The notes below the pieces were generated by a model that had not been told where the DNA came from, did not search any database, and saw only the letters and a program-made list of their open reading frames with translations. From Cognatiluteimonas lumbrici (GTDB taxonomy: Bacteria; Pseudomonadota; Gammaproteobacteria; Xanthomonadales; Xanthomonadaceae): a stretch of DNA of 64,000 nt. The stretch covers positions 372,001 through 436,000 of the forward strand of contig NZ_ML636798.1 in NCBI RefSeq assembly GCF_006476065.1. The letters run 5' to 3'. The position numbers and the translations under genes are program-made. Shown in pieces: positions 1 through 64,000 of this stretch; position 1 is the stretch's first letter, and each line of letters begins with the position of its first letter.

Positions 1-458
1 GTTGGCGATCCAGACCCCGTCGCGCAGCTCGGCGCGGCAGGCCATCGAGCCGACCACGTCGGAGCCGGCGCCGGGCTCGCTCATCGCCAGCGCGCCCTTC
101 CACTCGCCCGTGCACAGCTTCGGCAGGTACTTCGCGCGCTGCGCGTCGTTGCCGTTCTTGTACAGGTTGTTGACGCACAGGTTGGAGTGCGCGCCGTAGC
201 TCAGGCCGACCGAGCCGGACGCGCGCGAGATCTCCTCCATCGCGACCACGTGGGCGAGGTAGCCCATGCCGCTGCCGCCGAACTCCTCGGGCACGGTGAG
301 CCCGAGCAGGCCCATCTCGCCGAGCTTCGGCCACAGGTCCTGCGGGAAGGCGTTGTCGTGGTCGATCGCCGCTGCGCGCGGCGCGATCTCCGCCTGCGCG
401 AAGCGATGGACCGCTTCGCGCAGGGCGTCTACCTCTTCACCTAGCGGGAAGGCCCGCA

Positions 459-459
<1 letters not shown>
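1..459 (-). CDS. ivd: Isovaleryl-CoA dehydrogenase, N-terminal part (cut by window edge)
   Basis: The 153 visible residues are the N-terminal helical domain of an acyl-CoA dehydrogenase, running into the flavin-contact segment [10 protein letters not shown] (about residues 126-135). The stretch [19 protein letters not shown] is typical of isovaleryl-CoA dehydrogenases, which oxidise isovaleryl-CoA to 3-methylcrotonyl-CoA in leucine breakdown using FAD. The ATG at 459 overlaps the TGA of the leucine dehydrogenase gene (TGATG), so translation is probably coupled. An in-frame TTG directly upstream is a weaker start. The catalytic Glu and C-terminal domain lie outside the window. A related short-chain acyl-CoA dehydrogenase is the alternative, but the leucine dehydrogenase neighbour supports the leucine pathway. 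Confidence 0.85.
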
Positions 460-1559
<1,100 letters not shown>

Positions 1560-1699
1560 CGCGTGCTCCAGGGGCCGGCGGTCGTGTCGCGCTTCGCGGC
1601 CGACGCCAACTGTGTGTGGTAAGTCATTGAATCGCTTGTGGGTGGCGGCAGTCCGGGCGATGCCGCTCCGGCTGCAAGCGGCGATATTTTACGCGGGTC

Positions 1700-1715
1700 C
1701 GGGCTGAAAAGCCCG
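1700..1715. other. Hairpin with GAAA tetraloop
   Basis: The sequence CGGGCTGAAAAGCCCG forms a perfect 6-bp stem closed by a GNRA (GAAA) loop. It lies in the 207-nt divergent intergenic region between leucine dehydrogenase and the sulfotransferase. There is no following T-run, so it is not a standard terminator. It could be a leader structure or a palindromic protein site; its function is unknown. Confidence 0.4.
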
Positions 1716-1766
1716 TGTCGACGGCCCCGGCAGCCGCCGACCCCGCGCTGGCCTATCCTTGGCCGG

Positions 1767-3341
1767 ATGCAGGATCCGACCCCGGGGCCAGACCCCGCCA
1801 GCCTCTGGGACCAGGCCGAACGGCTGCTCGCCGCGCGCGAGAACGCGCAGGCCGAGGCCGCCTACCGCCGGCTCACCGGCGTCCCGCGCTTCGCGCCGCT
1901 GGCGCACCTGCGGCTATCGCTGCTGGCGACCGCCGGCGGCCGTCACCGCGACGCGGTGGACGCGGCGCTGGCCGCGTACGAGACGCGGATCCCGGACCCC
2001 GGCGTGCTCGAGCTGGTCGCCACCCGGCTGTTCGCGCTGGGCGAGACTCGCGCGATGTTTTCCTGCGCGATGGACGTCGCGGTGCTCCGCGGCAGCAACG
2101 TGCAGGTGGTGGCCGACCTCGGCAAGCTGCTGGCCAATGCCTACTTCCCGGCCGAGGCGCTGCAGCTGCTGGAGACGGCGCGCACGCGCGGCTTCCGCAA
2201 CCCGGTGCTGCAGTTCCTGATCGGCCTGTGCCGCATGTACAACGGCGAGCCGGGCATCGCCGCGCGCGAGCTTGAGCGGAGCCTGGAGCGCAACCCGGAC
2301 TTCGCGCCCGCGCACCGCGCCCTCAGCAAGCTGCGGCGCCCGCCGGCGGAGGGCGACGGCCGCATCGAGCAGCTCCGCGCCAGCCTCGCGCGCCTGGGCG
2401 AGCAGCATCGCGACGCGCCGGTGCTGCTGTATGCATTGTTCGACGAGCTCGACCGGCGCGAGCGCCGCGACGAGGCCTGGCAGGCGCTCGAGCAGGGCAT
2501 GCGCCTGCGCCGCGCCCAGGTGCAGTACGACAGCGAGGCCGAGCAGGCGCTGTTCGAACACCTCGGCAGCCTGCGCGTGCCGGCCGCGACCGGCGCGGCG
2601 CCCCCGGGGCCGCGCCCGATCTTCATCGTCGGGATGCCGCGCTCGGGCACCACGCTGCTCGAGCGCATGCTCGGCAACCACCGCGACGTCGCCGACGCCG
2701 GCGAGCTGCAGGACTTCACCCGCCAGCTGCGCTGGTGCGCGGACCTGGCCGGGCCGCCGTACCTTGACCTGGAGCTGGCCCGCCGCGCCGAGTCGGTGGA
2801 CTTCGCCGAACTGGGCAATCGCTACCTGGCGCGTACGCAGTGGCGGGCCAAGGGCAGGGCGGCCTATACCGACAAGATGCCGCCCAACTTCCTCAACATC
2901 GCCTACATCGTGCGCGCGCTGCCGCACGCGCGCATCCTGCACATGGTGCGCGGGCCGATGGACACCTGCTTCTCGAACCTCAAGGAATGGTTCGCCGGTG
3001 CCTATCCACATACCTACGACCAGGCGGAGATGGCGGAACACTTCCGCCGCTACCGCACGCTGATGGCGCACTGGCGCGCGCAGTACCCGGACCGGATCCT
3101 GGACGTGCGCTACGACGAGCTGGTCGCGGACCCGGAGGCCGTCGCTACCGTGGTGCTGGAATTCTGCGGCCTGCCGCCGCACCCGGGCATCAGCGCGATC
3201 GAGACCCGCGCCGGGAGCGCCGCAACCGCCAGCGCCAGCCAGGTGCTGGAGCCGGTGCACGGCCGCTACCGCGACCATTGGCGCCGCTACGAGGACCGGC
3301 TGGGGCCGCTGCGCGAGCGGCTGGGCGCGCTGGCGTACTAG
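1767..3341 (+). CDS. TPR-repeat sulfotransferase
   Basis: The 524-aa protein has an N-terminal helical TPR-like region (about 10-270) followed by a Sulfotransfer_3-type domain. The 5'-phosphosulfate loop FIVGMPRSGTTLLERML is at about residues 286-302 and the 3'-phosphate region (HMVRGPMDTCFSNL) follows. Such enzymes move sulfate from PAPS to an acceptor; the acceptor cannot be read from sequence. I chose the ATG at 1767 because residues upstream of it in the same frame are low-complexity and unlike the family. Its TAG stop shares the palindrome CTAG with the stop of the convergent ChaN-like gene. No signal peptide was seen, so it is probably cytoplasmic or membrane-peripheral. Confidence 0.85.
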   Translation: MQDPTPGPDPASLWDQAERLLAARENAQAEAAYRRLTGVPRFAPLAHLRLSLLATAGGRHRDAVDAALAAYETRIPDPGVLELVATRLFALGETRAMFSCAMDVAVLRGSNVQVVADLGKLLANAYFPAEALQLLETARTRGFRNPVLQFLIGLCRMYNGEPGIAARELERSLERNPDFAPAHRALSKLRRPPAEGDGRIEQLRASLARLGEQHRDAPVLLYALFDELDRRERRDEAWQALEQGMRLRRAQVQYDSEAEQALFEHLGSLRVPAATGAAPPGPRPIFIVGMPRSGTTLLERMLGNHRDVADAGELQDFTRQLRWCADLAGPPYLDLELARRAESVDFAELGNRYLARTQWRAKGRAAYTDKMPPNFLNIAYIVRALPHARILHMVRGPMDTCFSNLKEWFAGAYPHTYDQAEMAEHFRRYRTLMAHWRAQYPDRILDVRYDELVADPEAVATVVLEFCGLPPHPGISAIETRAGSAATASASQVLEPVHGRYRDHWRRYEDRLGPLRERLGALAY

Positions 3342-4210
3342 CGGGCCGGGGCCTTGAACGCCGCGCAGGGGTCCTCGCGCTCGGCCGGCGGGATCTCGTG
3401 GATGCTGTCGAACCAGCGGTAGGCGCCGGGTTCGACCGGCGTTTCCAGGTAGCCGACCGCGACCCACTGCTCGCCGCTGCCGCGCAGCCACCACGGCACC
3501 GCGATGTCGCGCTTCACGTGGCCGTTGCCGGCCAGCAGCAGGACCACGCCGCCGCTTTCGGGCAGGGCGCGGAGCATGGCGTCGGCCATGGCCACGTCGC
3601 GGGCCACCTGCGCGCGCGCCATCGGCTCGAGCAGCGATTCCGGGAGCATGTTGCAGTGCCCGTCGCGCACCGCCTCCACCTGCGCCGAGAGCAGCGCCTC
3701 GGGCAGCGGCCGGTCGAGGTCGAAGGCGTCGCGCAGGTCCCGGGGCAGGGCGTCGAAGCCCTCCTTGACCACCTTCGATGCATCCGCGCGCGACAGGTTC
3801 GCCGCCACCAGCGGGATGTCGTGGTCGAGCGCGTGCTGGATCACCGGCGCATAGAACTCCCAGTTCCAGCCGGCCTTGTCCGGCGCCGCGGCCTCGATGA
3901 CGCAGGCGGCGTCCGCGCAGCGCGCCATCGCCGCGTCGAGGTCGGTCTGGCGCTCGCGGTCGAACTGCTCCATCGCGATCACCACCGGAAAGTCGTCGCT
4001 GCCGGTGTAGCCGCGCACCGCTTCCAGCCGCTGGCGATGGCCCTCGGCGTTGTCGTGCACCTCGCCGAGCAGCACGAGGCGCGGGGACGGCTCGACGATC
4101 GGCGGCTCGGGCGGCCCGGGCGGGTCTCCGGCCTGTGGCGCGGCGCAGGCGGCGGACGCCAGCGGCAGCAGGCAGGCGAGGGCAAGGCGAACCGTGGTGC
4201 TGGGCGGCAT
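3338..4210 (-). CDS. ChaN-like lipoprotein (haem-uptake/iron-regulated type)
   Basis: The 290-aa product starts with a lipoprotein signal ([12 protein letters not shown], lipobox SAAC). The mature part has the ChaN family marks: [12 protein letters not shown] near the start, [12 protein letters not shown], and [12 protein letters not shown] near the end. Members bind haem or act as TIKI/erythromycin-esterase-fold proteins at the cell surface; the exact role here is not known. The start at 4210 was chosen because it alone places the signal sequence at the N-terminus. It is divergent from icmF (44 nt between starts) and convergent with the sulfotransferase. Confidence 0.75.
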
Positions 4211-4241
4211 GTCGCTTCCGGCTGGGGCTACGGCACGAGGA

Positions 4242-4247
4242 TACAAT
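4242..4247 (+). promoter_or_regulatory. -10 element of icmF, leaderless-type
   Basis: TACAAT ends 6 nt before the icmF ATG, so transcription would start at or next to the start codon. No clear -35 and no strong Shine-Dalgarno are visible. Leaderless transcripts are common in Xanthomonadaceae. Start-site mapping would decide. Confidence 0.4.
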
Positions 4248-4253
4248 CGGGGG

Positions 4254-7200
4254 ATGAACACCGCAGCCTCCCAGCCAGCCACCCCGACGCAGCCGGACAC
4301 CGCGACCCCGCTGCGCTTCGTCACCGCCGCCAGCCTGTTCGACGGCCACGACGCCGCGATCAACATCATGCGCCGCCTGATCCAGGCCCAGGGCGCGGAA
4401 GTCATTCACCTCGGCCACAACCGCTCGGTCGAGGACGTGGTCCGCGCCGCGCTGCAGGAGGACGCCGACGGCATCGCCCTGTCCAGCTACCAGGGCGGGC
4501 ACGTCGAGTACCTCAAGTACATGGTGGACATGCTGCGCGAGCGCGGCGCCGGGCACATCAAGGTGTTCGCCGGCGGCGGCGGCACCATCACCCCGGAGGA
4601 GATCCGGGAGCTCGAGGCCTACGGCGTCGAGCGCATCTACCACCCCAACGACGGCATGCACATGGGGCTGGTGGCGATGATCGAGGATGTGGTCAGGCGC
4701 GCCGAGGAGGCCCGACAGCCGGTCGAGACCCCGCACAAAGTCGAGCTGACCGACGAGGCCGAGATCGGCAAGATGCTCTCGGCGATCGAGGAGGGCGCGC
4801 TCGACGACGCCGAGATGGCGAAACTGCGCAAGCAGTGGCAGCTCGCCAGCGGCAAGACCCCGGTGATCGGCATCACCGGGACCGGCGGCGCCGGCAAGAG
4901 TTCGGTCACCGACGAGCTGCTCAACCGCTTCCTGGCCAACTTCCCGGAGATGCGCATCGCCGTGGTCTCGGTGGACCCGACCCGCCGCCGCACCGGCGGC
5001 GCGCTGCTGGGCGACCGCATCCGCATGAACTCGTTGCGCTCCAAGCGCGTCTTCATGCGCTCGATGGCGACCCGCCGCCAGCACGCGGCCACCAACGTGG
5101 TGCTGCAGGACTGCATCGGCTTCCTCAAGTCGCTGGGCTACGACCTGGTGATCGTCGAGACCGCCGGCATCGGCCAGAGCGACTCGGAGATCGTGGATCT
5201 GGTCGACTTCCCGATGTACGTCATGACCAGCGACTTCGGCGCCCCGAGCCAGCTCGAGAAGATCGACATGCTCGACTTCGCCGAGCTGATCGTGCTCAAC
5301 AAGTTCGACAAGCGCGGCGCCGAGGACGCGCTGCGCGACGTGCGCAAGCAGTGGAAGCGGAACCACGTGCAGTTCAAGGTCGCCGACGAGGACGTGCCGG
5401 TCTACCCGACGATCGCCAGCCAGTTCAACGACCCCGGCATCACCTGGATGTTCGCCAACCTGTGCCGGTTGATGCGGGAAAAGCAGGGAACGGGGAACGG
5501 GGAACGGGGAACGGTGGGGTGCGACTGGAACCCGAAGGTCGACACCACGCTCAAGGAGCCGCGCGCGACCGTGCTGATCCCGGGCAGCCGCGTGCGCTAC
5601 CTGGCCGAAATCGCCGAGCAGGGCCGCGCCATCAACCAGCGCATCGAGACCCAGGCCGAGATCGCCGACCGCGCCCAGTCCCTGTGGCAGAGCCTGCAGG
5701 AACTCGAGGACGGCAAGCTGCCGAAGGCGCTCGGCCTGTACGAGGGCGGCGCGCTGACCGAAGGCGGCGACAAGAGCCTCCTAACCCTCCGCCAACGGTA
5801 CAACGACGCCATCCAGTCCCTCGACAGCGAAGCCCTCAAGCTCCTGCGCGAGTGGCCGCAGCGCCTGGAGTCGATCACCGCCGAGGTCAACGAGTACCAG
5901 GTCCGCGGCAAGACCATCCGCGTGGACAACTACCGCGAATCGCTGAGCCACCTGCAGATCCCGAAGATCGCCGCGCCCACCTACAAGTCCTGGGGCGAGC
6001 TGCTGACGTTCCTGCAGAAGGAGAACCTGCCGGGCGCGTATCCGTACACCGGCGGCGTGTACCCGTACCGCCGCACCGGCGAGGACCCGATCCGCATGTT
6101 CGCGGGCGAGGGCACGCCCGAGCGCACCAACCGCCGCTTCCACTACCTGAGCCTGGGCCAGCCGGCCGCGCGCCTGTCCACCGCCTTCGACAGCGTCACC
6201 CTGTACGGCGAGGACCCGGCCACGCGCCCGGACATCTACGGCAAGATCGGCAACTCCGGCGTCAACATCGCGACCCTGGACGACATGAAGAAGCTGTACT
6301 CCGGCTTCGACCTGTGCGCGCCGACCACCAGCGTCTCGATGACCATCAACGGCCCGGCGCCGATGATCCTGGCGATGTTCATGAACACCGCCATCGACCA
6401 GCAGGTGGAGAAGTACCTGCGCGAGGACCAGCAGCGCTGGGATGCCGCGTCGGCGAAGATCGACAAGCTGTTCGCGGGCCGCGAGCGGCCGCAGTACAGC
6501 GGCATGCTGCCCGAGGGCAACGACGGCCTCGGCCTGGGCCTCCTCGGCGTCACCGGCGACCAGCTGGTCGAGCCCGAGGTCTACGAACGCATCAAGGCGC
6601 AGACGCTCAGGACCGTGCGCGGCACGGTCCAGGCCGACATCCTCAAGGAGGACCAGGCCCAGAACACCTGCATCTTCAGCACCGAGTTCGCGCTGCGGAT
6701 GATGGGCGACATCCAGCAGTACTTCGTGGACAACGAGGTCCGCAACTTCTACTCGGTGTCCATCTCCGGGTACCACATCGCCGAGGCCGGGGCGAACCCG
6801 ATCTCGCAGCTCGCCTTCACCCTCTCCAACGGCTTCACCATCGTCGAGTACTACCTCGCGCGCGGGATGAAGATCGACGACTTCGCGCCCAACCTGTCGT
6901 TCTTCTTCAGCAACGGAATGGATCCGGAGTACACCGTCATCGGCCGCGTCGCCCGCCGCATCTGGGCGCGCGCCATGCGCGAGCGCTACGGCGCCAGCGC
7001 CCGCAGCCAGATGATGAAGTACCACATCCAGACCAGCGGCCGCTCCCTGCACGCGCAGGAGATCCAGTTCAACGACATCCGCACCACGCTGCAGGCCCTG
7101 TACGCGCTGTTCGACAACTGCAACAGCCTGCACACCAACGCCTACGACGAGGCCATCACCACGCCGACCGAGGAAAGCGTCCGCCGCGCCGTGGCGATCC

Positions 7201-7772
7201 AGATGATCATCAACAAGGAGCTGGGGCTGAACTACTGCGAGAACCCGTGGCAGGGCAGCTTCATCGTGGACAAGCTGACCGACATGGTCGAAGAGGCCGT
7301 GTACCGCGAGTTCGAGGCCATCAGCGACCGCGGCGGCGTGCTCGGCGCCATGGACACCATGTACCAGCGCGGCAAGATCCAGGAGGAGAGCCTCTACTAC
7401 GAGCACAAGAAGCACGACGGCTCGCTGCCCCTGGTCGGCGTCAACACTTTCCTGCCCAAGGAGCACGCCGGCGACATCGTCACCGAGATCGAGCTGATCC
7501 GCTCGACCCCGGAGGAGAAGGCCCAGCAGATCGCCAACGTAGAAGCGTTCCGGGAAACCAGGAACTCACTCTCCCCGCCAGCGGGGAGAGTCGGGGCCGC
7601 AGGCGCCGGTGAGGGGCAGCTCTTGGCGCAAGGCCTCCAGACCTTGCAGAAGACCGCCCGTGACCGCCAGAACGTCTTCGCCGCGTTGATGGAAGCAGTG
7701 AAGACCCACAGCCTGGGGCAGATCAGTCATTCGCTGTACGAAGTGGGTGGGGAGTATCGGCGGAATATGTAG
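4254..7772 (+). CDS. icmF: Fused isobutyryl-CoA mutase (B12-dependent, with built-in G-protein chaperone)
   Basis: The 1172-aa protein has the IcmF order: B12-binding domain with the base-off motif DGHD (about 30-33) and later [11 protein letters not shown]; a MeaB-like GTPase with P-loop GTGGAGKSS (about 208-217) and the downstream [10 protein letters not shown]; then the mutase barrel. IcmF interconverts isobutyryl-CoA and n-butyryl-CoA using adenosylcobalamin, and the GTPase loads and protects the cofactor. It is longer than usual members (about 1,090 aa) partly because of two repeat-derived inserts: [10 protein letters not shown] at about 411-420 and about 20 residues near 1103-1122. Both keep the frame open. 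A methylmalonyl-CoA mutase label is the common mis-annotation. Confidence 0.9.
5486..5513 (+). repeat. Four tandem copies of heptamer GGGAACG inside icmF
   Basis: Four perfect copies of GGGAACG lie head to tail at the linker between the GTPase and mutase domains. Similar GGGAACGG-type runs are familiar from xanthomonad intergenic DNA. The unit is not a multiple of 3, so gain or loss of one copy would shift the icmF frame. Confidence 0.95.
7565..7620 (+). repeat. Xanthomonad-type palindromic repeat within the icmF 3' end
   Basis: A perfect inverted repeat CTCTCCCCGC / GCGGGGAGAG (7569-7590, 2-nt loop) is followed by TCGGGG and then GTGAGGGGC, the layout of the small dispersed palindromic element common between genes in Xanthomonadaceae. 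Here it is read in frame and adds a Ser/Pro/Gly/Ala-rich peptide near the C-terminus of IcmF. Confidence 0.75.
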
Positions 7773-7835
7773 TCGAAGGCATTGCGACGAGGTTTGCAAG
7801 GGGGCAGTTCGTAATTGGGCCATCGGGGAGAGGCC

Positions 7836-9065
7836 ATGAGGAAGAAGAACGTAAAAGGGAAAGTCATTTCCCTGCTGACCCGAGAAGCGCTCCTCAAGCG
7901 CAAGATCAGGCGGCATCTAACGCGCGTCGGCTTTAAACGCGACGACGATGGAGTGCTATATCTTCCTGCTGACAGCAAGGAGGCGATTCGGGCGGCACAT
8001 CAGATGCAAAGGTCGGAACGATCCTCCAAACAGTCCGATTTCTTAAAGTCCCGATTCCCTCGTCTTTCAGAGCACTTCGCCACAGGTGGCGAGATTCATC
8101 CTGAAAGGGTCAGGCCACGCTTGGAGCGTGTGCGCAGCGGAACTTGGCAAGCGGAGCTGTTTAAGCTGGCCTCCTTGACTTGGTCGGTGCCGGTGTCGCC
8201 TGGATTCGGTCGGCGTCTCCGCTATTTGGTGTGGGACGACGATAATCAGCGTTTGATGGGCATCCTTGCAATTGGCGACCCGGTTTTCAATCTTCGATCC
8301 AGAGACGACTACATCGGTTGGACTGGTGGGCAGCGACGTTCGCAGTTAGTACACATCATGGACGCCTATGTGCTTGGTGCGGTGCCGCCGTACAACCAGT
8401 TGCTTGGCGGTAAGGTGGTTGCTTCGCTGTTGCGCACTAAAGAGATTTTCGACGACTTCAGAGTCTCCTATGGGGATCGCGAAGGAATTATCTCTGGAGA
8501 AATCAAGCAGGCCCGCCTAGCAGCGATTACCACGACGTCATCAATGGGCAGGTCGTCGGTTTATAACCGCGTTAAGTTGGGCGACGAGTTCTACCTCAGG
8601 CCCATTGGATACTCGAGCGGTTACGGCCATTTCCACATTCCTGACAAGCTATTCCAAGATTTGCGCAGCTATCTTCGCGAGAAAAAGCACAGCTATGCGG
8701 ACGATCACGCCTTTGGCGAAGGGCCGAATTGGCGAATGCGTGTAACGCGCACGGCGTTTGAACTTATCGGCATGCGGCCAAGCCTAATGATGCACGGCGT
8801 CAAGCGTGAAGTGTTCATCTGTGAAATGGCTACCAACACGATCGAGTTCTTGAAGGGCGAGGATGCGCAACTTGATGTCAGTAACCTCAAAACGGTTGAC
8901 GAAGTTGGAGCTCTAGCATGTGAACGATGGTTGATACCACGCGCCAAGCGCCAGACCGGGTATCAGCAGTGGACCAGACAAGATCTCATTGACCTGGTGT
9001 CGAAGTCGTCGGGCGTGCGCGTATCTCTTATCCTGCCGAAAAAAAGGACGCGGGCAAGACGCTAG
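7836..9065 (+). CDS. druA: Druantia protein DruA (DUF4338)
   Basis: The 409-aa protein carries the DUF4338 core: YLVWDDDNQRLMGILAIGDP, then RSRDDYIGWT, LVHIMDAYVLGAVPPY and LLGGKVVASLL (about residues 129-200). DUF4338 defines DruA of type I Druantia anti-phage systems; its biochemical activity is not established. The ATG at 7836 has GGGGAGAGG just upstream; an in-frame TTG at 7815 is less likely. It begins 63 nt after icmF and its stop overlaps or abuts the next start (TAGTGATG), so the four genes form one unit. Base composition is visibly less G+C-rich than the flanks, pointing to horizontal transfer. The basic N-terminus may contact nucleic acid (inference). Confidence 0.85.
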   Translation: MRKKNVKGKVISLLTREALLKRKIRRHLTRVGFKRDDDGVLYLPADSKEAIRAAHQMQRSERSSKQSDFLKSRFPRLSEHFATGGEIHPERVRPRLERVRSGTWQAELFKLASLTWSVPVSPGFGRRLRYLVWDDDNQRLMGILAIGDPVFNLRSRDDYIGWTGGQRRSQLVHIMDAYVLGAVPPYNQLLGGKVVASLLRTKEIFDDFRVSYGDREGIISGEIKQARLAAITTTSSMGRSSVYNRVKLGDEFYLRPIGYSSGYGHFHIPDKLFQDLRSYLREKKHSYADDHAFGEGPNWRMRVTRTAFELIGMRPSLMMHGVKREVFICEMATNTIEFLKGEDAQLDVSNLKTVDEVGALACERWLIPRAKRQTGYQQWTRQDLIDLVSKSSGVRVSLILPKKRTRARR

Positions 9066-9067
9066 TG

Positions 9068-11860
9068 ATGCAACTGCCTGATCTGCAACGGGAACTCGAA
9101 GCGCGGTTTGGGCGGCTTGCTGGGGAGCGCGCGGACAAGCGACGCATTTTCGCGTTAGAACATGGGCTGCAGATTGATGTGTTGGAGCTGGCTGGCGAGT
9201 TGTCGAAACAGCTTCAGTACGGAAAGCCCAACAACGCATACTGGCTCGCTTGGGTCGTGTTCGCTACCGAAGTCGGATACAACTATGACGGCGCCGAGTA
9301 CTGGCAAACCTTCAAGGAGCGCTTGCCGGATTGGGGCGTTATCGATACCCCCAAGAACCGCACCCGGATCAGGGTTTGGTTTCGGCGCTTTGCCAATACA
9401 TATAACGGGGTACGGCCATCTGGCACTTGGGCGCGTCAGTTCCGCATCATTGCTTGGCCCATTACCCATGCCATCCTGCCTCAGGATTTGCAGTACCAGT
9501 TCGCCAAATCGCTGCACTCCAACCGGTATCAGATCGCCGCATATAGCGACCCGCTTGCTATCGGCCGGCAAATTCACCACTGCACCGCGAATGCTTCGTC
9601 GCGGTTTCGTGAGTTCTGTCAGCAGGAGGAGTTGGTTGGGCGAATTGCCTTAGCCCTGCTCGGTGGGGAAACCGAAGATCTGCCACTGTCGGCCGAAGCG
9701 ACCTTACGCATCGTTGGCGATCTCGGGTCGATGCAGGAAGCGCGGGAGTGGTTGGAAGAAGCTCGCTCGGATATCCGACGAATCCGCGGTGTGAGGAGGC
9801 AGCGTCAGGGCGAGCGGACGTCGCAGGGGCAGGTGTCGCACTCGCAAGCACGGTTCAACCTGCGCCCGTCGCTGTTGCTTAGTCAAGAAGGCGATGCGTG
9901 GCGAGTGGGCGTCCAGATGCCTTCCTTCGCGTCGTTGGCGGCCGCGTCCCCGGAAGTGAATAAGTACCTGCAGAAGACGAAGGTGCAATACGTAGGTGGT
10001 TCTGGCGATTGGCATCCCGCGCGTGTGCTGACCATACAGTCGAAGGTGCACGGCCTGCAGCAATGGCCCGTTGATGGCCAGGTCCTGAGATTCAAGGATG
10101 TATTCCCATCCTTTGAGGAATTGGTACGGCAGGAGGCGTCTCTCAGCCCAGGTCCGCTCTGGGTCTGTCGGATTGGCAACGACGGACTAGCCCGCGAAGT
10201 CCGTAGCCACCAAGTACGCCCGGGACAAAAATACATCGTACTAGGTAGGACGGGCTATGCGTTCCGAAAGAGCCCGGCCCTCCGGCCCATCGAGCTTCGA
10301 TGCGGGGGGCTGACCGGCATTCAACTTGCATTGCCTGAGCACGTGCCCGACGACTTGAAGCATGATCTCAAGTCACTCGACCTCTCTTTCACGTCGACCG
10401 TTAGGATCTGGCCAGCTGGGGTTCCTGCGGTGTCCTGGGATGGTGAGGGCCAAAGCGAGTGGCTCTCGACTGACAAACCTTGCTTCGGTATTGCTGTTGA
10501 CCACGACGTGGTCGCGCTAGACGTGATGCTCGACGGCGTCGCGGCCTTGAGGATTCCGCGGATAGGAGTGCGGGGTCCCTCATGGGTGCAATTGCCACCA
10601 TTGCCACCGGGCGAGCACCGGATGTCGATCGAAGTGAAGTACGACGTGAGGCAAGCTCGATCGCTTGGCGCTTCGCAAGGCGAAGTAATCTTGAACGTCC
10701 GGAATCCCTTAGGGCTGGAGGAGACAACTCAACAGCGCGGCGGCCTGATGGTGATCGTTACTCCCGCAGACGCGACGCTGGAGAACCTCGAACGCGGCGA
10801 CCTGCGACTCGAAGTGTTTGGTCCGGCGGGCCGAGAGGCTCAGTTGTTTCTGGAGGTCACTGGCTGCGAGACAGATCAAAGGGCGTTCGGCAAGGTGGTG
10901 CTTCCGGCGACGTTGAACGACTTATGGAACTTGCTGCCAGTCGAAACGAGAGAGGATCTCGGTGGCAGTTCTGCCTGTCGCCTCCTAGTAAGGGCGGACG
11001 AGATCGGTGTGTTCGCCCTGCCGCTGGAGCGCGAGAGCCGGCCCGTGCGATGGCAGCTGCGACGCTCGAAACATACCACCACGATCCGGCTGATCGACGA
11101 GGCGGGATTAGGTGTCAATGCGCAGTGCCAGATGGCATCACTGGATCAACCAACGGTCGCCCGCACATTAGAGTACGACGCCTGCATCGAGGGTATCGAA
11201 GTCCAGTCGCCGGGTGCCCTATTCGTTGTAGCCGGCCGGTGGCACCTCGATGCGGTCATCGTCAGTCAGCCGAGTCGAGACGGATTGCACGGTCTTTCCG
11301 AACTTGCTCCCGCCCCGCGGCTAGATGGCTTTGCGAGTTCGCCTGAGCGAATATCCGGCGACATCGCGTTGCAGACCTTGTGGATTCGCGCACGAGTCGT
11401 CGGCCCGCTTGGGGCAGCCAGGCAAGGTAGGGTGGTTCGCTCGATGCGCGACGCGCTTGCTCTTTTGGTGTGTGGCCCAGCATGGATGCAGGCCGAGCGT
11501 GCGTTCGAAAGTTCGACCAAAGACGAAGAGGCGATTGCTGCGCTGGGAGACGCGATTTCGATGCGCAAGGACTGGCAAAACTTTCCGGCCAAGTTGCGTA
11601 TGTCACACCGAGAAGTAATCGATACGGCGCCTAGTCAAGTTGTGCCATGGCTGCTGGCAATCAGCACTGGCTTCCGCTTGTGCACTGATCCGCATATCGT
11701 CGAGCGTGCCTTGCGATATCTGACTGACCCGAGCGGGTTCGTTGCTTCGTCGCGGAATGTTGCCGCGGATATCCGGATACTTTCGAAGCACAGCGAACTC
11801 GCCCGCGGAGCTCGCTACTTGCAGATTCTGCTGGGGGAAAAGTCGTGGGATTGGAGCTAA
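9068..11860 (+). CDS. Large Druantia-associated protein of unknown function (DruB/DruC position)
   Basis: This 930-aa protein has no catalytic motif I recognise. The N-terminal 200 residues look helical, with an aromatic segment (AYWLAWVVFATEVGYNYDGA) and a basic stretch after it. A charged helix with RRIRGVRRQRQ is near 235-245. The remainder appears beta-rich with several domains. Position between druA and the helicase-side genes equals that of DruB and DruC in type I Druantia, but here one long protein replaces the shorter ones. The start is either GTG 9065 (overlapping the druA stop) or ATG 9068. The last 16 nt overlap the next gene. Function in defence is inferred from context only. Confidence 0.65.
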   Translation: MQLPDLQRELEARFGRLAGERADKRRIFALEHGLQIDVLELAGELSKQLQYGKPNNAYWLAWVVFATEVGYNYDGAEYWQTFKERLPDWGVIDTPKNRTRIRVWFRRFANTYNGVRPSGTWARQFRIIAWPITHAILPQDLQYQFAKSLHSNRYQIAAYSDPLAIGRQIHHCTANASSRFREFCQQEELVGRIALALLGGETEDLPLSAEATLRIVGDLGSMQEAREWLEEARSDIRRIRGVRRQRQGERTSQGQVSHSQARFNLRPSLLLSQEGDAWRVGVQMPSFASLAAASPEVNKYLQKTKVQYVGGSGDWHPARVLTIQSKVHGLQQWPVDGQVLRFKDVFPSFEELVRQEASLSPGPLWVCRIGNDGLAREVRSHQVRPGQKYIVLGRTGYAFRKSPALRPIELRCGGLTGIQLALPEHVPDDLKHDLKSLDLSFTSTVRIWPAGVPAVSWDGEGQSEWLSTDKPCFGIAVDHDVVALDVMLDGVAALRIPRIGVRGPSWVQLPPLPPGEHRMSIEVKYDVRQARSLGASQGEVILNVRNPLGLEETTQQRGGLMVIVTPADATLENLERGDLRLEVFGPAGREAQLFLEVTGCETDQRAFGKVVLPATLNDLWNLLPVETREDLGGSSACRLLVRADEIGVFALPLERESRPVRWQLRRSKHTTTIRLIDEAGLGVNAQCQMASLDQPTVARTLEYDACIEGIEVQSPGALFVVAGRWHLDAVIVSQPSRDGLHGLSELAPAPRLDGFASSPERISGDIALQTLWIRARVVGPLGAARQGRVVRSMRDALALLVCGPAWMQAERAFESSTKDEEAIAALGDAISMRKDWQNFPAKLRMSHREVIDTAPSQVVPWLLAISTGFRLCTDPHIVERALRYLTDPSGFVASSRNVAADIRILSKHSELARGARYLQILLGEKSWDWS

Positions 11861-12930
11861 AGTCACTGACCAGTGGCGAATTGCTCGGTGTCGTTGCCCG
11901 ACAGCTGGGGCTGACCCACATCGATGGGGTGTCTGACGAGCTGTCATCGGCCCTCATTGCGGCCGTTCTGCGGCGCATCGCCGCCACTACGTGCCCTTGC
12001 CCGCGGGAGGTCTTCGTCGAAGGCGCCGTCGATGCGTTCACCGGTGTTGGCGAGACTGAGGCGACTAAGTTGCACGTACGCGAGGTGCTAGACAGTCTTG
12101 TAATCCTCGGAGATTTGCTCGAACTTGGCGGTTCGACCTCGCTGCCGGGCGTGGCAGCCGAAAATTGGCTCTATTGCGCCCCGCCTGCGTTCGTGGTTCG
12201 CGGGGAGACAGTGCTGTTGCTTGGCATCGAACCTGAAGATCAGGCGGCTCTGCCTGCGTCGCTTCGCGGCCAACTGGTTCGCCAGCGAGAGCTTCGTTAC
12301 CTGCGGAGGAAGGGCGACGACGGGATAGCAAAGCAACTGCGTGCGGCCGGCTACCTGGAGATCTCGAAAGCCGCGTGGACGCGCCTTCCACAGAATCAGA
12401 GCGCCAACACATTCTTTGAAGGGGTCGTCCGTCGCTTACGAGAGTCGGGGGGCCAAGGCGCGCTGGAAGGTCTCCAAGTGTATGGGGCCGCCGATGAGGC
12501 AAGGCCTTATACGTCGCGGCTGACCACGCCGGCAGGGCGCTCTGGTTATTACGTCGGACGGCGCCCGCAGGCCTTTGGATCGCCGATCTGGGTTTTCGTC
12601 GAACTCGACCGAGGCCGACCAGTCCAGTTTCTGGACTTGCCTTGGCGAGGCGGAAGGTTCCGTGGGTGCGACCATGGGTGGCGCATCCAGAGCGCTCTCG
12701 ATGTGCGAGCCGGAAAGCCCCAAACCTATCGCGTGGTGCCGCTGGAAGGTGATCTACATCGCTATGAATTTTTCTCACCTGTGCCGTTATGGGTCGAGCG
12801 TAAGCTCAGGATTGAGGGCGAGAAGGTGCGGGCCAACGGCGCGCTGTTCGCTTATGAACTTGACCGGCGCAGTGGTCACGGCATCGACGAATTAGTTCAG
12901 TCCTACATGTGGTTCACGCAGGCCGGTTAG
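11845..12930 (+). CDS. Druantia-associated 361-aa protein (DruD position)
   Basis: The product has no signal peptide or membrane segment. The first 110 residues are helical with conserved-looking cysteines (TTCPCPREVF), and the second half contains aromatic beta-like segments such as GSPIWVFVELDRGRPVQFLD. I do not recognise an enzyme motif. The GTG start at 11845 overlaps the end of the preceding gene by 16 nt, implying translational coupling, and the helicase gene follows after 8 nt. By order and size it occupies the place of DruD in type I Druantia; homology itself was not tested. Confidence 0.6.
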   Translation: MGLELKSLTSGELLGVVARQLGLTHIDGVSDELSSALIAAVLRRIAATTCPCPREVFVEGAVDAFTGVGETEATKLHVREVLDSLVILGDLLELGGSTSLPGVAAENWLYCAPPAFVVRGETVLLLGIEPEDQAALPASLRGQLVRQRELRYLRRKGDDGIAKQLRAAGYLEISKAAWTRLPQNQSANTFFEGVVRRLRESGGQGALEGLQVYGAADEARPYTSRLTTPAGRSGYYVGRRPQAFGSPIWVFVELDRGRPVQFLDLPWRGGRFRGCDHGWRIQSALDVRAGKPQTYRVVPLEGDLHRYEFFSPVPLWVERKLRIEGEKVRANGALFAYELDRRSGHGIDELVQSYMWFTQAG

Positions 12931-12938
12931 GGGGAAAG

Positions 12939-15900
12939 ATGTCCACGACGATCCAGCAGTCCGTTGCCGAACTCCATCAAGCGCTGACTGAGTACATCGA
13001 GGCGACCTACCACATCGGCGCGGCAGCGTTGGTCAAGGCACGCAAGCGTCTGTTGGACGAACCAGGCAACATCTATCAGGTTCCGTTTCTGGAGTCGACG
13101 CCGCGCTACGTCTCGGACCGCACATTCGCCCAGATTGAAGGTCTACCCGCGGCTGCGAGGCACTTGCTGACGACGCTCTCCGACGAGGCCTTGGGCAAGC
13201 GGTTGCTGCATAACCCGCCGTATTCCCACCAAGCCGAAGCGATCGAGGAAGCGATCGTGAATGGACGGAATCTCCTGATCATGACCGGAACAGGTTCAGG
13301 CAAGACTGAATCCTTTCTAATGCCGGTTCTATCGAAGTTGGCGATCGAAGCTAGTTCCAAGCCCGGTTCCTTCGGCAAGCCCGCGGTCCGGGCGCTGCTC
13401 CTCTATCCGATGAACGCCTTGGTCAATGACCAGCTCGGACGGCTCCGCTCAATGTTCAACGATGCGCGTGTCAGACGAGCGTTTCACGACTGGGGCGAGC
13501 GTATCCCGCGATTCGCACGCTACACCAGTCGCACACCTTATGCGGGCGTTCGCGAGAAAGGTAAGGACGACCGACGACTGAAATCGCTCGACGAGTTCTA
13601 TGTCAGGATAGAGCGCGAGGCGGGCGGTAATGACGAGGCTGCCGACCGCGCCCGGGCACTAATGCACCGATTACAGGCCAAGGGCAAATGGCCAGCTAAG
13701 GCCAGCCTCTCTAGATGGCTCGGTGCCCCGGGTTCACGTTGGCAGGACGGCCACACTGGCGCGTTCATTCGAGCAGTCACGCTTCCAGATGATAGTGAGC
13801 TGATCACGCGCCACGAAGTCCAAGCTGCGCCGCCAGATCTGCTTGTCACGAACTACTCGATGCTCGAGTACATGCTGATGCGCCCGATCGAGCGCTCGAT
13901 CTTCGACGCCACGAAATGTTGGCTCGAACAAAACCCGAGTGAAAAATTTTTGATTATTCTCGACGAAGCTCACCTTTACCGCGGCGCAGGAGGCGCGGAG
14001 GTCGGCTTGTTGATCCGCCGACTAACTGACCGCCTCGGAGTATCGTCGGACCGAATCCAGGCGATCTGCGCGACAGCCAGCTTCAGCGACCGCGACTACG
14101 CCAAAAAGTTCGGATCGCAGCTCAGCGGTTGCCCTGAGGAGACATTCAAGCCAGTCGAAGGCAAGCTGAAGAAGGGCGCGGAGGCGGCGACCGGAAGCCT
14201 AGCAGATGCCCAAGCGCTGGCGGCGGTCGATGTCGCGCGCCTGCATGAGGCCGACGACCCCCAGGAGCAAGCCGATCTCTTGGTCAGTTTCCTTGAGTAC
14301 CGTGGCGTGACGCCTTCGGGGTGCATCGACAAAGACCTTTATACCGCGCTGGAGACGTTCGGTCCGCTGCAATTGGTTGTCAACGAGACAATGGGCAGCG
14401 CGAAGCGTTTGGCGGAACTGCCTATGGAGGCTTTCCTAGGCGTTGAGACGGATCTGGCGGCGAAGGCGTTCTCCAACCTGCTGTCTCTTGGCAGCCTGGC
14501 CCGGTCGGCAGACGGTAATGGCCTGCTACCCTGCCGTGTCCATGGCTTTTTTCGTGGCTTGCCGGGTCTATGGATCTGCATGGACCCCGATTGCTCGGAA
14601 GTTGTGCCAGAGGAGAAGAATCTCTATTGCGGCAAGATGTACAGCCAACCGATCAAGCAATGCGGCTGCGGCGCTATGTGCCTGGAGTTCTACACCTGCC
14701 GTCACTGCGGTGCGCCTTACGCACGCGCATATACCGACAACGTTGAGGCACCACAGTCGCTCTGGCCCGAGCCAGGCGCGAATATCGCACTGAACGACAG
14801 AGAGGTGGAGCAGCTGGAGGCGCTGGATTTGTTGCTGCAGGCGCCACCTAAAGAAGACACCGTTGTGCCGGCCGAATACGACGTGGAGACTGGAAGACTC
14901 AACGCATACGACAGCGGGAATCGTTCTCGCATCGTATACCGCCGTCTCCTGAACACTAAGTCCCTGGGTGAGGAAGATGAGGATGGCGGACCGGGTACGC
15001 GTGGGCAGTTCATTCCTTGCGCCATCTGTCGCGGCCGCGCGGGCGGTGGAAAGTCCTCAGTGCAGGATCACATGACCAAGGGCGACCAACCTTTCCAGGC
15101 ACTTGTCGCGCGGCAGATTCAGATCCAACCGCCCGGCCCGAAGACCGATGACGACTTTGCGCCGCTACGCGGACGCAAGGTGCTGGCTTTCTCAGACTCG
15201 CGACAAGTCGCGGCGCGCCTTGCACCTAACCTCCAAACTTATTCCATGCGCGACGCGCTGCGGCCGCTTCTGGTTTGGGGCATGCAAAGGCTCCAGCAGT
15301 CTCCATCGTTAGCGAAGCGGATTAGCTTGCAGGACGCCTACTTCGCGACACTGCTGGCTGCGCGCTCTCTTTCAGTCCGGCTCCGTCCGGAACTTAAATC
15401 AGGCGAATCCTTCGACGCTTACTTCAAGATTGGCGCCCAAGTTGGCAGTGGCGGAATGATCGGCGAAGAGACGCTGATCGAGCTCTACGACGAGTTTCAC
15501 GAGGCCGAAGCACCCGACGCTATGCTCGAGGAATTGCTGAGTGTCATCCAAGACCGCTACATTGGCTTGGAAGCGATTGCACTGGGTTCGCTGACGGTGC
15601 GGCCAGGCAAGAAAAGAAGCGACTTGCTCCAGAAGTTGCCCGACATAGTTGGATTCGCCACGACCGAAGAGTCCAAGCTATCACTGGTAAGTTACTGGCT
15701 GCGGTGCTGGCGCAAGAAGGGTAGGAAGGGCCACATTTGGTTCCAAGGCATGGATGCCGACATGTGGCAGACCGAAGTACGTGGGCAAAATGGAAGGTTC
15801 AAGGCCATCGAGAAGATTCTTCCGAACAAGGCGGCTCAGACAATCTTCAGTGAGCGTTGGTTGCCCGCACTCCTCGATGAGTTCACTGAGAAGCTCGGTT

Positions 15901-18497
15901 CGACGTACCGACTGCACGCGAAAAAGCTTTACCTCGAACTCGGCGGAACATGGGTGCGTTGCAAGAGTTGTGCGTCCGTACATCGCCAAGTTGGGAATCA
16001 TGCGGGCTGCATCGACTGCGGTGAAGACCAGGTTGCCCAGATCGATCCATTCAGCGACCCGGTCTTCCGGGCCCGTAAGGGCTACTACCGCCGGGCAACT
16101 GAGGAAGTCCTGTCCGATGTCTCGAGGCGGCCGCTGGCGCTGATCGCGGCCGAGCATACGGCGCAACTGAACTCGTCCGACCAGGAAGAAGCTTTTTCGA
16201 AGGCCGAGCGCAACGAGTTGCTCTTTCAGGACATTAACATCGCCTGGGATGGGCAGAACGATGCGCAGGTCGCCATCGATATCTTGTCTAGCACGACGAC
16301 GATGGAGGTGGGCATCGACATTGGTGCGCTGTCGGGCGTCGCCCTGCGCAACATGCCGCCTGGCCGCGCGAACTACCAGCAGCGTGCCGGACGGGCCGGT
16401 CGTCGCGGCAATGCGGTAGCGACCGTCGTCGCCTTCGGTAGCGTCGACAGTCACGACGAGCACTACTTTTCGCACCCTGGAGAGATGATCTCAGGCAAGG
16501 TGATTGACCCCATACTGACTCTCGACAATCTCGACATCGCACGGCGCCACATCCGCGCCTTCTTGCTGCAGTGCTATCACCAAGCTCGTTTGCCGGAATT
16601 CGATCCAGAGCAACCCCACGACCTATTTTCGGTGCTAGGGAGGGTTGGTGCATTTCGAGATGGATCAGGCGTACTCAATCGCGATGACATGGCCGCCTGG
16701 ATAGCCGAGAACGAGGCTGCGCTAATGGGGCGTGTCGCGGAATGGCTTCCAGAGCAGCTGACGGCAGATGGTATCCGCGAATTGACTGTGGGTATGGCCA
16801 AGGATTGCATCGAGGAGATCGATAAGGCGATTGCGAGCCGTCGCAACCAGACGGTGGAGACGAAAGGCAACGGCAAGGGAAGTGAAGCGCCGGAGCAAGA
16901 TCCGGATGTCGAGAAGGAAAAGCCGCTTCGCACAGACAATGACAAGCTCCTAGACCGTCTTCTCTACGAGGGGGTGCTACCGCGGTATGCATTTCCTACG
17001 GACGTGGCAACCTTCCACATCTTCGACCGGGAGCGATCAACCCAGTTCCGGCACCGCGACGAGTATGCGCCTTCGCAGGGTTTGCCCGTGGCGCTATCGC
17101 AGTATGCGCCCGGCAAACAAGTATGGGTTGGGGGCAAGTGCTACGTCTCGGGCGCTATCTACTCCCGGTCCTGGCAAGAACGTGTCGCTGCCTGGGAGAA
17201 CCGCGAGCGCTACTACGAGTGTTCAATATGTCGCTTCGCCAAGACCGAACTCCGCGAACACGCATCGGACACGAGCAGCCAGTGTCCTGCGTGTGGAACG
17301 GTTGGGGCGTTTGAGTTCAAGGGTGAGTGGATGCGGCCGGTGGGGTTCGCACATCCTGTCGACTTCGAAGAGGAGACCTCACCGGATCGCGTCCCGGAAG
17401 TTAGCTACGCTACGCGGGCCAAATTAACCACAGAGACACCCGGAGAGGACGGGGAATGGGTCTCAGTCAGCCCACGATTCAAGGGGCTGCCGTTTCGGCG
17501 ACATCTTCTCGTATCGAACGTTGGACCAAAAGGCGAAGGCTATCGTTATTGCACCAGCTGCGGACGCATTGAGGCAATGAACGAGCCCCGCCCGGTGCTC
17601 ATTGGGCCCCATCGTCGTCCGTATCCTACTGATCCCGGACAGGAAACCTGCCGCGGTCGCAGCGTCGAAAACGTTGTGCTCGGTGCGAAATTCGTCACCG
17701 ACATCGCGCTGTTCTCCCTTCAGGTCGATGCGCCTATGAACTTGGCGCCGGGGAGTTACTCCAGCAACATAGCGTTACGTACTGTCAGCGAGGCGCTGGC
17801 GCGGGCGGCGACGAACATGCTGGGCATAGAGCCGGGTGAGATTCTCGCCGAGTTTCGGCCCGCCATGTCCCCAAATATGAATTCGGCGCTGTGCGCAGAG
17901 ATTTTCCTGTACGACACGCTCCCGGGTGGCGCCGGATTTTCCAGCGCCATTCCGGCCCGCGCCGAAGAATTACTGGGGAAGGCTCGCGACTTACTGGCCG
18001 GCTGCCCAGGAAAGTGCGATTCGTCTTGCTATCGCTGCCTGCGTGCCTTCGGCAACCGCATCGAGCATCGTTCACTTGATCGGCACGTTGGCATCGAGCT
18101 GATTGACTATCTGGTGACGGGAGTCGTGCCAAAAGCAGAAACTAGACGCCTCGAGAAATCTGCGAACTTACTGTTTAAGGACTTGTCTCGGCTCTTAGGA
18201 GGTTATCCTGGGGTCGATTGCCAGCGAAATGCCAAGATCATGGTCGCAGGCACCAAATATATGGCGCCGATTCTGTGCCGCCTCGAGTCTAAAGAGGCAT
18301 TGGTCGTCGTTAGCTTGAGTAGCGCCCTGAAGGAGGGATACGCAGCCGAAGCGGATGTGCGCGCATTGCAGGAGCAATGCGGTCACGTGGAAGTTGTCGT
18401 TGTCAACGAATTGCTGATCCGGTCGAACCTGCCAGCGGCGACGAAACTTGTGTACGAGAGGCTGCTCCGTGACCAAGACTCTCTAGCCACGACCTAA
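12939..18497 (+). CDS. druE: Druantia helicase DruE (DEAH helicase with DUF1998)
   Basis: This 1852-aa protein has superfamily-2 helicase motifs: Walker A TGTGSGKTES (about 115-124), DEAH box ILDEAHLYRG (about 340-349), and motif VI YQQRAGRAGRRG (about 1146-1157). Several CxxC/zinc-ribbon-like pairs lie between and after them (about 530-590, 1007-1032, 1426-1453, 1538). The C-terminal DUF1998 region ends with CPGKCDSSCYRCL near 1690. A DUF1998 helicase of this size is the hallmark of DruE in all Druantia types. ATG 12939 follows AGGGGG at a good distance; an in-frame GTG at 12909 is less likely. It probably translocates on DNA during anti-phage action. DISARM was considered, but there helicase and DUF1998 are normally separate proteins and a methylase is present. 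Confidence 0.85.
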   Translation: MSTTIQQSVAELHQALTEYIEATYHIGAAALVKARKRLLDEPGNIYQVPFLESTPRYVSDRTFAQIEGLPAAARHLLTTLSDEALGKRLLHNPPYSHQAEAIEEAIVNGRNLLIMTGTGSGKTESFLMPVLSKLAIEASSKPGSFGKPAVRALLLYPMNALVNDQLGRLRSMFNDARVRRAFHDWGERIPRFARYTSRTPYAGVREKGKDDRRLKSLDEFYVRIEREAGGNDEAADRARALMHRLQAKGKWPAKASLSRWLGAPGSRWQDGHTGAFIRAVTLPDDSELITRHEVQAAPPDLLVTNYSMLEYMLMRPIERSIFDATKCWLEQNPSEKFLIILDEAHLYRGAGGAEVGLLIRRLTDRLGVSSDRIQAICATASFSDRDYAKKFGSQLSGCPEETFKPVEGKLKKGAEAATGSLADAQALAAVDVARLHEADDPQEQADLLVSFLEYRGVTPSGCIDKDLYTALETFGPLQLVVNETMGSAKRLAELPMEAFLGVETDLAAKAFSNLLSLGSLARSADGNGLLPCRVHGFFRGLPGLWICMDPDCSEVVPEEKNLYCGKMYSQPIKQCGCGAMCLEFYTCRHCGAPYARAYTDNVEAPQSLWPEPGANIALNDREVEQLEALDLLLQAPPKEDTVVPAEYDVETGRLNAYDSGNRSRIVYRRLLNTKSLGEEDEDGGPGTRGQFIPCAICRGRAGGGKSSVQDHMTKGDQPFQALVARQIQIQPPGPKTDDDFAPLRGRKVLAFSDSRQVAARLAPNLQTYSMRDALRPLLVWGMQRLQQSPSLAKRISLQDAYFATLLAARSLSVRLRPELKSGESFDAYFKIGAQVGSGGMIGEETLIELYDEFHEAEAPDAMLEELLSVIQDRYIGLEAIALGSLTVRPGKKRSDLLQKLPDIVGFATTEESKLSLVSYWLRCWRKKGRKGHIWFQGMDADMWQTEVRGQNGRFKAIEKILPNKAAQTIFSERWLPALLDEFTEKLGSTYRLHAKKLYLELGGTWVRCKSCASVHRQVGNHAGCIDCGEDQVAQIDPFSDPVFRARKGYYRRATEEVLSDVSRRPLALIAAEHTAQLNSSDQEEAFSKAERNELLFQDINIAWDGQNDAQVAIDILSSTTTMEVGIDIGALSGVALRNMPPGRANYQQRAGRAGRRGNAVATVVAFGSVDSHDEHYFSHPGEMISGKVIDPILTLDNLDIARRHIRAFLLQCYHQARLPEFDPEQPHDLFSVLGRVGAFRDGSGVLNRDDMAAWIAENEAALMGRVAEWLPEQLTADGIRELTVGMAKDCIEEIDKAIASRRNQTVETKGNGKGSEAPEQDPDVEKEKPLRTDNDKLLDRLLYEGVLPRYAFPTDVATFHIFDRERSTQFRHRDEYAPSQGLPVALSQYAPGKQVWVGGKCYVSGAIYSRSWQERVAAWENRERYYECSICRFAKTELREHASDTSSQCPACGTVGAFEFKGEWMRPVGFAHPVDFEEETSPDRVPEVSYATRAKLTTETPGEDGEWVSVSPRFKGLPFRRHLLVSNVGPKGEGYRYCTSCGRIEAMNEPRPVLIGPHRRPYPTDPGQETCRGRSVENVVLGAKFVTDIALFSLQVDAPMNLAPGSYSSNIALRTVSEALARAATNMLGIEPGEILAEFRPAMSPNMNSALCAEIFLYDTLPGGAGFSSAIPARAEELLGKARDLLAGCPGKCDSSCYRCLRAFGNRIEHRSLDRHVGIELIDYLVTGVVPKAETRRLEKSANLLFKDLSRLLGGYPGVDCQRNAKIMVAGTKYMAPILCRLESKEALVVVSLSSALKEGYAAEADVRALQEQCGHVEVVVVNELLIRSNLPAATKLVYERLLRDQDSLATT

Positions 18498-18765
18498 GCG
18501 ATGAAACTCGTTTAGGACGCTAGGTTTAGGGACCGCATGGCACCAGGGGGGGGCGACTGCAGCACGATGGTGGTTGCGCAGCCATAGGGTGGCTGGGGGC
18601 CATTGCGGCAGAGTCTGGGATGGCCGTGAGGTCTAGAGGATACGCAACACGGATTGAGAGCGGCACGACCAACCTGTTGCGGTGCACAAGGGTATGGCAC
18701 TACGGTGAATTGCAGCGGTAAGTCCCTCCGCTTATCGTTCGCCAACGCCTCCGAGGCTACCTGCC
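18498..18765. other. Intergenic right edge of the defence island
   Basis: 268 nt without a supportable gene. It contains a run of eight G (18546-18553), no tRNA, and no recognisable integrase site. It is the transition from lower to higher G+C. A weak sigma70-like pair, TTGCAG at 18710 and TTATCG at 18732 (16-nt spacer), could serve the amidohydrolase gene. Confidence 0.4.
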
Positions 18766-19689
18766 ATGCGCCTTCCCGCCGTGCTGTTCCTCGCCTCGCT
18801 GAGTCTGCTAGCGGCTTCGGCCCCAGCAGCCGCCCAGCCGTACTCCGGCCCGATCATCGACGTCCACATGCATGTCGGCCCAGCCGCGCCCGGAGCACCG
18901 AACCCCGCCACGGGCCAACCCACCACCGCCAACACCGACGCCGACCGCGAGCGCCTGACGCTGGAGCGGATGCGCCGGCACGGCATCGTCCTTGGGTTGG
19001 TCAGCGGCCCGGATGCGGCCATGGCCAGTATGCGCAAGGCCGGTGGCGGGGACAGGATCTGGGCCGGCGCCTTCCTCGACGACGGGCGTACTCCGTTGCC
19101 GCCCGCCGAGGTCTTGCGGGAGGCGTTCGCGAACGGCGACCTCAAGGTGATGGGCGAGATCGGGGCGCAGTACCACGGCCTCGACCCGAGCGACGAGTGG
19201 TTCGAGCCCTACCTGGCGCTGGCCGAGGAGTTCGACATCCCGGTCGGCATCCACACCGGCCTGGCGCCCCCGGGCACGCCGTACGGCTGCTGCCCCGATT
19301 TCAGCGTGTCGCTCGGCAATCCCCTGCGGCTCGAGCCCATGCTCAAGCGGCACCCGAAGCTGCGGGTGTGGATGGCGCACGCCGGCTGGCCGTACCTGGA
19401 GGAGACCAAGGCGATCCTCTACATGTACCCGCAGGTGCACGCCGACCTCTCGGTGATCAACTGGATCATTCCGCGGCAGGAATTCCACGACTACCTGCAG
19501 GCGCTGGTCACCGCCGGCCTCGGCGACCGCCTGATGTTCGGTTCCGACCAGATGGTCTGGCCCGAGTCGATCACGCTCGCGATCGAGGGCGTGGACAGCG
19601 CCGTGTTCCTGACCCCGGAGCAGAAGCGGGCGATCTTCCACGACAACGCTGCGCGGTTCCTGCGGCTGGAGACCGCCGAGGGTCGTTGA
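18766..19689 (+). CDS. Exported amidohydrolase-family protein (TIM-barrel, Amidohydro_2 type)
   Basis: The 307-aa product begins with a Sec signal peptide ending near ASAPAAAQ. The mature part has the metal-site pattern of the amidohydrolase superfamily: HMHVG near residue 30, GIHTGLAPPG, MAHAGWPYLEE and the late GSDQMVW aspartate. The substrate is not evident; relatives hydrolyse or decarboxylate small aromatic or cyclic compounds. A GAGG Shine-Dalgarno sits upstream of the ATG. It is the first gene after the Druantia island and is followed at 31 nt by a sugar-dehydrogenase-like gene on the same strand. Confidence 0.75.
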   Translation: MRLPAVLFLASLSLLAASAPAAAQPYSGPIIDVHMHVGPAAPGAPNPATGQPTTANTDADRERLTLERMRRHGIVLGLVSGPDAAMASMRKAGGGDRIWAGAFLDDGRTPLPPAEVLREAFANGDLKVMGEIGAQYHGLDPSDEWFEPYLALAEEFDIPVGIHTGLAPPGTPYGCCPDFSVSLGNPLRLEPMLKRHPKLRVWMAHAGWPYLEETKAILYMYPQVHADLSVINWIIPRQEFHDYLQALVTAGLGDRLMFGSDQMVWPESITLAIEGVDSAVFLTPEQKRAIFHDNAARFLRLETAEGR

Positions 19690-19720
19690 CCCGCGGCAGT
19701 GCTGCGCTACCCTGCGTCGG

Positions 19721-21061
19721 GTGCGCGGCACCTTCTCCTTCCTTGCTGCCCGGGGCGTGGCGTCTTTCCGTTCGCTGGCGCTGATCGCGCTGTGCCTCGC
19801 GGTGCTGCCGAGCGCTGCGCGGGAGCGCTACGCCGTCCTGGATGGCGCCACCTGCGACGGTTACCCGCGTCTCACCATCGGCACCCTCCGCGGCATGTGC
19901 GCCGGGCTCGTCATCGGGCCGACGACGCAGGACCCCAAGCGCGTCCTGCATCTCCCGCGCTCGCTCCTGCAGCTCGACGCCGACACCTGGCTGGTGACCG
20001 ACCTCGGCGCCTGGGAGGGCAGGCCGGGCAAGGTCTGGCGGCTGCGCGCGCCGCGTGGGCAGGCACCCTCGGTCGAGCGCCTGCTCGACGGCCTGCACCT
20101 GCCGCACGCGATCGCCCGCGGCCCGGACGGCCTGGTCTACATCGGCGAGATGAACCGGATCGTGCGCTTCGATCCCGGTGCCGCGTTCCCGGCCGATACG
20201 CTGGAAACCGTGGTCGACGGCCTGCCGGGCAACCGGTTGCACGCCAACCGGCATCCGCTGTCGCGCTTCGTGTTCCTGCCCGGCGGCGACTTGCTGGTCA
20301 ACGTCGGAGCGCCCAGCGACCAGTGCGACGGTGAGGGCGCGCGCACGGAGGACGCACTGTGCGCGGAGAGCGAGGGCGCGGCGGACGCGGCCTCGCTGCG
20401 GCGCTATCCCTACCTCGGCGAGGGCCGCTGGTCACGGGAGTACACAGTGGAGGCCCGCGGCCTGCGCAACTCGCTGGCGCTGGCCGTGCACGCGTCGGGG
20501 ACCGTGCTGCAGGCCGAGAACAGCTACGACTTCGACAGCCGCTGGCACCCGTACGAGGAGCTCAACGTGATCGCGCCCGGCCGCCACTTCGGCTGGCCGT
20601 ACTGCACGGCCACAGGCGCGGCCACGCCGGCCTGGCCCGACCGCGCGACGTGGTGCGGGTCCGAAGCGCACGCCAAGCCGGACCTGCTGCTGCCGCCGCA
20701 CACCGCGCCGCTGGACATGCTCTGGTACGAGGGCGCGATGTTCCCCGCGCTGCGCGGCCGGCTGCTGATGAGCTGGCACGGCTACCGCTCGGTCGGCGGC
20801 CGCATCGCCAGCTTCGCGGTTGACGCGCGTGGCGTCCCCATCCCGGACCGCAATCCGCGCTTCCCGGGCTACGGCCTTGGCTGGCGCAGCTATGGCGCGG
20901 GTCCGGCTGCGACGCCGGTCGTGCTGACGCCGGGCTGGGGCAAGCGCGCCGGCGAACAGCCGCAGGGCTCGCCGGTCGGCCTCACGGTCGCCGACGACGG
21001 CGCGATCTGGGTCGCCGACGACCGCGCCAGCGCGATCATCCGGTTTGCCGCGGAGAAGTAG
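19721..21061 (+). CDS. Exported PQQ-type sugar/sorbosone dehydrogenase-like beta-propeller
   Basis: The 446-aa protein starts at GTG 19721 with an N-terminal signal sequence (RSLALIALCLAVLPSAAR). The body shows six-bladed propeller repeats as in the GSDH family: LPHAIARGPDGLVYIGEMNR, VFLPGGDLLVNVGAPSDQC, a GLRNSLALAVH segment and APGRHFGWPYC. Relatives oxidise aldoses or sorbosone with PQQ in the periplasm; the substrate here is unknown. The cysteines suggest disulfides. It follows the amidohydrolase closely and may be co-transcribed. Confidence 0.7.
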   Translation: MRGTFSFLAARGVASFRSLALIALCLAVLPSAARERYAVLDGATCDGYPRLTIGTLRGMCAGLVIGPTTQDPKRVLHLPRSLLQLDADTWLVTDLGAWEGRPGKVWRLRAPRGQAPSVERLLDGLHLPHAIARGPDGLVYIGEMNRIVRFDPGAAFPADTLETVVDGLPGNRLHANRHPLSRFVFLPGGDLLVNVGAPSDQCDGEGARTEDALCAESEGAADAASLRRYPYLGEGRWSREYTVEARGLRNSLALAVHASGTVLQAENSYDFDSRWHPYEELNVIAPGRHFGWPYCTATGAATPAWPDRATWCGSEAHAKPDLLLPPHTAPLDMLWYEGAMFPALRGRLLMSWHGYRSVGGRIASFAVDARGVPIPDRNPRFPGYGLGWRSYGAGPAATPVVLTPGWGKRAGEQPQGSPVGLTVADDGAIWVADDRASAIIRFAAEK

Positions 21062-21123
21062 TCCGCACGGTTTCCCGTAGCATGGATGGCGGGGACGGAG
21101 CCGGCAGAACAGGGAGGAATGCA

Positions 21124-21669
21124 ATGGAGCGACGCGAGCCGGTGCTCGAGCCGAGCGACAAGAAGGCGGATCAGGATTGGGGGAATCTCAACTTTCGACG
21201 CCTTCGCCCTGCGTCATCGCGGGGGACATCCGAAGACAACGCCGAGTCCAGGTTCTGGATTGGCGTCGGCATCTTCCTGCTGGTTGCATTGCTCCATCCT
21301 TGGTACTCCTACTGGGTCAATACGCGCCTTCTGGCGCGGGATCTGCAAGCCGCGGGTGAAGAGTTCAGCCGGCAGCTTGAAGCCTCCAACGAGCAGATGC
21401 GTCAGGAGGCCGCCGCGACGGCTTCCAGACGAGAAGCGGCCTCGCGGCGACAGCGCATCGCCGGCGTCCGCGTCGTGGGTGCCGTGCCCAGCAGGACGGG
21501 GCCGGTCGCGATCGTGCGCCTGGGCCAGTCCAACGTGAGCGAGGCCAGGGCGACGATCTGCCGCCAGGCCGAAGACATGCTTGGCATGCCGCTTGCCGGG
21601 GAAGTGCTTCGTGTGCAGCAACACCGTGGAGGCCAGTCGACGGTGGACGGCGGCACAATTCGTTGCTGA
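21124..21669 (+). CDS. Single-pass membrane protein of unknown function
   Basis: The 181-aa protein has one transmembrane helix near 43-62 (FWIGVGIFLLVALLHPWYSY), then a charged, probable coiled-coil stretch (about 70-115, rich in Q, E, R, A) and a small C-terminal domain. ATG 21124 is preceded by AGGGAGGAA at good spacing, which decides the start over the in-frame ATG at 21082. I do not recognise a family. The next gene also encodes a small membrane protein and may be co-transcribed. Confidence 0.6.
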   Translation: MERREPVLEPSDKKADQDWGNLNFRRLRPASSRGTSEDNAESRFWIGVGIFLLVALLHPWYSYWVNTRLLARDLQAAGEEFSRQLEASNEQMRQEAAATASRREAASRRQRIAGVRVVGAVPSRTGPVAIVRLGQSNVSEARATICRQAEDMLGMPLAGEVLRVQQHRGGQSTVDGGTIRC

Positions 21670-21713
21670 CCCTGGTCTTGCGTTCGGTCCCATCCTGTCG
21701 TCGAATTCGCTCC

Positions 21714-22310
21714 ATGGAAATATCCCAGAAGCGCAGCACCGCCCGCACCCGATACGTATTCCATGACGACCGGGTCGAATACTCCTGGAAGGACAGTTCG
21801 GGCAGCCGGAGCTTTTCCGTGCCGTACGTGGACATCAGCCGCGACCGCCAGACCCTGACAGAACGCAATGTCTGGCTCCGCAACGTGGGTTATTTCTGGA
21901 CCGCGCTCGGCCTGTTGCTGCTGGTGATATCGCTGAACGAAGAGGGCGGAATCAGGGGAGGGCTCTGGCTGGTCCTGGGCGTCGGATGCCTGGCCGCCTA
22001 TTACGCTTACCCGACGAAGTACAAGATCCTTCCGAGCGACAAGGGGAACCTGCTGGTCCTGGACCACGGCGACGCCGGGGCCCGCATCGAGGCGGAGATC
22101 GAGCAGCGTCGCGCAGCCCAGTTCCGGCAGGAATACGACTTCTTTCCCGAGGGCGACAGCACGGCCCAGCTTCGTAACCGGTTCAACTGGTTGCACCGCG
22201 AGGGTGCGCTCGACGATGCACAGCTGCAGGAGCGCCTGGCGCGTGTGGCGGCGATGGAGCATCGTGAGGCAGAGCCTTTCCCCGAGCCCGTAACCCGCAC
22301 GCTGAACTAG
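21714..22310 (+). CDS. Membrane protein with C-terminal SHOCT-like segment, unknown function
   Basis: The 198-aa product has a short N-terminal cytoplasmic part with beta-strand character (RTRYVFHDDRVEYSW), two transmembrane helices (about 63-80 and 87-102) and a hydrophilic tail. The tail has the pattern LRNRFNWLHREGALDDAQLQ, like the short C-terminal oligomerisation (SHOCT) helix pair. No enzyme motif was seen. It lies downstream of another unknown membrane protein in the same direction. Confidence 0.6.
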   Translation: MEISQKRSTARTRYVFHDDRVEYSWKDSSGSRSFSVPYVDISRDRQTLTERNVWLRNVGYFWTALGLLLLVISLNEEGGIRGGLWLVLGVGCLAAYYAYPTKYKILPSDKGNLLVLDHGDAGARIEAEIEQRRAAQFRQEYDFFPEGDSTAQLRNRFNWLHREGALDDAQLQERLARVAAMEHREAEPFPEPVTRTLN

Positions 22311-22385
22311 CGGATGCCGGAATCGCCCTGATTTCACGGCCGGAAAGCGATGCTGGTCGCCCATTGGAACTGGAGGCTACGGCGC

Positions 22386-24080
22386 ATGCGGCGCTTCCTG
22401 GTTGCACTTCCCCCTGGTGCCTTGATGGCGCTCGTCATGGGCGCCTGCGCGCAGCTGCAGCCGCAGTTCGAAGGGAAGGTGGAAAGCGACGTGGACGTCG
22501 CCGCGGTCGCGGCTCCGCCCAGCGAAGACAAGCCGGAAGTCCCGCCGCGAATGCAGGCGGAGTTCGATGCCTGCCTCGCCGGCCTTCGCGACGATGCCGC
22601 GGCAGCGGGTATTTCCGCGGCGACGTTCACGGCCAACACCAGGGACCTCGTGCTCGACCCGGGCGTGCTGGCGCTGCTCAACCGCCAGCCGGAGTTCACC
22701 ACGCCGATCTGGGACTACATGGCCGGGCTGGTGGATGAGGAGCGGGTGGCGGACGGGCGCGCGATGCTGGCCAGGCACGCCGACACGCTGGCGCGCGCGC
22801 AACAGCGCTACGGGGTGGATCCCGCCACGGTGGTCGCGGTCTGGGGTGTCGAAAGCGATTACGGCCGCACCTTCGGGACGCGTCCGTTGCTGGTGTCGCT
22901 GGCGACCCTGTCGTGTTTCGACCGGCGCCAGGCGTTCTTCCGCGGCGAGTTGTTCAGCGCGCTGCAGATCATCCAGTCCGGGGATATCGACGCCGATCGC
23001 TTGCGCGGCTCGTGGGCCGGCGCGTTCGGCCATACCCAGTTCATGCCCTCGACCTTCCAGCGCATCGCGGTGGATTTCGACGGCGACGGGCGCCGCGACC
23101 TGATCGGAAGCGTGCCGGATGCCCTGGGTTCGACCGCGCATTACCTGCAGCGCGCCGGCTGGCGCAGCGGCCAGCCCTGGGGGTACGAGGTCCGGGTGCC
23201 GAAGGGGTTCGATGCCCGCCTGGCCGGGCGTACCGATCGCCGCGCGCTGTCGGACTGGTTGCGTCGCGGCATCGAGCGCGTCGACGGCCGGCCCATCGAC
23301 CTGCCCGGCGACACCCGCGCCGCGCTGCTGCTGCCGGCGGGCGTCGAGGGCCCGGCGTTCCTGGTGTTCAAGAACTTCGACGCCATCTACGCCTACAACG
23401 CGTCGGAAAGCTACGCGCTGGCAATCGCGCACCTGTCCGACCGCCTGCGCGGCGGCGGCGGGTTCGCGACCCCGTGGCCCACCGACGACCCCGGTCTGTC
23501 GCGCAAGGAGCGAAAGGAACTGCAGGCCCTGCTGCTGGCGCGCGGCCACGACATCGGCGAGGTCGACGGCATCATCGGCAGCCGTACGCGCGACGCGATC
23601 CGGCAGGAACAGCAGCGCCTGGGCCACGCGGTCGACGGTCGCGCCGGACAGCGGCTGCTGCGCGCCTTGCGCGCCCAGCCGCAGGCGCCGGCAGGCCCCG
23701 ACGCCCTGGCCCAGGTCGGCCGCTGGAAGCTGCAGGGCGCCACGGATGCGGCAGGCCAGCCGATCGCGGCCGTCGCGCCCCACGGCAAACCGGTCCACGC
23801 AATCGTCTTGTCCGACGGTTCGCTCGGGATCGAGGGCGGCTGCAACCACATGGGCGGGCGCTACGACATCGACGCGCAGGGGCGGCTGGTGGTGCAGGAG
23901 ATCCAGTCCACGCTCATGGCCTGCGCCGATCAGGCGCTGATGACGGCCGACAGTGCGGTCGCCGGCCTGCTGCAGGGCGCTTCGGCATGGCGTATCGCCG
24001 AGAGCTACCCCGAGCAGCTGTACCTCGAACACGCCGACGGACGGCGCAGCCACTGGGTGGCGGTGCGGCCCGCGCCTTGA
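22386..24080 (+). CDS. mltB: MltB-type lytic murein transglycosylase with peptidoglycan-binding and META domains
   Basis: The 564-aa lipoprotein (lipobox MGAC) has an SLT_2 domain with catalytic Glu156 in VWGVESDYG and the downstream GAFGHTQFMPST. A PG_binding_1 domain follows at about 371-430 (LLLARGHDIGEVDGIIGSRT). The last 115 residues look like a META/HslJ domain (GGCNHMGGRYDI). It cleaves glycan strands to 1,6-anhydroMurNAc at the inner face of the outer membrane. GGAGG 9 nt before ATG 22386 supports the start. The META fusion is uncommon. The stop overlaps the MFS gene start (TGATG). Confidence 0.85.
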   Translation: MRRFLVALPPGALMALVMGACAQLQPQFEGKVESDVDVAAVAAPPSEDKPEVPPRMQAEFDACLAGLRDDAAAAGISAATFTANTRDLVLDPGVLALLNRQPEFTTPIWDYMAGLVDEERVADGRAMLARHADTLARAQQRYGVDPATVVAVWGVESDYGRTFGTRPLLVSLATLSCFDRRQAFFRGELFSALQIIQSGDIDADRLRGSWAGAFGHTQFMPSTFQRIAVDFDGDGRRDLIGSVPDALGSTAHYLQRAGWRSGQPWGYEVRVPKGFDARLAGRTDRRALSDWLRRGIERVDGRPIDLPGDTRAALLLPAGVEGPAFLVFKNFDAIYAYNASESYALAIAHLSDRLRGGGGFATPWPTDDPGLSRKERKELQALLLARGHDIGEVDGIIGSRTRDAIRQEQQRLGHAVDGRAGQRLLRALRAQPQAPAGPDALAQVGRWKLQGATDAAGQPIAAVAPHGKPVHAIVLSDGSLGIEGGCNHMGGRYDIDAQGRLVVQEIQSTLMACADQALMTADSAVAGLLQGASAWRIAESYPEQLYLEHADGRRSHWVAVRPAP

Positions 24081-25387
24081 TGCCGGTGCGCGGCACCTTC
24101 TCCTCCCTCGCGATCCACAACTACCGGGTCTGGGCGATCGGCGCGCTGGTGTCGAACGTCGGCACCTGGATGCAACGCATCGGCCAGGACTGGCTGGTGC
24201 TCGTGGTGCTCACCGACAACAACGCCACCGCGATAGGCATCGTGATGGCGCTGCAGTTCGGACCGCCGCTGTTGCTGCTGCCGCTGACCGGCTGGGCGGC
24301 CGACCACCTGGATCGGCGCAAGCTCCTGTTGTTCACGCAGGGCGCTGCCGGGCTGCTGGCGCTGGGGCTGGGCGTGGTCACGCTGCTCGGCGTGGTGGAA
24401 CTGTGGCAGGTGTACGGCTTCGCCTTCCTGCTCGGCTGCGTCACCGCGTTCGACGCGCCGGCGCGGCAGGCCTTCGTCTCGGACCTGGTGGACGACGCCC
24501 ACCTGGCCAACGCGGTCGCGCTCAACTCGACCTCGTTCAACGCCGCGCGCATGCTCGGCCCGGCCGTGGCCGGCGCGCTGATCGCGGCGGTGGGCGAGGG
24601 CTGGCTGTTCCTGGTCAACGCGGGCACCTACGCGGCGGTGCTGGTCTCGCTGGGCTTCCTGCGCGTGCACGAGCTGCATGCACACGAGCGCCCCGACCGC
24701 GCGCGCGGCGGCGTGCTTGCCGGCTTCCGCTATGTCTGGCAGCGGCCCGACCTGATGGCGGTGCTGGTGATGCTGGCGCTGATGGGCGCGTTCGGCTTCA
24801 ACTTCGCGATCTTCATCTCGACCATGTCGGTCACCGTGTTCGATGGCGACTCGACCCAATTCGGCATCCTGACCTCGGCGATGGCGCTGGGGACGATGGC
24901 CGGGGCGCTGTTGTCGGCGCGCCGGCCGATGCCGGGGATGGTGCTGATGGGTGCCTCGGCGGCCGCATTCGGCATCACGACCGCGCTGGCCGCGGTGATG
25001 CCCTCGCCGTGGCTGTTCGCGGTGATGCTGGTGTTCGTCGGGCTGGCGGCGCTGACCTTCATGACCGGCAGCAACTCGATGATGCAGCTCACCACCGAGC
25101 GCAGCATGCGCGGGCGCGTGCTGGCGCTGCGGATCGCGGTGGTGATGGGTGGGACGCCCCTCGGGGCGCCGCTGATCGGCTGGCTGGTGGACCGCTTCGG
25201 CGCGCGCGTTGCGATGGGCGCCGGCGCGCTCTCCGGGCTGCTGGCGGCGGCCGTGGCGGTGGTCTACCTCGTCCGGCATCGCGACCTGCGGCTGCGGCGC
25301 GTCGCCGGCCGCTGGCAACTGCAGCTGCGTCCGGCGCCGGCCGAGCTCGAAGCCGTCCGTGTTGCGGCCGGCGAGCGGGTGAAGTAG
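24080..25387 (+). CDS. MFS transporter (MFS_3 / EntS-like)
   Basis: The 435-aa protein has about 12 hydrophobic segments and the MFS loop GWAADHLDRRKLL between helices 2 and 3. The pattern VSNVGTWMQRIGQDWLV near the N-terminus and FDAPARQAFVSDLV are those of the MFS_3 exporters such as the enterobactin exporter EntS. Substrate is unknown; drug or siderophore export is typical. The start overlaps the stop of the mltB gene by one base, so translation is coupled. The hydrophilic C-terminal tail is about 40 residues. Confidence 0.8.
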   Translation: MPVRGTFSSLAIHNYRVWAIGALVSNVGTWMQRIGQDWLVLVVLTDNNATAIGIVMALQFGPPLLLLPLTGWAADHLDRRKLLLFTQGAAGLLALGLGVVTLLGVVELWQVYGFAFLLGCVTAFDAPARQAFVSDLVDDAHLANAVALNSTSFNAARMLGPAVAGALIAAVGEGWLFLVNAGTYAAVLVSLGFLRVHELHAHERPDRARGGVLAGFRYVWQRPDLMAVLVMLALMGAFGFNFAIFISTMSVTVFDGDSTQFGILTSAMALGTMAGALLSARRPMPGMVLMGASAAAFGITTALAAVMPSPWLFAVMLVFVGLAALTFMTGSNSMMQLTTERSMRGRVLALRIAVVMGGTPLGAPLIGWLVDRFGARVAMGAGALSGLLAAAVAVVYLVRHRDLRLRRVAGRWQLQLRPAPAELEAVRVAAGERVK

Positions 25388-25398
25388 TACCGATCGCC

Positions 25399-26034
25399 AT
25401 GATCAGGACACTCCGGCAGCAGTCGATCCCCGCGGCGGCGCGGCTGCTGGCCGGCAGCATGGCGGACAACCCGCTGCACCTGCGCGTGTTCGGCAGCGGG
25501 GCGCGGCTCGAGCCGATGCTGGAGGAGGCGTTCGCGCGCCTGCTGCGCCGGCAGCTGCGCACCGGCATCGTGCTGGGCGCGCACGAGGGCGATGTGCTGG
25601 TCGGCGTGGCCGCGATGGTGCCGCCGGGACGGTGCCAGCCGGGCCTGCCGGAACAGCTCGCGATGCTGCCGATCCTCGCGCGCGGCGGCGCGTTGCAGCG
25701 CTTGCCGCGGATCCGGCACTGGCTGCGGACGTGGGAGCGCCTGGATCCGGCATTCGATCACTGGCACCTGGGTCCGGCGGCCGTGGCGCGCACGCACCAG
25801 GGGCAAGGCATCGGCACCCGGCTGATGGCGGCGGTGTGCGAACGGCTCGACCGGGAGCAGGGCGTCGGCTACCTCGAGACCGACAAGCCGGAGAACGTGC
25901 GGCTCTACCGCCGCGGCGGATTCGAGGTGGTGGCCGAGCGGCAGGTGCTCGGGGTGACCAACTGGTTCATGCTCCGTCACCAACCCTGGAAGCGCGGCCA
26001 GGTCGCGACGCCGCCGGGAAGCAGCGCGGAATAG
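25399..26034 (+). CDS. GNAT family N-acetyltransferase
   Basis: The 211-aa protein has a GNAT fold C-terminal half with the acetyl-CoA loop THQGQGIGTRLMAAV (about residues 133-147) followed by YLETDKPENVRLYRRGGFEV, the typical beta5-alpha4 region. The N-terminal part is predicted helical (LRQQSIPAAARLLAGSMADN). Acceptor is unknown. It starts 11 nt after the MFS gene, suggesting one operon. The last 58 nt overlap the convergent DSD1-type gene. Confidence 0.8.
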   Translation: MIRTLRQQSIPAAARLLAGSMADNPLHLRVFGSGARLEPMLEEAFARLLRRQLRTGIVLGAHEGDVLVGVAAMVPPGRCQPGLPEQLAMLPILARGGALQRLPRIRHWLRTWERLDPAFDHWHLGPAAVARTHQGQGIGTRLMAAVCERLDREQGVGYLETDKPENVRLYRRGGFEVVAERQVLGVTNWFMLRHQPWKRGQVATPPGSSAE

Positions 26035-27107
26035 GCGGGAAACTGCGCGGCCGTGGCGCAGGCGTGGTTGGGCAGGATCCGCAGCCGCGTGCCGACCGGG
26101 AACCGCGCCGCGATGTCCGGATCCATGCCGCCCGTGCGCGCGACGATGCCGTGCTCCTGGTTCGCGCTTTCGATGAGGTAGCCGGCGATCGGCGCGCCGT
26201 CCTCCGTGCACACCTGCCCGAGCCCGAAGTCGCGCTTCTGCGCCTGGGTGCCGCGGTCGCGGCTCATCGCCATCCAGCCGGCGTCCACGATCGCCCAGCC
26301 CTTGTCCTGCTGGTGGCCAATGACCGTGGTCAGGACCGAGAGCGCGATCTCGTCCATCGTGCACACGCCGATGTTGTGCATTACCAGATCGAAGAACACG
26401 TAGACGCCGGCGCGCACTTCGGTCACGCCCTGCAGCGATTGCGCGGACAGCGCCGTGGGCGTGGAGCCGACGCTGACCACGGGGCAGGGCAGGCCCGCCT
26501 CGCGCAGGCGTTCGGCGGCGCGGACGGTGCCGGCGCGTTCCTGCTCGGCGGCGGCCTGCAGCGCTTCGGGGGTGTCGAGCGCGTAGCTGCCACCGGCGTG
26601 GGCCATCACGCCGCCGAGCCGTGCGCCGCCCTCGTGCAGGGCACGGCCGACGTCGAGCAGTGCTTCGCCTTCCGGCGGGATGCCCGAGCGGTGGGCGTCC
26701 ACGTCGATCTCGATCCAGACCTCGAAGGCCTCGCCGTGCTCGCGGCCGAAGCGGGCGACCGCCTCGGCGCCGTCCACGTTGTCGGTGATGAACTTCAGAT
26801 CGCAGCCCCGGCGCCGCAGCTCCAGCGCCCGCGGCAGCTTGTTCGGCGCGATGCCGACCGCGTAGAGGATGTCGGTGATGCCGGCGTCGAAGAACTCCTC
26901 GGCCTCCTTCAGCGTCGACACGGTGATGCCGCGCGCACCGGCCTCGAGTTGGGCCCGGACCACCGGCAGGCTCTTGCTGGTCTTCACGTGCGGGCGCAGC
27001 TTGACCCCCAGTGCGTCCATGCGCGACTGCATGCGGGCGATGTTGGCCCGCATCCGGGCGGCGTCGACCAGGGCGGCGGGGGTCTGCAGTTCGGGGATCG
27101 CGGTCAT
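25977..27107 (-). CDS. DSD1-family PLP enzyme (D-threonine aldolase / D-serine dehydratase-like)
   Basis: The 376-aa protein is a fold-type III PLP enzyme. The lysine for the Schiff base is in LRPHVKTSKS (about residues 38-47) and the C-terminal metal-binding part includes LPNHACATAA. These marks belong to D-threonine aldolase, D-serine dehydratase and 3-hydroxy-D-aspartate aldolase, which cannot be told apart by eye. It likely acts on D-hydroxy amino acids in the cytoplasm. It is convergent with the GNAT gene with a 58-nt overlap. A D-aminoacylase is encoded about 13 kb away, so D-amino acid use is a plausible theme. Confidence 0.8.
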   Translation of the reverse strand: MTAIPELQTPAALVDAARMRANIARMQSRMDALGVKLRPHVKTSKSLPVVRAQLEAGARGITVSTLKEAEEFFDAGITDILYAVGIAPNKLPRALELRRRGCDLKFITDNVDGAEAVARFGREHGEAFEVWIEIDVDAHRSGIPPEGEALLDVGRALHEGGARLGGVMAHAGGSYALDTPEALQAAAEQERAGTVRAAERLREAGLPCPVVSVGSTPTALSAQSLQGVTEVRAGVYVFFDLVMHNIGVCTMDEIALSVLTTVIGHQQDKGWAIVDAGWMAMSRDRGTQAQKRDFGLGQVCTEDGAPIAGYLIESANQEHGIVARTGGMDPDIAARFPVGTRLRILPNHACATAAQFPAYSALLPGGVATWPRFQGW

Positions 27108-27131
27108 GGGCCGAGGATACGGCCTGGCGCG

Positions 27132-27386
27132 TCAAGCCGGCTGCTCCACCACCTGCCCGGAGGCGTCCACCACCAGCCGCACCCGCTTGCCCGCGTAGTA
27201 GAAGCTGGCACGGTACAGGCCCTCGTCAGGGCCGGTGCCGCGTTCGCAGAGCTGGGTGATCTTGCGATTCTCCAGCAGCTGCATGAACTCGGCCGGCGCC
27301 AGGCCGAGGCCCTCCGCAACGAGCGCAGCCTCGATTTCGATCGCGGGCGCGTGCTCTTCCAGCGAGATCGGGATGGGCTTGGCCAT
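27132..27386 (-). CDS. Small DUF6522-type protein (paralogue 1)
   Basis: The 84-aa protein has the family segments EIEAALVAEGLGLAPAEF, KITQLCERGTG and YRASFYYAGKRVRLVV. A paralogue is at 44327-44572. Function is unknown; to my knowledge such proteins are often found near anaerobic-respiration genes. An FNR-type box TTGATCCGGGTCAA is centred 41.5 bp upstream of the A of the ATG, with GAGCAT in the -10 place, predicting a leaderless transcript. An in-frame upstream start at 27434 would include the box itself and is unlikely. Confidence 0.7.
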   Translation of the reverse strand: MAKPIPISLEEHAPAIEIEAALVAEGLGLAPAEFMQLLENRKITQLCERGTGPDEGLYRASFYYAGKRVRLVVDASGQVVEQPA

Positions 27387-27420
27387 GGACACATGCTCGC
27401 GCGCCGACGCACCACCGGGC

Positions 27421-27434
27421 TTGATCCGGGTCAA
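27421..27434. promoter_or_regulatory. FNR/DNR-type box A (TTGATCCGGGTCAA)
   Basis: A perfect TTGA-N6-TCAA palindrome in the 117-nt region between the divergent DUF6522 and CCGxC-tail genes. It is centred 41.5 bp before the DUF6522 start. It is also 76.5 bp before the other start, with GAAGAT at 27457-27462 as a well-placed -10 for activation from -41.5. Binding by a CRP/FNR-family regulator is inferred. Confidence 0.7.
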
Positions 27435-27503
27435 GGACGCGCCGGTTGCGCCCGTCGAAGATGCGCCACCACGTCATTCCGCGTGCGAACGGAGCAACTC
27501 CCG

Positions 27504-27746
27504 ATGCAATTCGAACTGTCCACCGCCCCGAACCCCGACGCCTCCCGCCTCGCTGCGGCGTTGCTTCCCCTCGATCCCGAAGCGCGGATCGCGCTGGACG
27601 CCCGCAAGGGGCGCCTCGAAGTCCTCACCGTCGCCACCGCTGACCAGGTCATCACCGCCATCGAGTCCATCGGCTGGTCGGCGCGCCCGCTCGAGCAGGA
27701 AGTGCACATCAGCGGCGGCAGCACCTGCTGCGGGCATTGCGCCTGA
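27504..27746 (+). CDS. Small HMA-like protein with CCGxC tail (paralogue 1)
   Basis: The 80-aa protein has a ferredoxin-like beta-alpha-beta pattern similar to heavy-metal-associated domains, but lacks the usual N-terminal CxxC. Instead it ends in STCCGHCA. A related 79-aa protein at 56724-56963 ends in SVCCGGCSG and also follows an FNR-type box. The cysteine tail may bind a metal (inference). ATG 27504 has GGAG about 9 nt upstream. It is divergent from a DUF6522 gene and shares its FNR-type box. Confidence 0.65.
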   Translation: MQFELSTAPNPDASRLAAALLPLDPEARIALDARKGRLEVLTVATADQVITAIESIGWSARPLEQEVHISGGSTCCGHCA

Positions 27747-27837
27747 ACGCGGCGTGCGGGTGATGCGTCCCAGGCGGTGATGTGGCAAGGTCTGCCGGCG
27801 CCCGGATCGCGGGCACTGGCAACCAGGGAGAGATGCC

Positions 27838-27873
27838 ATGAACGTCGTCACCAGCAGCACGAGGACCGGCTGA
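27838..27873 (+). CDS. Possible 11-codon leader peptide before the DUF6151 gene
   Basis: ATG 27838 opens an 11-codon frame (MNVVTSSTRTG) that ends in TGA one base before the ATG of the downstream gene. It has its own good ribosome site (AGGGAGAG). It may drive coupled translation of the next gene. It could equally be chance, as it is very short. Confidence 0.3.
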   Translation: MNVVTSSTRTG

Positions 27874-27874
27874 G

Positions 27875-28444
27875 ATGGCGCTGGCGGCCATTCCGCTGCG
27901 CTGTCGCTGCGGCCGGGTGCAGGGCGAGGTCGGCACCCGCGGCACCTACGCGCGCGCCACCTGCTACTGCAACGACTGCCGCGCCTACGCGCAATGGCTC
28001 GGCGTGCCCGGCCTGCTCGACGCGGCCGGTGGCGTGGACGTGGTGGCGATGGCGCCGTCGCAGCTGCGCTTCACCGCGGGCGTGGACCAGGTCGCCTGCA
28101 TGTCGTGGAGCGAGCGCGGCATCCATCGCTGGTACGCGGCCTGCTGCCGCACGCCGCTGGGCAACACGCCGCGCGATCCGAGCGTGCACTATGTCGGCCT
28201 GTCGACGGCCTGCATGGAAGGGGCGGGCGCCGCTGTCGACACGGCTTTCGGTCCGCCGCGGCGTTGCCTCGTGTCCACGGCCTCGGCCACCGGGCCAGTG
28301 CGCAAGCGACCCCTGGGCACGCTGTGGGGAATCCTGCGCGTGGCGTTCGGCCTAGTCGGTGCACGGCTGCGCGGCCGCCGCGCATCGCCCTTCCTCGACG
28401 CAAGCGGCCACCCCATCCGCACGCCGGAGATCGTCCGGCGCTGA
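27875..28444 (+). CDS. DUF6151 (GFA-like) cysteine-containing protein
   Basis: The 189-aa protein resembles GFA-fold zinc proteins: CRCGRVQGEV at residues 10-19, then TCYCNDCRAYAQWLG, and a later ACCRTPLGNTP. These CxC/CxxC sets probably bind zinc, as in glutathione-dependent formaldehyde-activating-like proteins. No particular reaction can be assigned. The ATG lies directly after a tiny upstream reading frame. It is convergent with a small lipoprotein gene 7 nt away. Confidence 0.7.
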   Translation: MALAAIPLRCRCGRVQGEVGTRGTYARATCYCNDCRAYAQWLGVPGLLDAAGGVDVVAMAPSQLRFTAGVDQVACMSWSERGIHRWYAACCRTPLGNTPRDPSVHYVGLSTACMEGAGAAVDTAFGPPRRCLVSTASATGPVRKRPLGTLWGILRVAFGLVGARLRGRRASPFLDASGHPIRTPEIVRR

Positions 28445-28451
28445 TGCCGGC

Positions 28452-28574
28452 TCAGATCGCCGGGTCGTCGCTTCCCTGGGTTTCCGGGGCCTCGGTGGTC
28501 ATGTCCATGGTGGCGCAGGCGGACAGGCCGAACAGAACGGCAAGGATGAGCGCGGTCGCGATGGTCTTCTTCAT
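28452..28574 (-). CDS. Small lipoprotein, 40 aa
   Basis: The 40-residue product MKKTIATALILAVLFGLSAC plus 20 more residues has a classic lipoprotein signal with lipobox LSAC, giving a mature peptide of about 21 residues rich in D, E, T and M. It resembles entericidin-like small lipoproteins in size and layout, but no family is claimed. It is preceded by GGGGGATCC upstream of the ATG as a possible ribosome site. Confidence 0.6.
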   Translation of the reverse strand: MKKTIATALILAVLFGLSACATMDMTTEAPETQGSDDPAI

Positions 28575-28646
28575 TGGATCCCCCTGGATGTCTTGACTGA
28601 CAAGGCAAGTGCACGGAATCTTCCGGAAGGGGACAGGGGGGTGTCA

Positions 28647-30332
28647 ATGCATTTTTTTTCCGGAAGGACCCGTATCCTTGCCGCCGCGGCCTGCATGGGC
28701 GCGGCGTTCGTGTTTCCATGGCAGGCCGTGGCGGCGGTCCCGGATGATGCATGGGGCGCCTTCTCGGGCATGGCCGGCTCATGCTGGGCGGGCGAGCGCG
28801 AACTGTCCTGTTTCGAGTGGGAGTTCCCCGGCGAAATGATGCGCCAGGTGACGTACGCCCCGGAGCAAGGCCAGGGCGAGGTGCGCTACCAACTCGATGC
28901 CGCGGGCACCGGCGTGGATGGCGACGATGGCAGCCACATGCATGCGCCCCGGCCCGGCGTCACCGTGCGCGAAGTGGCCGGCAGCAATCCGATGCGGATC
29001 ACCTACCGACACCAGGACGACAAGCTCTGGATCACCATCGAGCGCCAGGTGGGCGGGCGCTGGGCCGTCGCGAGGGCGGAGCAGCGCACGCGCGCGACCG
29101 AGGCACAGATCGAGGCGGCGCATGCAGCGGTGCAGGCGATGCGCGATGCGTCGCGCAAGGACTGGGGCGTGCTGACCGACCTGGCAGGGCGCCACTTCCT
29201 GTTCCAGGGGCGTGCGGCCTACGCGTTCTACTGGACGGAAGCTGGCCGGGACCTGGTGTTCCAGGCCATGCACGAGGACGGCCGCGGCGACAAGGTGCGC
29301 GAGATCAGCCTCGACCCGGAACAAGGGACGCTAGTCAGCCGCGTCAAGGTCCGTTACGGCAATGGCGGATGGTTGCTGCGCGGCGATCCGGAACAGGCCT
29401 TCCCGTTGGCCGATGGCGGCTTCTACTTCTCCGATCCGGGCGTGCGCGTCGGGCTCGACGGCGAGGGCAACCTGACGCTGCAGCCGGGCAAGGCACGAAA
29501 GTCAACGGGCGGGTTCGAACCCGGCGGACCCGAGATCACCGTGGCGCCCGCGCCGCGCGCTGCCTTCGACGCGGTGGCGGCACGCAGCAGGCAGGCCGGC
29601 CAACGCATGCACCAGGCGGCCGTGGAAGCAGAACGCGCCCGGCGGGCCGCCCAGGCGCGCGAGAGCGACGACGGGGGCGGCATCTTCGGTGCGCTGGTGG
29701 GCGCCGCGGTCGGCGCCTATGCCGGCTCGGCCGCGGGGCTCGACAGCGCGCAGACGCTGGATCTCATGGTGCAGGGCGCTGCGGTAACCTCAGGCGGCAA
29801 CCCGGTGGTGGACGCCTTCGCGCGCGGAATGGCGGAGGAAAGCGCCAAGCAGGAGGTGCTGCGCCAGGGCTACGAGGACGCGATCGCCGATGGCATCGCA
29901 CGCGGGTCGGCGGAGTATGCGCGACGCCACGGCGGCACCGCGGATGCCCATGCCTCGGCTTCGGGAACGTCTAGCGCGGGCCTGATCATCGAGGACCGGG
30001 CGCCTGCGCCCGCGATTCCAAGACCGGAGCCCCCGAAGAGCAACACGTGGGAGCGCTACATCATCTGCGAGGTCATCCGCCACGGGGATTTCGACGGCAA
30101 CCATGGCGCGCTGTTCCAGTCCGCGGTCGGCAAGGCCACCCTGGTCGACGGCAGGGTCCAGGGCAATCCCGAAGCTTCGTTCCTGGCCAAGGTCCGCTCG
30201 GCCCATGGCAAGAGCGGGGTGCCGTTGTGCGAGACCGGAGATTCGCCGGCCGCGCTGCAACGCCAGCTGCAGGAGTGGCGTAATGGCTACCCGCACTACA
30301 AGCTGGTCCAGACCGGGATGACGCCGCTGTAG
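28647..30332 (+). CDS. Exported protein of unknown function, 561 aa
   Basis: A signal peptide (about residues 8-29, ending near AVAA) precedes a domain of about 270 residues with lipocalin/hydrolase-like beta pattern (SCWAGERELSCFEWEF; two Cys). A helical charged stretch follows (about 310-345). A glycine-zipper segment (GALVGAAVGAYAGSAAGL, about 350-368) suggests membrane insertion. The C-terminal 100 residues form another small domain with paired cysteines. I do not recognise the family. The start at 28647 places the signal peptide correctly. The gene is convergent with the FMN-binding protein gene, 6 nt away. Confidence 0.6.
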   Translation: MHFFSGRTRILAAAACMGAAFVFPWQAVAAVPDDAWGAFSGMAGSCWAGERELSCFEWEFPGEMMRQVTYAPEQGQGEVRYQLDAAGTGVDGDDGSHMHAPRPGVTVREVAGSNPMRITYRHQDDKLWITIERQVGGRWAVARAEQRTRATEAQIEAAHAAVQAMRDASRKDWGVLTDLAGRHFLFQGRAAYAFYWTEAGRDLVFQAMHEDGRGDKVREISLDPEQGTLVSRVKVRYGNGGWLLRGDPEQAFPLADGGFYFSDPGVRVGLDGEGNLTLQPGKARKSTGGFEPGGPEITVAPAPRAAFDAVAARSRQAGQRMHQAAVEAERARRAAQARESDDGGGIFGALVGAAVGAYAGSAAGLDSAQTLDLMVQGAAVTSGGNPVVDAFARGMAEESAKQEVLRQGYEDAIADGIARGSAEYARRHGGTADAHASASGTSSAGLIIEDRAPAPAIPRPEPPKSNTWERYIICEVIRHGDFDGNHGALFQSAVGKATLVDGRVQGNPEASFLAKVRSAHGKSGVPLCETGDSPAALQRQLQEWRNGYPHYKLVQTGMTPL

Positions 30333-30338
30333 CGGACC

Positions 30339-30818
30339 TCAGCGCAGGTCCACCTGCCCGACCTTGTCCTCGTAGCTCTCCTTGGGGTCGCTGCCGAGCA
30401 GCAGCCTGATGCCGGCGACCATGCTGTTCTCGTTGAGCCAGACCTGGGCGTCGGCGGCGTCCATGCGCAGCAGGCGCAGCTTCGGGTCGTCCTTGCCCTC
30501 GAACCAGGCCGCGATGAACGGGTTCCAGAGGCGGTCGATCACCGCGCGGTCGTTGTCGGGCACCAGCCGGCCGATGAGCGTCGCGAACAGGTCGTGGCCC
30601 TTGGCCGCGAACGACGCGGTCGCCTGCAGCCCCTGCGAGCGGTCCAGCGCCTCGCCGAGGTCGGTGTCGGCGGCGGTGAAGAACCACAGCGGCGCGCGGT
30701 CGTCCTCGGCGATCGCGGTCATCGGCCGCGGCGGGATGCCTTCGCCGCCCAGCATCACCACGCGGTCGTCGTTCAAGTGCTTCCAGAAGCGGGCTTCGAG
30801 TTCGCGGGTGTCGGCCAT
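30339..30818 (-). CDS. Pyridoxamine 5'-phosphate oxidase-like FMN-binding protein (general stress type)
   Basis: The 159-aa protein fits the Pyrid_ox_like split-barrel family: RVVMLGGEGIPPRPMTAI near the start, PLWFFTAADTDL in the middle and RLLRMDAADAQVWLNE. These proteins bind FMN or F420 and are often called general stress protein 26. The physiological substrate is unknown. It is divergent from the hybrid kinase gene (135 nt between starts). Confidence 0.75.
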   Translation of the reverse strand: MADTRELEARFWKHLNDDRVVMLGGEGIPPRPMTAIAEDDRAPLWFFTAADTDLGEALDRSQGLQATASFAAKGHDLFATLIGRLVPDNDRAVIDRLWNPFIAAWFEGKDDPKLRLLRMDAADAQVWLNENSMVAGIRLLLGSDPKESYEDKVGQVDLR

Positions 30819-30953
30819 GCCTGGCTCCGTATCGGCGGGGCTTCCGTTGTAGCGGGGCGGTCGTGAGCGGGACGTCGCTTCACGTGGCGCTGACGCGCGT
30901 GTGGTGGCATAGGCGGATTCGCCGAGGGAGCGACGCAGGACGAGGCTGGATTG

Positions 30954-33257
30954 ATGGGGGGTGATTTCAGCGACGCGGCGCTGGCCGCCGAACGACTGCA
31001 GCTGGCGCTCGACGCCGGCGCGATCGTCGGTACCTGGGTCTGGACCATCCCCGACGACCGCTTCATCGCCGACGAGCGTTTCGCGCACAGCTTCGGCCTG
31101 GATCCGGACGCCATCCGCGAAGGGCTGCCGCTGCAGGTGCTGTTCGAGTCCATCCACCCGGAAGACAAGCAGCGCGTGGCGGCCGCGGTAGACGAGGCGC
31201 TCGCGCGCGGCGGCCGCTACCGCTGCGACTACCGGGTGCGGCGTGCCGACGGGCAGTACGACTGGATCGTCGCCAGCGGGCGGGTCGAAGTGGACGACCA
31301 GGACCGGCCGGTGCGGTTCCCGGGCGTGCTGCTCGACGACGGCGAACGGCGCCGCATCGCGGCCGAGCGCGACCGGGCCCACGCGCTGCTGCAGACGGTC
31401 ATCGAAGCGGTGCCAGGCGTGGTCTACGCCAAGGACCGCGAGGGCCGCCTGGTGATCGGCAACCGCGGCGTCTCGGAGTTGCTGGGGGTCGGGCCCGAAG
31501 GCTTCATCGGCAAGACCGACCGCGAACTGATCGCCGACAGGACGCAGGCCGACCGGGTGATGGCCAATGATCGCCGGATCATGCAATCGGGGGTGGCCGA
31601 GCAGGTGGAGGAGGTGATCCATCGTCCGGACGGCACGCCCGCCATCTGGCTGTCCACCAAGGCACCGATGCGCGACGCGGGCGGCAACGTGGTGGGGCTG
31701 CTCGGGGCGTCGCTGGACATCACCGACCGCAAGCGTGCGGAGGACGCGTTGCGCCTGTCGGAACAGCGCAATGCGCTTGCGCTCGAAGTCGCGCGGCTGG
31801 GCACCTGGACGCTGGACGAGGACACCGGCCGGCTGGAGATCGACGCGCGCGCGGCCCGGATCTGCGGCGCGCCGCCGGGCCGCACCGCGTTCGAGTTGCG
31901 CGACCTGCCCAAGCGCGTGCATCCCGAGGACTGGTCGCGGGTGGTGTCGGTGCTGCGCGGCGCGCTGTCGCCGGAGGGCACGGGCGCCGTCTCCGAGGAG
32001 TTCCGCCTGCGCCATCCCGACGGCACCGTGGTCTGGGTCGCCTGCCACGGGCGGGCCAGCCAGCAGGGGCTCGGCACGCGCGCCGGCGCGCGCACCATGA
32101 TCGGCACCCTGCTGGACATCACCGAGCGCCGCCGCATGATCGAGGCGCTGGAGCAGGGCGACCGCCGCAAGGACGAGTTCCTGGCGATGCTCGCGCACGA
32201 GCTGCGCAACCCGCTCGCTCCCATCAGCACCGCCGCCCAGCTGCTGCGGGCCGAGCCCGGGGACGCGCGTCGCGTGCACCAGGTCGCGGACACCATCCAG
32301 CGCCAGGTCGAGCACATGACCGGCCTGGTGGACGACCTGCTCGACGTGTCGCGGGTGACGCGCGGGCTGGTGGTGTTCGCGCGCGAACCGGTGGACATGC
32401 GCACGGTCTTCGCCCTGGCCGCGGAGCAGGTGGCGCCGCTGTTGCGGGCGCGCGGGCACACGCTGGCCGGGGTCCCGGACGGCTGCCCGGCGTTCGTGCT
32501 CGGCGACCAGTCGCGGCTGGTGCAGGTGGTGGTCAACCTGCTCACCAACGCGGCCAAGTACACCGCCCCGGGCGGGCGCATCGAACTGGCCTGTTACTGC
32601 ACCGCCGAGCAGGTGACGTTCCGGGTCAGCGACAACGGCATCGGCATGGAGCCGGACCTGGTGCCGGTGGTGTTCGACCTGTTCACGCAGGCGGCGCGCG
32701 CGCCGGACCGGGCCCAGGGCGGGCTCGGCATCGGCCTCGCGCTGGTGCGCAGGATCGTGCAGGCGCACGGCGGAACGGTCACCGCGCAGAGCGCGGGGGC
32801 CGGGCAGGGGAGCACGTTCACGGTGGTGCTGCCGCGCAGCGCGACCGCTCCGTGCGCGCCGGAGCCGCCGCAGGAACATCCGCGAGCGACGCGCGGCAGG
32901 ACCGTTCTGGTGGTGGACGACAACGTGGACGCCGCGGACATGCTGGCGCTGGCGTTGCGGCTGCTCGGGCACGAGGCCGTGGTCGCGCACGATGGTCCGC
33001 AGGCGCTGTCGCTGGTCGGCACCCGTTCCGACTGGGATGCCTTCATCCTCGACATCGGCATGCCCGGCATCACCGGGCTGGAACTCGCGGGGCAGCTGCG
33101 CGACCGCATCGGCGAGCGCCCGGTGCGATTCATCGCGCTCACCGGCTACGGCCAGGCGCAGGACCAGGCGTCGTCGCGAGCGGCCGGGTTCGACCACCAC
33201 ATGGTCAAGCCGGCCGACATCGACGAACTGCAGCGGCAACTGGAGCTGGCGGGCTAG
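30954..33257 (+). CDS. Hybrid histidine kinase with three PAS domains and a receiver
   Basis: The 767-aa cytoplasmic sensor has PAS domains at about 15-130, 140-265 and 270-400, a HisKA domain with phospho-acceptor His415 in MLAHELRNPLAP, a HATPase domain (N-box LLTNAAKYT, G-boxes DNGIGM and GGLGIGLAL) and a C-terminal receiver with phospho-Asp700 in FILDIGMPG. No membrane segment was seen. The partner response regulator is not adjacent. ATG 30954 was preferred to TTG 30951. Its stop shares a CTAG with the stop of the convergent GST pseudogene. Confidence 0.9.
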   Translation: MGGDFSDAALAAERLQLALDAGAIVGTWVWTIPDDRFIADERFAHSFGLDPDAIREGLPLQVLFESIHPEDKQRVAAAVDEALARGGRYRCDYRVRRADGQYDWIVASGRVEVDDQDRPVRFPGVLLDDGERRRIAAERDRAHALLQTVIEAVPGVVYAKDREGRLVIGNRGVSELLGVGPEGFIGKTDRELIADRTQADRVMANDRRIMQSGVAEQVEEVIHRPDGTPAIWLSTKAPMRDAGGNVVGLLGASLDITDRKRAEDALRLSEQRNALALEVARLGTWTLDEDTGRLEIDARAARICGAPPGRTAFELRDLPKRVHPEDWSRVVSVLRGALSPEGTGAVSEEFRLRHPDGTVVWVACHGRASQQGLGTRAGARTMIGTLLDITERRRMIEALEQGDRRKDEFLAMLAHELRNPLAPISTAAQLLRAEPGDARRVHQVADTIQRQVEHMTGLVDDLLDVSRVTRGLVVFAREPVDMRTVFALAAEQVAPLLRARGHTLAGVPDGCPAFVLGDQSRLVQVVVNLLTNAAKYTAPGGRIELACYCTAEQVTFRVSDNGIGMEPDLVPVVFDLFTQAARAPDRAQGGLGIGLALVRRIVQAHGGTVTAQSAGAGQGSTFTVVLPRSATAPCAPEPPQEHPRATRGRTVLVVDDNVDAADMLALALRLLGHEAVVAHDGPQALSLVGTRSDWDAFILDIGMPGITGLELAGQLRDRIGERPVRFIALTGYGQAQDQASSRAAGFDHHMVKPADIDELQRQLELAG

Positions 33258-33630
33258 CCCGGGGCGCTGGCCTCGAAGACCGCGCGCTGGGCCTCGAAAG
33301 CACGCCGGTAGGCGGGCGTGCCTCGCCGCGCGCGACATAGGCCGCTACGTTCGGAAACTCCTCGAGCAGGCCGTGGCCGCCCAGGCGCAGCAGCACGCCG
33401 ATCATCATCAGGTCGCCCGCACTGAAGCCGCCGTCGAGCCATTCGGCCGTGCCGAGCCGCTCCGAGAGCTGCCGCAGGCGTGTGCGGACCCGCTCCTGCA
33501 GCATCGGCAGCCGCGCCTCGTACCACGGCTCCTTCCGCTCCAGCACGTGCGCCATGCTCAGCTCCACGATCGGCGGTTCGACCGTGTTGAGCGCCGCGAA
33601 CATCCAGGCGATGGCGCGGGCGCGGTGTCG
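33254..33630 (-). pseudogene. Glutathione S-transferase remnant (N-terminal domain lost, frameshifted)
   Basis: Only the C-terminal helical domain of a GST remains, beginning near RARAIAWMFAALNTVEPP. The thioredoxin-like N-terminal domain that should precede it is absent; the sequence runs directly into the end of the M14 peptidase gene. Near 33315 one base appears missing: the first frame reads YVARGEARP, while the expected continuation PAYRRAFEAQRAVFEASAPG is in the next frame and ends at the CTAG shared with the kinase gene. Both defects argue for an inactive gene. Confidence 0.75.
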
Positions 33631-33640
33631 CCCTCCGGGC

Positions 33641-34951
33641 TCAGGGTGCCGGTTGCGCCGGATCGATGTCGCCGGCCAGCGTCCACACGACGTCGCGGCC
33701 TTCCGGATCCCGGCTGAGGTGGAAATGCGCGGCGGTGCCGGTCCCGAACGCCGGCGTGCCGCGGCCGGCGGTGGGGCCGGGCGGGTGGAAGGGCACGATG
33801 TACAGCCCGGTGGCGTCGATCGTGCGCCGCGCATTGCGGCCCGCGAGGTCGCCTACCTCGCGGATGCGGCCCTCGCGCCACAGGAGCGGCTGCTCGAAGT
33901 CCACGATCACGTCCACGTGTGCCCGCGGCTGCCCGGGCACGGCCAGCGTGCCCCCGGTGACCAGCAGGTCCGGCCAGGTGTCCCCATTCTCCGGCAATTC
34001 CTCGTAGGGCGCGTGCGGCAGGCCGGCATGGCTGCCGGTGGCGATGGCGTCGAGCGCGCCCACCAGGGCGAGGAAGTTGAGCTTGCGCAGCTGCTGCTTC
34101 TGCGGGTCGCCCTCGATGCCGCCGGACTCGATCAGGATCGTGGACACGCCGGCCTGCTGGGTCAGGTCGCCGAAGGCGCGCGCGTTGAAGGTGTCGTCCC
34201 ACTTCGCCATGTAGCCGGCGATGTAGGGCTCGAGCACCGCGCGGATCGCGACCGCGACTTCGATCGCGCGGGCGCGCGACGCGTTGACCTCGCGCGCCTC
34301 GTTGTAGGCGGGAGCGAGCAGGGCGATGGCGGTACCGCGCCCGCTGTCGCCGACGCGGGTGCCGACGTTCTGGTCGTGCAGATTGAAACCGAAGGCGGGC
34401 TGGAGCCGTTCGCGCAGCTCGTGCAGGGCACGCGCCTCGGGCGAGGCGAGGGCGCGCGCGTCGCGGTTGATGTCGATGCCCTGCGCGTTGCGGCGCTGGA
34501 AGCGCGCCGCGCCGTCCGGGTTCACGATCGGCAGGAAGTGCAGGGTGGTCCCCGCGCCGATGCGCTGCACCAGCGGGTGGTCCGGGTGCTCGCCGAGGAA
34601 GCGGAACAGGTCGGCCAGCGCCATCGAGGCGGTGCTCTCGTCGCCGTGCATCTGCGACCACAGCAGGACCGGCGTCGGGCCCTGGCCCCAGCGCACGTGG
34701 CGCAACGGGCGGCCTTCGACGCTGCGTCCGATCTCCTCCACCGCGAAGCCGTCCGCCGCGTTCGCCAGTGGCGCGGCCACGTTCCACCACTGTTCCGGCT
34801 GGAAGCGGCGGTCCTCCAGGCCCTCGACGCGGATATTCGCGTCGTAGAGCGCATCGAGTTCGGCGAGCCAGGCGGGTGCTTGCGGCATTGCGGTTGACGG
34901 CATGGGTGCGAGGGCCATCATGACAAGGAACGTTGCGAGCAGGCGATGCAT
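33641..34951 (-). CDS. Exported M14-family zinc carboxypeptidase
   Basis: The 436-aa protein has a signal peptide (residues 1-21) and the M14 zinc site: His102 and Glu105 in MHGDES, and His192 in FNLHDQ. The general-acid Glu is in ILIESGG. Such enzymes trim C-terminal residues from peptides or peptidoglycan stems in the periplasm or outside. A C-terminal domain of about 130 residues follows. The gene is divergent from the LD-carboxypeptidase-like gene, hinting at related cell-wall or peptide roles. Confidence 0.85.
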   Translation of the reverse strand: MHRLLATFLVMMALAPMPSTAMPQAPAWLAELDALYDANIRVEGLEDRRFQPEQWWNVAAPLANAADGFAVEEIGRSVEGRPLRHVRWGQGPTPVLLWSQMHGDESTASMALADLFRFLGEHPDHPLVQRIGAGTTLHFLPIVNPDGAARFQRRNAQGIDINRDARALASPEARALHELRERLQPAFGFNLHDQNVGTRVGDSGRGTAIALLAPAYNEAREVNASRARAIEVAVAIRAVLEPYIAGYMAKWDDTFNARAFGDLTQQAGVSTILIESGGIEGDPQKQQLRKLNFLALVGALDAIATGSHAGLPHAPYEELPENGDTWPDLLVTGGTLAVPGQPRAHVDVIVDFEQPLLWREGRIREVGDLAGRNARRTIDATGLYIVPFHPPGPTAGRGTPAFGTGTAAHFHLSRDPEGRDVVWTLAGDIDPAQPAP

Positions 34952-34982
34952 CCGGTGTCTCCCGTGGACAGCCCCTGCAGTG

Positions 34983-34988
34983 TACAGT
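34983..34988 (+). promoter_or_regulatory. -10-like element TACAGT before the S66 peptidase
   Basis: TACAGT lies 10 nt before the ATG at 34999, implying a very short 5' leader. No convincing -35 partner is visible, so this is tentative. Confidence 0.25.
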
Positions 34989-34998
34989 CGGGCACGGC

Positions 34999-36054
34999 AT
35001 GGACAGACGTCAGTTCATCGGAAGCGCGGCGCTGGCCGCCGGCTTGTCGCTGGTCGCGGGCGGCGGTAGTGCTGCAATGGCCGCGCCTGCCGGGCAACGA
35101 CCGGGCTCGCTGCTGCCCGTCCCGCTTTCTCCGGGCGACACCGTCGGCCTCGTCAGCCCCTCGTCGGCGACCGCCGAACGGATCACCCTGCAGGTCGCGG
35201 CGGAAACCGTGGAAGCGCTCGGCTTCAAGGTCAAGGCCGCGCCGCACTACGCATCGCGCTACGGCCACCTCGCGGGCACCGACGCGCAGCGCGCCGGCGA
35301 CCTCGACGCCATGTTCGCCGACGACGAGGTCAGGGCGATCGTCTGCGTCCGCGGCGGTTCCGGTGCCGCGCGGCTGCTGCCGCTGCTGGACTACGACGCG
35401 ATCCGCGCCAATCCCAAGGCGCTGCTCGGCTACTCCGATACCACGGCCCTGCTCAACGGCATCCTCGCCCGCACCGGGCTGGTGACCTTCCACGGCCCCG
35501 GCGCCAGCAGCAGCTGGAACCGCTTCAACGCCGACCAGTTCCGGCGCCTGTTCCTGGCGCGCGAGTTGATGGAGTACCGCAACGTGGTGGATGCCGGCGA
35601 CGAGCTGGTGCCGCGCCGCCGGCGCACGCTCACGATCGCCGGCGGCAAGGCGCGCGGGCCCCTGGTCGGCGGCAACCTCGCGGTGCTGGCGGGCCTGTCC
35701 GGGTCGCGCTACATGCCCGCCTTCGACGGAGCGATCCTGTTCCTGGAGGACGTCAACGAGGAGCCCTACCGCATCGACCGCATGCTGACCACGCTGAAGC
35801 TGTCCGGCGCGCTGGACCGCATCGCCGGCTTCATCTTCGGCGAATGCAGCGATTGCGATCCGGGCGGCGGCTACGGTTCGCTGACCCTGGACCAGATCTT
35901 CGACGACCACATCCTTCCGCTGGGCATACCCGCCTACCGCGGCGCCATGATCGGGCACATCCGCGAGCAGTTCATCGTGCCCGTCGGCGGCCTGGTGGAA
36001 ATGGACGCGGACGCGGGCAGCTTCCGCATGCTCGAGCCGGTGTTCGCGGCATGA
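34999..36054 (+). CDS. LD-carboxypeptidase family protein (S66)
   Basis: The 351-aa product has a Tat-type signal (DRRQFIGSAALAAG). The peptidase S66 core is visible: LVSPSS early, RGGSGAARLLPLLDY, nucleophile Ser146 in GYSDTTAL, Glu in FLEDVNEEPYRIDRML and His in MIGHIREQF. LD-carboxypeptidases remove the terminal D-Ala from L,D bonds in muropeptides; some relatives cleave microcin-like peptides. Export via Tat is less usual for LdcA, which is cytoplasmic in E. coli. The stop overlaps the next start (ATGA). Confidence 0.85.
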   Translation: MDRRQFIGSAALAAGLSLVAGGGSAAMAAPAGQRPGSLLPVPLSPGDTVGLVSPSSATAERITLQVAAETVEALGFKVKAAPHYASRYGHLAGTDAQRAGDLDAMFADDEVRAIVCVRGGSGAARLLPLLDYDAIRANPKALLGYSDTTALLNGILARTGLVTFHGPGASSSWNRFNADQFRRLFLARELMEYRNVVDAGDELVPRRRRTLTIAGGKARGPLVGGNLAVLAGLSGSRYMPAFDGAILFLEDVNEEPYRIDRMLTTLKLSGALDRIAGFIFGECSDCDPGGGYGSLTLDQIFDDHILPLGIPAYRGAMIGHIREQFIVPVGGLVEMDADAGSFRMLEPVFAA

Positions 36055-36605
36055 GCATCGTCCTCACCGAGTTCGCGCGCAGCCGCCTGTTCCGCGCCAA
36101 CCGCCGCAACACCATCCAGGACATCACCCCGGAGGAGTTCGAGCGGCACATCAACGCGCACGCCCCGCTGAAGGTGCTCGACGGCTACGCGCCGTTCTGC
36201 AAGCTGCACGTGCACCGCAACTGGACCTCGACCCGCTGCCTGGCGGTCCCGATCACCGACGACAACCGGCACCTGCTGCGTTCCGACTACGAGGCCCGCA
36301 CCGACGACGAGCTGCCGGTGCTGGTGCGCTGGTTCGAAGGCCTGGAGCCGCCGGTCGCCGAGTACCTGGTGGTCATCCTCTACGACCGCGAGCAGCTCGC
36401 GCGCGAGGGCACCGCGATCGACGCCGACTGGGGCGTGGTCGGCTGCATGTACACGATGGAGCCGGAGGAAACGCCGATGGCGCCGATCACGATGATGCGC
36501 AACGCGCTCGGCGTGGAGGAGGGCGGTTCCGGCGTGCCGATCGACCGCGAGGCCTACCGGCGCGCGGTCGAGTTCTGGCGTACGCACGCCAACTGGCGCG
36601 GCTGA
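36051..36605 (+). CDS. DUF3228 family protein
   Basis: The 184-aa protein fits the DUF3228 family: PEEFERHINAHAPLKVLDGYAPFCKLHVHRNW (described at about residues 26-57), then RCLAVPITDDNRHLL and DWGVVGCMYTMEPEETPM. No catalytic role is known. It overlaps the LD-carboxypeptidase gene by 4 nt (ATGA), so both are translated from one mRNA. Confidence 0.75.
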   Translation: MSIVLTEFARSRLFRANRRNTIQDITPEEFERHINAHAPLKVLDGYAPFCKLHVHRNWTSTRCLAVPITDDNRHLLRSDYEARTDDELPVLVRWFEGLEPPVAEYLVVILYDREQLAREGTAIDADWGVVGCMYTMEPEETPMAPITMMRNALGVEEGGSGVPIDREAYRRAVEFWRTHANWRG

Positions 36606-36747
36606 ACGGGCGTAGCTGCATGACGCCGCGCGTTTGCGCGCGTACGGTGCAGTCGTTATCGTGGCGGGGTGGCTCCTTTCGCATCGTGGGTACGCCGATG
36701 CCTGTCCAATGCCACCACCTCCCTTCATTCCTTCCAGGAGACTCCCC

Positions 36748-37212
36748 ATGGAGATCACCGACGCGCGCGTCGCCAGCATCCACTACACCCTCACCGACGA
36801 CGACGGCAATGTCATCGACAAGTCGCCGGAGAGCCAGCCGCTGAGCTACTTCCACGGCGCCGGCAACATCGTCCCGGGCCTGGAGAAGGCGCTGTCCGGC
36901 AAGCAGGCTGGCGACTCGATCAAGGTCGACGTCGAGCCCGAGGAAGGCTACGGCCAGCACAACGCGGCGCTGGTCAAGGACGTGCCGCGCGAGCTGTTCC
37001 AGGGCGTGGACAAGGTCGAGCCCGGCATGCAGTTCCATGCGCAGAGCGAGCGCGGCCCGCTGCTGGTGACGGTGGTCGAGGCGGGCGACGAGACCGTGCG
37101 CATCGACGGCAACCACCCGCTCGCCGGCAAGACCCTGCACTTCGACGTGTCGGTGGTGGACGTGCGCGAAGCCTCCGAGCAGGAAAAGGCCGAAGGCCGC
37201 GTCGCGGCCTAG
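36748..37212 (+). CDS. slyD: FKBP-type peptidyl-prolyl isomerase, SlyD-like
   Basis: The 154-aa protein has the SlyD layout: FKBP strand HYTLTDDDGNVIDKS, SYFHGAGNIVPGLEKAL, an inserted-flap chaperone domain (EEGYGQHNAALVKDVPRELF) and return strand FDVSVVDVREA. It lacks the His-rich metal tail of E. coli SlyD. It assists proline isomerisation and folding in the cytoplasm. CAGGAG 7 nt before the ATG supports the start. Its stop is part of a CTAG shared with the convergent small gene. Confidence 0.9.
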   Translation: MEITDARVASIHYTLTDDDGNVIDKSPESQPLSYFHGAGNIVPGLEKALSGKQAGDSIKVDVEPEEGYGQHNAALVKDVPRELFQGVDKVEPGMQFHAQSERGPLLVTVVEAGDETVRIDGNHPLAGKTLHFDVSVVDVREASEQEKAEGRVAA

Positions 37213-37463
37213 GTTTCCGCGGCGGCCGCCCGGGTCAGTTCCGCGGTCCACTCCTCGGCGAACGCGTGCACCTGGTCGGTGAGCCATTCGCGCATCTCCG
37301 TGGGCAGGGCGTAGGCCGCGGCCACGGAATCGGCCCTCAGCTTGCGCCATTCGTCGAGCACCGCGGTCGGGTCCGGGTGGCTGCGGACCAGCGCCCGCAG
37401 GGCCAGGTGCTGTACCGCCAGGCGGGCCTTGATGGCCCCCAGTTCGTCGCGCCAGTTGTCCAT
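37209..37463 (-). CDS. Small helical protein of unknown function
   Basis: The 84-aa product (MDNWRDELGAIKARLAVQHL...) appears all-helical, with no signal or membrane segment. The start at 37463 has GGAG at 6 nt; a GTG four codons upstream is also possible. Family not recognised. Stop shared through CTAG with slyD. Confidence 0.55.
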   Translation of the reverse strand: MDNWRDELGAIKARLAVQHLALRALVRSHPDPTAVLDEWRKLRADSVAAAYALPTEMREWLTDQVHAFAEEWTAELTRAAAAET

Positions 37464-37615
37464 GTCCTGCTCCACGACATTGGTTGGAAGGGGGAGTCGC
37501 AGTGCAACATCTAGGTGATGGCCTGGTGGTTTTCAAGGGCCGCGACGTCGTCATCCGGCGCACGCATCGCCCTGTCTAGACTCCGGCTCGGCAAGCCTGC
37601 CGCGGAGTCGCGCCG

Positions 37616-37924
37616 ATGCACCTGGTCCAGCTGTTCCTCCCGCTCAGGGACAACGCAGGCAAGCCGTTCCCGGCGGCCATGTACGGGGCGGTGCGCACGG
37701 AGCTGACCGACGCCTTCGGCGGGGTCACCGCCTACCAGCGGGCCCCGGCCACCGGCCTGTGGGAGAACCGAGAGGAGGACGTGCATCGCGACGAGCTGGT
37801 CCTGGTCGAGGTCATGGCGGAGACCCTCGACCGCGCGTGGTGGAAGCGCTTCTCGGGCGCGCTGGCCGCGCGCTTCCGCCAGGAGGAAATCCTCGTGCGC
37901 GCGCTTCCCTGCGAGTGGCTGTGA
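37616..37924 (+). CDS. Conserved hypothetical protein, 102 aa
   Basis: The product begins MHLVQLFLPLRDNAGKPFPA and has a compact alpha/beta pattern (GGVTAYQRAPATGLWE, ELVLVEVMAETLDRAWW). It resembles small dimeric alpha-beta-barrel proteins, but no function is known to me. The C-terminus ends EEILVRALPCEWL. It is convergent with the sugar dehydrogenase gene, 7 nt away. Confidence 0.6.
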   Translation: MHLVQLFLPLRDNAGKPFPAAMYGAVRTELTDAFGGVTAYQRAPATGLWENREEDVHRDELVLVEVMAETLDRAWWKRFSGALAARFRQEEILVRALPCEWL

Positions 37925-37931
37925 CCGGCGC

Positions 37932-39131
37932 TCAGGCGCCGGCGGGCGTGAGCTTCAGCAGCGCGCCGTCGCCGCCGCGGCTGCCGTCGCCGAGCAGCCA
38001 CAGGGCGCCGTCCGGGCCCTGTTCGACCTCGCGGATGCGCCGGCCCATGTCGAAGCGCTCGGCCTCGCGCGCGCTGTCGCCGTCGAACTCGATGCGCACC
38101 AGGGACTGCGACGACAGCCCGCCGATGAAGCCGTCGCCGCGCCACGCCGGGAACAGGTCGCCGTCGTAGAAGACCAGGCCCGCCGGGGAGATCACCGGGT
38201 TCCAGCTCACCACCGGCGCGCGGAATTCGGGGCGGGTGTGGTGGTCGGGGATGTCGCGGCCGTCGTAGTGGTCGCCATTGGAGACGATCGGGTAGCCGTA
38301 GTTGGCGCCGCGCTCGATCAGGTTGAGCTCGTCGCCGCCGCTCGGGCCCATCTCGTGCGCCCACAGGCGCCCGTCGGCGTCGAACGCGAGGCCGAGCACG
38401 TTGCGGTGGCCCAGGCTCCACACCTGCGCGGCCACGCCGCCCTGGTCGGCGAAGGGGTTGTCGGCGGGCACGCGGCCGTCGTCGTGCAGGCGCACGATCT
38501 TGCCGAGGTTGGTGCCCATGTCCTGCGCCGGGTCGAAGTGCTGGCGCTCGCTGGAGCTGATCCACAGCATGCCGTCGGGGCCGAAGGCGATGCGCTGGCC
38601 GAAATGACCGTTGCCGTCCAGCTTGGGCTGCTGGCGCCAGATCACCTCGAGGCCTTCCAGCGCGCCGCCGCCGGCCTCGTCCAGCGCCAGCCGCGCGCGC
38701 GCGACCGCGGACCCGAGCAGGCCGCCGTCGCCGACTTCGACGTAGCTGATGTACACGAGCCCGTTGCCCGCGTAGCCGGGATGCAGGACCACGTCGCCGA
38801 AGCCGCCCTGGCCGGCGCGACGCGTTTCCGGCACGCCGGTGACTTCGCCGATGGCGCCGCTGGCCGGGTCGAACAGCTTCAGGCGGCCGCCCATCTCGGT
38901 CACCAGCAGGCGGCCGTCGGGCAGGAAGGTCATGGCCCAGGGGTGGTCGAAGCTGGCGACTTCCGCGGTCTCGAAGCCTTCGCCCCGTGACGGGTCGCGC
39001 GGTGCATCCGCGGCATTCGCGTCGCCGGCGGGCGCCGGCTGCGGGGCATCGCCGTTCTCGCCCGACGGGCCACCGCAGGCGGTCAGTGCGACCACGGTTC
39101 CGAGGAACAACGCATTCAGGAGCTGGCGCAT
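37932..39131 (-). CDS. PQQ-dependent sugar dehydrogenase lipoprotein (YliI/Asd-like)
   Basis: The 399-aa product has a lipoprotein signal (lipobox LTAC) and a low-complexity linker, then a six-bladed propeller of the soluble aldose dehydrogenase family: HPWAMTFLPDGRLLVTEMGG, GGFGDVVLHPGYAGNGLVY, GHFGQRIAFGPDGMLWISSS, SLGHRNVLGLAFD and ELNLIERGANYGYPIVS. These bind PQQ and calcium and oxidise aldoses in the periplasm. It is the last gene of a four-gene minus-strand operon (31-nt spacing to the D-aminoacylase). Confidence 0.85.
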   Translation of the reverse strand: MRQLLNALFLGTVVALTACGGPSGENGDAPQPAPAGDANAADAPRDPSRGEGFETAEVASFDHPWAMTFLPDGRLLVTEMGGRLKLFDPASGAIGEVTGVPETRRAGQGGFGDVVLHPGYAGNGLVYISYVEVGDGGLLGSAVARARLALDEAGGGALEGLEVIWRQQPKLDGNGHFGQRIAFGPDGMLWISSSERQHFDPAQDMGTNLGKIVRLHDDGRVPADNPFADQGGVAAQVWSLGHRNVLGLAFDADGRLWAHEMGPSGGDELNLIERGANYGYPIVSNGDHYDGRDIPDHHTRPEFRAPVVSWNPVISPAGLVFYDGDLFPAWRGDGFIGGLSSQSLVRIEFDGDSAREAERFDMGRRIREVEQGPDGALWLLGDGSRGGDGALLKLTPAGA

Positions 39132-39161
39132 GGGCCTGCCTCCGGCGTGGGGGTCAGCGGA

Positions 39162-40727
39162 TCATAGTCCAGCGCGGCGCAGCAGCCTGCCCGGGCGCCC
39201 GACCGCTTCACGCGCCTCGAACGCGGGCTCGCCGTTGACCACCACCAGGTCGAAGCCTTCCGCCCAGGCCTTCGGATCCACGTAGTCCGCGCGGGCACGC
39301 ACCTTCGACGGATCGAACAGCACCAGGTCGGCGCTGGCCCCCGTCCGGATCGTGCCGCGATCGGCCAGGCCGAGGATCGATGCCGGGAGCGCGGTGGCCT
39401 TGCGCACCGCTTCCTCCAGCGCAAGCCGCCCGCTCGCCGCGAACTCCTCGATGAAGCGCGCGAAGGTGCCGGCGGAACGCGGGTGGCTGCCCCCCGGGGA
39501 GCCGTCGCTGCCCAGCGCCACCTTTGGATCGAGCAGCAAGCGGTCCTGCAGTGCCCGGTCCATCACGAAGTGGGCGGCCTGGCCGCCGCCGGGGCCGATC
39601 TCGAGCAGCAGGTCGGGGTAGGGCAGGCCGCGCTCGGCGGCAACCTGTGCCAGGGTCTTGCCGGCGTGCGGGCCGGTACCGAACAGCAGCGCCTCCGGGC
39701 CGTTGCGCTGCTCCATGCGCCGTTGCAGCCAGGCGCGCAGTTCGTCGTGGCGCGCCGCGCGAACTTCGTCGTAGTCGCTCGGCGGCAGCGCCCACTCCGG
39801 GAACATGATCGCGACGCCGGTGTAGCTCGCCTCGTAGGGGTAGGCGTCGGCGGTAAGCGGCTGCGCCGGCGTGCGCAGCGACTGCATGAAGTCCAGCAGC
39901 GCCTCCGCCTCCTCGACGCCCTTGCCGTAGACCATCTTCAGGTGCGACACGTGTGCGCGCGCGGGACCGCTGGCGGCGACCAGCTCGCGGATGGACTCGC
40001 GCACGTCGCCGGCGTCCTCGTTGCGCATGTGGCTCATGGCGACGCCGTTGGCGCGCGCGATCACCGGGCCGAGGCCGGCGAGCTCGCGCGTTTCCGCGTA
40101 GCGCCCGGGAACGTATTCGAGGCCGGTGGACATGCCGAACGCGCCGCTGCGCAGGTCGTGCTCCAGGATCGCCTGCAGCCGCGCGAGCTGCGCATCGGAA
40201 GGCCGGCGGGTGCCGTCGTCGATGCCGGCGCGCCGGCGCAAGGCGCCGTGCCCGGAGAGCGTGGCCACGTTGACGTCCAGCGTGGCCTGCGCGACCGCGT
40301 CCATCCAGGCCGGCAGGCTCTCCGGTTCACGGCCCTTGTCGGGCAGCGACGGGCTTCCGCCGTCCTGACCGAGCAGCACGGTGGTCACGCCCATCGCGAG
40401 GAACTGGGTATAGGCCGTCTCGAGCGGGTCGCCATGCGTGTGCAGGTCGATGAAACCCGGCGCCAGCACGCGCCCGCCGCCCTCGACCACGCGCAGGCCG
40501 CGCGCGTCGCCAGCGGGGATGCGCCCGATCCGCTCGATGCGGCCGTCGCGCACCAGCACGTCGGCGTTGCGCGCCGGCGCGCCGCTGCCGTCCACCAACA
40601 GGACGTCGCGCAGCAGCAGGCCGCCCGCCGGCGCGGATCTGCATCCTCCCAGTCCGAGCGGCACCAGTGCGCAGGCCCCGCCTGCCGCCACCGCCCCGAG
40701 GAATTCGCGCCTGCTCCAGCCCGCCAT
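39162..40727 (-). CDS. N-acyl-D-amino-acid deacylase (D-aminoacylase), Tat-exported
   Basis: The 521-aa protein has a Tat signal (SRREFLGAVAAGG) with a following cysteine that could be lipidated. The amidohydrolase metal site is seen in GFIDLHTHGDP, with later SHMRNE, HVSHLKMV and the aspartate in LGSDGSPGGSHPRS. It hydrolyses N-acyl-D-amino acids or D-residue peptides. The start lies 10 nt after the S9 peptidase stop, within the same operon. Dihydroorotase-like relatives were considered, but the FMSTGLEYVPG segment (here FGMSTGLEYVPG) is typical of D-aminoacylases. Confidence 0.85.
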   Translation of the reverse strand: MAGWSRREFLGAVAAGGACALVPLGLGGCRSAPAGGLLLRDVLLVDGSGAPARNADVLVRDGRIERIGRIPAGDARGLRVVEGGGRVLAPGFIDLHTHGDPLETAYTQFLAMGVTTVLLGQDGGSPSLPDKGREPESLPAWMDAVAQATLDVNVATLSGHGALRRRAGIDDGTRRPSDAQLARLQAILEHDLRSGAFGMSTGLEYVPGRYAETRELAGLGPVIARANGVAMSHMRNEDAGDVRESIRELVAASGPARAHVSHLKMVYGKGVEEAEALLDFMQSLRTPAQPLTADAYPYEASYTGVAIMFPEWALPPSDYDEVRAARHDELRAWLQRRMEQRNGPEALLFGTGPHAGKTLAQVAAERGLPYPDLLLEIGPGGGQAAHFVMDRALQDRLLLDPKVALGSDGSPGGSHPRSAGTFARFIEEFAASGRLALEEAVRKATALPASILGLADRGTIRTGASADLVLFDPSKVRARADYVDPKAWAEGFDLVVVNGEPAFEAREAVGRPGRLLRRAGL

Positions 40728-40737
40728 GCCGCCTCCG

Positions 40738-42672
40738 CTACCGGTTGCCGATGTGCTTTGCGAGGAACGCTTCGAGGCGCCGGTAGAACTCGGCGTTGTT
40801 CCCGTCCTTGTAGAACCCGTGCGCCTCGCCCGGCACGGCCATCCACTCCGGTGCGTTGCCGGCCCGTTCCAGCGCCTGCTTCATCGCCACGGCTTGCGAG
40901 TACGGGGTGCGCTTGTCGATCTCGCCGTGCGCGAGCAGCACCGGTGCGCGGATGCGATCCGCGAGCCCGGTCGGGGAATTGGCCTTCAGCGTCGCCGGGT
41001 CGCTGCCGACCGTGCGCGCGAAATAGTTGCGGCCGGCGGCGTAGGAGGCGGCGTCGCTCTTGCTGGTGAACACCTCGAGGTCGTACAACCCGGACAGCCC
41101 CGCCGCGCACTTGATCAGTTCAGGCGCGCGCGCGGCGGTCATCATCGCCGAGTAGGCGCCGAAGCTGGCCCCGTACGCGCAGATGCGGTCGGCGTCGGCA
41201 AAGCCCTGCGCGATCGCCCAGCGCACGCCGTCGAGCAGGTCGTCCTGGATGCGCGTGCCCCACTGCTGGAACCCGGCCTCCTCGAAGTCGTAGCCGCGCC
41301 CGAGGCTGCCGCGGTAGTTCACCTGCAGCACCAGGTAGCCGCGGCTGGCCAGGAACTGGGCGTCGGTGTCGAAGCTCCAGCGGTCGCCGTCGGCGTGCGG
41401 GCCGCCGTGCGGCAGCAGCACCATCGGCAGGTCGCGCGGCTCCTGCACGCCCTCGGGCAGGGTCAGGTAGCCGTCCAGCTCCATCCCGTCGCTGGCCTTG
41501 AAGCGGAAGTAGCGGCGCTCGCCCATGCGGGCCGGGTCGATCGCCTCGCGCGCGGCAAACAGCAGCGAGACCTTGGCCTGCCTGCGGTCGTACAGGTACC
41601 AGGCGCCGGGATCGCGGTCGCTGTACACGTACAGCAGCGACAGGTTGCCGTCCGAGGTGTGGTTGGCGTACGTGACGTACATGCCCGGGAAGGACTGCGC
41701 CAGCATCCGGTGCTCGCGCGCGTCCTCCGACTCCGGGTCGAAGTAGACCATCCGCGGAACGCCGTGCATGAAGGTGGCGGCGAACGGCTGCAGTTCCGCA
41801 TTCCATTCGACGTCGCCGACGCTGCCGAAGGCGTCGCTCGCCAGGACGGTGCGCGTTCCGCCCGAGAGGTCGCTCTTCACCAGCGAGGCCGGACCGCCGT
41901 CGACGCTGAGCAGGGCGTAGACCGCGTCGCCGGCGCCGGTCAGCGCGAACGGAGTGAACTTGCCACCGACGCGCGCGGGCGGGACCGGTTGCCAGTCCTT
42001 GCCTTCGGCGTTGGCTTCGTACAGCAGGTGGTGGTTCTCGTTGTCGGTCCCCCAGGCGAACCGCGGCACGCCGGCCGGGTCGAGCACGAACGCGAGGTCG
42101 CGCACGCCTATGTCGGCGACGAGCCGGTGGGTGGCGCGCACGGTGTCGACGTCGTAGAGCATCGAGCGATCGCTGTCGTGCGACAGGCGGCGCATGTAGA
42201 AGTGGTCGTTCGGGGTCGCCGGCAGGCCGTCGATGTAGCCGTAGCCGCGGCCGATCCCGCGGGTACGGGTGGACTGCTGCCAGCCGTAGACGTAGGTCTG
42301 GTTGCTGCCGTCGTAGTCGGTGGCGATGATCTCGCCCATGGGTAGCGGCTTCTCGCGCGAGCCGATCATGCGGCCCTTGGCCACCAGCAGCCGCCTGTCG
42401 CTGACCCAGTAGGTCTGGACCGGGAGTTCGTAGCGCGGCATGCGCAGGAACGCGGTCTGCTTCATGTCGGCGACCTGGTAGACCACGATGGCGTAGTTGC
42501 CTTCGCCAAGGTTGACCGAGACCGCGATGTGCGCGCCGTCCGGCGACAGTCGCGGCGAACTCACCTTGGCGGCGGCGGCGAATGCCTCCACGGGCACCGG
42601 CTCGGCCGCCTGCGCAGGCAACGTCGACACGGCAAGCACGACCGCCAGCGCGGCCCTGGTCCACTGCATCAT
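40738..42672 (-). CDS. Exported prolyl oligopeptidase-family peptidase (S9)
   Basis: The 644-aa protein has a signal peptide (ALAVVLAVSTLPAQA), a beta-propeller N-terminal half and an alpha/beta-hydrolase C-terminal domain with catalytic Ser in GASFGAYSAMM, Asp in LLAHGEID and His in GEAHGFYKDGN. The oxyanion segment LLPHGGPHADGD is present. It is related to acylaminoacyl/dipeptidyl peptidases (S9C-type). The first of two adjacent ATG codons (42672) follows GGGGAG. It lies 22 nt downstream of the beta-lactamase-fold gene. Confidence 0.9.
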   Translation of the reverse strand: MMQWTRAALAVVLAVSTLPAQAAEPVPVEAFAAAAKVSSPRLSPDGAHIAVSVNLGEGNYAIVVYQVADMKQTAFLRMPRYELPVQTYWVSDRRLLVAKGRMIGSREKPLPMGEIIATDYDGSNQTYVYGWQQSTRTRGIGRGYGYIDGLPATPNDHFYMRRLSHDSDRSMLYDVDTVRATHRLVADIGVRDLAFVLDPAGVPRFAWGTDNENHHLLYEANAEGKDWQPVPPARVGGKFTPFALTGAGDAVYALLSVDGGPASLVKSDLSGGTRTVLASDAFGSVGDVEWNAELQPFAATFMHGVPRMVYFDPESEDAREHRMLAQSFPGMYVTYANHTSDGNLSLLYVYSDRDPGAWYLYDRRQAKVSLLFAAREAIDPARMGERRYFRFKASDGMELDGYLTLPEGVQEPRDLPMVLLPHGGPHADGDRWSFDTDAQFLASRGYLVLQVNYRGSLGRGYDFEEAGFQQWGTRIQDDLLDGVRWAIAQGFADADRICAYGASFGAYSAMMTAARAPELIKCAAGLSGLYDLEVFTSKSDAASYAAGRNYFARTVGSDPATLKANSPTGLADRIRAPVLLAHGEIDKRTPYSQAVAMKQALERAGNAPEWMAVPGEAHGFYKDGNNAEFYRRLEAFLAKHIGNR

Positions 42673-42694
42673 CCGGCTCCCCTCCGGCTTCGGC

Positions 42695-44305
42695 TCAGTC
42701 CGCCGACGGCAACAGGTATACCACCCGGCAGGCCGCGGCATCGAAATTGTCCACGCCATCCGGCGCGGCGATGGCGCTGCCGAGCACGCGCACGGTGGCG
42801 GTGGGCGAGGTGCCGACCAGGCCCATGGCTTCGTCGTGCGCCGGCTGGTTGCCGATGTCCATGTCGAACACGAACACGTGGTCGCCCGCCGTGTCGCGCA
42901 CCGCGAGCCCCATGTGTTCCGGATGCGCGGAGGCGTGCACCAGCGCGCCGGTGACGTCGAGCAGCGGAGCGTGGTCGCGCGCGGGGCCGGCCTCGGCTTC
43001 GGGCGCCAGCGCCGCGATGCGTTCGTGCCCGTCGGGCAGGGTGGAGGCCGCGTGCCGCTCGAGCGCGGCCACGCAGGAGTCGGCGAGCGGCGATCCGCCG
43101 CGCGCGAGTTCTTCCTCGACGGCGCTGAACGCCGAGCGCCCGCCCAGCCGTTCGGGCGGCATGCCGGTCGCGAACCAGGCCACGCCGGTGCCGCCTTCCA
43201 GGTCCAGCCACAGCCCGGACTGCAGGCCATAGGCGGAGCCGGAATGCCCGACCCGCGCGATGCCGTCCCCGAAGGGATCGTCGCGGCAGCCCTCCACCGG
43301 GGTGGCCAGCGTCTGCATCGCCAGGCCGTAGCGGCAGAAGAAGCCGGTGCCGAGGTCGCCGGTGTCCTCCTCGTAGGTGAGGCCGTCGCCAGGCGCGTAC
43401 CGCCACAGTGGCGTCGCGAGCGTGCGCACCGATGCGGGCGACAGCAGGCGCACGCCGTCGAGCTCGCCGCCGTTGAGCAGCATGCGGCCGATGCGCGCCA
43501 GCCCGTTGGCGGAGATGCGCAGGCCGCCCTGCGGCGAGAACAGCGCGCCGTTCTCGCCGGCGCGCCACTGCGCGAGGTCGCAGCTGCCGTCCTCCGCCGC
43601 GATCACCGGGCAGTCCGGGCGGCTGCCGTGCAGGTCGTCCTTGGCGGGCGCGCCGTCGCCGTCGTAGATCACCACCGCGCGCGCCGCCGTGGCGTCGTCG
43701 CAACCGGCCCAGTTGAAGCAGGCCTCCACCCCGAGCGGTGCCAGCACCAGGCGCTCCATCATCCGGTCGAAGCGCTCGCCGGTGGCGCGCTCCATGATCT
43801 GCGCCACCAGCGGGAAATTGAGGTTGGTGTAGCGGAACCAGGTACCGGGTGCATGTTGCGTGTCCCAGGCCCGCTGGTCCTCGAGGAGGGTGCGCAGCTC
43901 GCCGCCCAGCGGCGTCTGCCAGTAGCCGGCGGCGTCGGTCAGGCTGGAGCGATGCGAGAGCAGCATGCGCAGCGTGACCGGCGTGTCCGGGAAGGCCGGG
44001 TTGCGCAGCGGGAAGCCGAGCAGCTCGCCGGCGTCGGCGTCGAGGTCGAGCCGGCCGGCCTCGACCAGCCGCATCACCCCGATCGCGGTCACCAGCTTCG
44101 AGATCGAGGCGATGCGCACCGGGTCGTCGGCGGTCACCGCGCGGCCGGCCTCGCGGTCGGCGAAGCCGCGCGCGTCGACATCGGTGACGCCGGCGCGGTC
44201 GAAGGACACGCGCACGGTGGCCACGGGATCGCCCGCAAGCGCCACCGGCGCGACGAGCATCAGCAGTGAGGCCAGGAAAAACGGGAGCGAGGCGGTCCGG
44301 GTCAT
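42695..44305 (-). CDS. Exported serine hydrolase of the beta-lactamase (class C) fold
   Basis: The 536-aa protein has a signal peptide ending near PVALAGDP. The penicillin-binding-like motifs are SISK (SxxK, after VRIA), YTN in [11 protein letters not shown], and HSGSAYG (KTG equivalent). Such proteins act as D-amino-acid esterases, peptidases or carboxypeptidases. It opens an operon with S9 peptidase, D-aminoacylase and sugar dehydrogenase genes. A C-terminal extension of about 120 residues is of unknown role. Confidence 0.85.
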
Positions 44306-44326
44306 GCCCCGATGTTAGCCGCCCCG

Positions 44327-44572
44327 TCAGCGGTGCACCACGTTGCCGTCCGCGTCCACTACCAGGCGCACGCGGCGGCCGTCGTAATAGAAGGTGGCGC
44401 GGTAGAGGCCGGCGTCCTCGCCGATGCCGCGTTCGCACAGCACGGTGACCTTGCGGTCGTCCATCAGGCGCTGGAATTCCGCTGGCGGCAGGCCCAGGCC
44501 GCGCGCCACCAGCGCACCGTCGACTTCGATCTCCTGCGGTCCCGCAAGCTCGAGCGGAATGGTTCTTCCCAT
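44327..44572 (-). CDS. Small DUF6522-type protein (paralogue 2)
   Basis: The 81-aa protein shares EIEVDGALVARGLGLPPAEF, VTVLCERGIGED and YRATFYYDGRRVRLVV with the gene at 27132-27386. The start at 44572 is supported by that alignment and by the promoter geometry: an FNR-type box is centred exactly 41.5 bp upstream and GATGCT stands at the -10 place, as for paralogue 1. Function is unknown; regulation by oxygen or nitrogen oxides is inferred. Confidence 0.7.
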   Translation of the reverse strand: MGRTIPLELAGPQEIEVDGALVARGLGLPPAEFQRLMDDRKVTVLCERGIGEDAGLYRATFYYDGRRVRLVVDADGNVVHR

Positions 44573-44606
44573 GCTCGCAGCATCGCGCGGGCGGCCATGG
44601 ACCGCC

Positions 44607-44620
44607 ATGACCTGGATCAG
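44607..44620. promoter_or_regulatory. FNR/DNR-type box B (ATGACCTGGATCAG)
   Basis: The TGA-N6-TCA core is intact; the outer T and A of TTGA-N6-TCAA are changed. It is centred 41.5 bp before the second DUF6522 start. It falls in the 75-nt gap behind the ArsR gene. Confidence 0.6.
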
Positions 44621-44647
44621 GTGCGCGGCGCTCGGGCGGCGCGGACC

Positions 44648-44995
44648 TCAGGCATCGTCTTCGACCAGCGCCTGCAGCCGTGCGATGGCGTCGTCCCAGC
44701 GCGACTCGATGGCGTCGAGCTGCCGGCGGGCGGCATCCAGCCGGCGAGGACGCAGCCGCCAGACGTGCTCGCGCCCGCGGCGCTCGCCGGACACCAGTCC
44801 TGCACCGGCCAGCGTGGCCAGGTGCTTGCTCACCGCCTGGCGGGTCACGCCGGTGCCCTCGGCCAGGCGCACGACGGGCAGGGGGCCGTGCTCGGACAGG
44901 CGCGCGAGGAGGCGCAGCCGCACCGGATCGCCGAGCGCGGCGAACACCGGCGCGGCGTCCGCGGGATCGCGGCGGCGGCGCGGCCTGGCGCTCAC
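44648..44995 (-). CDS. ArsR-family transcriptional regulator
   Basis: The 115-aa protein is a winged-helix repressor: PVFAALGDPVRLRLLARLSE, then the recognition helix region GTGVTRQAVSKHLATLAGAGL and the wing GERRGREHVWRL. No metal-binding cysteines are visible, so it is of the non-metal type usually paired with SRPBCC proteins. The GTG start overlaps the stop of the SRPBCC gene (GTGA). It probably represses its own operon through the inverted repeat at 45489-45504. Confidence 0.85.
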   Translation of the reverse strand: MSARPRRRRDPADAAPVFAALGDPVRLRLLARLSEHGPLPVVRLAEGTGVTRQAVSKHLATLAGAGLVSGERRGREHVWRLRPRRLDAARRQLDAIESRWDDAIARLQALVEDDA

Positions 44996-45486
44996 GCGTC
45001 GTCCTGCGCCAGGTACTTCGCGATCAGGCCGGCCTGGGCTTCCCAGCCGCCGGTGTTGTCGCGGATCGCCTGCGCTCGGCGTGCCAGCGGCACGCGCTCG
45101 AAGCCGGACTCGGTGATGGCCAGGCGCACGCCGCCATCGGTTTCCTCGAGCGCGAACTCGACCAGGGTGGTTTCGTCGTCCGGCGCATCCGGACCGACAT
45201 CGGTGCCGCCGGGATGCCAGCGGAACGACAGCAGCCGCATCGGTTCGACGCGCTCCACCAGCAACACGAACGCGACGCCGTCGTAGGGTTCCTGGAACTT
45301 CGCGATCTCCGGGTCCACGCGGGTCGGGCGGATCCTCGCCTGCAGCCGCGCGCCGGGCGCGAATGCGCCATCCACCTCCGCGCCGAACCAGTGCCCGAAG
45401 CGCTCCGAGTCGGCGATGGCCTGCCAGACCCGTTCCAGCGGCGCCTTCAGCACCACCTGTTTCACGATCGTGTTCGCGCTTGTCAT
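44992..45486 (-). CDS. SRPBCC / AHSA1 domain protein
   Basis: The 164-aa product has the START-like fold signature: VLKAPLERVWQAIADSERFGHWFGAEVDG at the N-terminus and the long C-terminal helix GGWEAQAGLIAKYLAQ. Such proteins bind hydrophobic ligands; the ligand is unknown. ATG 45486 lies just inside the operator and follows GGGAGG. First gene of a two-gene operon with arsR, whose start overlaps its end. Confidence 0.85.
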   Translation of the reverse strand: MTSANTIVKQVVLKAPLERVWQAIADSERFGHWFGAEVDGAFAPGARLQARIRPTRVDPEIAKFQEPYDGVAFVLLVERVEPMRLLSFRWHPGGTDVGPDAPDDETTLVEFALEETDGGVRLAITESGFERVPLARRAQAIRDNTGGWEAQAGLIAKYLAQDDA

Positions 45487-45488
45487 AT

Positions 45489-45504
45489 GCAACCTCCCGG
45501 TTGC
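45489..45504 (-). promoter_or_regulatory. ArsR operator, inverted repeat GCAACC-N4-GGTTGC
   Basis: A perfect 6-bp inverted repeat lies between the -10 and the start codon of the SRPBCC-arsR operon and includes the ribosome site. Bound repressor would cover the transcription start. GCAACC/GGTTGC repeats are usual for ArsR regulators paired with SRPBCC proteins. Confidence 0.65.
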
Positions 45505-45509
45505 GATTT

Positions 45510-45538
45510 AAGGTAGCGCCGCCGGGCGTGCGATGCAA
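45510..45538 (-). promoter_or_regulatory. Sigma70-type promoter of the SRPBCC-arsR operon
   Basis: On the minus strand TTGCAT (45533-45538), 17 nt, TACCTT (45510-45515). The predicted start falls within the operator. Confidence 0.5.
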
Positions 45539-45616
45539 GCCCCACGGCGGGCGGGGATTCGGATATAAAGCCGCGACGGGTCCATGGCGGGCCCGGCAAC
45601 CAACAGGGGACATTGC

Positions 45617-46417
45617 ATGGGGAAGCACTTGATCGTTCTGGGCGCGCTCGTGCTGGGCGTGGCCGTCGCACCGGCGGCGCTGGCGCAGGACACGCCGTAC
45701 GGGGCGCTGGCCGTGGACGAGGTGCAGGGCTACCACTTCGGTTTTGCGCATGATCATGGCAACCAGGTCGACGCCGACCGGCGCGCGACCGAGGAGTGCC
45801 AGAAGGCCGGCGGCACCAGCTGCCGGGTCGTGTTGCTGTGGTCGGGCGCCGGCTGCGGCGCCTACCGCTCGGTCACCGAGGGCGGCTAGGCGTACGGCTG
45901 GGGGGTGGCAGGCACCCGCGCCGCCGCCGAGAACATCGCCGAGCGCGAGCTGATGGCGCGCAGCAACGGGCGCATGGCCCAGAACCAGGCCTGGGCCTGC
46001 AACTCGGCCACGCCGGCACCGCTGGCGGTGCTGCTGGAAGAAGCCCCGCCGCAGGCCGGCCCGATGCGCTTCCCGGACAAGGAGGGCGACGAGTTCGAGT
46101 ACCAGGGCGCGCTGCAGGGCGGCGTCCCGCACGGCCATGGCGTCGCCACCTTCCCGGATGGCATGCGCTACGAGGGCAGCTTCGTCAACGGCGCGTTCCA
46201 TGGCCATGGCGTCTACACCTGGCCGAGCGGCGCGCGCTACGAGGGCGAGTTCCAGCACTGGGAGATGCACGGGCAGGGCACCTACCGCTTCGCCAGCGGC
46301 AAGACCTACGTCGGCGACCTGCGCAACAGCAAGCTCGAGGGTTACGGCAAGTACTACGACACCAGCGGCAACCTGGTGTACGACGGCCGCTGGAGCAACA
46401 ACCGGCAGGTCGACTGA
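45617..46417 (+). pseudogene. DUF4189-MORN repeat protein interrupted by an in-frame TAG
   Basis: A signal peptide (residues 1-23) and a DUF4189 domain (VDEVQGYHFGFAHDH, CQKAGGTSCRVVL, GAGCGAYRSVTEGG) are followed by TAG at 45887-45889. The same frame then continues the domain at once (AYGWGVAGTRAAAENIAER) and runs through four MORN repeats (such as GHGVATFPDGMRYEG and GHGVYTWPSGARYEG) to the normal stop. Apart from codon 91 the gene looks intact, without decay. It may be a recent nonsense mutation, a sequencing error, or readthrough; the first is the default reading. A TATAAA element at 45564 may be its -10. Confidence 0.7.
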
Positions 46418-46430
46418 GGCAAGCGGCGCC

Positions 46431-46451
46431 GGCCCCCGCGCAACGGGGGCC
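46431..46451. other. Strong hairpin between the MORN gene and yjdM
   Basis: GGCCCCCG and CGGGGGCC form a perfect 8-bp stem with a CGCAA loop. It lacks a T-run but could end or attenuate transcription or protect mRNA ends. Confidence 0.4.
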
Positions 46452-46479
46452 GCGCGCGAGGATGGGCGATAATGGAGGC

Positions 46480-46821
46480 ATGAACGACACGCTTCCCGAT
46501 TGCCCGCGCTGCGGCCAGGGCGACACCTATCCCGACGGCACGCTGCTGGTGTGCCCGCATTGCGCCCACGAGTGGGCGCCCGGTTCCGAGAACGAGAGCG
46601 ACGGTCCCGAGGTCCGCGACAGCAACGGCAACCCGTTGGCCGCGGGCGATACCGTGGTCGTGATCAAGGACCTCAAGGTCAAGGGCAGCTCGATCCCGCT
46701 CAAGCAGGGCACCGTGATCCGCAACATCCGCCTGGTCGACGGCGACGCCGAGCACATCGAAGGCCACTCGGACAGGATCAAGGGCCTCGTGCTCAAGACC
46801 TGCTTCCTGCGCAAGGCCTGA
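46480..46821 (+). CDS. yjdM: Zinc-ribbon protein YjdM (PhnA-like)
   Basis: The 113-aa protein begins with a four-cysteine zinc ribbon, CPRCGQGDTYPDG then CPHCAHEW, followed by the conserved C-terminal barrel (NGNPLAAGDTVVVIKDLKVK, GTVIRNIRL). This is the YjdM/PhnA family, historically named for the alkylphosphonate operon but not shown to act on phosphonates. GATAAT at 46468-46473 ends 6 nt before the ATG, and GGAGG lies between, so either a leaderless or a normally led start is possible. Confidence 0.85.
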   Translation: MNDTLPDCPRCGQGDTYPDGTLLVCPHCAHEWAPGSENESDGPEVRDSNGNPLAAGDTVVVIKDLKVKGSSIPLKQGTVIRNIRLVDGDAEHIEGHSDRIKGLVLKTCFLRKA

Positions 46822-46838
46822 GCGCGGGCCGCTGCGGC

Positions 46839-46852
46839 CTGACCTGGATCAA
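46839..46852 (+). promoter_or_regulatory. FNR/DNR-type box C (CTGACCTGGATCAA)
   Basis: One mismatch to TTGA-N6-TCAA. It is centred 75.5 bp upstream of the UbiM-like start. GAAGAT at 46875-46880 stands at the same distance from the box centre (29.5-34.5) as in box A, predicting activation from -41.5 and a leader of about 34 nt. Confidence 0.65.
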
Positions 46853-46920
46853 GGGCGGCCCCGGGGCTGCGCGGGAAGATGCAGCGCCGGCATGTGCCGG
46901 CTTCCCGGAAGGAGCCCGCC

Positions 46921-48111
46921 ATGCAGCCTGGACAATCCACCCCGCGAGACGTCGTGGTCGTCGGCGCCGGGCCTGCGGGATTGTGCGCGGCACTCGCACT
47001 CGCTGCGCGCGGACTGCGCGTGGACGTGGTCGAGCGCCAGTCGCGCGCGGCACTCGAGGCGCCCGCGTTCGACGGGCGCGAAATCGCGCTGACCCACGCT
47101 TCGACTCGCATCCTGCGCGAGCTCGATGTGCTGCAACGGATCGCCGACGCCGATATCGGGCCGTTGCGCCGCGCGCGCGTGCTCGACGGCGACCATCCGG
47201 GCTTCGAGGTGGATGCCGGCGGCGGCGCGGCCCACCTCGGGGTGTTGGTGTCCAACCACTGCATCCGCGCGGCGGCGTGGCAGGCGGTCGGCGACAGCGA
47301 CGCGATCGCGGTGCACGACGCGGCGGCAGTCGAAGCGGTCGCCACCGACGCCGGCAGCGCGAGGGTGGTGCTGGTCGATGGCCGCGAGCTGCGCGCGCCG
47401 CTCCTGGTGGTCGCCGACAGCCGGTTCTCGGAAACGCGCCGTGCGCTCGGCGTGCCGGTGGCGATGCACGACTTCGGCAAGACCATGCTGGTGTCGCGCG
47501 TGCGCCACGCCGAAGCCAACGACGGCGTGGCCTGGGAGTGGTTCGATCAAGGCCAGACACGCGCGTTCCTGCCGCTGGAAAAGCATCTCGCGTCGGCCGT
47601 GCTCACGGTCACCGGCGCCGAGGCACGGCGCCTGCTGGCGCTGTCGCCCCGGGCCTACGCCGACGAGCTTGCGGCTCGGTTCGAGGGGCGCTTCGGCACG
47701 ATGGAACCGGCCAGCAGCGTGCACAGCTATCCGCTGGTCGCGACCTGGGCAAAGCGATTCGCCGGGCCGCGCTTCGCGCTGGTCGGCGACGCCGCAGTGG
47801 GCATGCACCCGGTGACCGCGCATGGCTTCAACCTCGGCCTGGGCAGCGTCGAGCGGCTGGCGACGGCGGTCGGGGAAGCGATGGCGAGCCACGGCGATCC
47901 GGGGCACCCGGCCGCGCTGCGCGACTACGAGCGGCGTCATCGTCGCGCCAGCCTGCCGCTGTTCGCGGGCACCGGGCTGGTGGTGCGCCTGTTCACCGAC
48001 GACCGCGCGCCGATGCGGCCGCTGCGGCGCGCGGTGCTGCGCGGCATGCGTGCGCTGCCGCCGCTGCGTCGCCTGCTCGCCGCGCAACTGATGGACGCGA
48101 GCGCGCGGTGA
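46921..48111 (+). CDS. ubiM: FAD monooxygenase, UbiM-like ubiquinone hydroxylase
   Basis: The 396-aa flavoprotein has the dinucleotide motif VVVGAGPAGLCAALALA, the mid-protein motif ADSRFSETRRALG and the FAD/ribityl motif GDAAVGMHPVTAHGFNLGL. The ADSRFS variant and HPVTAHGFN are characteristic of UbiM, a UbiH/UbiF-family hydroxylase of the ubiquinone ring. The ATG follows GGAAGGAG. The 5' region has an FNR-type box, so expression may respond to low oxygen or nitric oxide, which is odd for an oxygen-using hydroxylase. A different aromatic hydroxylase of the same family is the alternative. Confidence 0.7.
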   Translation: MQPGQSTPRDVVVVGAGPAGLCAALALAARGLRVDVVERQSRAALEAPAFDGREIALTHASTRILRELDVLQRIADADIGPLRRARVLDGDHPGFEVDAGGGAAHLGVLVSNHCIRAAAWQAVGDSDAIAVHDAAAVEAVATDAGSARVVLVDGRELRAPLLVVADSRFSETRRALGVPVAMHDFGKTMLVSRVRHAEANDGVAWEWFDQGQTRAFLPLEKHLASAVLTVTGAEARRLLALSPRAYADELAARFEGRFGTMEPASSVHSYPLVATWAKRFAGPRFALVGDAAVGMHPVTAHGFNLGLGSVERLATAVGEAMASHGDPGHPAALRDYERRHRRASLPLFAGTGLVVRLFTDDRAPMRPLRRAVLRGMRALPPLRRLLAAQLMDASAR

Positions 48112-48124
48112 TAAAGTCCGTCGG

Positions 48125-49045
48125 ATGACGAATCCGGATCCGCGTCCCTATCCCATCGGCACCCCCGGGCAACCGTGGGGCCCGGCCGAAGTCGCCGCGT
48201 GGCGCGCGCGGCAGGTGCGCAGGCGCAGCCATGCCGACGAGGTCGTGTCGGTGATCGAACGGCTGGCGGGGCGCTTCGAACTCATCCAGTACGGCGAGCT
48301 CGACTACGCGCCGGATCGTTACCCGCTGCTGGCGCTGCGCTCGCGCGACTGGGACGACGCCCTGCCGGTGGCGCTGGTGACCGGCGGCGTGCACGGCTAC
48401 GAGACCAGCGGCGTGCACGGTGCGCTGCAGTTCCTCGACCTGCACGCGGATGCCTATGCCGGCCGCGTCAACCTGCTGGTTGCGCCCTGCGTCAGCCCCT
48501 GGGGCTACGAGCGCATCCACCGCTGGAACCCGGACGCGCTCGATCCGAACCGCAACTTCCGCGAGGGCAGCCCGGCCGGCGAATGCGCGGCGCTGCTGCG
48601 GCTGGTGGCGCCGCTGCGCGGCCGCTTCCTGCTGCACGTGGACCTGCACGAGACCACCGACAGCGACGAGTCCGAGTTCCGCCCGGCGCTGGCCGCGCGC
48701 GACGGCAAGCCGTTCGTGCCCGGCACCATCCCGGACGGCTTCTACCTGGTGGACGACAGCGCGAACCTGCAGCCGGGTTTCCAGCAGGCGATCATCGAGG
48801 CGGTATCGCAGGTGACCCACATCGCGCCGGCCGACGCCGACGGCGAGATCATCGGCTCTCCCGTGCTGGCACCCGGCGTCATCGCCTACCCGGTGCGCGA
48901 GCTAGGCCTGTGCACCGGCATCACCGGCGCGCGCTACACCACCACCACCGAGGTCTATCCGGACAGCCCGCGCGCGACCCCGGAGCAGTGCAACGCCGCG
49001 CAGGCGGCCGCGGTGCGCGCGGCGCTCGACTACGCATTGGCATGA
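48125..49045 (+). CDS. M14-type metallocarboxypeptidase / aspartoacylase-like
   Basis: The 306-aa cytoplasmic protein has a zinc site of the M14/AstE superfamily: VTGGVHGYETSG (His and Glu), DLHETTDSDESEF with the third His, and NRNFREGSP. The N-terminal GTPGQPWGPAEVAAW is family-specific. Substrate unknown; peptide or amide cleavage is expected. It starts 13 nt after the UbiM-like gene and could be co-transcribed with it. Confidence 0.75.
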   Translation: MTNPDPRPYPIGTPGQPWGPAEVAAWRARQVRRRSHADEVVSVIERLAGRFELIQYGELDYAPDRYPLLALRSRDWDDALPVALVTGGVHGYETSGVHGALQFLDLHADAYAGRVNLLVAPCVSPWGYERIHRWNPDALDPNRNFREGSPAGECAALLRLVAPLRGRFLLHVDLHETTDSDESEFRPALAARDGKPFVPGTIPDGFYLVDDSANLQPGFQQAIIEAVSQVTHIAPADADGEIIGSPVLAPGVIAYPVRELGLCTGITGARYTTTTEVYPDSPRATPEQCNAAQAAAVRAALDYALA

Positions 49046-49055
49046 TCCGCCGGGC

Positions 49056-49661
49056 ATGAAACCCCCGGGCTACACGCTTGTCTACACCCCGCGCTCGCAC
49101 TTCGCGCGCAAGGTGCGGCTGCTCGCCGACGCGCTCGGCATTCCGCTCGCGCTGGTGGACGCCGGCAACGTCGCCGACGCCGATCCGGCCGCCTACGGGC
49201 CCAACCCGCTGATGAAGGTCCCGACACTGCTGGACGGCGAGCGCGTGGTGTTCGAATCGGACCATATCGCCGCCTGCCTCGTGCGCGCGCACGACCCGGG
49301 CGACCGCTTCGGCGTGCTCGCCACCGACGTCGCCACCCTCAACGCGCGCGCGGTGATGAACGGCGTGATGGCGCAGGAGGTGGAACTGCTGCTGGCCGAA
49401 CGCAGCGGACTGTCCACCGACCACCCGCGCTTCGACAAGATGCGCGCTTCGCTGCTGCAGGGGCTGGCGTGGCTCGAGGACCATGCCGGGGTGTTCCCGC
49501 GCCAGCCGAGCTACCTCGGCTTCCACCTGCTGGCTCTTTGGGACCACCTCGTCATTTACGGGATGGTGCCGCTGGACTATCCGCGGCTGCGTGCGCACAT
49601 CGAGGCGTGGCGGGACTGGGCGTTCGCCGCCGCCTCGCGCCCGCCGCCTATCCGCTCGTGA
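49056..49661 (+). CDS. Glutathione S-transferase family protein
   Basis: The 201-aa protein has a thioredoxin-fold N-terminus (YTLVYTPRSHFARKVRLLADAL; shown in part), the cis-Pro segment MKVPTLLDGE and the ESD glutathione contact in VFESDHIAACL, then an all-helical C-terminal domain. Ser/Tyr near YTPRS replaces the Cys of the beta class. The substrate is unknown. It begins 10 nt after the M14-type gene. Its last 14 nt overlap the convergent dipZ gene. Confidence 0.8.
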   Translation: MKPPGYTLVYTPRSHFARKVRLLADALGIPLALVDAGNVADADPAAYGPNPLMKVPTLLDGERVVFESDHIAACLVRAHDPGDRFGVLATDVATLNARAVMNGVMAQEVELLLAERSGLSTDHPRFDKMRASLLQGLAWLEDHAGVFPRQPSYLGFHLLALWDHLVIYGMVPLDYPRLRAHIEAWRDWAFAAASRPPPIRS

Positions 49662-51369
49662 ACGCGTAGGCGCGCGCGCCCGGGTCGAGGAAGCTGATCT
49701 CGAACAGGCGCTCGCGGCTGCCGCGGCGCTGGCGCACGAGCTGGTAGAGGCGCTCGCCGTCGATGGTGCCGTTGCCGGCCGCGTCGATGTCGCTGCCGGC
49801 ATCCGCGCCCGGCGGCTGGCCGTCCAGCGTGATCCGGAAGCGCACCGGGGTGCCGTCCTCCGCCGGCGCCAGCACCAGGTGCAGGTCGCGCGCGCGGAAG
49901 CGCAGGGTGATGCTGGCGCCGGCGCGCTCGGCGCGCGCGAATTCCGGCTGCACCGTCCAGCGGCCTTCGAGCGCCCACTGGTCGGGCGCGAGCTGCGCGA
50001 CCCGCGGGTAGTCCCAGGCCACGCCCTTCGCGAGCGCGTTGTTGGCGAAGCGTTCGGCGCGGGCATGGCCGAGGTAGGTTTCCGGGGTCCGCCGCCAGTC
50101 CCTCGAGGGCGGCGCCTCCGCGCCCGCGGCGCGGTTGCCGACGTAGCCGCCGGGCAGGTCGGTGGCGCCGGCCTCGGCCAGCAGCCTGCGGATGACGTCC
50201 TCGCTGCGCGCGTACTCGCCCTCGCCGAAGTGGTGGTAGCGGATCCGCCCCTGGGCGTCGACGAAGTAGTGCGCGGGCCAATAGCGATTCTCGAACGCGC
50301 GCCAGATCGCGTAGTCGTTGTCGAGCGCGACCGGGTAGCCGATGCCCAGCGTTTCGATCGCTTCGGCGACGTTGCCCGGATCCTTCTCGAACGCGAATTC
50401 GGGCGTGTGCACGCCGAGCACGACCAGGCCGTGGTCGCGGTACTTGTCGGCCCAGCCGCGCAGGTAGGGCAGGGTGCGCAGGCAGTTGATGCAGGAGTAG
50501 GTCCAGAAATCGACCAGCACGACCTTGCCGCGCAGGCCTTCGCGGGTCAGCGGCGGGCCGTTGAACCAGCCGGTGGCGCCGTCGAGCCGCGGCAGCCAGC
50601 CCTCCACGGGCAAGGGCACGCCCTCGCGTGGCGCTGGCGACGGCGCGCTGCGCGAGGGCGAGACCACGTCCACCAGGCGCTGCTCCAGCTTCGCGGTGCT
50701 GGCCAGCGACAGGCGCGTGAGCAGTCCGGTGTCCAGGCCGAGCGCGATCGCCGCGACCCCGAGCAGCACGAGCGCGCCGAGCACGCGCCGCAGCTGTTCG
50801 CCCCAGCCCAGCGAGCGCTGCATCGCCGCGAACACGCGGCCGCCGAGCAGCAGCGCCAGCGCCAGCGAGGTCGCGGCGCCGGCGGCGAACGCGACCAGCA
50901 GCAGGGTGGTGCCGACGCTCGCGCCCTTGAGCGCCGCGGCGGTCAGGATCAGGCCGAGGATCGGGCCGGCGCAGGGCGCCCACAGCAGGCCGGTGGCCAC
51001 GCCCAGGCCCAGCGCGGCCCAGGCCGAGTCGCCGGCGTCGGCGCGCATGGACAGGCGTCCACCGAGCGCCACGAATGGGCGCGCCAGCCAGTCGGAGAAG
51101 CGCGGCAGCAACAGCGCCAGCCCGACCAGCGCAAGCACCGCCATCGCCATCCAGCGGCCCCAGGTGTTGAGCTGCACCACCCAGTGCCCGCCGACCGCGG
51201 CCAGCGTCGCCACCGCCGCGAAGGTGAGCGCCATGCCGATGAGCATCGGCAGGCCGTTGCGCGCGAACGGCCGGTCGGCGCGCGCGAACACGAACGGCAG
51301 CACCGGCAGGATGCACGGGCTGACGATGGTCAGCACGCCGCCCAGGTAGGCGAGGATCAGCACCAGCAT
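49648..51369 (-). CDS. dipZ: DipZ: CcdA-type thiol electron carrier fused to thioredoxin domain
   Basis: The 573-aa membrane protein has a CcdA/DsbD-like N-terminal part with the paired-cysteine segments IVSPCILPVLP and LWAPCAGPILG, then a periplasmic thioredoxin-like domain with FWTYSCINCLRTLPYL (CxxC) and a C-terminal beta domain of about 150 residues resembling the carbohydrate-binding-like part of mycobacterial DipZ. It carries electrons from cytoplasmic thioredoxin to exported targets. The C-terminal 14 nt overlap the convergent GST gene. Confidence 0.9.
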   Translation of the reverse strand: MLVLILAYLGGVLTIVSPCILPVLPFVFARADRPFARNGLPMLIGMALTFAAVATLAAVGGHWVVQLNTWGRWMAMAVLALVGLALLLPRFSDWLARPFVALGGRLSMRADAGDSAWAALGLGVATGLLWAPCAGPILGLILTAAALKGASVGTTLLLVAFAAGAATSLALALLLGGRVFAAMQRSLGWGEQLRRVLGALVLLGVAAIALGLDTGLLTRLSLASTAKLEQRLVDVVSPSRSAPSPAPREGVPLPVEGWLPRLDGATGWFNGPPLTREGLRGKVVLVDFWTYSCINCLRTLPYLRGWADKYRDHGLVVLGVHTPEFAFEKDPGNVAEAIETLGIGYPVALDNDYAIWRAFENRYWPAHYFVDAQGRIRYHHFGEGEYARSEDVIRRLLAEAGATDLPGGYVGNRAAGAEAPPSRDWRRTPETYLGHARAERFANNALAKGVAWDYPRVAQLAPDQWALEGRWTVQPEFARAERAGASITLRFRARDLHLVLAPAEDGTPVRFRITLDGQPPGADAGSDIDAAGNGTIDGERLYQLVRQRRGSRERLFEISFLDPGARAYAFTSG

Positions 51370-51415
51370 GCCGCCACGTTACCCCTTGGGCCTGCGGTCC
51401 GGACCGGACCCGGGC

Positions 51416-51452
51416 AAAAAAAACGCCGCGCGGTCGCTGGACCGGCGCGGCG
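51416..51452 (-). terminator. Rho-independent terminator of the SutA-like gene
   Basis: On the minus strand a G+C-rich hairpin (GCCGCGC...GCGCGGC, one bulge) is followed directly by eight T. It sits 28 nt past the stop codon of the 72-aa gene. Confidence 0.8.
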
Positions 51453-51479
51453 CTTCGTGCGCGGGCGTGTCGCCTCGGG

Positions 51480-51698
51480 TCAGCCGTTGGCCTTGCGCTT
51501 GGCGGCCGCCTTCTTGGCCGGCGCCTTGCGCGTCGCCGTGGTGTTGGAACGGAACGGCGTCGGCGCGCGGGTGCGCAGCGGCGTGTTGCCGATGACTTCG
51601 ATGCGGCCACCGCGCTTGCGGAAGGCGGCGATGTCCTCGGCAATGGACTCGTGCGACATGCTGTTCGCAGCGACGGGCTTGGACGGGGTACGAGCCAT
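51480..51698 (-). CDS. Small basic protein with SutA-like core and Lys/Ala-rich tail
   Basis: The 72-aa protein has a central segment ESIAEDIAAFRKRGGRIEVI, similar in pattern to the RNA-polymerase-binding regulator SutA (FLARGGKVQEI), and a histone-H1-like tail RKAPAKKAAAKRK. SutA helps transcription in slow growth in Pseudomonas; the match is by eye and the acidic N-terminus of SutA is missing. The start at 51698 follows AGGAG. The gene has its own promoter (51733-51761) and terminator, so it is monocistronic. Nucleic-acid binding through the tail is inferred. Confidence 0.6.
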   Translation of the reverse strand: MARTPSKPVAANSMSHESIAEDIAAFRKRGGRIEVIGNTPLRTRAPTPFRSNTTATRKAPAKKAAAKRKANG

Positions 51699-51732
51699 GA
51701 GTCTCCTTCTGAAGGGGGCGGAGAAAGCCGCC

Positions 51733-51761
51733 ATCTTACGCGAAGTGCATTGATTTTGCAA
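51733..51761 (-). promoter_or_regulatory. Sigma70 promoter of the SutA-like gene
   Basis: Minus strand TTGCAA (51756-51761), exactly 17 nt, TAAGAT (51733-51738). The surrounding DNA is unusually A+T-rich for this window. Predicted leader is about 28 nt. Confidence 0.7.
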
Positions 51762-51812
51762 ATAAAACCGCCAAACCTCGGCCAAAATGCGGCGATCTCC
51801 GGCGATCTGCGG

Positions 51813-53579
51813 TCAATGCCCGGGCAGCTCCAGTCCGCCCGCGGCGCGGTGCAGTTCGCGCAGGCGGCTTCCAAGCACGGCGACGTTGCCTTCTACGGCC
51901 TCCAGGGCCGCCTGCCGGTCCGCGGGAAGCCATCCGCGCGCCTGGGCGAACAGGGCGTCGCGCTGGCCCTGCCAGCGCGCGGCCAGGGCCGTTGCCTCGG
52001 GGCCGATCGCGCGGCGCTCTGCAGGCTGCGGCAGCCCGTAGCCGTCCGGCGCGAGCTGTGCCGGGCGGGTGAGCAGGTCCTCGATCGCCAGCAGCCCGCC
52101 GGCCTCGTCGCGGGCGACATCCGGCATGTGGCGCTTGAGTACGTCGCGTGCCTCGAGCTGCAGGCGTCGCAGGGCAGCCTCCTCGAGCAGCAGCAGGGCA
52201 GCGCTGGCACGCAGCCCGGCAGCCCCGAACACGGCCGCCCGATCGCCCGCGGGCAGCGCCAGCCACTCGCGCACGTCGCGCTGCGGAAGCTCGAGCGCGG
52301 CGCGTGCGACGTCGAACATCGCCTGGTAACGCGCGCTCGCGGGCGGGAAGTAGTAGCCCTGGCGGATCGCGCGGTCGCGATCGTCGAGCACCGAGGCGTC
52401 GACGACACCGGCCGCGTCGAGCCGCCGCAGCAGGCCGCCCGGCGTGATGCTCATCAGGTCCGCCGCGTGCAGGCCGGGCACGCCGTCGGCCAGCAGCCGC
52501 GCGGTCTCCACGGCACAGTTGTTGCCGATGAAGTAATAGCGGCCGTCGTAGCTCCAGTGCAGGCGGGCCGCGCGCTGCAGCAGCGTCGCGACTTCTTCCG
52601 GGTGCAGCCGCAGCGGGATCGAGCGCAGGCCGCGCAGTTCCACCTTGGTATACTCCTCGACCACCTGCGCCAGCGGCAGCAGGAACAGCCGCGAGGGGTA
52701 GGAGCCGGTGAGCCCGCGCCAACTCGAGACCTGCACGTCGTCCACGAAGGCGCGGAACGAGAGCACCAGGTGCCAGTCCAGGTCGAGCCGGCAGTCGGGC
52801 CCCGGCGCGCGTCCCGGTGCGCACACCACCAACCGCAGCATGCTGTGGCCCCAGCGGCTCATTGGTCGCTCGTTGCCCTCCGCGAGCAGGTAGTCCACCG
52901 CGTACACGCGCGCGGGATCGAGTTCGAGCAGCGGCGCCGACGGGGTCGCGGTGGCGTCGAACTGCACGAACGGCAGGCCTGGCGGGCAGGGCGCATGCGC
53001 GCGCGGCTCCCCGAATGCGGCGTCGAAGTGGCGTGCCAGCTGTGGGCGCCGGCACGGGTAGCTGTCGTCCAGCAGGTAGTACTCGAGGTTGACGGCCACG
53101 AACTCGGCCGGCGACTCGAGCTCGTACAGGTCGGGGCTGCGGTCGGTGAAGCGGTTGCGCGTACGCCAGGGCCGCAACGGTGCGTCCTGCCAGCCGGCCA
53201 GGTCGAGCAGGCGCGGATCGCGCGACAGCCCGCCAGCGGCGCTGCGGTCGTAGAGGTGCGCGAGCTCGTGCACCAGCGCCGCGCGCGCGGCATGCCCGTC
53301 GGCGTCCGCCAGCAAGGCGCGCCGCAGCAGGATGCGGTCGCCACGTGCGCGGCCGTGGACGTCGGCAGGAAGGTCGTCGCGCCATTCCACCCGGACCGCG
53401 CCCAGCGCATCGGCCCAGTGCCGCGGCAAGGCCCGGGCGACCTCGTGCATCGCGGCACGCGCCTGCGTTGCCTCTTCGTCGTGCAGGCTGTCGGTCGCGA
53501 GCTGCAACTCGAGCGCCCGCGCGGATGTAGCGCAGGCAAGCAGTGCCAGGAAGGCCGCGGCGAAGCGCCGCGCCGGCAT
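51813..53579 (-). CDS. DUF4105 domain exported protein
   Basis: The 588-aa product has a signal peptide (AAAFLALLACATSARA). An early HELAHLYDRS looks like a zinc-peptidase HExxH-type helix. The DUF4105 part follows, with MSRWGHSMLRLVVCAPGR, VSSWRGLTGSYPSRLFLLPL, and YYFIGNNCAVETARLL. DUF4105 proteins are thought to be surface or periplasmic, with a possible Cys/His hydrolase centre (GHSM, NNC). The start at 53579 overlaps the stop of the DUF2388 gene (TGATG), so both are co-translated. Confidence 0.8.
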   Translation of the reverse strand: MPARRFAAAFLALLACATSARALELQLATDSLHDEEATQARAAMHEVARALPRHWADALGAVRVEWRDDLPADVHGRARGDRILLRRALLADADGHAARAALVHELAHLYDRSAAGGLSRDPRLLDLAGWQDAPLRPWRTRNRFTDRSPDLYELESPAEFVAVNLEYYLLDDSYPCRRPQLARHFDAAFGEPRAHAPCPPGLPFVQFDATATPSAPLLELDPARVYAVDYLLAEGNERPMSRWGHSMLRLVVCAPGRAPGPDCRLDLDWHLVLSFRAFVDDVQVSSWRGLTGSYPSRLFLLPLAQVVEEYTKVELRGLRSIPLRLHPEEVATLLQRAARLHWSYDGRYYFIGNNCAVETARLLADGVPGLHAADLMSITPGGLLRRLDAAGVVDASVLDDRDRAIRQGYYFPPASARYQAMFDVARAALELPQRDVREWLALPAGDRAAVFGAAGLRASAALLLLEEAALRRLQLEARDVLKRHMPDVARDEAGGLLAIEDLLTRPAQLAPDGYGLPQPAERRAIGPEATALAARWQGQRDALFAQARGWLPADRQAALEAVEGNVAVLGSRLRELHRAAGGLELPGH

Positions 53580-53884
53580 CACTGCGCCAGGATCGCCCGT
53601 GCCAGCTGCATGTCGCTGCGCCCGCGCAGTTCCGGATGGCGCTCGCGCAGGTGGCGCAGCGCGGCTTCGAGCATGGCGCCGCGGATCGCGCCGTCGCTGG
53701 CGACGAAACCGGCGGCGTCGTCGCGGGCCTGGTGCACGATCTTGTCGTCGCCCGAGGTGCTGCCGGACGAGGCCGAGCTGCCCGCGGCCGAGGTGCCGGC
53801 GCTGCTGCCGGCGAAGCTGCTGGCGGCCGCCGGGGATGCCGCGAGTGCGAGGCAGGCGGCCAGGGCGAGGCTGTGGATGCGCAT
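53579..53884 (-). CDS. DUF2388 domain exported protein
   Basis: The 101-aa protein has a signal peptide (residues 1-21), a Ser/Gly/Ala linker and the DUF2388 core DDKIVHQARDDAAGFVASDG followed by AIRGAMLEAALRHLRERHP. The family is known from pseudomonads and relatives, usually beside a DUF4105 gene, as here. Function unknown. Confidence 0.8.
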   Translation of the reverse strand: MRIHSLALAACLALAASPAAASSFAGSSAGTSAAGSSASSGSTSGDDKIVHQARDDAAGFVASDGAIRGAMLEAALRHLRERHPELRGRSDMQLARAILAQ

Positions 53885-53962
53885 GGGGCGTGCGTGGGCG
53901 TGGGGAGTTCCAAGCCTAGCGCGTTTCCGGCGATCATGGCGCACCTGTCCCGGAGAACCGCC

Positions 53963-54412
53963 ATGCGCCTGTTGACCTTGCTGCTGGCCGCGGCCTGCGT
54001 GGCCGCCGCACCCGCGTTCGCCTCCGAACCCGTCGCCGCCGATGCGGGCGTGCAGGCGCCCGCCTACGACGCCGGGCTCGCCGCGCGCGTCGGCGCCGAC
54101 GACTACGGCATGCGCGCCTACGTGCTGGTGATCCTGCGCACCGGCCCCAACCGCGTGCCGGACGGCGACGCGCGCAAGGCGATGTTCGCCGGGCACATGG
54201 CCAACATGGACCGGCTGGCTAAGGAAGGGAAGCTGGTGCTCGCCGGACCGTTCGGCGACAACGACGCACAATGGCGCGGCCCCGCGCGCTACGGCGACTG
54301 CGCGCTGCGCTCGCCGAGCGCGGCGACCGCGTCCAGCATCGCGCGCACGTGCTGGTTCGGGTTCATCTCGGAATGCACCGCGGCGATCCTGCCGTCGGTG
54401 GTGATCACGTAG
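53963..54412 (+). pseudogene. Exported YciI-like protein, C-terminally truncated
   Basis: A signal peptide (1-20) and the YciI fold start (MRAYVLVILRTGPNR, then HMANMDRLAKEGKLVLAGPF) are clear up to about residue 106 (WRG). The expected last 45 or so residues, including the family's return strands, are missing. From about 54281 the frame reads antisense to the peroxiredoxin gene and continues as unrelated sequence to 54412. A deletion that joined the two convergent genes is likely. It is probably non-functional. Confidence 0.65.
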
Positions 54413-54852
54413 GAGGTCCGGCTGGACCATTCGGGCTTCTGCTCGAGCACGGCGTCGTATTGCGCCGCAATCTTCGCGCCCTGGTCCGCCGCGACCGGGA
54501 ACTTGCCGCCGCAGTGCTCGGTCTCGGCCGAGAACTCCGCGAGTTCGTCGGTATTGCCGGCGGTAATGCCGATCACGCTGGCGCCATGGCTGGCGAACTC
54601 GTCCACCGCCTCCGAGAACAGGTGCGCCTCGAGGTTGCAGCCGGGCGTGTGCGCGGCGGGGAAGAAGTACAGCACCACGGGGCCGCTCTCGAGCGCCGTG
54701 GCCAGGTCGTAGGTGAACGGATTGCCGGCGAGGTAGGCGGGCGCGGTGAACGTGGGCGCCTTGTCGCCGGGCTTCAGCGCGGCCAATGCAGGGGCGGCCA
54801 GCAGGATCGAGAGGGCGACGCCGCAGGCGGCCAGCTTGGGCAGGGGGTTCAT
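54289..54852 (-). CDS. Exported peroxiredoxin (Bcp/AhpC-TSA type)
   Basis: The 187-aa protein has a signal peptide (ALSILLAAPALAA) and a thioredoxin-fold peroxiredoxin domain, with the peroxidatic Cys72 in AAHTPGCNLEAHLF. The second Cys usual five residues later in Bcp is replaced, so the resolving partner may be Cys113 (EHCGGKFPV) or an external thiol. It reduces peroxides in the periplasm. The C-terminus overlaps the truncated YciI-like gene on the other strand. Confidence 0.85.
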   Translation of the reverse strand: MNPLPKLAACGVALSILLAAPALAALKPGDKAPTFTAPAYLAGNPFTYDLATALESGPVVLYFFPAAHTPGCNLEAHLFSEAVDEFASHGASVIGITAGNTDELAEFSAETEHCGGKFPVAADQGAKIAAQYDAVLEQKPEWSSRTSYVITTDGRIAAVHSEMNPNQHVRAMLDAVAALGERSAQSP

Positions 54853-54932
54853 GGCGGACTCCGGGGCTGGTGACAGCCCCGGTTATACGCCAATCCGCCC
54901 GGCAGGCGCCTGCGGGACGTCACCCGAGGGGA

Positions 54933-55148
54933 TTACTGCTCCGGCGGCGTCGCCGTGCCGCCGCCGCTGCCCGTGTCGCCGCCGGTGTCGGCAGGCGCGG
55001 TCGGCGCCGGGACATCGATCTGGACGTCCGGGTTGTCGTTGGTGCCCATCTGCGCGATCACCCAGATGAGGATCGCCAGCACGATCACACCGATGATCCA
55101 CGGCCAGGGGCTGCGGCTGCGCTCGGTGACGTTGATCTGGTCGGCCAT
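54933..55148 (-). CDS. Small single-pass membrane protein
   Basis: The 71-aa product has one transmembrane helix (WPWIIGVIVLAILIWVIAQM) and a C-terminal Pro/Thr/Gly-rich tail facing the periplasm. The start at 55148 has GGAG at 7 nt, better than the ATG two codons upstream. Function unknown. Confidence 0.6.
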   Translation of the reverse strand: MADQINVTERSRSPWPWIIGVIVLAILIWVIAQMGTNDNPDVQIDVPAPTAPADTGGDTGSGGGTATPPEQ

Positions 55149-55245
55149 GTCCATGCTCCGCTCTTGGGGTGGCGCCACGCTAGCCAAGCCGGCGTGGCGC
55201 GCAGGTGAGCATGGCGCGGCCCATTCAGGCGCCGTTGCGCGGCCT

Positions 55246-56631
55246 TCAGTAACCGCCGAAGCTGCCGGCGGCTCCCGGGAACACCACCGGGCTCTCGCTG
55301 CCGTCCTCGGCGACTGCGGCGACGCCGAAGAAATGGTTGTCGATGACCACGTCCTCGAGCGTGTATTCGGTGACGTCGCCGACCCAGCGGCTGTGCGTCC
55401 ACTGCGGTTCGGTCGTCAGGCGCCAGTACACGCGGTACCCGGCCAGGCCCGGCGCCTGCGCGGCCGGCGGCCGGCTCCAGCGCAGCGTGGTGTCCGCGGA
55501 GACAGCGCCTTCGATGGCGACGTCGGCCGGCGGCGGCGGTGCCCAGGCCATGCCGGCGAGGCTGACGGCGTTGAGCGCGGTGAGCTTCGCCGCGTAGTCG
55601 AAGTCGACGCCGTCGATGGTGTCGCCATACACGCGGCCGCCTTCGCTGCGCAGGTCCTGGTGCTGGCGGTCGTAGTGCTCGTTGGTCTCCATCACCCGCA
55701 CCGCGGGGTAGCCGAGGTCGCTGAACGGCCGGTGGTGGCCGCCGCGGCCGAAGCGGTCGAGGCGATAGACCATCATCACCTCGAGGTTGGGCACGTGGCG
55801 GGCCATGCGCGCGATGTAGCGCGCGAGGTTGCGCGAGGGCGAGTCCACTTCGCCGCCGGTGTAGCGCCTGGCGGTGGCTTCGCGTCCGGTCTCGGTCGCG
55901 CGCGTGCCCTCGGAGAACACGCGCGCGGTGGAGTTGTCGACGACGCCGTTGATGCCGGCGATGTTGCCGATCATGTCGTTGTTGAGCACCGCCTCGATGC
56001 GCCAGCCCTCGCGCTGCGCGAGCTCCGCCACCATCCTGCCGCCGAACAGGCCCTGTTCCTCGCCCGAGAGCGCGGCGTAGACGATGGTCGCGGGGAAGCG
56101 GTGCCGCGTGAGCACGCGCGCGGCCTCCAGCGTGCCGGCGATGCCGGAGGCGTTGTCGTTGGCGCCCGGGGAATCCGAGGTCGCGTCCATGACGTCGCTG
56201 ACGCGCGAGTCGATGTCGCCGCTCATCACCACGTAGCGGCCGGGATCGTGGGTGCCGCGCTGGATCGCGAGGATGCTGACCACCTCGGTGGCGTCGGGAA
56301 TGCGCGGCTCCCCGGAGACGACGCCGCGCACGTCGCGGATCTCGAGGCAGCCGCCGCACTGTCGGGAGATCCGCTCGAACTCGGCCCGGATCCAGCGCCG
56401 CGCGGCGCCGATGCCTCGCGTGTCCGAGCTGGTGTCCGAGAGCGTGTGGCGGGTGCCGAAGGACACCAGCTTGCGGATGTCCGCTTCGATGCGCTCGGCG
56501 GAGGGCGCGGTGCCGATCGTGTCGAGGGCCGGGTTCGCGGCCGGCGGCGGGGCGTCGTCCGCCGCGCGGGCGCTGGCCGGCCACGTCGCGGCCGCAACCA
56601 TGGCGGCCAACAGCAGTGTTGCCTGGCGCAT
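55246..56631 (-). CDS. Exported M28-family zinc aminopeptidase
   Basis: The 461-aa protein has a signal peptide (1-23) and the M28 two-zinc site: VVMSGDIDSR in place of the usual HxD, PGANDNASGIAGTLE, ALSGEEQGLFGG with the catalytic Glu-Glu pair, and NNDMIGN. The first ligand reads GDID rather than H-x-D, which is a noticeable change. A C-terminal Fn3-like domain of about 95 residues is present. It cleaves N-terminal residues outside the cytoplasm. Confidence 0.85.
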   Translation of the reverse strand: MRQATLLLAAMVAAATWPASARAADDAPPPAANPALDTIGTAPSAERIEADIRKLVSFGTRHTLSDTSSDTRGIGAARRWIRAEFERISRQCGGCLEIRDVRGVVSGEPRIPDATEVVSILAIQRGTHDPGRYVVMSGDIDSRVSDVMDATSDSPGANDNASGIAGTLEAARVLTRHRFPATIVYAALSGEEQGLFGGRMVAELAQREGWRIEAVLNNDMIGNIAGINGVVDNSTARVFSEGTRATETGREATARRYTGGEVDSPSRNLARYIARMARHVPNLEVMMVYRLDRFGRGGHHRPFSDLGYPAVRVMETNEHYDRQHQDLRSEGGRVYGDTIDGVDFDYAAKLTALNAVSLAGMAWAPPPPADVAIEGAVSADTTLRWSRPPAAQAPGLAGYRVYWRLTTEPQWTHSRWVGDVTEYTLEDVVIDNHFFGVAAVAEDGSESPVVFPGAAGSFGGY

Positions 56632-56675
56632 GCGTCTCCCCCTGCAATGGCTTGCTTCGATTATGCCCGCTGGCC

Positions 56676-56689
56676 TTGACCTGGGTCAG
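56676..56689 (+). promoter_or_regulatory. FNR/DNR-type box D (TTGACCTGGGTCAG)
   Basis: One mismatch to TTGA-N6-TCAA. It is centred 41.5 bp before the ATG at 56724, with GATGTT at 56712-56717 in the -10 place. The spacing equals that of both DUF6522 genes. Confidence 0.65.
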
Positions 56690-56723
56690 TGCACGGGCGT
56701 GCCGCGGGCGCGATGTTGCCCGC

Positions 56724-56963
56724 ATGGAATTCCACGTCGCCCTCGATGGCATGCATCCCGACGCCGGGCGGCTCGAGGATGCGCTGCTCGCGCAGGATCC
56801 GGCCGCGGTGCTGGACCTCGACGCGGAGGGCACCCTGCTGCGCGTGTCCACCTGGTTGCCGGCAGGCGACCTGCTGGAAGTGCTGGCGTCGGCCGGTTGC
56901 CCGGTCCCGGAAGCGCGCCTGCGGCAGCTGCCGTCGGTGTGCTGCGGCGGCTGCAGCGGCTGA
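56724..56963 (+). CDS. Small HMA-like protein with CCGxC tail (paralogue 2)
   Basis: The 79-aa protein parallels the one at 27504: MEFHVALDGMHPDAGRLEDA, a leucine-rich middle, VSTWLPAGDLLEVLASAG and a C-terminal SVCCGGCSG. There is no Shine-Dalgarno in the short upstream region, consistent with a leaderless mRNA predicted by the FNR-type box geometry. The cysteine tail may bind metal or be redox-active (inference). Confidence 0.65.
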   Translation: MEFHVALDGMHPDAGRLEDALLAQDPAAVLDLDAEGTLLRVSTWLPAGDLLEVLASAGCPVPEARLRQLPSVCCGGCSG

Positions 56964-57032
56964 CGGGCAGCGTTCAGGCCCCCGGCGCCGCCACTGGCTA
57001 TCATCGCAACAGGCAGTTTCCTGGAGCATTCC

Positions 57033-57299
57033 ATGGCCACCGGTTGGGCAGGCGACGGCGCAGTGCAGGACCAGATCGACGCGACCGTCGACGACGCGAT
57101 CAAGCGTGCGCGCAGCAAGCTCCCGAGCGGACCGGGCGCGAGCCACTGCGAGGAGTGCGACGAGCCGATCCCGGCCGCGCGCCGCAAGGCGCTGCCCGGC
57201 GTGCGCCTGTGCGTGTCCTGCCAGGATGCCCTGGACCGCGCCGAAGGTGCCGCTGCCGGCTACAACCGGCGCGGCAGCAAGGACAGCCAGCTGCGCTGA
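57033..57299 (+). CDS. DksA/TraR-type zinc-finger protein (YbiI-like)
   Basis: The 88-aa protein has the C4 zinc finger CEECDEPIPAARRKALPGV then CVSC, in the DksA/TraR manner, but is short and lacks the long coiled coil of DksA. It fits the YbiI-like subgroup, whose role is unknown but may touch RNA polymerase. TGGAGC is upstream of the ATG. Confidence 0.8.
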   Translation: MATGWAGDGAVQDQIDATVDDAIKRARSKLPSGPGASHCEECDEPIPAARRKALPGVRLCVSCQDALDRAEGAAAGYNRRGSKDSQLR

Positions 57300-57310
57300 A
57301 CAGGCGACGC

Positions 57311-57330
57311 CGACCGTGCATTCACGGTCG
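57311..57330. other. Hairpin after the DksA/TraR-type gene
   Basis: CGACCGTG and CACGGTCG form a perfect 8-bp stem with a CATT loop, 11 nt after the stop codon. It has no T-run. It may be a terminator-like or mRNA-end structure. Confidence 0.4.
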
Positions 57331-57385
57331 CGGCCCTATACCGGCAGGGGTCGAACCCAGGGCATGACGCCCGCAGGAGGACCCC

Positions 57386-58000
57386 ATGCGCAAGTTCCCG
57401 CTCCTTCCCGGCATCCTCGCTGCCGCGCTGCTCGCGGCCGCCGGATGCAACGCCACCGATGACCGCGTGCCGGCAACGACCGACGATGCGACCGCCTCCG
57501 GCGCGGATCCCTACGCCGACACGCCGCCGGGCGCAAGCAACGTCCCGGGCGAGGACGGCATGGGCGGCGACCGTGCCGGCGCGAGCGGCTCCAACCCGCT
57601 GACGGTCGCGACCTCGGAAGGCATCGACGGCACCTTCCTGTCCGACAGCGCCGGAACCTCGCTGTACTACCTCGAGGGGGATCGTGACGGCAGCGGGTGC
57701 GTGGACGCCTGCACCGACACCTGGCCGCCGTTCCTGGTCGAAGGCGCGATGCCGAGCGAGAGCCCGGGGCTGGACGCCGGGATGGTGGGCGTGGTCACGC
57801 GGCCGGACGGCACCACCCAGGTGAGCTACAACGGACACCCGCTGTACCGCTACAGCGGCGACTCCGGGATCGGCAGCACCGCCGGCCACGGCGTCGAGGA
57901 CCAGTGGGGCCACTGGTACCTGATCACCCCGGCCGGCGGCGAGGTCGGCGCGGCGCGCACCTCGAGCGACGCCGCCGACGAGGCCAGCCCGGGCTACTGA
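57386..58000 (+). CDS. Lipoprotein with COG4315-type repeats
   Basis: The 204-aa product has a lipoprotein signal (lipobox AAGC), an acidic low-complexity linker and two secreted-lipoprotein repeats: GTFLSDSAGTSLYYLEGDRD followed by CTDTWPPFLVEG, and TQVSYNGHPLYRYSGDS ending in WYLITPAGG. These repeats are typical of COG4315, whose function is not known. AGGAGG precedes the ATG. It overlaps the convergent lipoprotein gene by 7 nt. Confidence 0.75.
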   Translation: MRKFPLLPGILAAALLAAAGCNATDDRVPATTDDATASGADPYADTPPGASNVPGEDGMGGDRAGASGSNPLTVATSEGIDGTFLSDSAGTSLYYLEGDRDGSGCVDACTDTWPPFLVEGAMPSESPGLDAGMVGVVTRPDGTTQVSYNGHPLYRYSGDSGIGSTAGHGVEDQWGHWYLITPAGGEVGAARTSSDAADEASPGY

Positions 58001-58476
58001 TCGCAACGCACGCGGGCGTAGCCGTTGGCGTCCGCGAGCGTGTTGCCATCCGCGGACAGGGTGAAGGCGTAGGTCGCCTCGCGGGTCTCGCCTTCGCCGG
58101 TCAGGCGCGCGGTCAGCGTGAGCGTGCTGCCATCCTCGGTGAAGTTCACGATCGGGCCCGAGCTCTCGTGGAAGCGGATGTCGTCGTCGCCGATGTGCAG
58201 GCGCGAGACGTCGCCGCGGCGCTCGCAGGCGGCGGCATCCGCGGCCCAGTCGCCGCGATAGCGCTGGGGCACGTCGATGTCGCCGATGTCGTGGCCGTCG
58301 TCGTCATCGTCGTCATCGGGGTAGGGCGCCGGCGGCTGGTCGCTGGCGGCGTCGAGGCCGGGTGCCGGCGTGCCGACGGTCGCATCGTCCACAGCGCGGT
58401 CGGGGGCCCCGTCGTCGGGGGCGTTGCACGCGCACAGCAGTGCGGCGACGGCAAGCATGGCCAGGGCGTTCCTCAT
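57994..58476 (-). CDS. Acidic lipoprotein with poly-Asp tract
   Basis: The 160-aa product has a lipobox (LLCAC), a Pro/Ala linker, then a run of seven Asp within PYPDDDDDDDGHDIGDIDVP and a C-terminal beta domain (RYRGDWAADAAACERRGDVS, LTLTARLTGEGETREATYAF) with two Cys. Calcium or metal binding by the acid tract is possible but unproven. AGGAG 6 nt before the ATG supports the start. Confidence 0.65.
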   Translation of the reverse strand: MRNALAMLAVAALLCACNAPDDGAPDRAVDDATVGTPAPGLDAASDQPPAPYPDDDDDDDGHDIGDIDVPQRYRGDWAADAAACERRGDVSRLHIGDDDIRFHESSGPIVNFTEDGSTLTLTARLTGEGETREATYAFTLSADGNTLADANGYARVRCDQ

Positions 58477-58556
58477 GGCGTTCTCCTGGTGGCGGTGGGT
58501 GTCGAGGATCGCGGCTGCGCCGTGACCGCGGCGTGCTTCGCCCAGGGAACGTGCAC

Positions 58557-59336
58557 TCAAGGGACGATCGCGGTCCACTCCGGGTTGGAGAACTTCTCCA
58601 GTACCAGCCGTTGCGCGCGAGCGAGCTCGTCCTCGCGGATGCCGCCCGCGGCGAGTCCGCCATGGCGCGTCCGGAAACTCTCGACCAGGGCGGCGATCAC
58701 CGCCTCGCGGGTCATGCCGGTCTGGCTGCGCAGCGGGTCGACCCGCTTCTGCGCGCTGGTGGTGCCCTTGTCCGATAGCTTCTCGCGGCCGATGCGCAGC
58801 ACCTCGAGCATCTTGTCGGCGTCGATGTCGTAGGCCATGGTCACGTGGTGCAGGACCGCCTTGCCGCGGCGCGCCTGCGCCGCGCCGGCGATCTTGCCGG
58901 CGGGCGAGGCGATGTCGTTCAAGGGCTGGTACCAGGCCTGGATGCCGAGCTCGCCGAGCGCCGCGATCACCCACGCGTCCATCTGCGCGTAGGCCTGTTC
59001 GAAGTTCATGCCCTCGACCATGCTCAGCGGCGCGAACACCGAGTAGGTGATGGTGTTCCCGGGCTCGATGAACATCGCGCCGCCGCCGCTGATCCGGCGC
59101 ACCACGTCGATGCCGTGGCGCTGCGCGGCCTCCAGGTCCACCTCGTTGCGCAGCGACTGGAAGCGGCCCATGACCACCGCCGGCCCGGCCCATTCCCACA
59201 CCCGCAGCGTCGGCGCGCGCCGCCCGGCGGACACCTCGTCCACCATGACCTCGTCCAGCGCCATGTGCAGGGCCGGCGATTGCGGGCCCTCGTGCACCAG
59301 TTCCCAGTCGTGGTCCAGCCAGTGGCTGCGGCTCAT
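58557..59336 (-). CDS. lplA: Lipoate-protein ligase A, catalytic subunit
   Basis: The 259-aa protein has the BPL/LplA catalytic domain: ALHMALDEVM, the lipoyl-AMP loop VVRRISGGGAMFIEPGNTIT, the catalytic Lys in ASPAGKIAGAAQARRG and VLHHVTMAYDID. It attaches lipoate to E2 and H proteins. The usual accessory C-terminal domain is absent and is encoded by the upstream gene, which overlaps by 4 nt (ATGA). Confidence 0.85.
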   Translation of the reverse strand: MSRSHWLDHDWELVHEGPQSPALHMALDEVMVDEVSAGRRAPTLRVWEWAGPAVVMGRFQSLRNEVDLEAAQRHGIDVVRRISGGGAMFIEPGNTITYSVFAPLSMVEGMNFEQAYAQMDAWVIAALGELGIQAWYQPLNDIASPAGKIAGAAQARRGKAVLHHVTMAYDIDADKMLEVLRIGREKLSDKGTTSAQKRVDPLRSQTGMTREAVIAALVESFRTRHGGLAAGGIREDELARAQRLVLEKFSNPEWTAIVP

Positions 59337-59620
59337 GCGGCGCCCCCGTCGATGGCGCGGCGCACGGCGATCGCCACCGCCTCGGGATTGAACCCGTACA
59401 TCGAGACCTCGGGACCGAGGGTGACGTGGATCGCCGCGGCGATCAGCGCTTCGTTGGCATCCGCGGGCAGGCCGCACACGGCGCGGTCGATCGCTTCCAG
59501 CGCCGTGTCCGGCTCGAGGAAGAAATCGCCGCTCACCTGGACCTTCGCGATGTGGCCGTCCGCGAGCTCGAGGTCGACGACCACGAGCTTGCCCCCCGGG
59601 ACCTTGTATTCGCCGTGCAT
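59333..59620 (-). CDS. Lipoate-protein ligase accessory subunit (LplB-like)
   Basis: The 95-aa protein corresponds to the C-terminal domain of bacterial LplA: EYKVPGGKLVVVDLELADGH, VSGDFFLEPDTALEAIDRAV and YGFNPEAVAIAVRRAID. In archaea such as Thermoplasma this domain is a separate protein required for lipoate adenylation. Here it is translated first and couples to lplA through a 4-nt overlap. Confidence 0.8.
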   Translation of the reverse strand: MHGEYKVPGGKLVVVDLELADGHIAKVQVSGDFFLEPDTALEAIDRAVCGLPADANEALIAAAIHVTLGPEVSMYGFNPEAVAIAVRRAIDGGAA

Positions 59621-59789
59621 TCCGCCATCCGTCGGATCCCCTGGCGTCCAGTCTACCCCCGGCGGCCTTCACTTGCCGTCCACGCCGACGACGGTTTTCC
59701 GCGGCTTCCGGAACAGCCGAGGGTGATGCCCGTCGCGAACCGCGAAACCGGTGCGCGCCAGCGGCCGCGCGGGTGGCTAGGCTGGCGTC

Positions 59790-61460
59790 GTGAACCGTCC
59801 AAGTCCCCCCCTCGGACGCAGGCTCGCGGCATGGTTGTTGCTGCTGCTCCTGGCGTGCTTGCCGCTGTTGTCGTCGGCCGACGGCATGCCCGTGCTGCAG
59901 GGGGCCTGGGCGCCGGCGACCGCGGCCGATACCGGGCCGCCGATGGCACCGGACGCCGACGGCTTGCGACGCTTCGACCCGGGGCGCCTGCAGGTGTTCG
60001 GGCGCGAAGCGAGCTGGGTGCTGCTGTGGCCCGGCGAGGGCGACTGGCCGCAGGCGCCGTTCGTGCTCGAGATCGAGGGCGCGGGGCTGCAGGCGCTGAC
60101 CCTGCACGGGCCCGGCCCGGGCGTCGTGCGCACGACCCAGTCCACCCGCGGCGAGCAGGCATGGCCGGCACACGGCCACCTCGCGTTCGCGATCGCGGAA
60201 GCGCCCGCACCCGGGGAACCCCTGCGGCTGCGCATCGACGCCGCAGGCGTCGCGGCCACGCCGATCAGCTTCGCGCTGCGGCCGACGGTGGAGTACCTGC
60301 GCGCCGATGCGCGCTGGCTTGCCTTTGCCAGCGCCTGCCTGGCGATCATGGGGGCGATGTCGCTGGTGGCCGTGTTCTTCGCGGTGCGCCTGCGCGACCA
60401 CACCTTCGCCTGCTACGCCGGCTTCGTGCTCGCGTACGCGACCATGCTGGCGCTGCAGACCGGCTACCTGTTCGAGCCGCTCGGGTGGGGGCCGTCGCCA
60501 CGGCTGCTGCACGTGGTGGTGCAGCTCGCCACGGCGGCATCGCTGGTGTTCGGGATCCTGTTCCTCGACCGCTTCGCGAACCTGGGCAGGCACCTGCCGC
60601 GCGCGCGCCGCCCGTTGCTGGGCCTGGCAGCGCTGCTCGGGATCATCGGGCTGGCCGGGCTGCTGCCGCAGCTCGAGTCGAGCGCGCGCGCCCTGGTGCA
60701 GCCGCTGCTGGTCTGCGGCGGCGTCGCGCTGCTGGTGATGGCGGCGCTGGCGGTGCTGCGCGGGTCGCGCTACGCCGCGTTCTTCCTCGTCGGCTGGGTG
60801 CCGTTGCTGGCGGCGACGGTGGTCGGCGTGCTGCAGCGCTACGGCGCGCTGGCCGGCTGGACCGACGCCGCCGACGCGACCCTGGCCGCAGGTGCGTTCA
60901 ACGCGATGATGCTGTCGCTGGGCCTCGCGGACCGCTCGCTGGCCCTGCGCCACGATCGCGACCGCGCGCAGCGGCTGGCCGACATCGACTCGCTCACCGG
61001 TGTCTACAACCGGCGCGCCTGGAGCGAACGCCTGCTGGCGCTGCACGCGCGCACCCAGCGCGAGGGGCAGCCGCTGTCGCTGCTGTTCCTCGACCTGGAC
61101 CAGTTCAAGGCGCTCAACGACCGCCTCGGGCATGCCGCCGGCGACGCCGCCCTGCGCGCGATGGCCGCGGTGATGCGCGCGGAGATCCGCGAGCACGACA
61201 CCGTCGGCCGCTACGGCGGCGAGGAGTTCGTGGTGTGCCTGCCCAACACCAGCCACGCGCGCGCGGTGCAGGCCGCCGAGCGCATCCGCAGGCGCCTGCA
61301 GGAGCGGGCCCGGCGCGAGCCCGACGGCAGCCTGCCGACGGTCAGCATCGGCGTGGCCACGCTGCGCCCGGGCGAGGAACTGGCGGCCCTGATCCGCCGC
61401 GCCGACTCGGCCATGTACGAGGCCAAGGCCGCGGGCCGCAACCGGGTGGTCGCCGGCTAG
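59790..61460 (+). CDS. Membrane diguanylate cyclase (7TM-type sensor plus GGDEF)
   Basis: The 556-aa protein has a signal/first helix, a periplasmic domain of about 150 residues (7TMR-DISM extracellular type), about seven transmembrane helices (about 185-395) and a GGDEF domain with the active motif GGEEF at 476-480. An RxxD product-inhibition site (REHD) lies five residues before it. It makes cyclic di-GMP from GTP. It begins at GTG 59790. No EAL or HD-GYP partner is nearby. Confidence 0.85.
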   Translation: MNRPSPPLGRRLAAWLLLLLLACLPLLSSADGMPVLQGAWAPATAADTGPPMAPDADGLRRFDPGRLQVFGREASWVLLWPGEGDWPQAPFVLEIEGAGLQALTLHGPGPGVVRTTQSTRGEQAWPAHGHLAFAIAEAPAPGEPLRLRIDAAGVAATPISFALRPTVEYLRADARWLAFASACLAIMGAMSLVAVFFAVRLRDHTFACYAGFVLAYATMLALQTGYLFEPLGWGPSPRLLHVVVQLATAASLVFGILFLDRFANLGRHLPRARRPLLGLAALLGIIGLAGLLPQLESSARALVQPLLVCGGVALLVMAALAVLRGSRYAAFFLVGWVPLLAATVVGVLQRYGALAGWTDAADATLAAGAFNAMMLSLGLADRSLALRHDRDRAQRLADIDSLTGVYNRRAWSERLLALHARTQREGQPLSLLFLDLDQFKALNDRLGHAAGDAALRAMAAVMRAEIREHDTVGRYGGEEFVVCLPNTSHARAVQAAERIRRRLQERARREPDGSLPTVSIGVATLRPGEELAALIRRADSAMYEAKAAGRNRVVAG

Positions 61461-61472
61461 TATCCTGCGGGC

Positions 61473-62087
61473 ATGCACCCGTTCGTCTTCGCCCTCGACC
61501 TGCTCGGCACCTTCGCCTTCGCGCTGAGCGGCGCGACCCTGGGGGTGCGCAAGCACTTCGACCTGTTCGGGGTGCTGGTGATCTCGTTCGCGGCCGCGGT
61601 CTCCGGCGGCATCGCCCGCGACCTGATGCTCGGCGCGACCCCGCCGGTGGCGGTGGCGAGCTGGCCCTACCTGGCGGTGAGCTGCATGGCCGGGCTGATC
61701 GGTTTCTACAACGGGCCGACGGTCGAGCGCCTGCGCAACCCGGTGCAGCTGTTCGATGCGATCGGCCTCGGGCTGTTCGCGGTCACCGGCGCCTCCAAGG
61801 CGCTGGCCTGGGGCCTGGAGCCGGTGGGCGCGGTGCTGCTGGGCATGTTCACCGGCATCGGCGGCGGCATCGCGCGCGACATCATCGCCAACCGCATCCC
61901 GGTGGTGTTCCAGGCCGACCTGTACGCGGTGGCGGCGCTGGCCGGCGCAGTGGTGGTGGTGGGCGGGCGCTCGCTGGGGCTGCCGCCCGGACCGCTGCTG
62001 GTGGGCGGCGCCGCGCTGGTGATCTTCCTGCGGCTGATGGCGTTGCGCCGTGGCTGGCAGCTCCCCGTGGCGCGGCCCAGGGACTGA
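61473..62087 (+). CDS. TRIC/YicG family membrane protein (UPF0126)
   Basis: The 204-aa protein has two repeats of three transmembrane helices. Each begins with a conserved pattern: LLGTFAFALSGATLGVRKHF with SGGIARDLML, and AIGLGLFAVTGASKAL with GGGIARDIIA. This is the prokaryotic trimeric intracellular cation channel family. It starts 12 nt after the cyclase gene and precedes the HD-like gene by 5 nt, so the three may share an mRNA. Confidence 0.85.
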   Translation: MHPFVFALDLLGTFAFALSGATLGVRKHFDLFGVLVISFAAAVSGGIARDLMLGATPPVAVASWPYLAVSCMAGLIGFYNGPTVERLRNPVQLFDAIGLGLFAVTGASKALAWGLEPVGAVLLGMFTGIGGGIARDIIANRIPVVFQADLYAVAALAGAVVVVGGRSLGLPPGPLLVGGAALVIFLRLMALRRGWQLPVARPRD

Positions 62088-62092
62088 CGGGC

Positions 62093-62716
62093 GTGGGCCT
62101 GGAAGGCTTGCTGCTGGACCTGCCGCCCGGGCAACTGCAGGCACTGGAAGCCGCGCATGCGACGCCGCCGCGGGCGTACCACCACTTCGGGCACGTGCGC
62201 GAGGTGCTGCGGCACTACCGCGAGGTCGCCGACGGCCCCGGCTGGCGCCGTCCGTGCGAGGTGGCGCTGGCGGTGCTGTACCACGATGCCGTGTACGTGC
62301 CGGGGCGCAGCGACAACGAGGAGCGCTCGGCGCGGCTGGCGGTATCTGAAACGGAACGCTGGCTCGGCGCGGAGGCGCCGGACGTGGCGCGGGTAGCGGA
62401 GCTGATCCGCCTGACCGCGCGGCACGGCAGCCATGCGCCGGGCGATTTCGACGGCGGGGACGCCGACGACACCCGGCATTTCCTCGACTGCGACATGGCG
62501 ATCCTGGGTGCCCCCGAGGCGGCGTTCGACGCCTACGACGCGGCGATCGCGGAGGAATACCGGGGCGTGGTCCCCGGATGGATCTACCGGCGCAAGCGCC
62601 GGCAGTTCCTGGCGTCGCTGCTCGATCGCGAACGGATCTTCCTCAGCGACTTCTTCCATCTCCGGCTGGAGGCCCGCGCCCGCGCGAACCTCCGCCGGAC
62701 CCTCTCCCTCGACTAG
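62093..62716 (+). CDS. HD-domain-like predicted metal-dependent protein
   Basis: The 207-aa protein shows YHHFGHVREVLRHYRE near residue 28 and VLYHDAVYVPGRSDNEERSA, followed by CDMAILGA, as in predicted HD-superfamily phosphohydrolases of the COG4339 type. GTG 62093 is the start. Substrate unknown. Its TAG stop shares CTAG with the convergent Arg-rich protein gene. Confidence 0.75.
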   Translation: MGLEGLLLDLPPGQLQALEAAHATPPRAYHHFGHVREVLRHYREVADGPGWRRPCEVALAVLYHDAVYVPGRSDNEERSARLAVSETERWLGAEAPDVARVAELIRLTARHGSHAPGDFDGGDADDTRHFLDCDMAILGAPEAAFDAYDAAIAEEYRGVVPGWIYRRKRRQFLASLLDRERIFLSDFFHLRLEARARANLRRTLSLD

Positions 62717-63519
62717 CCCAGGCGCTGCAGGCCGAGGATCGCCTCGAGCACCGCCTGGATGATGATCGCCTCGCCGTTCACGTAGCTGCCGTAGCGGCCG
62801 CGGCCGTAGAAACCGTCCTCGTAGCCGCGCTGGAAGCCCTGGCGGAAGTAGTGCGCGTAGTCGGCGCGGCTGACGTAGCGGCCGCCGAAGCCATGGCTGC
62901 CGTCGATCCAGATGCGCGAGCGGCGATGGTCGTAGCCCCAGCGGTCGTAGCGGTCGGAGCGGCCGGCGCGCAGGCCTTCCTGGTAGCCGCGCTGCACCGC
63001 GGCGCGCAGCACGTCGGCACCGTAGTGGCTGGTGCTGTACCAGCGCCCGCCGTAGTTGTAGCGGTACGACGTGCCGGGGCTGTAGTGGCGGCTGTAGTAG
63101 TAGGCGCGGCGCTGCGCTGCCTGGCGGGCCTGTTCGGCGCGCAGGCGCTGCTGGTAGGCACGCTGGCGGGCCTGGTGCTGCGCCCGGGCCTGCTGCTGCG
63201 AGCGGATGCGCTGCTGGTGGGCGCGCTGGCTGGCCTGCCGCTGGGCGATGCGGGCGCGGACCTGGCGGTTGTCCTGTCGCGCTTCGCGGCGGTCCTCGCG
63301 GCGTTCCTGCTTCGCCTCGCGGCGGTCCTCGCGCCGATCCTGCCTGGCCTCGCGGCGGCCCTCGCGGCGCTCCTGGCGCTGTTCCTTGCGGTCCTTGCGA
63401 TGCTCCTTCCGGTCCTTGTCGCGGGCGGCGGCCGGCTCGGCGGACACGCTGAAACCGGTGGCAAGCAGGGCGCCCAGCGCGAGTGCGGCGAGCAGTCGAT
63501 GACGGTGGAGAGTCTTCAT
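62713..63519 (-). CDS. Exported protein with a long Arg/Glu-rich disordered tract
   Basis: The 268-aa product has a signal peptide (ALALGALLATGFSVSA) and then about 110 residues of charged low complexity with repeats such as RREARQDRRED and QRAYQQRLRAEQARQ. The C-terminal 110 residues form a Tyr/Gly-rich domain with GYQEGLRAGRSDRYDRW and GFQRGYEDGFYGRGRYGS, which look like two copies of one unit (G-x-Q-x-G-x-x-x-G). Function unknown; a nucleic-acid or envelope binding role is only a guess. GAGG precedes the ATG. Confidence 0.65.
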   Translation of the reverse strand: MKTLHRHRLLAALALGALLATGFSVSAEPAAARDKDRKEHRKDRKEQRQERREGRREARQDRREDRREAKQERREDRREARQDNRQVRARIAQRQASQRAHQQRIRSQQQARAQHQARQRAYQQRLRAEQARQAAQRRAYYYSRHYSPGTSYRYNYGGRWYSTSHYGADVLRAAVQRGYQEGLRAGRSDRYDRWGYDHRRSRIWIDGSHGFGGRYVSRADYAHYFRQGFQRGYEDGFYGRGRYGSYVNGEAIIIQAVLEAILGLQRLG

Positions 63520-63701
63520 GGATACCTCGGTCGTGCGGGCAAGCCCCGTTGCTTGCTTCACGTGCACTACACGCCAGCGCGACTGAATCCTTTCTGACGT
63601 TTCCCGGATCCGTTCAGTTTGCGGTGCGGGAGCATTCGCACTTGCGCGCGATTCCCGCGTTCCGTATGACGTGCATTCATGTTCCAGCAAGGCCCTTGCC
63701 C

Positions 63702-64000
63702 ATGTCGCTCCGGCTCCTGACGTTCGCGTTCCTCCTTCCCGCCACGGCCTTCGCACAGCAGGCTCCACCGTCGGCGACGACGCTGGAATCCGGGTTGCCG
63801 CGCGCCCCGGAACAGAAGCAGGTGGTGTTCGAGCACGCCGACCTCGCGTTCAAGGTGGATCCTGCCCGCAAGTGGCTGCACGGCGATGCGTCGCTGACCT
63901 TCCGCGCGCTTGCGCCGCTGCAGCGGCTGGTGGTGGACCTCGACCGCAACTACGCGATCGAGGCGGTGGAGGTGGACGGCGTCGCCGTGCCCGACGGCGC
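63702..64000 (+). CDS. M1-family aminopeptidase, N-terminal part (cut by window edge)
   Basis: About 99 residues are visible: a signal peptide (LTFAFLLPATAFA) and the beginning of the N-terminal saddle domain (HADLAFKVDPARKWLHGDAS, PLQRLVVDLDRNYAIEAVEV). This matches exported M1 metallopeptidases of Xanthomonadaceae. The zinc motif HExxH lies beyond the window. The preceding 182-nt intergenic region separates it from the divergent Arg-rich gene; no clear promoter was found in it. Confidence 0.75.
   Translation, partial: MSLRLLTFAFLLPATAFAQQAPPSATTLESGLPRAPEQKQVVFEHADLAFKVDPARKWLHGDASLTFRALAPLQRLVVDLDRNYAIEAVEVDGVAVPDG

What the first reader, a model, noticed from the sequence alone, without database searches (positions are those of the whole stretch)
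7836..18497. Four-gene Druantia-like defence operon with a non-standard subunit set
Seen: a DUF4338 protein first, a giant DEAH helicase with DUF1998 last, and between them one 930-aa and one 361-aa protein, all coupled by overlaps or gaps of 8 nt or less. Known: type I Druantia is DruA-B-C-D-E; type II has DruM-F-G-E with a methylase; type III has DruH-E. Inference: this locus has the type I ends but only two middle genes, so it is a divergent type I with a fused or replaced B/C, or a distinct subtype.
Basis: partly seen in the sequence, partly recalled or inferred. Interest (0 to 1): 0.85.

Follow-up and report, generated by a model that had tools for sequence, protein, structure and literature searches.

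The report
Four-gene variant of Druantia phage defence
This is an intact four-gene relative of the Druantia type I phage-defence system, in which one large uncharacterised protein stands where the known system has two others, and the same arrangement recurs across several bacterial phyla.

Summary
Four intact, overlapping or nearly abutting genes lie at 7836-18497: druA (PADLOC DruA1, 608 bits), a 930-aa protein X, druD (DruD1, 297 bits) and druE (DruE1, 1935 bits; next family 641). X matches nothing in PADLOC, Pfam or NCBIfam. No sign of a DruB-DruC fusion: a true five-gene locus (P. putida pKF715A) has DruB and DruC with no detectable relation to X. The layout is not peculiar to this locus: of 80 DruE1 loci chosen by likeness, 73 hold X (850+ aa) directly before druD-druE, and 35 of 90 loci examined have the A-X-D-E order. 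On a DruE tree the X loci form one group apart from the loci without X, while DruA is shared between them. X is predicted to be a helical head, a beta region with Ig-like sandwiches and a helical tail. DruA is predicted to have a GNAT fold; phage Mu Mom, a DNA-modifying enzyme, is the top structural match but tied with other GNATs. Best reading: a four-component, Druantia type I-like system in which X replaces DruB-DruC as sensor/recognition subunit for the DruE helicase. New variant of a known kind; function and mechanism untested.

The parts
7836..9065 (+). druA: DUF4338 protein, 409 aa, predicted GNAT fold over about residues 88-352
   Evidence: PADLOC DruA1 608.5 bits; PF14236 280 bits; AlphaFold model pLDDT 82.4; GNAT acetyltransferases dominate the structural matches
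9068..11860 (+). X: 930-aa protein in the place of druB-druC. Model: helical head ~1-248, beta region ~265-440, Ig-like sandwiches ~443-740, helical tail ~744-922
   Evidence: No PADLOC/Pfam/NCBIfam match at E<=1; matches in 7 of 299 genomes of the order, the own genome included and one weak; 850 aa or longer in 73 of 80 DruE1 loci; model pLDDT 86.1, pTM 0.64
11845..12930 (+). druD, 361 aa
   Evidence: PADLOC DruD1 PDLC00010 297 bits; hhalign of the X-lineage DruD profile with pKF715A DruD 79% probability, E 1.6e-5, but none with the L144 DruD (0.1%)
12939..18497 (+). druE: giant SF2 (YprA-like) helicase with Zn-binding MZB/DUF1998 domain (GTG start at 12909 also possible)
   Evidence: PADLOC DruE1 1934.8 bits; DEAD, Helicase_C and MZB domains; Walker A, DEAH and eight CxxC pairs

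Best explanation
An intact, probably horizontally acquired four-component antiphage operon of the Druantia type I-like (DruE1) family in which a modular protein X replaces DruB and DruC. Proposed working (inferred): DruE, a YprA-like helicase, is the DNA-engaging motor that disrupts phage DNA metabolism. X, with DruD, forms the recognition/activation subunit: its helical head, which holds most of its invariant residues, docks to a partner or DNA, and its Ig-like array and helical tail bind the target or assemble the complex. DruA is a GNAT-fold enzyme that has moved between lineages, acting as a separable modifying or licensing enzyme, possibly on DNA. Shown here: gene content, family membership of A, D and E, the grouping and spread of the X lineage, predicted folds. 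Inferred: every step of action.
For: HMM identity of A, D and E. X of 850+ aa directly before druD-druE in 73 of 80 DruE1 loci; in a set of 90 loci, 84 of the 88 with a scored druE hold X (two of them partial, at contig ends) and D, 35 of them with a short DruA directly upstream. In the order sample the 6 genomes with a strong DruD hit are the same 6 with a strong X hit. DruE tree: the 31 X rows are one side of a branch (SH-aLRT 99), the 3 rows without X (one true five-gene locus, two with other middle genes) another (99); DruA tree: the DruA of the five-gene locus nests among X-locus DruAs, beside that of N. watsonii (99/94). GNAT fold for DruA, in line with PMC10853773, which calls DUF4338 a GNAT domain (passage). 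DruE as helicase effector with a partner sensor is reported for type III (PMC13192584, passages; PMC13316683, passages).
Against: No phage assay is known to me for this operon or any X-type locus. One of the 80 loci (L066) has DruD and DruE but no X in its 20 kb, with a shortened DruD. X has no recognised enzymatic or DNA-binding domain; Ig-like sandwiches are generic and may only be structural. Type III findings may not carry over: that DruE carries C-terminal PLD nuclease domains, whereas type I/II DruE is said to have an inactivated Vsr domain (PMC12458937, passage), so no nuclease is apparent here. The DruE tree used quick mode, the rows without X are on long branches, and the tool warns that such joins may be false. 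A promoter scan found no sigma-70-like site.
Confidence: 0.6

Rival explanations
1. X is a highly diverged DruB-DruC fusion, so this is ordinary type I in disguise.
For: X sits where DruB-DruC sit; A and E are homologous and D remotely so. By eye X and DruB share a beta stretch ending in an (I/V)WP motif; in 40-shuffle tests pKF715A DruB scored above all shuffles in 2 of 3 slices of X.
Against: No PADLOC DruB/DruC model matches X or 5 relatives; hhalign probabilities 0.6% and 0.1% against single DruB and DruC sequences, which is an underpowered test. In one search the two positional DruB counterparts of L143/L144 did not stand out (2-9 of 40 shuffles as good), and the best DruB alignments covered only 26-38 columns, away from the motif I had seen. 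The X model shows no long coiled coil, whereas DruC's weak SMC-like matches suggest one.
Confidence: 0.12
2. A modification-based system: DruA is a Mom-like enzyme that marks host DNA, and X-D-E attack or exclude DNA lacking the mark.
For: DruA's top structural match is phage Mu Mom (Z 10.1, rmsd 4.4, 182 aligned residues). [quoted passage not shown] the cited preprint not seen). Related YprA systems pair the helicase with a DNA-modifying enzyme (PMC12458937, section 5). In 36 of 88 loci DruA lies on the other strand from X-D-E.
Against: Twenty other GNAT rows lie within 1 Z unit of Mom, so the Mom match is not specific; no Foldseek hit reaches E 0.001 and Mom is not among its first 50; no DNA modification is known for DruA; 4 of 88 loci showed X-D-E with no DruA in reach, though each was cut short on one side.
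Confidence: 0.25
3. The operon is a mobile-element or DNA-repair function, not phage defence.
For: YprA-family helicases include repair enzymes (PMC12458937, introduction); the locus sits at a point where relatives carry varied genes.
Against: DruE scores far above other families as DruE1, and DruA and DruD are Druantia subunits; type I Druantia is reported as antiphage (recalled, Doron et al. 2018). Patchy spread and low G+C fit defence.
Confidence: 0.08

Closest known systems
Druantia type I (DruABCDE), example P. putida pKF715A (L162)
   Same: Gene order with DruA first and DruD-DruE last; DruA 54% identical; DruE in the same PADLOC family (31% identical); DruD remotely homologous
   Different: DruB (558 aa) and DruC (625 aa, weak SMC-like matches) absent; one 930-aa X with Ig-like sandwiches instead; DruE falls in a separate group of the tree
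A-X-D-E locus of Nitrosococcus watsonii pNWAT01 (L008)
   Same: Same four genes in the same order; X 34% and DruE 53% identical over nearly the full length
   Different: No difference in gene content; annotated there as DruA, two hypothetical proteins and a DEAD/DEAH box helicase
X-like locus with SNF2-type helicase and NERD protein (Leisingera L153)
   Same: Distant X relative, DruE-like helicase, a weak DruD match (22 bits) and an annotated DUF4338 protein
   Different: Extra SNF2-type helicase and NERD-UvrD protein, genes split over two strands; DruE on a sister branch. Paracoccus L154 has X-like and DruE-like frames too, but its other genes were not examined
Druantia type III (DruH-DruE)
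   Same: Helicase DruE plus a large partner
   Different: No DruH model matches X; type III DruE has C-terminal PLD nuclease domains (PMC13192584, passage)

Membership tests
Druantia type I (DruABCDE) | DruA (DUF4338) | tested here: met
   PDLC00002 608.5 bits, PF14236 280 bits
Druantia type I (DruABCDE) | DruB | tested here: not met
   Scan of X against all PADLOC models found none at E<=1; hhalign with pKF715A DruB 0.6%; no further gene in the operon
Druantia type I (DruABCDE) | DruC | tested here: not met
   Same scan; hhalign with pKF715A DruC 0.1%
Druantia type I (DruABCDE) | DruD | tested here: met
   PDLC00010 297 bits; remote relation to pKF715A DruD, 79% probability, E 1.6e-5; none seen to the L144 DruD, 0.1%
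Druantia type I (DruABCDE) | DruE of the DruE1 family | tested here: met
   PDLC00013 1934.8 bits
Druantia type I (DruABCDE) | protection against phage | not testable with these tools
   needs a plating assay
Druantia types II, III and IV | DruM/DruF/DruG, DruH, or DruF/DruL | tested here: not met
   None of these models is listed for any of the four proteins; A, X and D were listed to E<=1, for E only the best 25 of 42 families were shown
X lineage (A-X-D-E), proposed here | X directly before druD-druE and DruE in the X group of the tree | tested here: met
Mom-like DNA-modifying GNAT (DruA) | closer in structure to Mom than to other GNATs | tested here: inconclusive
   Mom Z 10.1, next GNATs 9.8-9.1 at ranks 2-21: tied

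The most novel reading that the evidence does not exclude
Druantia type I-like systems are modification-based: DruA is a GNAT-fold DNA-modifying enzyme akin to Mu Mom that installs a non-methyl mark, and two alternative modules, DruB-DruC or X, read it for the DruE helicase. The A-X-D-E operon would be the simpler and widely spread form.
Probability: 0.2. Interest if true: 0.85.

Novelty: new variant of a known kind. Interest (0 to 1): 0.5.

Why it matters
Type I Druantia is described as five genes (PMC13316683, passage), and the PADLOC copy used here matched no model to X, so tools that require DruB and DruC would probably score these loci as incomplete (inference). The X lineage suggests that A, D and E form the shared core and that the middle can be replaced whole, which isolates what DruB-DruC (or X) must do. 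A GNAT-fold DruA that crosses between lineages gives a concrete, testable role for a subunit of unknown function.

Tried and rejected
Fused DruB-DruC: rejected as best reading. Sequencing error or broken five-gene locus: rejected, since G251 and others, 35 of 90 loci in all, have a short DruA directly before X-D-E. Chance neighbourhood: rejected by co-occurrence.

Dead ends: genome-contig scan with X alone found no relative; E. coli DNA searches no match; DruB1 model PDLC00004 in 99 genomes of the family and in 26 genomes of X loci, and DruC1 model PDLC00007 in 10 such genomes, gave nothing, but no control rang either; DruC1 PDLC00007 in 394 genomes around G496 gave 4 hits of at most 27 bits, whose surroundings showed no Druantia gene. 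The models that do match pKF715A (PDLC00005, PDLC00006) were not searched in genomes, so the frequency of true five-gene loci is not measured here. PDB sequence searches with X, its head and DruA gave nothing convincing. Among the first 50 rows of each list, fold searches with X returned Ig/FN3-like arrays and proteins that contain them, and phage structural proteins (best Z 9.4 over 93 residues); the head and tail were not folded or searched alone, so nothing is said on whether their folds are known. Promoter scan: 0 sites, shuffles average 3.3. Rfam: nothing at gathering scores. The repeat search at 7000-20000 listed no pair flanking the operon that looked like an insertion repeat. Supplements of PMC12458937 could not be opened, so X-type loci may be listed there.

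Rows dropped: from the 73 long X, A3 left out L095, L104, L120 and L122 (the same contig as L053); A5 also left out L008; the head alignment A6 used 67 of the 76; the DruE tree used 31 X rows, the window included; DruA rows outside 380-480 aa were left out of the DruA tree. In some searches only up to two candidates per genome were scored.

Full report
What is there. The window carries four consecutive genes on the + strand with overlaps or gaps of a few bases. Their G+C is 56-60% in a chromosome stretch of about 69-74%. Against PADLOC, protein 1 is DruA1 (608 bits), protein 3 DruD1 (297 bits) and protein 4 DruE1 (1935 bits; next family DruE2, 641 bits); protein 2, here called X, matches nothing at E<=1. 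Pfam gives DruA, DEAD, Helicase_C and MZB domains and nothing for X; NCBIfam gives nothing for A, X and D. All four frames are open.

Is the layout unusual? In 299 genomes of the order (window's own included), X has a match in 7 (one weak, G199) and DruD in 7 (one weak, G033); the 6 strong ones coincide. In 369 genomes of the class only two have a DruE1 match over 1000 bits, this one and G512, and both have X (up to two candidates per genome were scored). An X profile finds X of at least 850 aa directly before druD-druE in 73 of these 80. Of the other seven, L083, L090 and L118 show partial X at a contig end, L056, L107 and L111 end before X would begin, and L066 lacks it in 20 kb, with a shortened DruD. 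Record titles name Proteobacteria, Acidobacteria, Actinomycetes, Bacteroidota, Chloroflexota, Gemmatimonadetes, Planctomycetes and others. In a set of 90 loci (the 80, four viral, six more), 35 have the short-type DruA directly upstream on the same strand (A to X at most 129 nt apart; in one, L103, 726 nt separate D and E), 29 a long-type (about 675 aa) DruA downstream on the opposite strand, 6 the long type upstream, 10 other places, 4 none in reach, 4 incomplete and 2 with no scored druE. The nearest relative, G251, has the same four genes at 66-79% identity. This sample was chosen by likeness to this DruE, so it does not say how common X is among all type I systems.

Comparison with the five-gene system. 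P. putida plasmid pKF715A carries DruA, DruB, DruC, DruD and DruE in order, each with its own PADLOC match (715, 762, 902, 523 and 2332 bits; I read DruD from an earlier start than annotated). Its DruA is 54% and its DruE 31% identical to those of the window. Its DruD is only remotely related (hhalign 79%, E 1.6e-5). DruB and DruC show no relation to X (hhalign 0.6% and 0.1%), though a single sequence against a profile is a weak test. I noticed by eye a beta stretch with an (I/V)WP motif shared by X and DruB; a shuffle test was mixed and aligned another stretch, so it stays a lead. Two IMG/VR contigs (L143, L144) have yet another set before DruE: 538- and 924-aa proteins and a third of 337-338 aa. 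In L144 the third is DruD1 by model PDLC00008 (69 bits) and the helicase DruE1 (1891 bits), while the 538-aa protein matches no PADLOC model and the 924-aa one only LmuB, weakly; these proteins match neither X nor, in hhalign, pKF715A DruB and DruC, and the L144 DruD does not match the window's DruD profile. The middle of type I-like systems is thus variable.

Trees. On a DruE tree of 41 rows the 31 X-locus DruEs are one side of a branch (SH-aLRT 99). The three rows without X, labelled BC in the script (pKF715A, a true DruB-DruC locus, and L143 and L144, which only have other middle genes), fall in another group together with the haloarchaeal L163 (99). DruEs of the X-like loci L153 and L154, with L142, are sister to the X group (98). 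The tree was built in quick mode, several branches are long, and the tool warns of false joins. On a DruA tree of 42 rows the pKF715A DruA lies within X-locus DruAs, next to N. watsonii (99/94). So DruA has probably moved between the two kinds; only one five-gene DruA was available.

Structure. X was modelled from 76 sequences at pLDDT 86.1, pTM 0.64: helical head, beta region, Ig-like sandwiches, helical tail. Listed matches are Ig/FN3-like arrays, proteins that contain them and phage structural proteins. Of the 23 invariant positions 17 lie in the head. DruA was modelled from 36 sequences at pLDDT 82.4; no Foldseek hit reaches E 0.001, but the best are mostly GNAT acetyltransferases, Mom not among the first 50. 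VIA-align gives phage Mu Mom first (Z 10.1, rmsd 4.4, 182 residues) with 20 further GNAT rows at 9.8-9.1, within the tie. PMC10853773 already calls DUF4338 a GNAT domain (passage). In the 36 DruAs an LLGGK-like segment (G192, K193 invariant) and a TTxS..GRSS.YN segment (T233, S235, S240, S241 invariant) are conserved; that the first is the CoA-binding motif is my inference.

How it may work. DruE has an intact Walker A and DEAH box and eight CxxC pairs. Type III work describes DruE as the DNA-acting effector and DruH as likely sensor (PMC13192584, passages), or DruH-DruE blocking phage DNA circularisation (PMC13316683, passages). By analogy X, with DruD, would sense infection or target DNA and activate DruE. 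Because type I DruE is reported to have an inactivated Vsr domain (PMC12458937, passage), cleavage may need a host nuclease, or the block may be helicase action alone. A review says a phage protein that promotes methylation of phage DNA helps evade type I Druantia (PMC12904381, passage; the cited preprint was not seen). That would fit a system that reads DNA modification, and a GNAT-fold DruA is a candidate for making a mark. None of this is tested.

Setting. The operon follows directly on the 3' end of a methylmalonyl-CoA-mutase-type gene with MeaB and B12-binding domains (window 4050-7772; the name icmF is recalled). The genus sample has 8 other genomes; I fetched the region from 7 (the eighth has only a 54-base match). 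In these 7, window DNA aligns up to the end of that gene and no further, apart from short repeats of its end, and the following frames differ by eye: a likely hot spot for gene uptake. A second, partial copy of the gene's end (142 nt and 110 nt) lies 0.3 kb on in G225 and 5 kb on in G1141; the repeat search listed none in the window. The right-hand border of the insert was not settled.

In print. Searches for Druantia (47 papers, 40 listed), DruA-DruD, DUF4338 with GNAT or acyltransferase, DUF4338, Druantia with GNAT, DruA with acetyltransferase, Druad1 and Druantia with DNA modification terms showed, in the listings and in the passages or sections I read of eight papers, no description of an A-X-D-E form. 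PMC12458937 mentions unappreciated diversity of types I and II (introduction), but its supplement was not readable here.

Verdict. Under a strict test this is not type I, since DruB and DruC were tested and not found. It is a member of the DruE1 (type I-like) Druantia family and of a distinct four-gene lineage in it.

Noticed in passing
window 7772 and loci L174-L180: The 3' end of the mutase gene before the operon looks like a hot spot: in 7 of 7 fetched congeners window DNA stops aligning there and other genes follow; L176 and L177 carry partial repeats (142 and 110 nt) of the gene's end further on.
   Followed up: partly
L153 11188-27919; also L011, L155, L010, L154: X-like proteins elsewhere: in L153 with an SNF2-type helicase, NERD-UvrD protein, DruE-like helicase and DUF4338; in L011 and L010 near split helicase, DUF1998, UvrD and NERD genes; L155 is similar but partly unannotated; L154 has X-like and DruE-like frames, other genes not examined. 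Possibly another undescribed Druantia/DISARM-like system.
   Followed up: partly
L050 3901-19380: Elaborate version: HATPase (MzaB-like), long-type DruA, X, DruD, a 248-aa protein, DruE and a PD-(D/E)XK/Cas4-like nuclease in one run.
   Followed up: no
L143, L144: Viral contigs with DruE1-like helicase and other middle genes (538 aa; 924 aa); in L144 the gene before druE is DruD1 by PADLOC.
   Followed up: partly
L138-L141: X-type systems on IMG/VR viral contigs, so perhaps carried by or near phage-like elements.
   Followed up: no
L009 8128-17394: Sinorhizobium medicae plasmid copy of the X-type system looks degraded: pieces of druE lie on either side of, and beside, an IS3 transposase gene.
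   Followed up: no
L163 4374-15415: Haloarchaeal plasmid with long-type DruA, 413-aa and 608-aa (weak DruD match) proteins and a DruE-like helicase.
   Followed up: no
window 7540-7650: The end of the mutase gene holds a stretch that does not align in one congener (L179) and is of varying length in others; it looks repeat-like.
   Followed up: no
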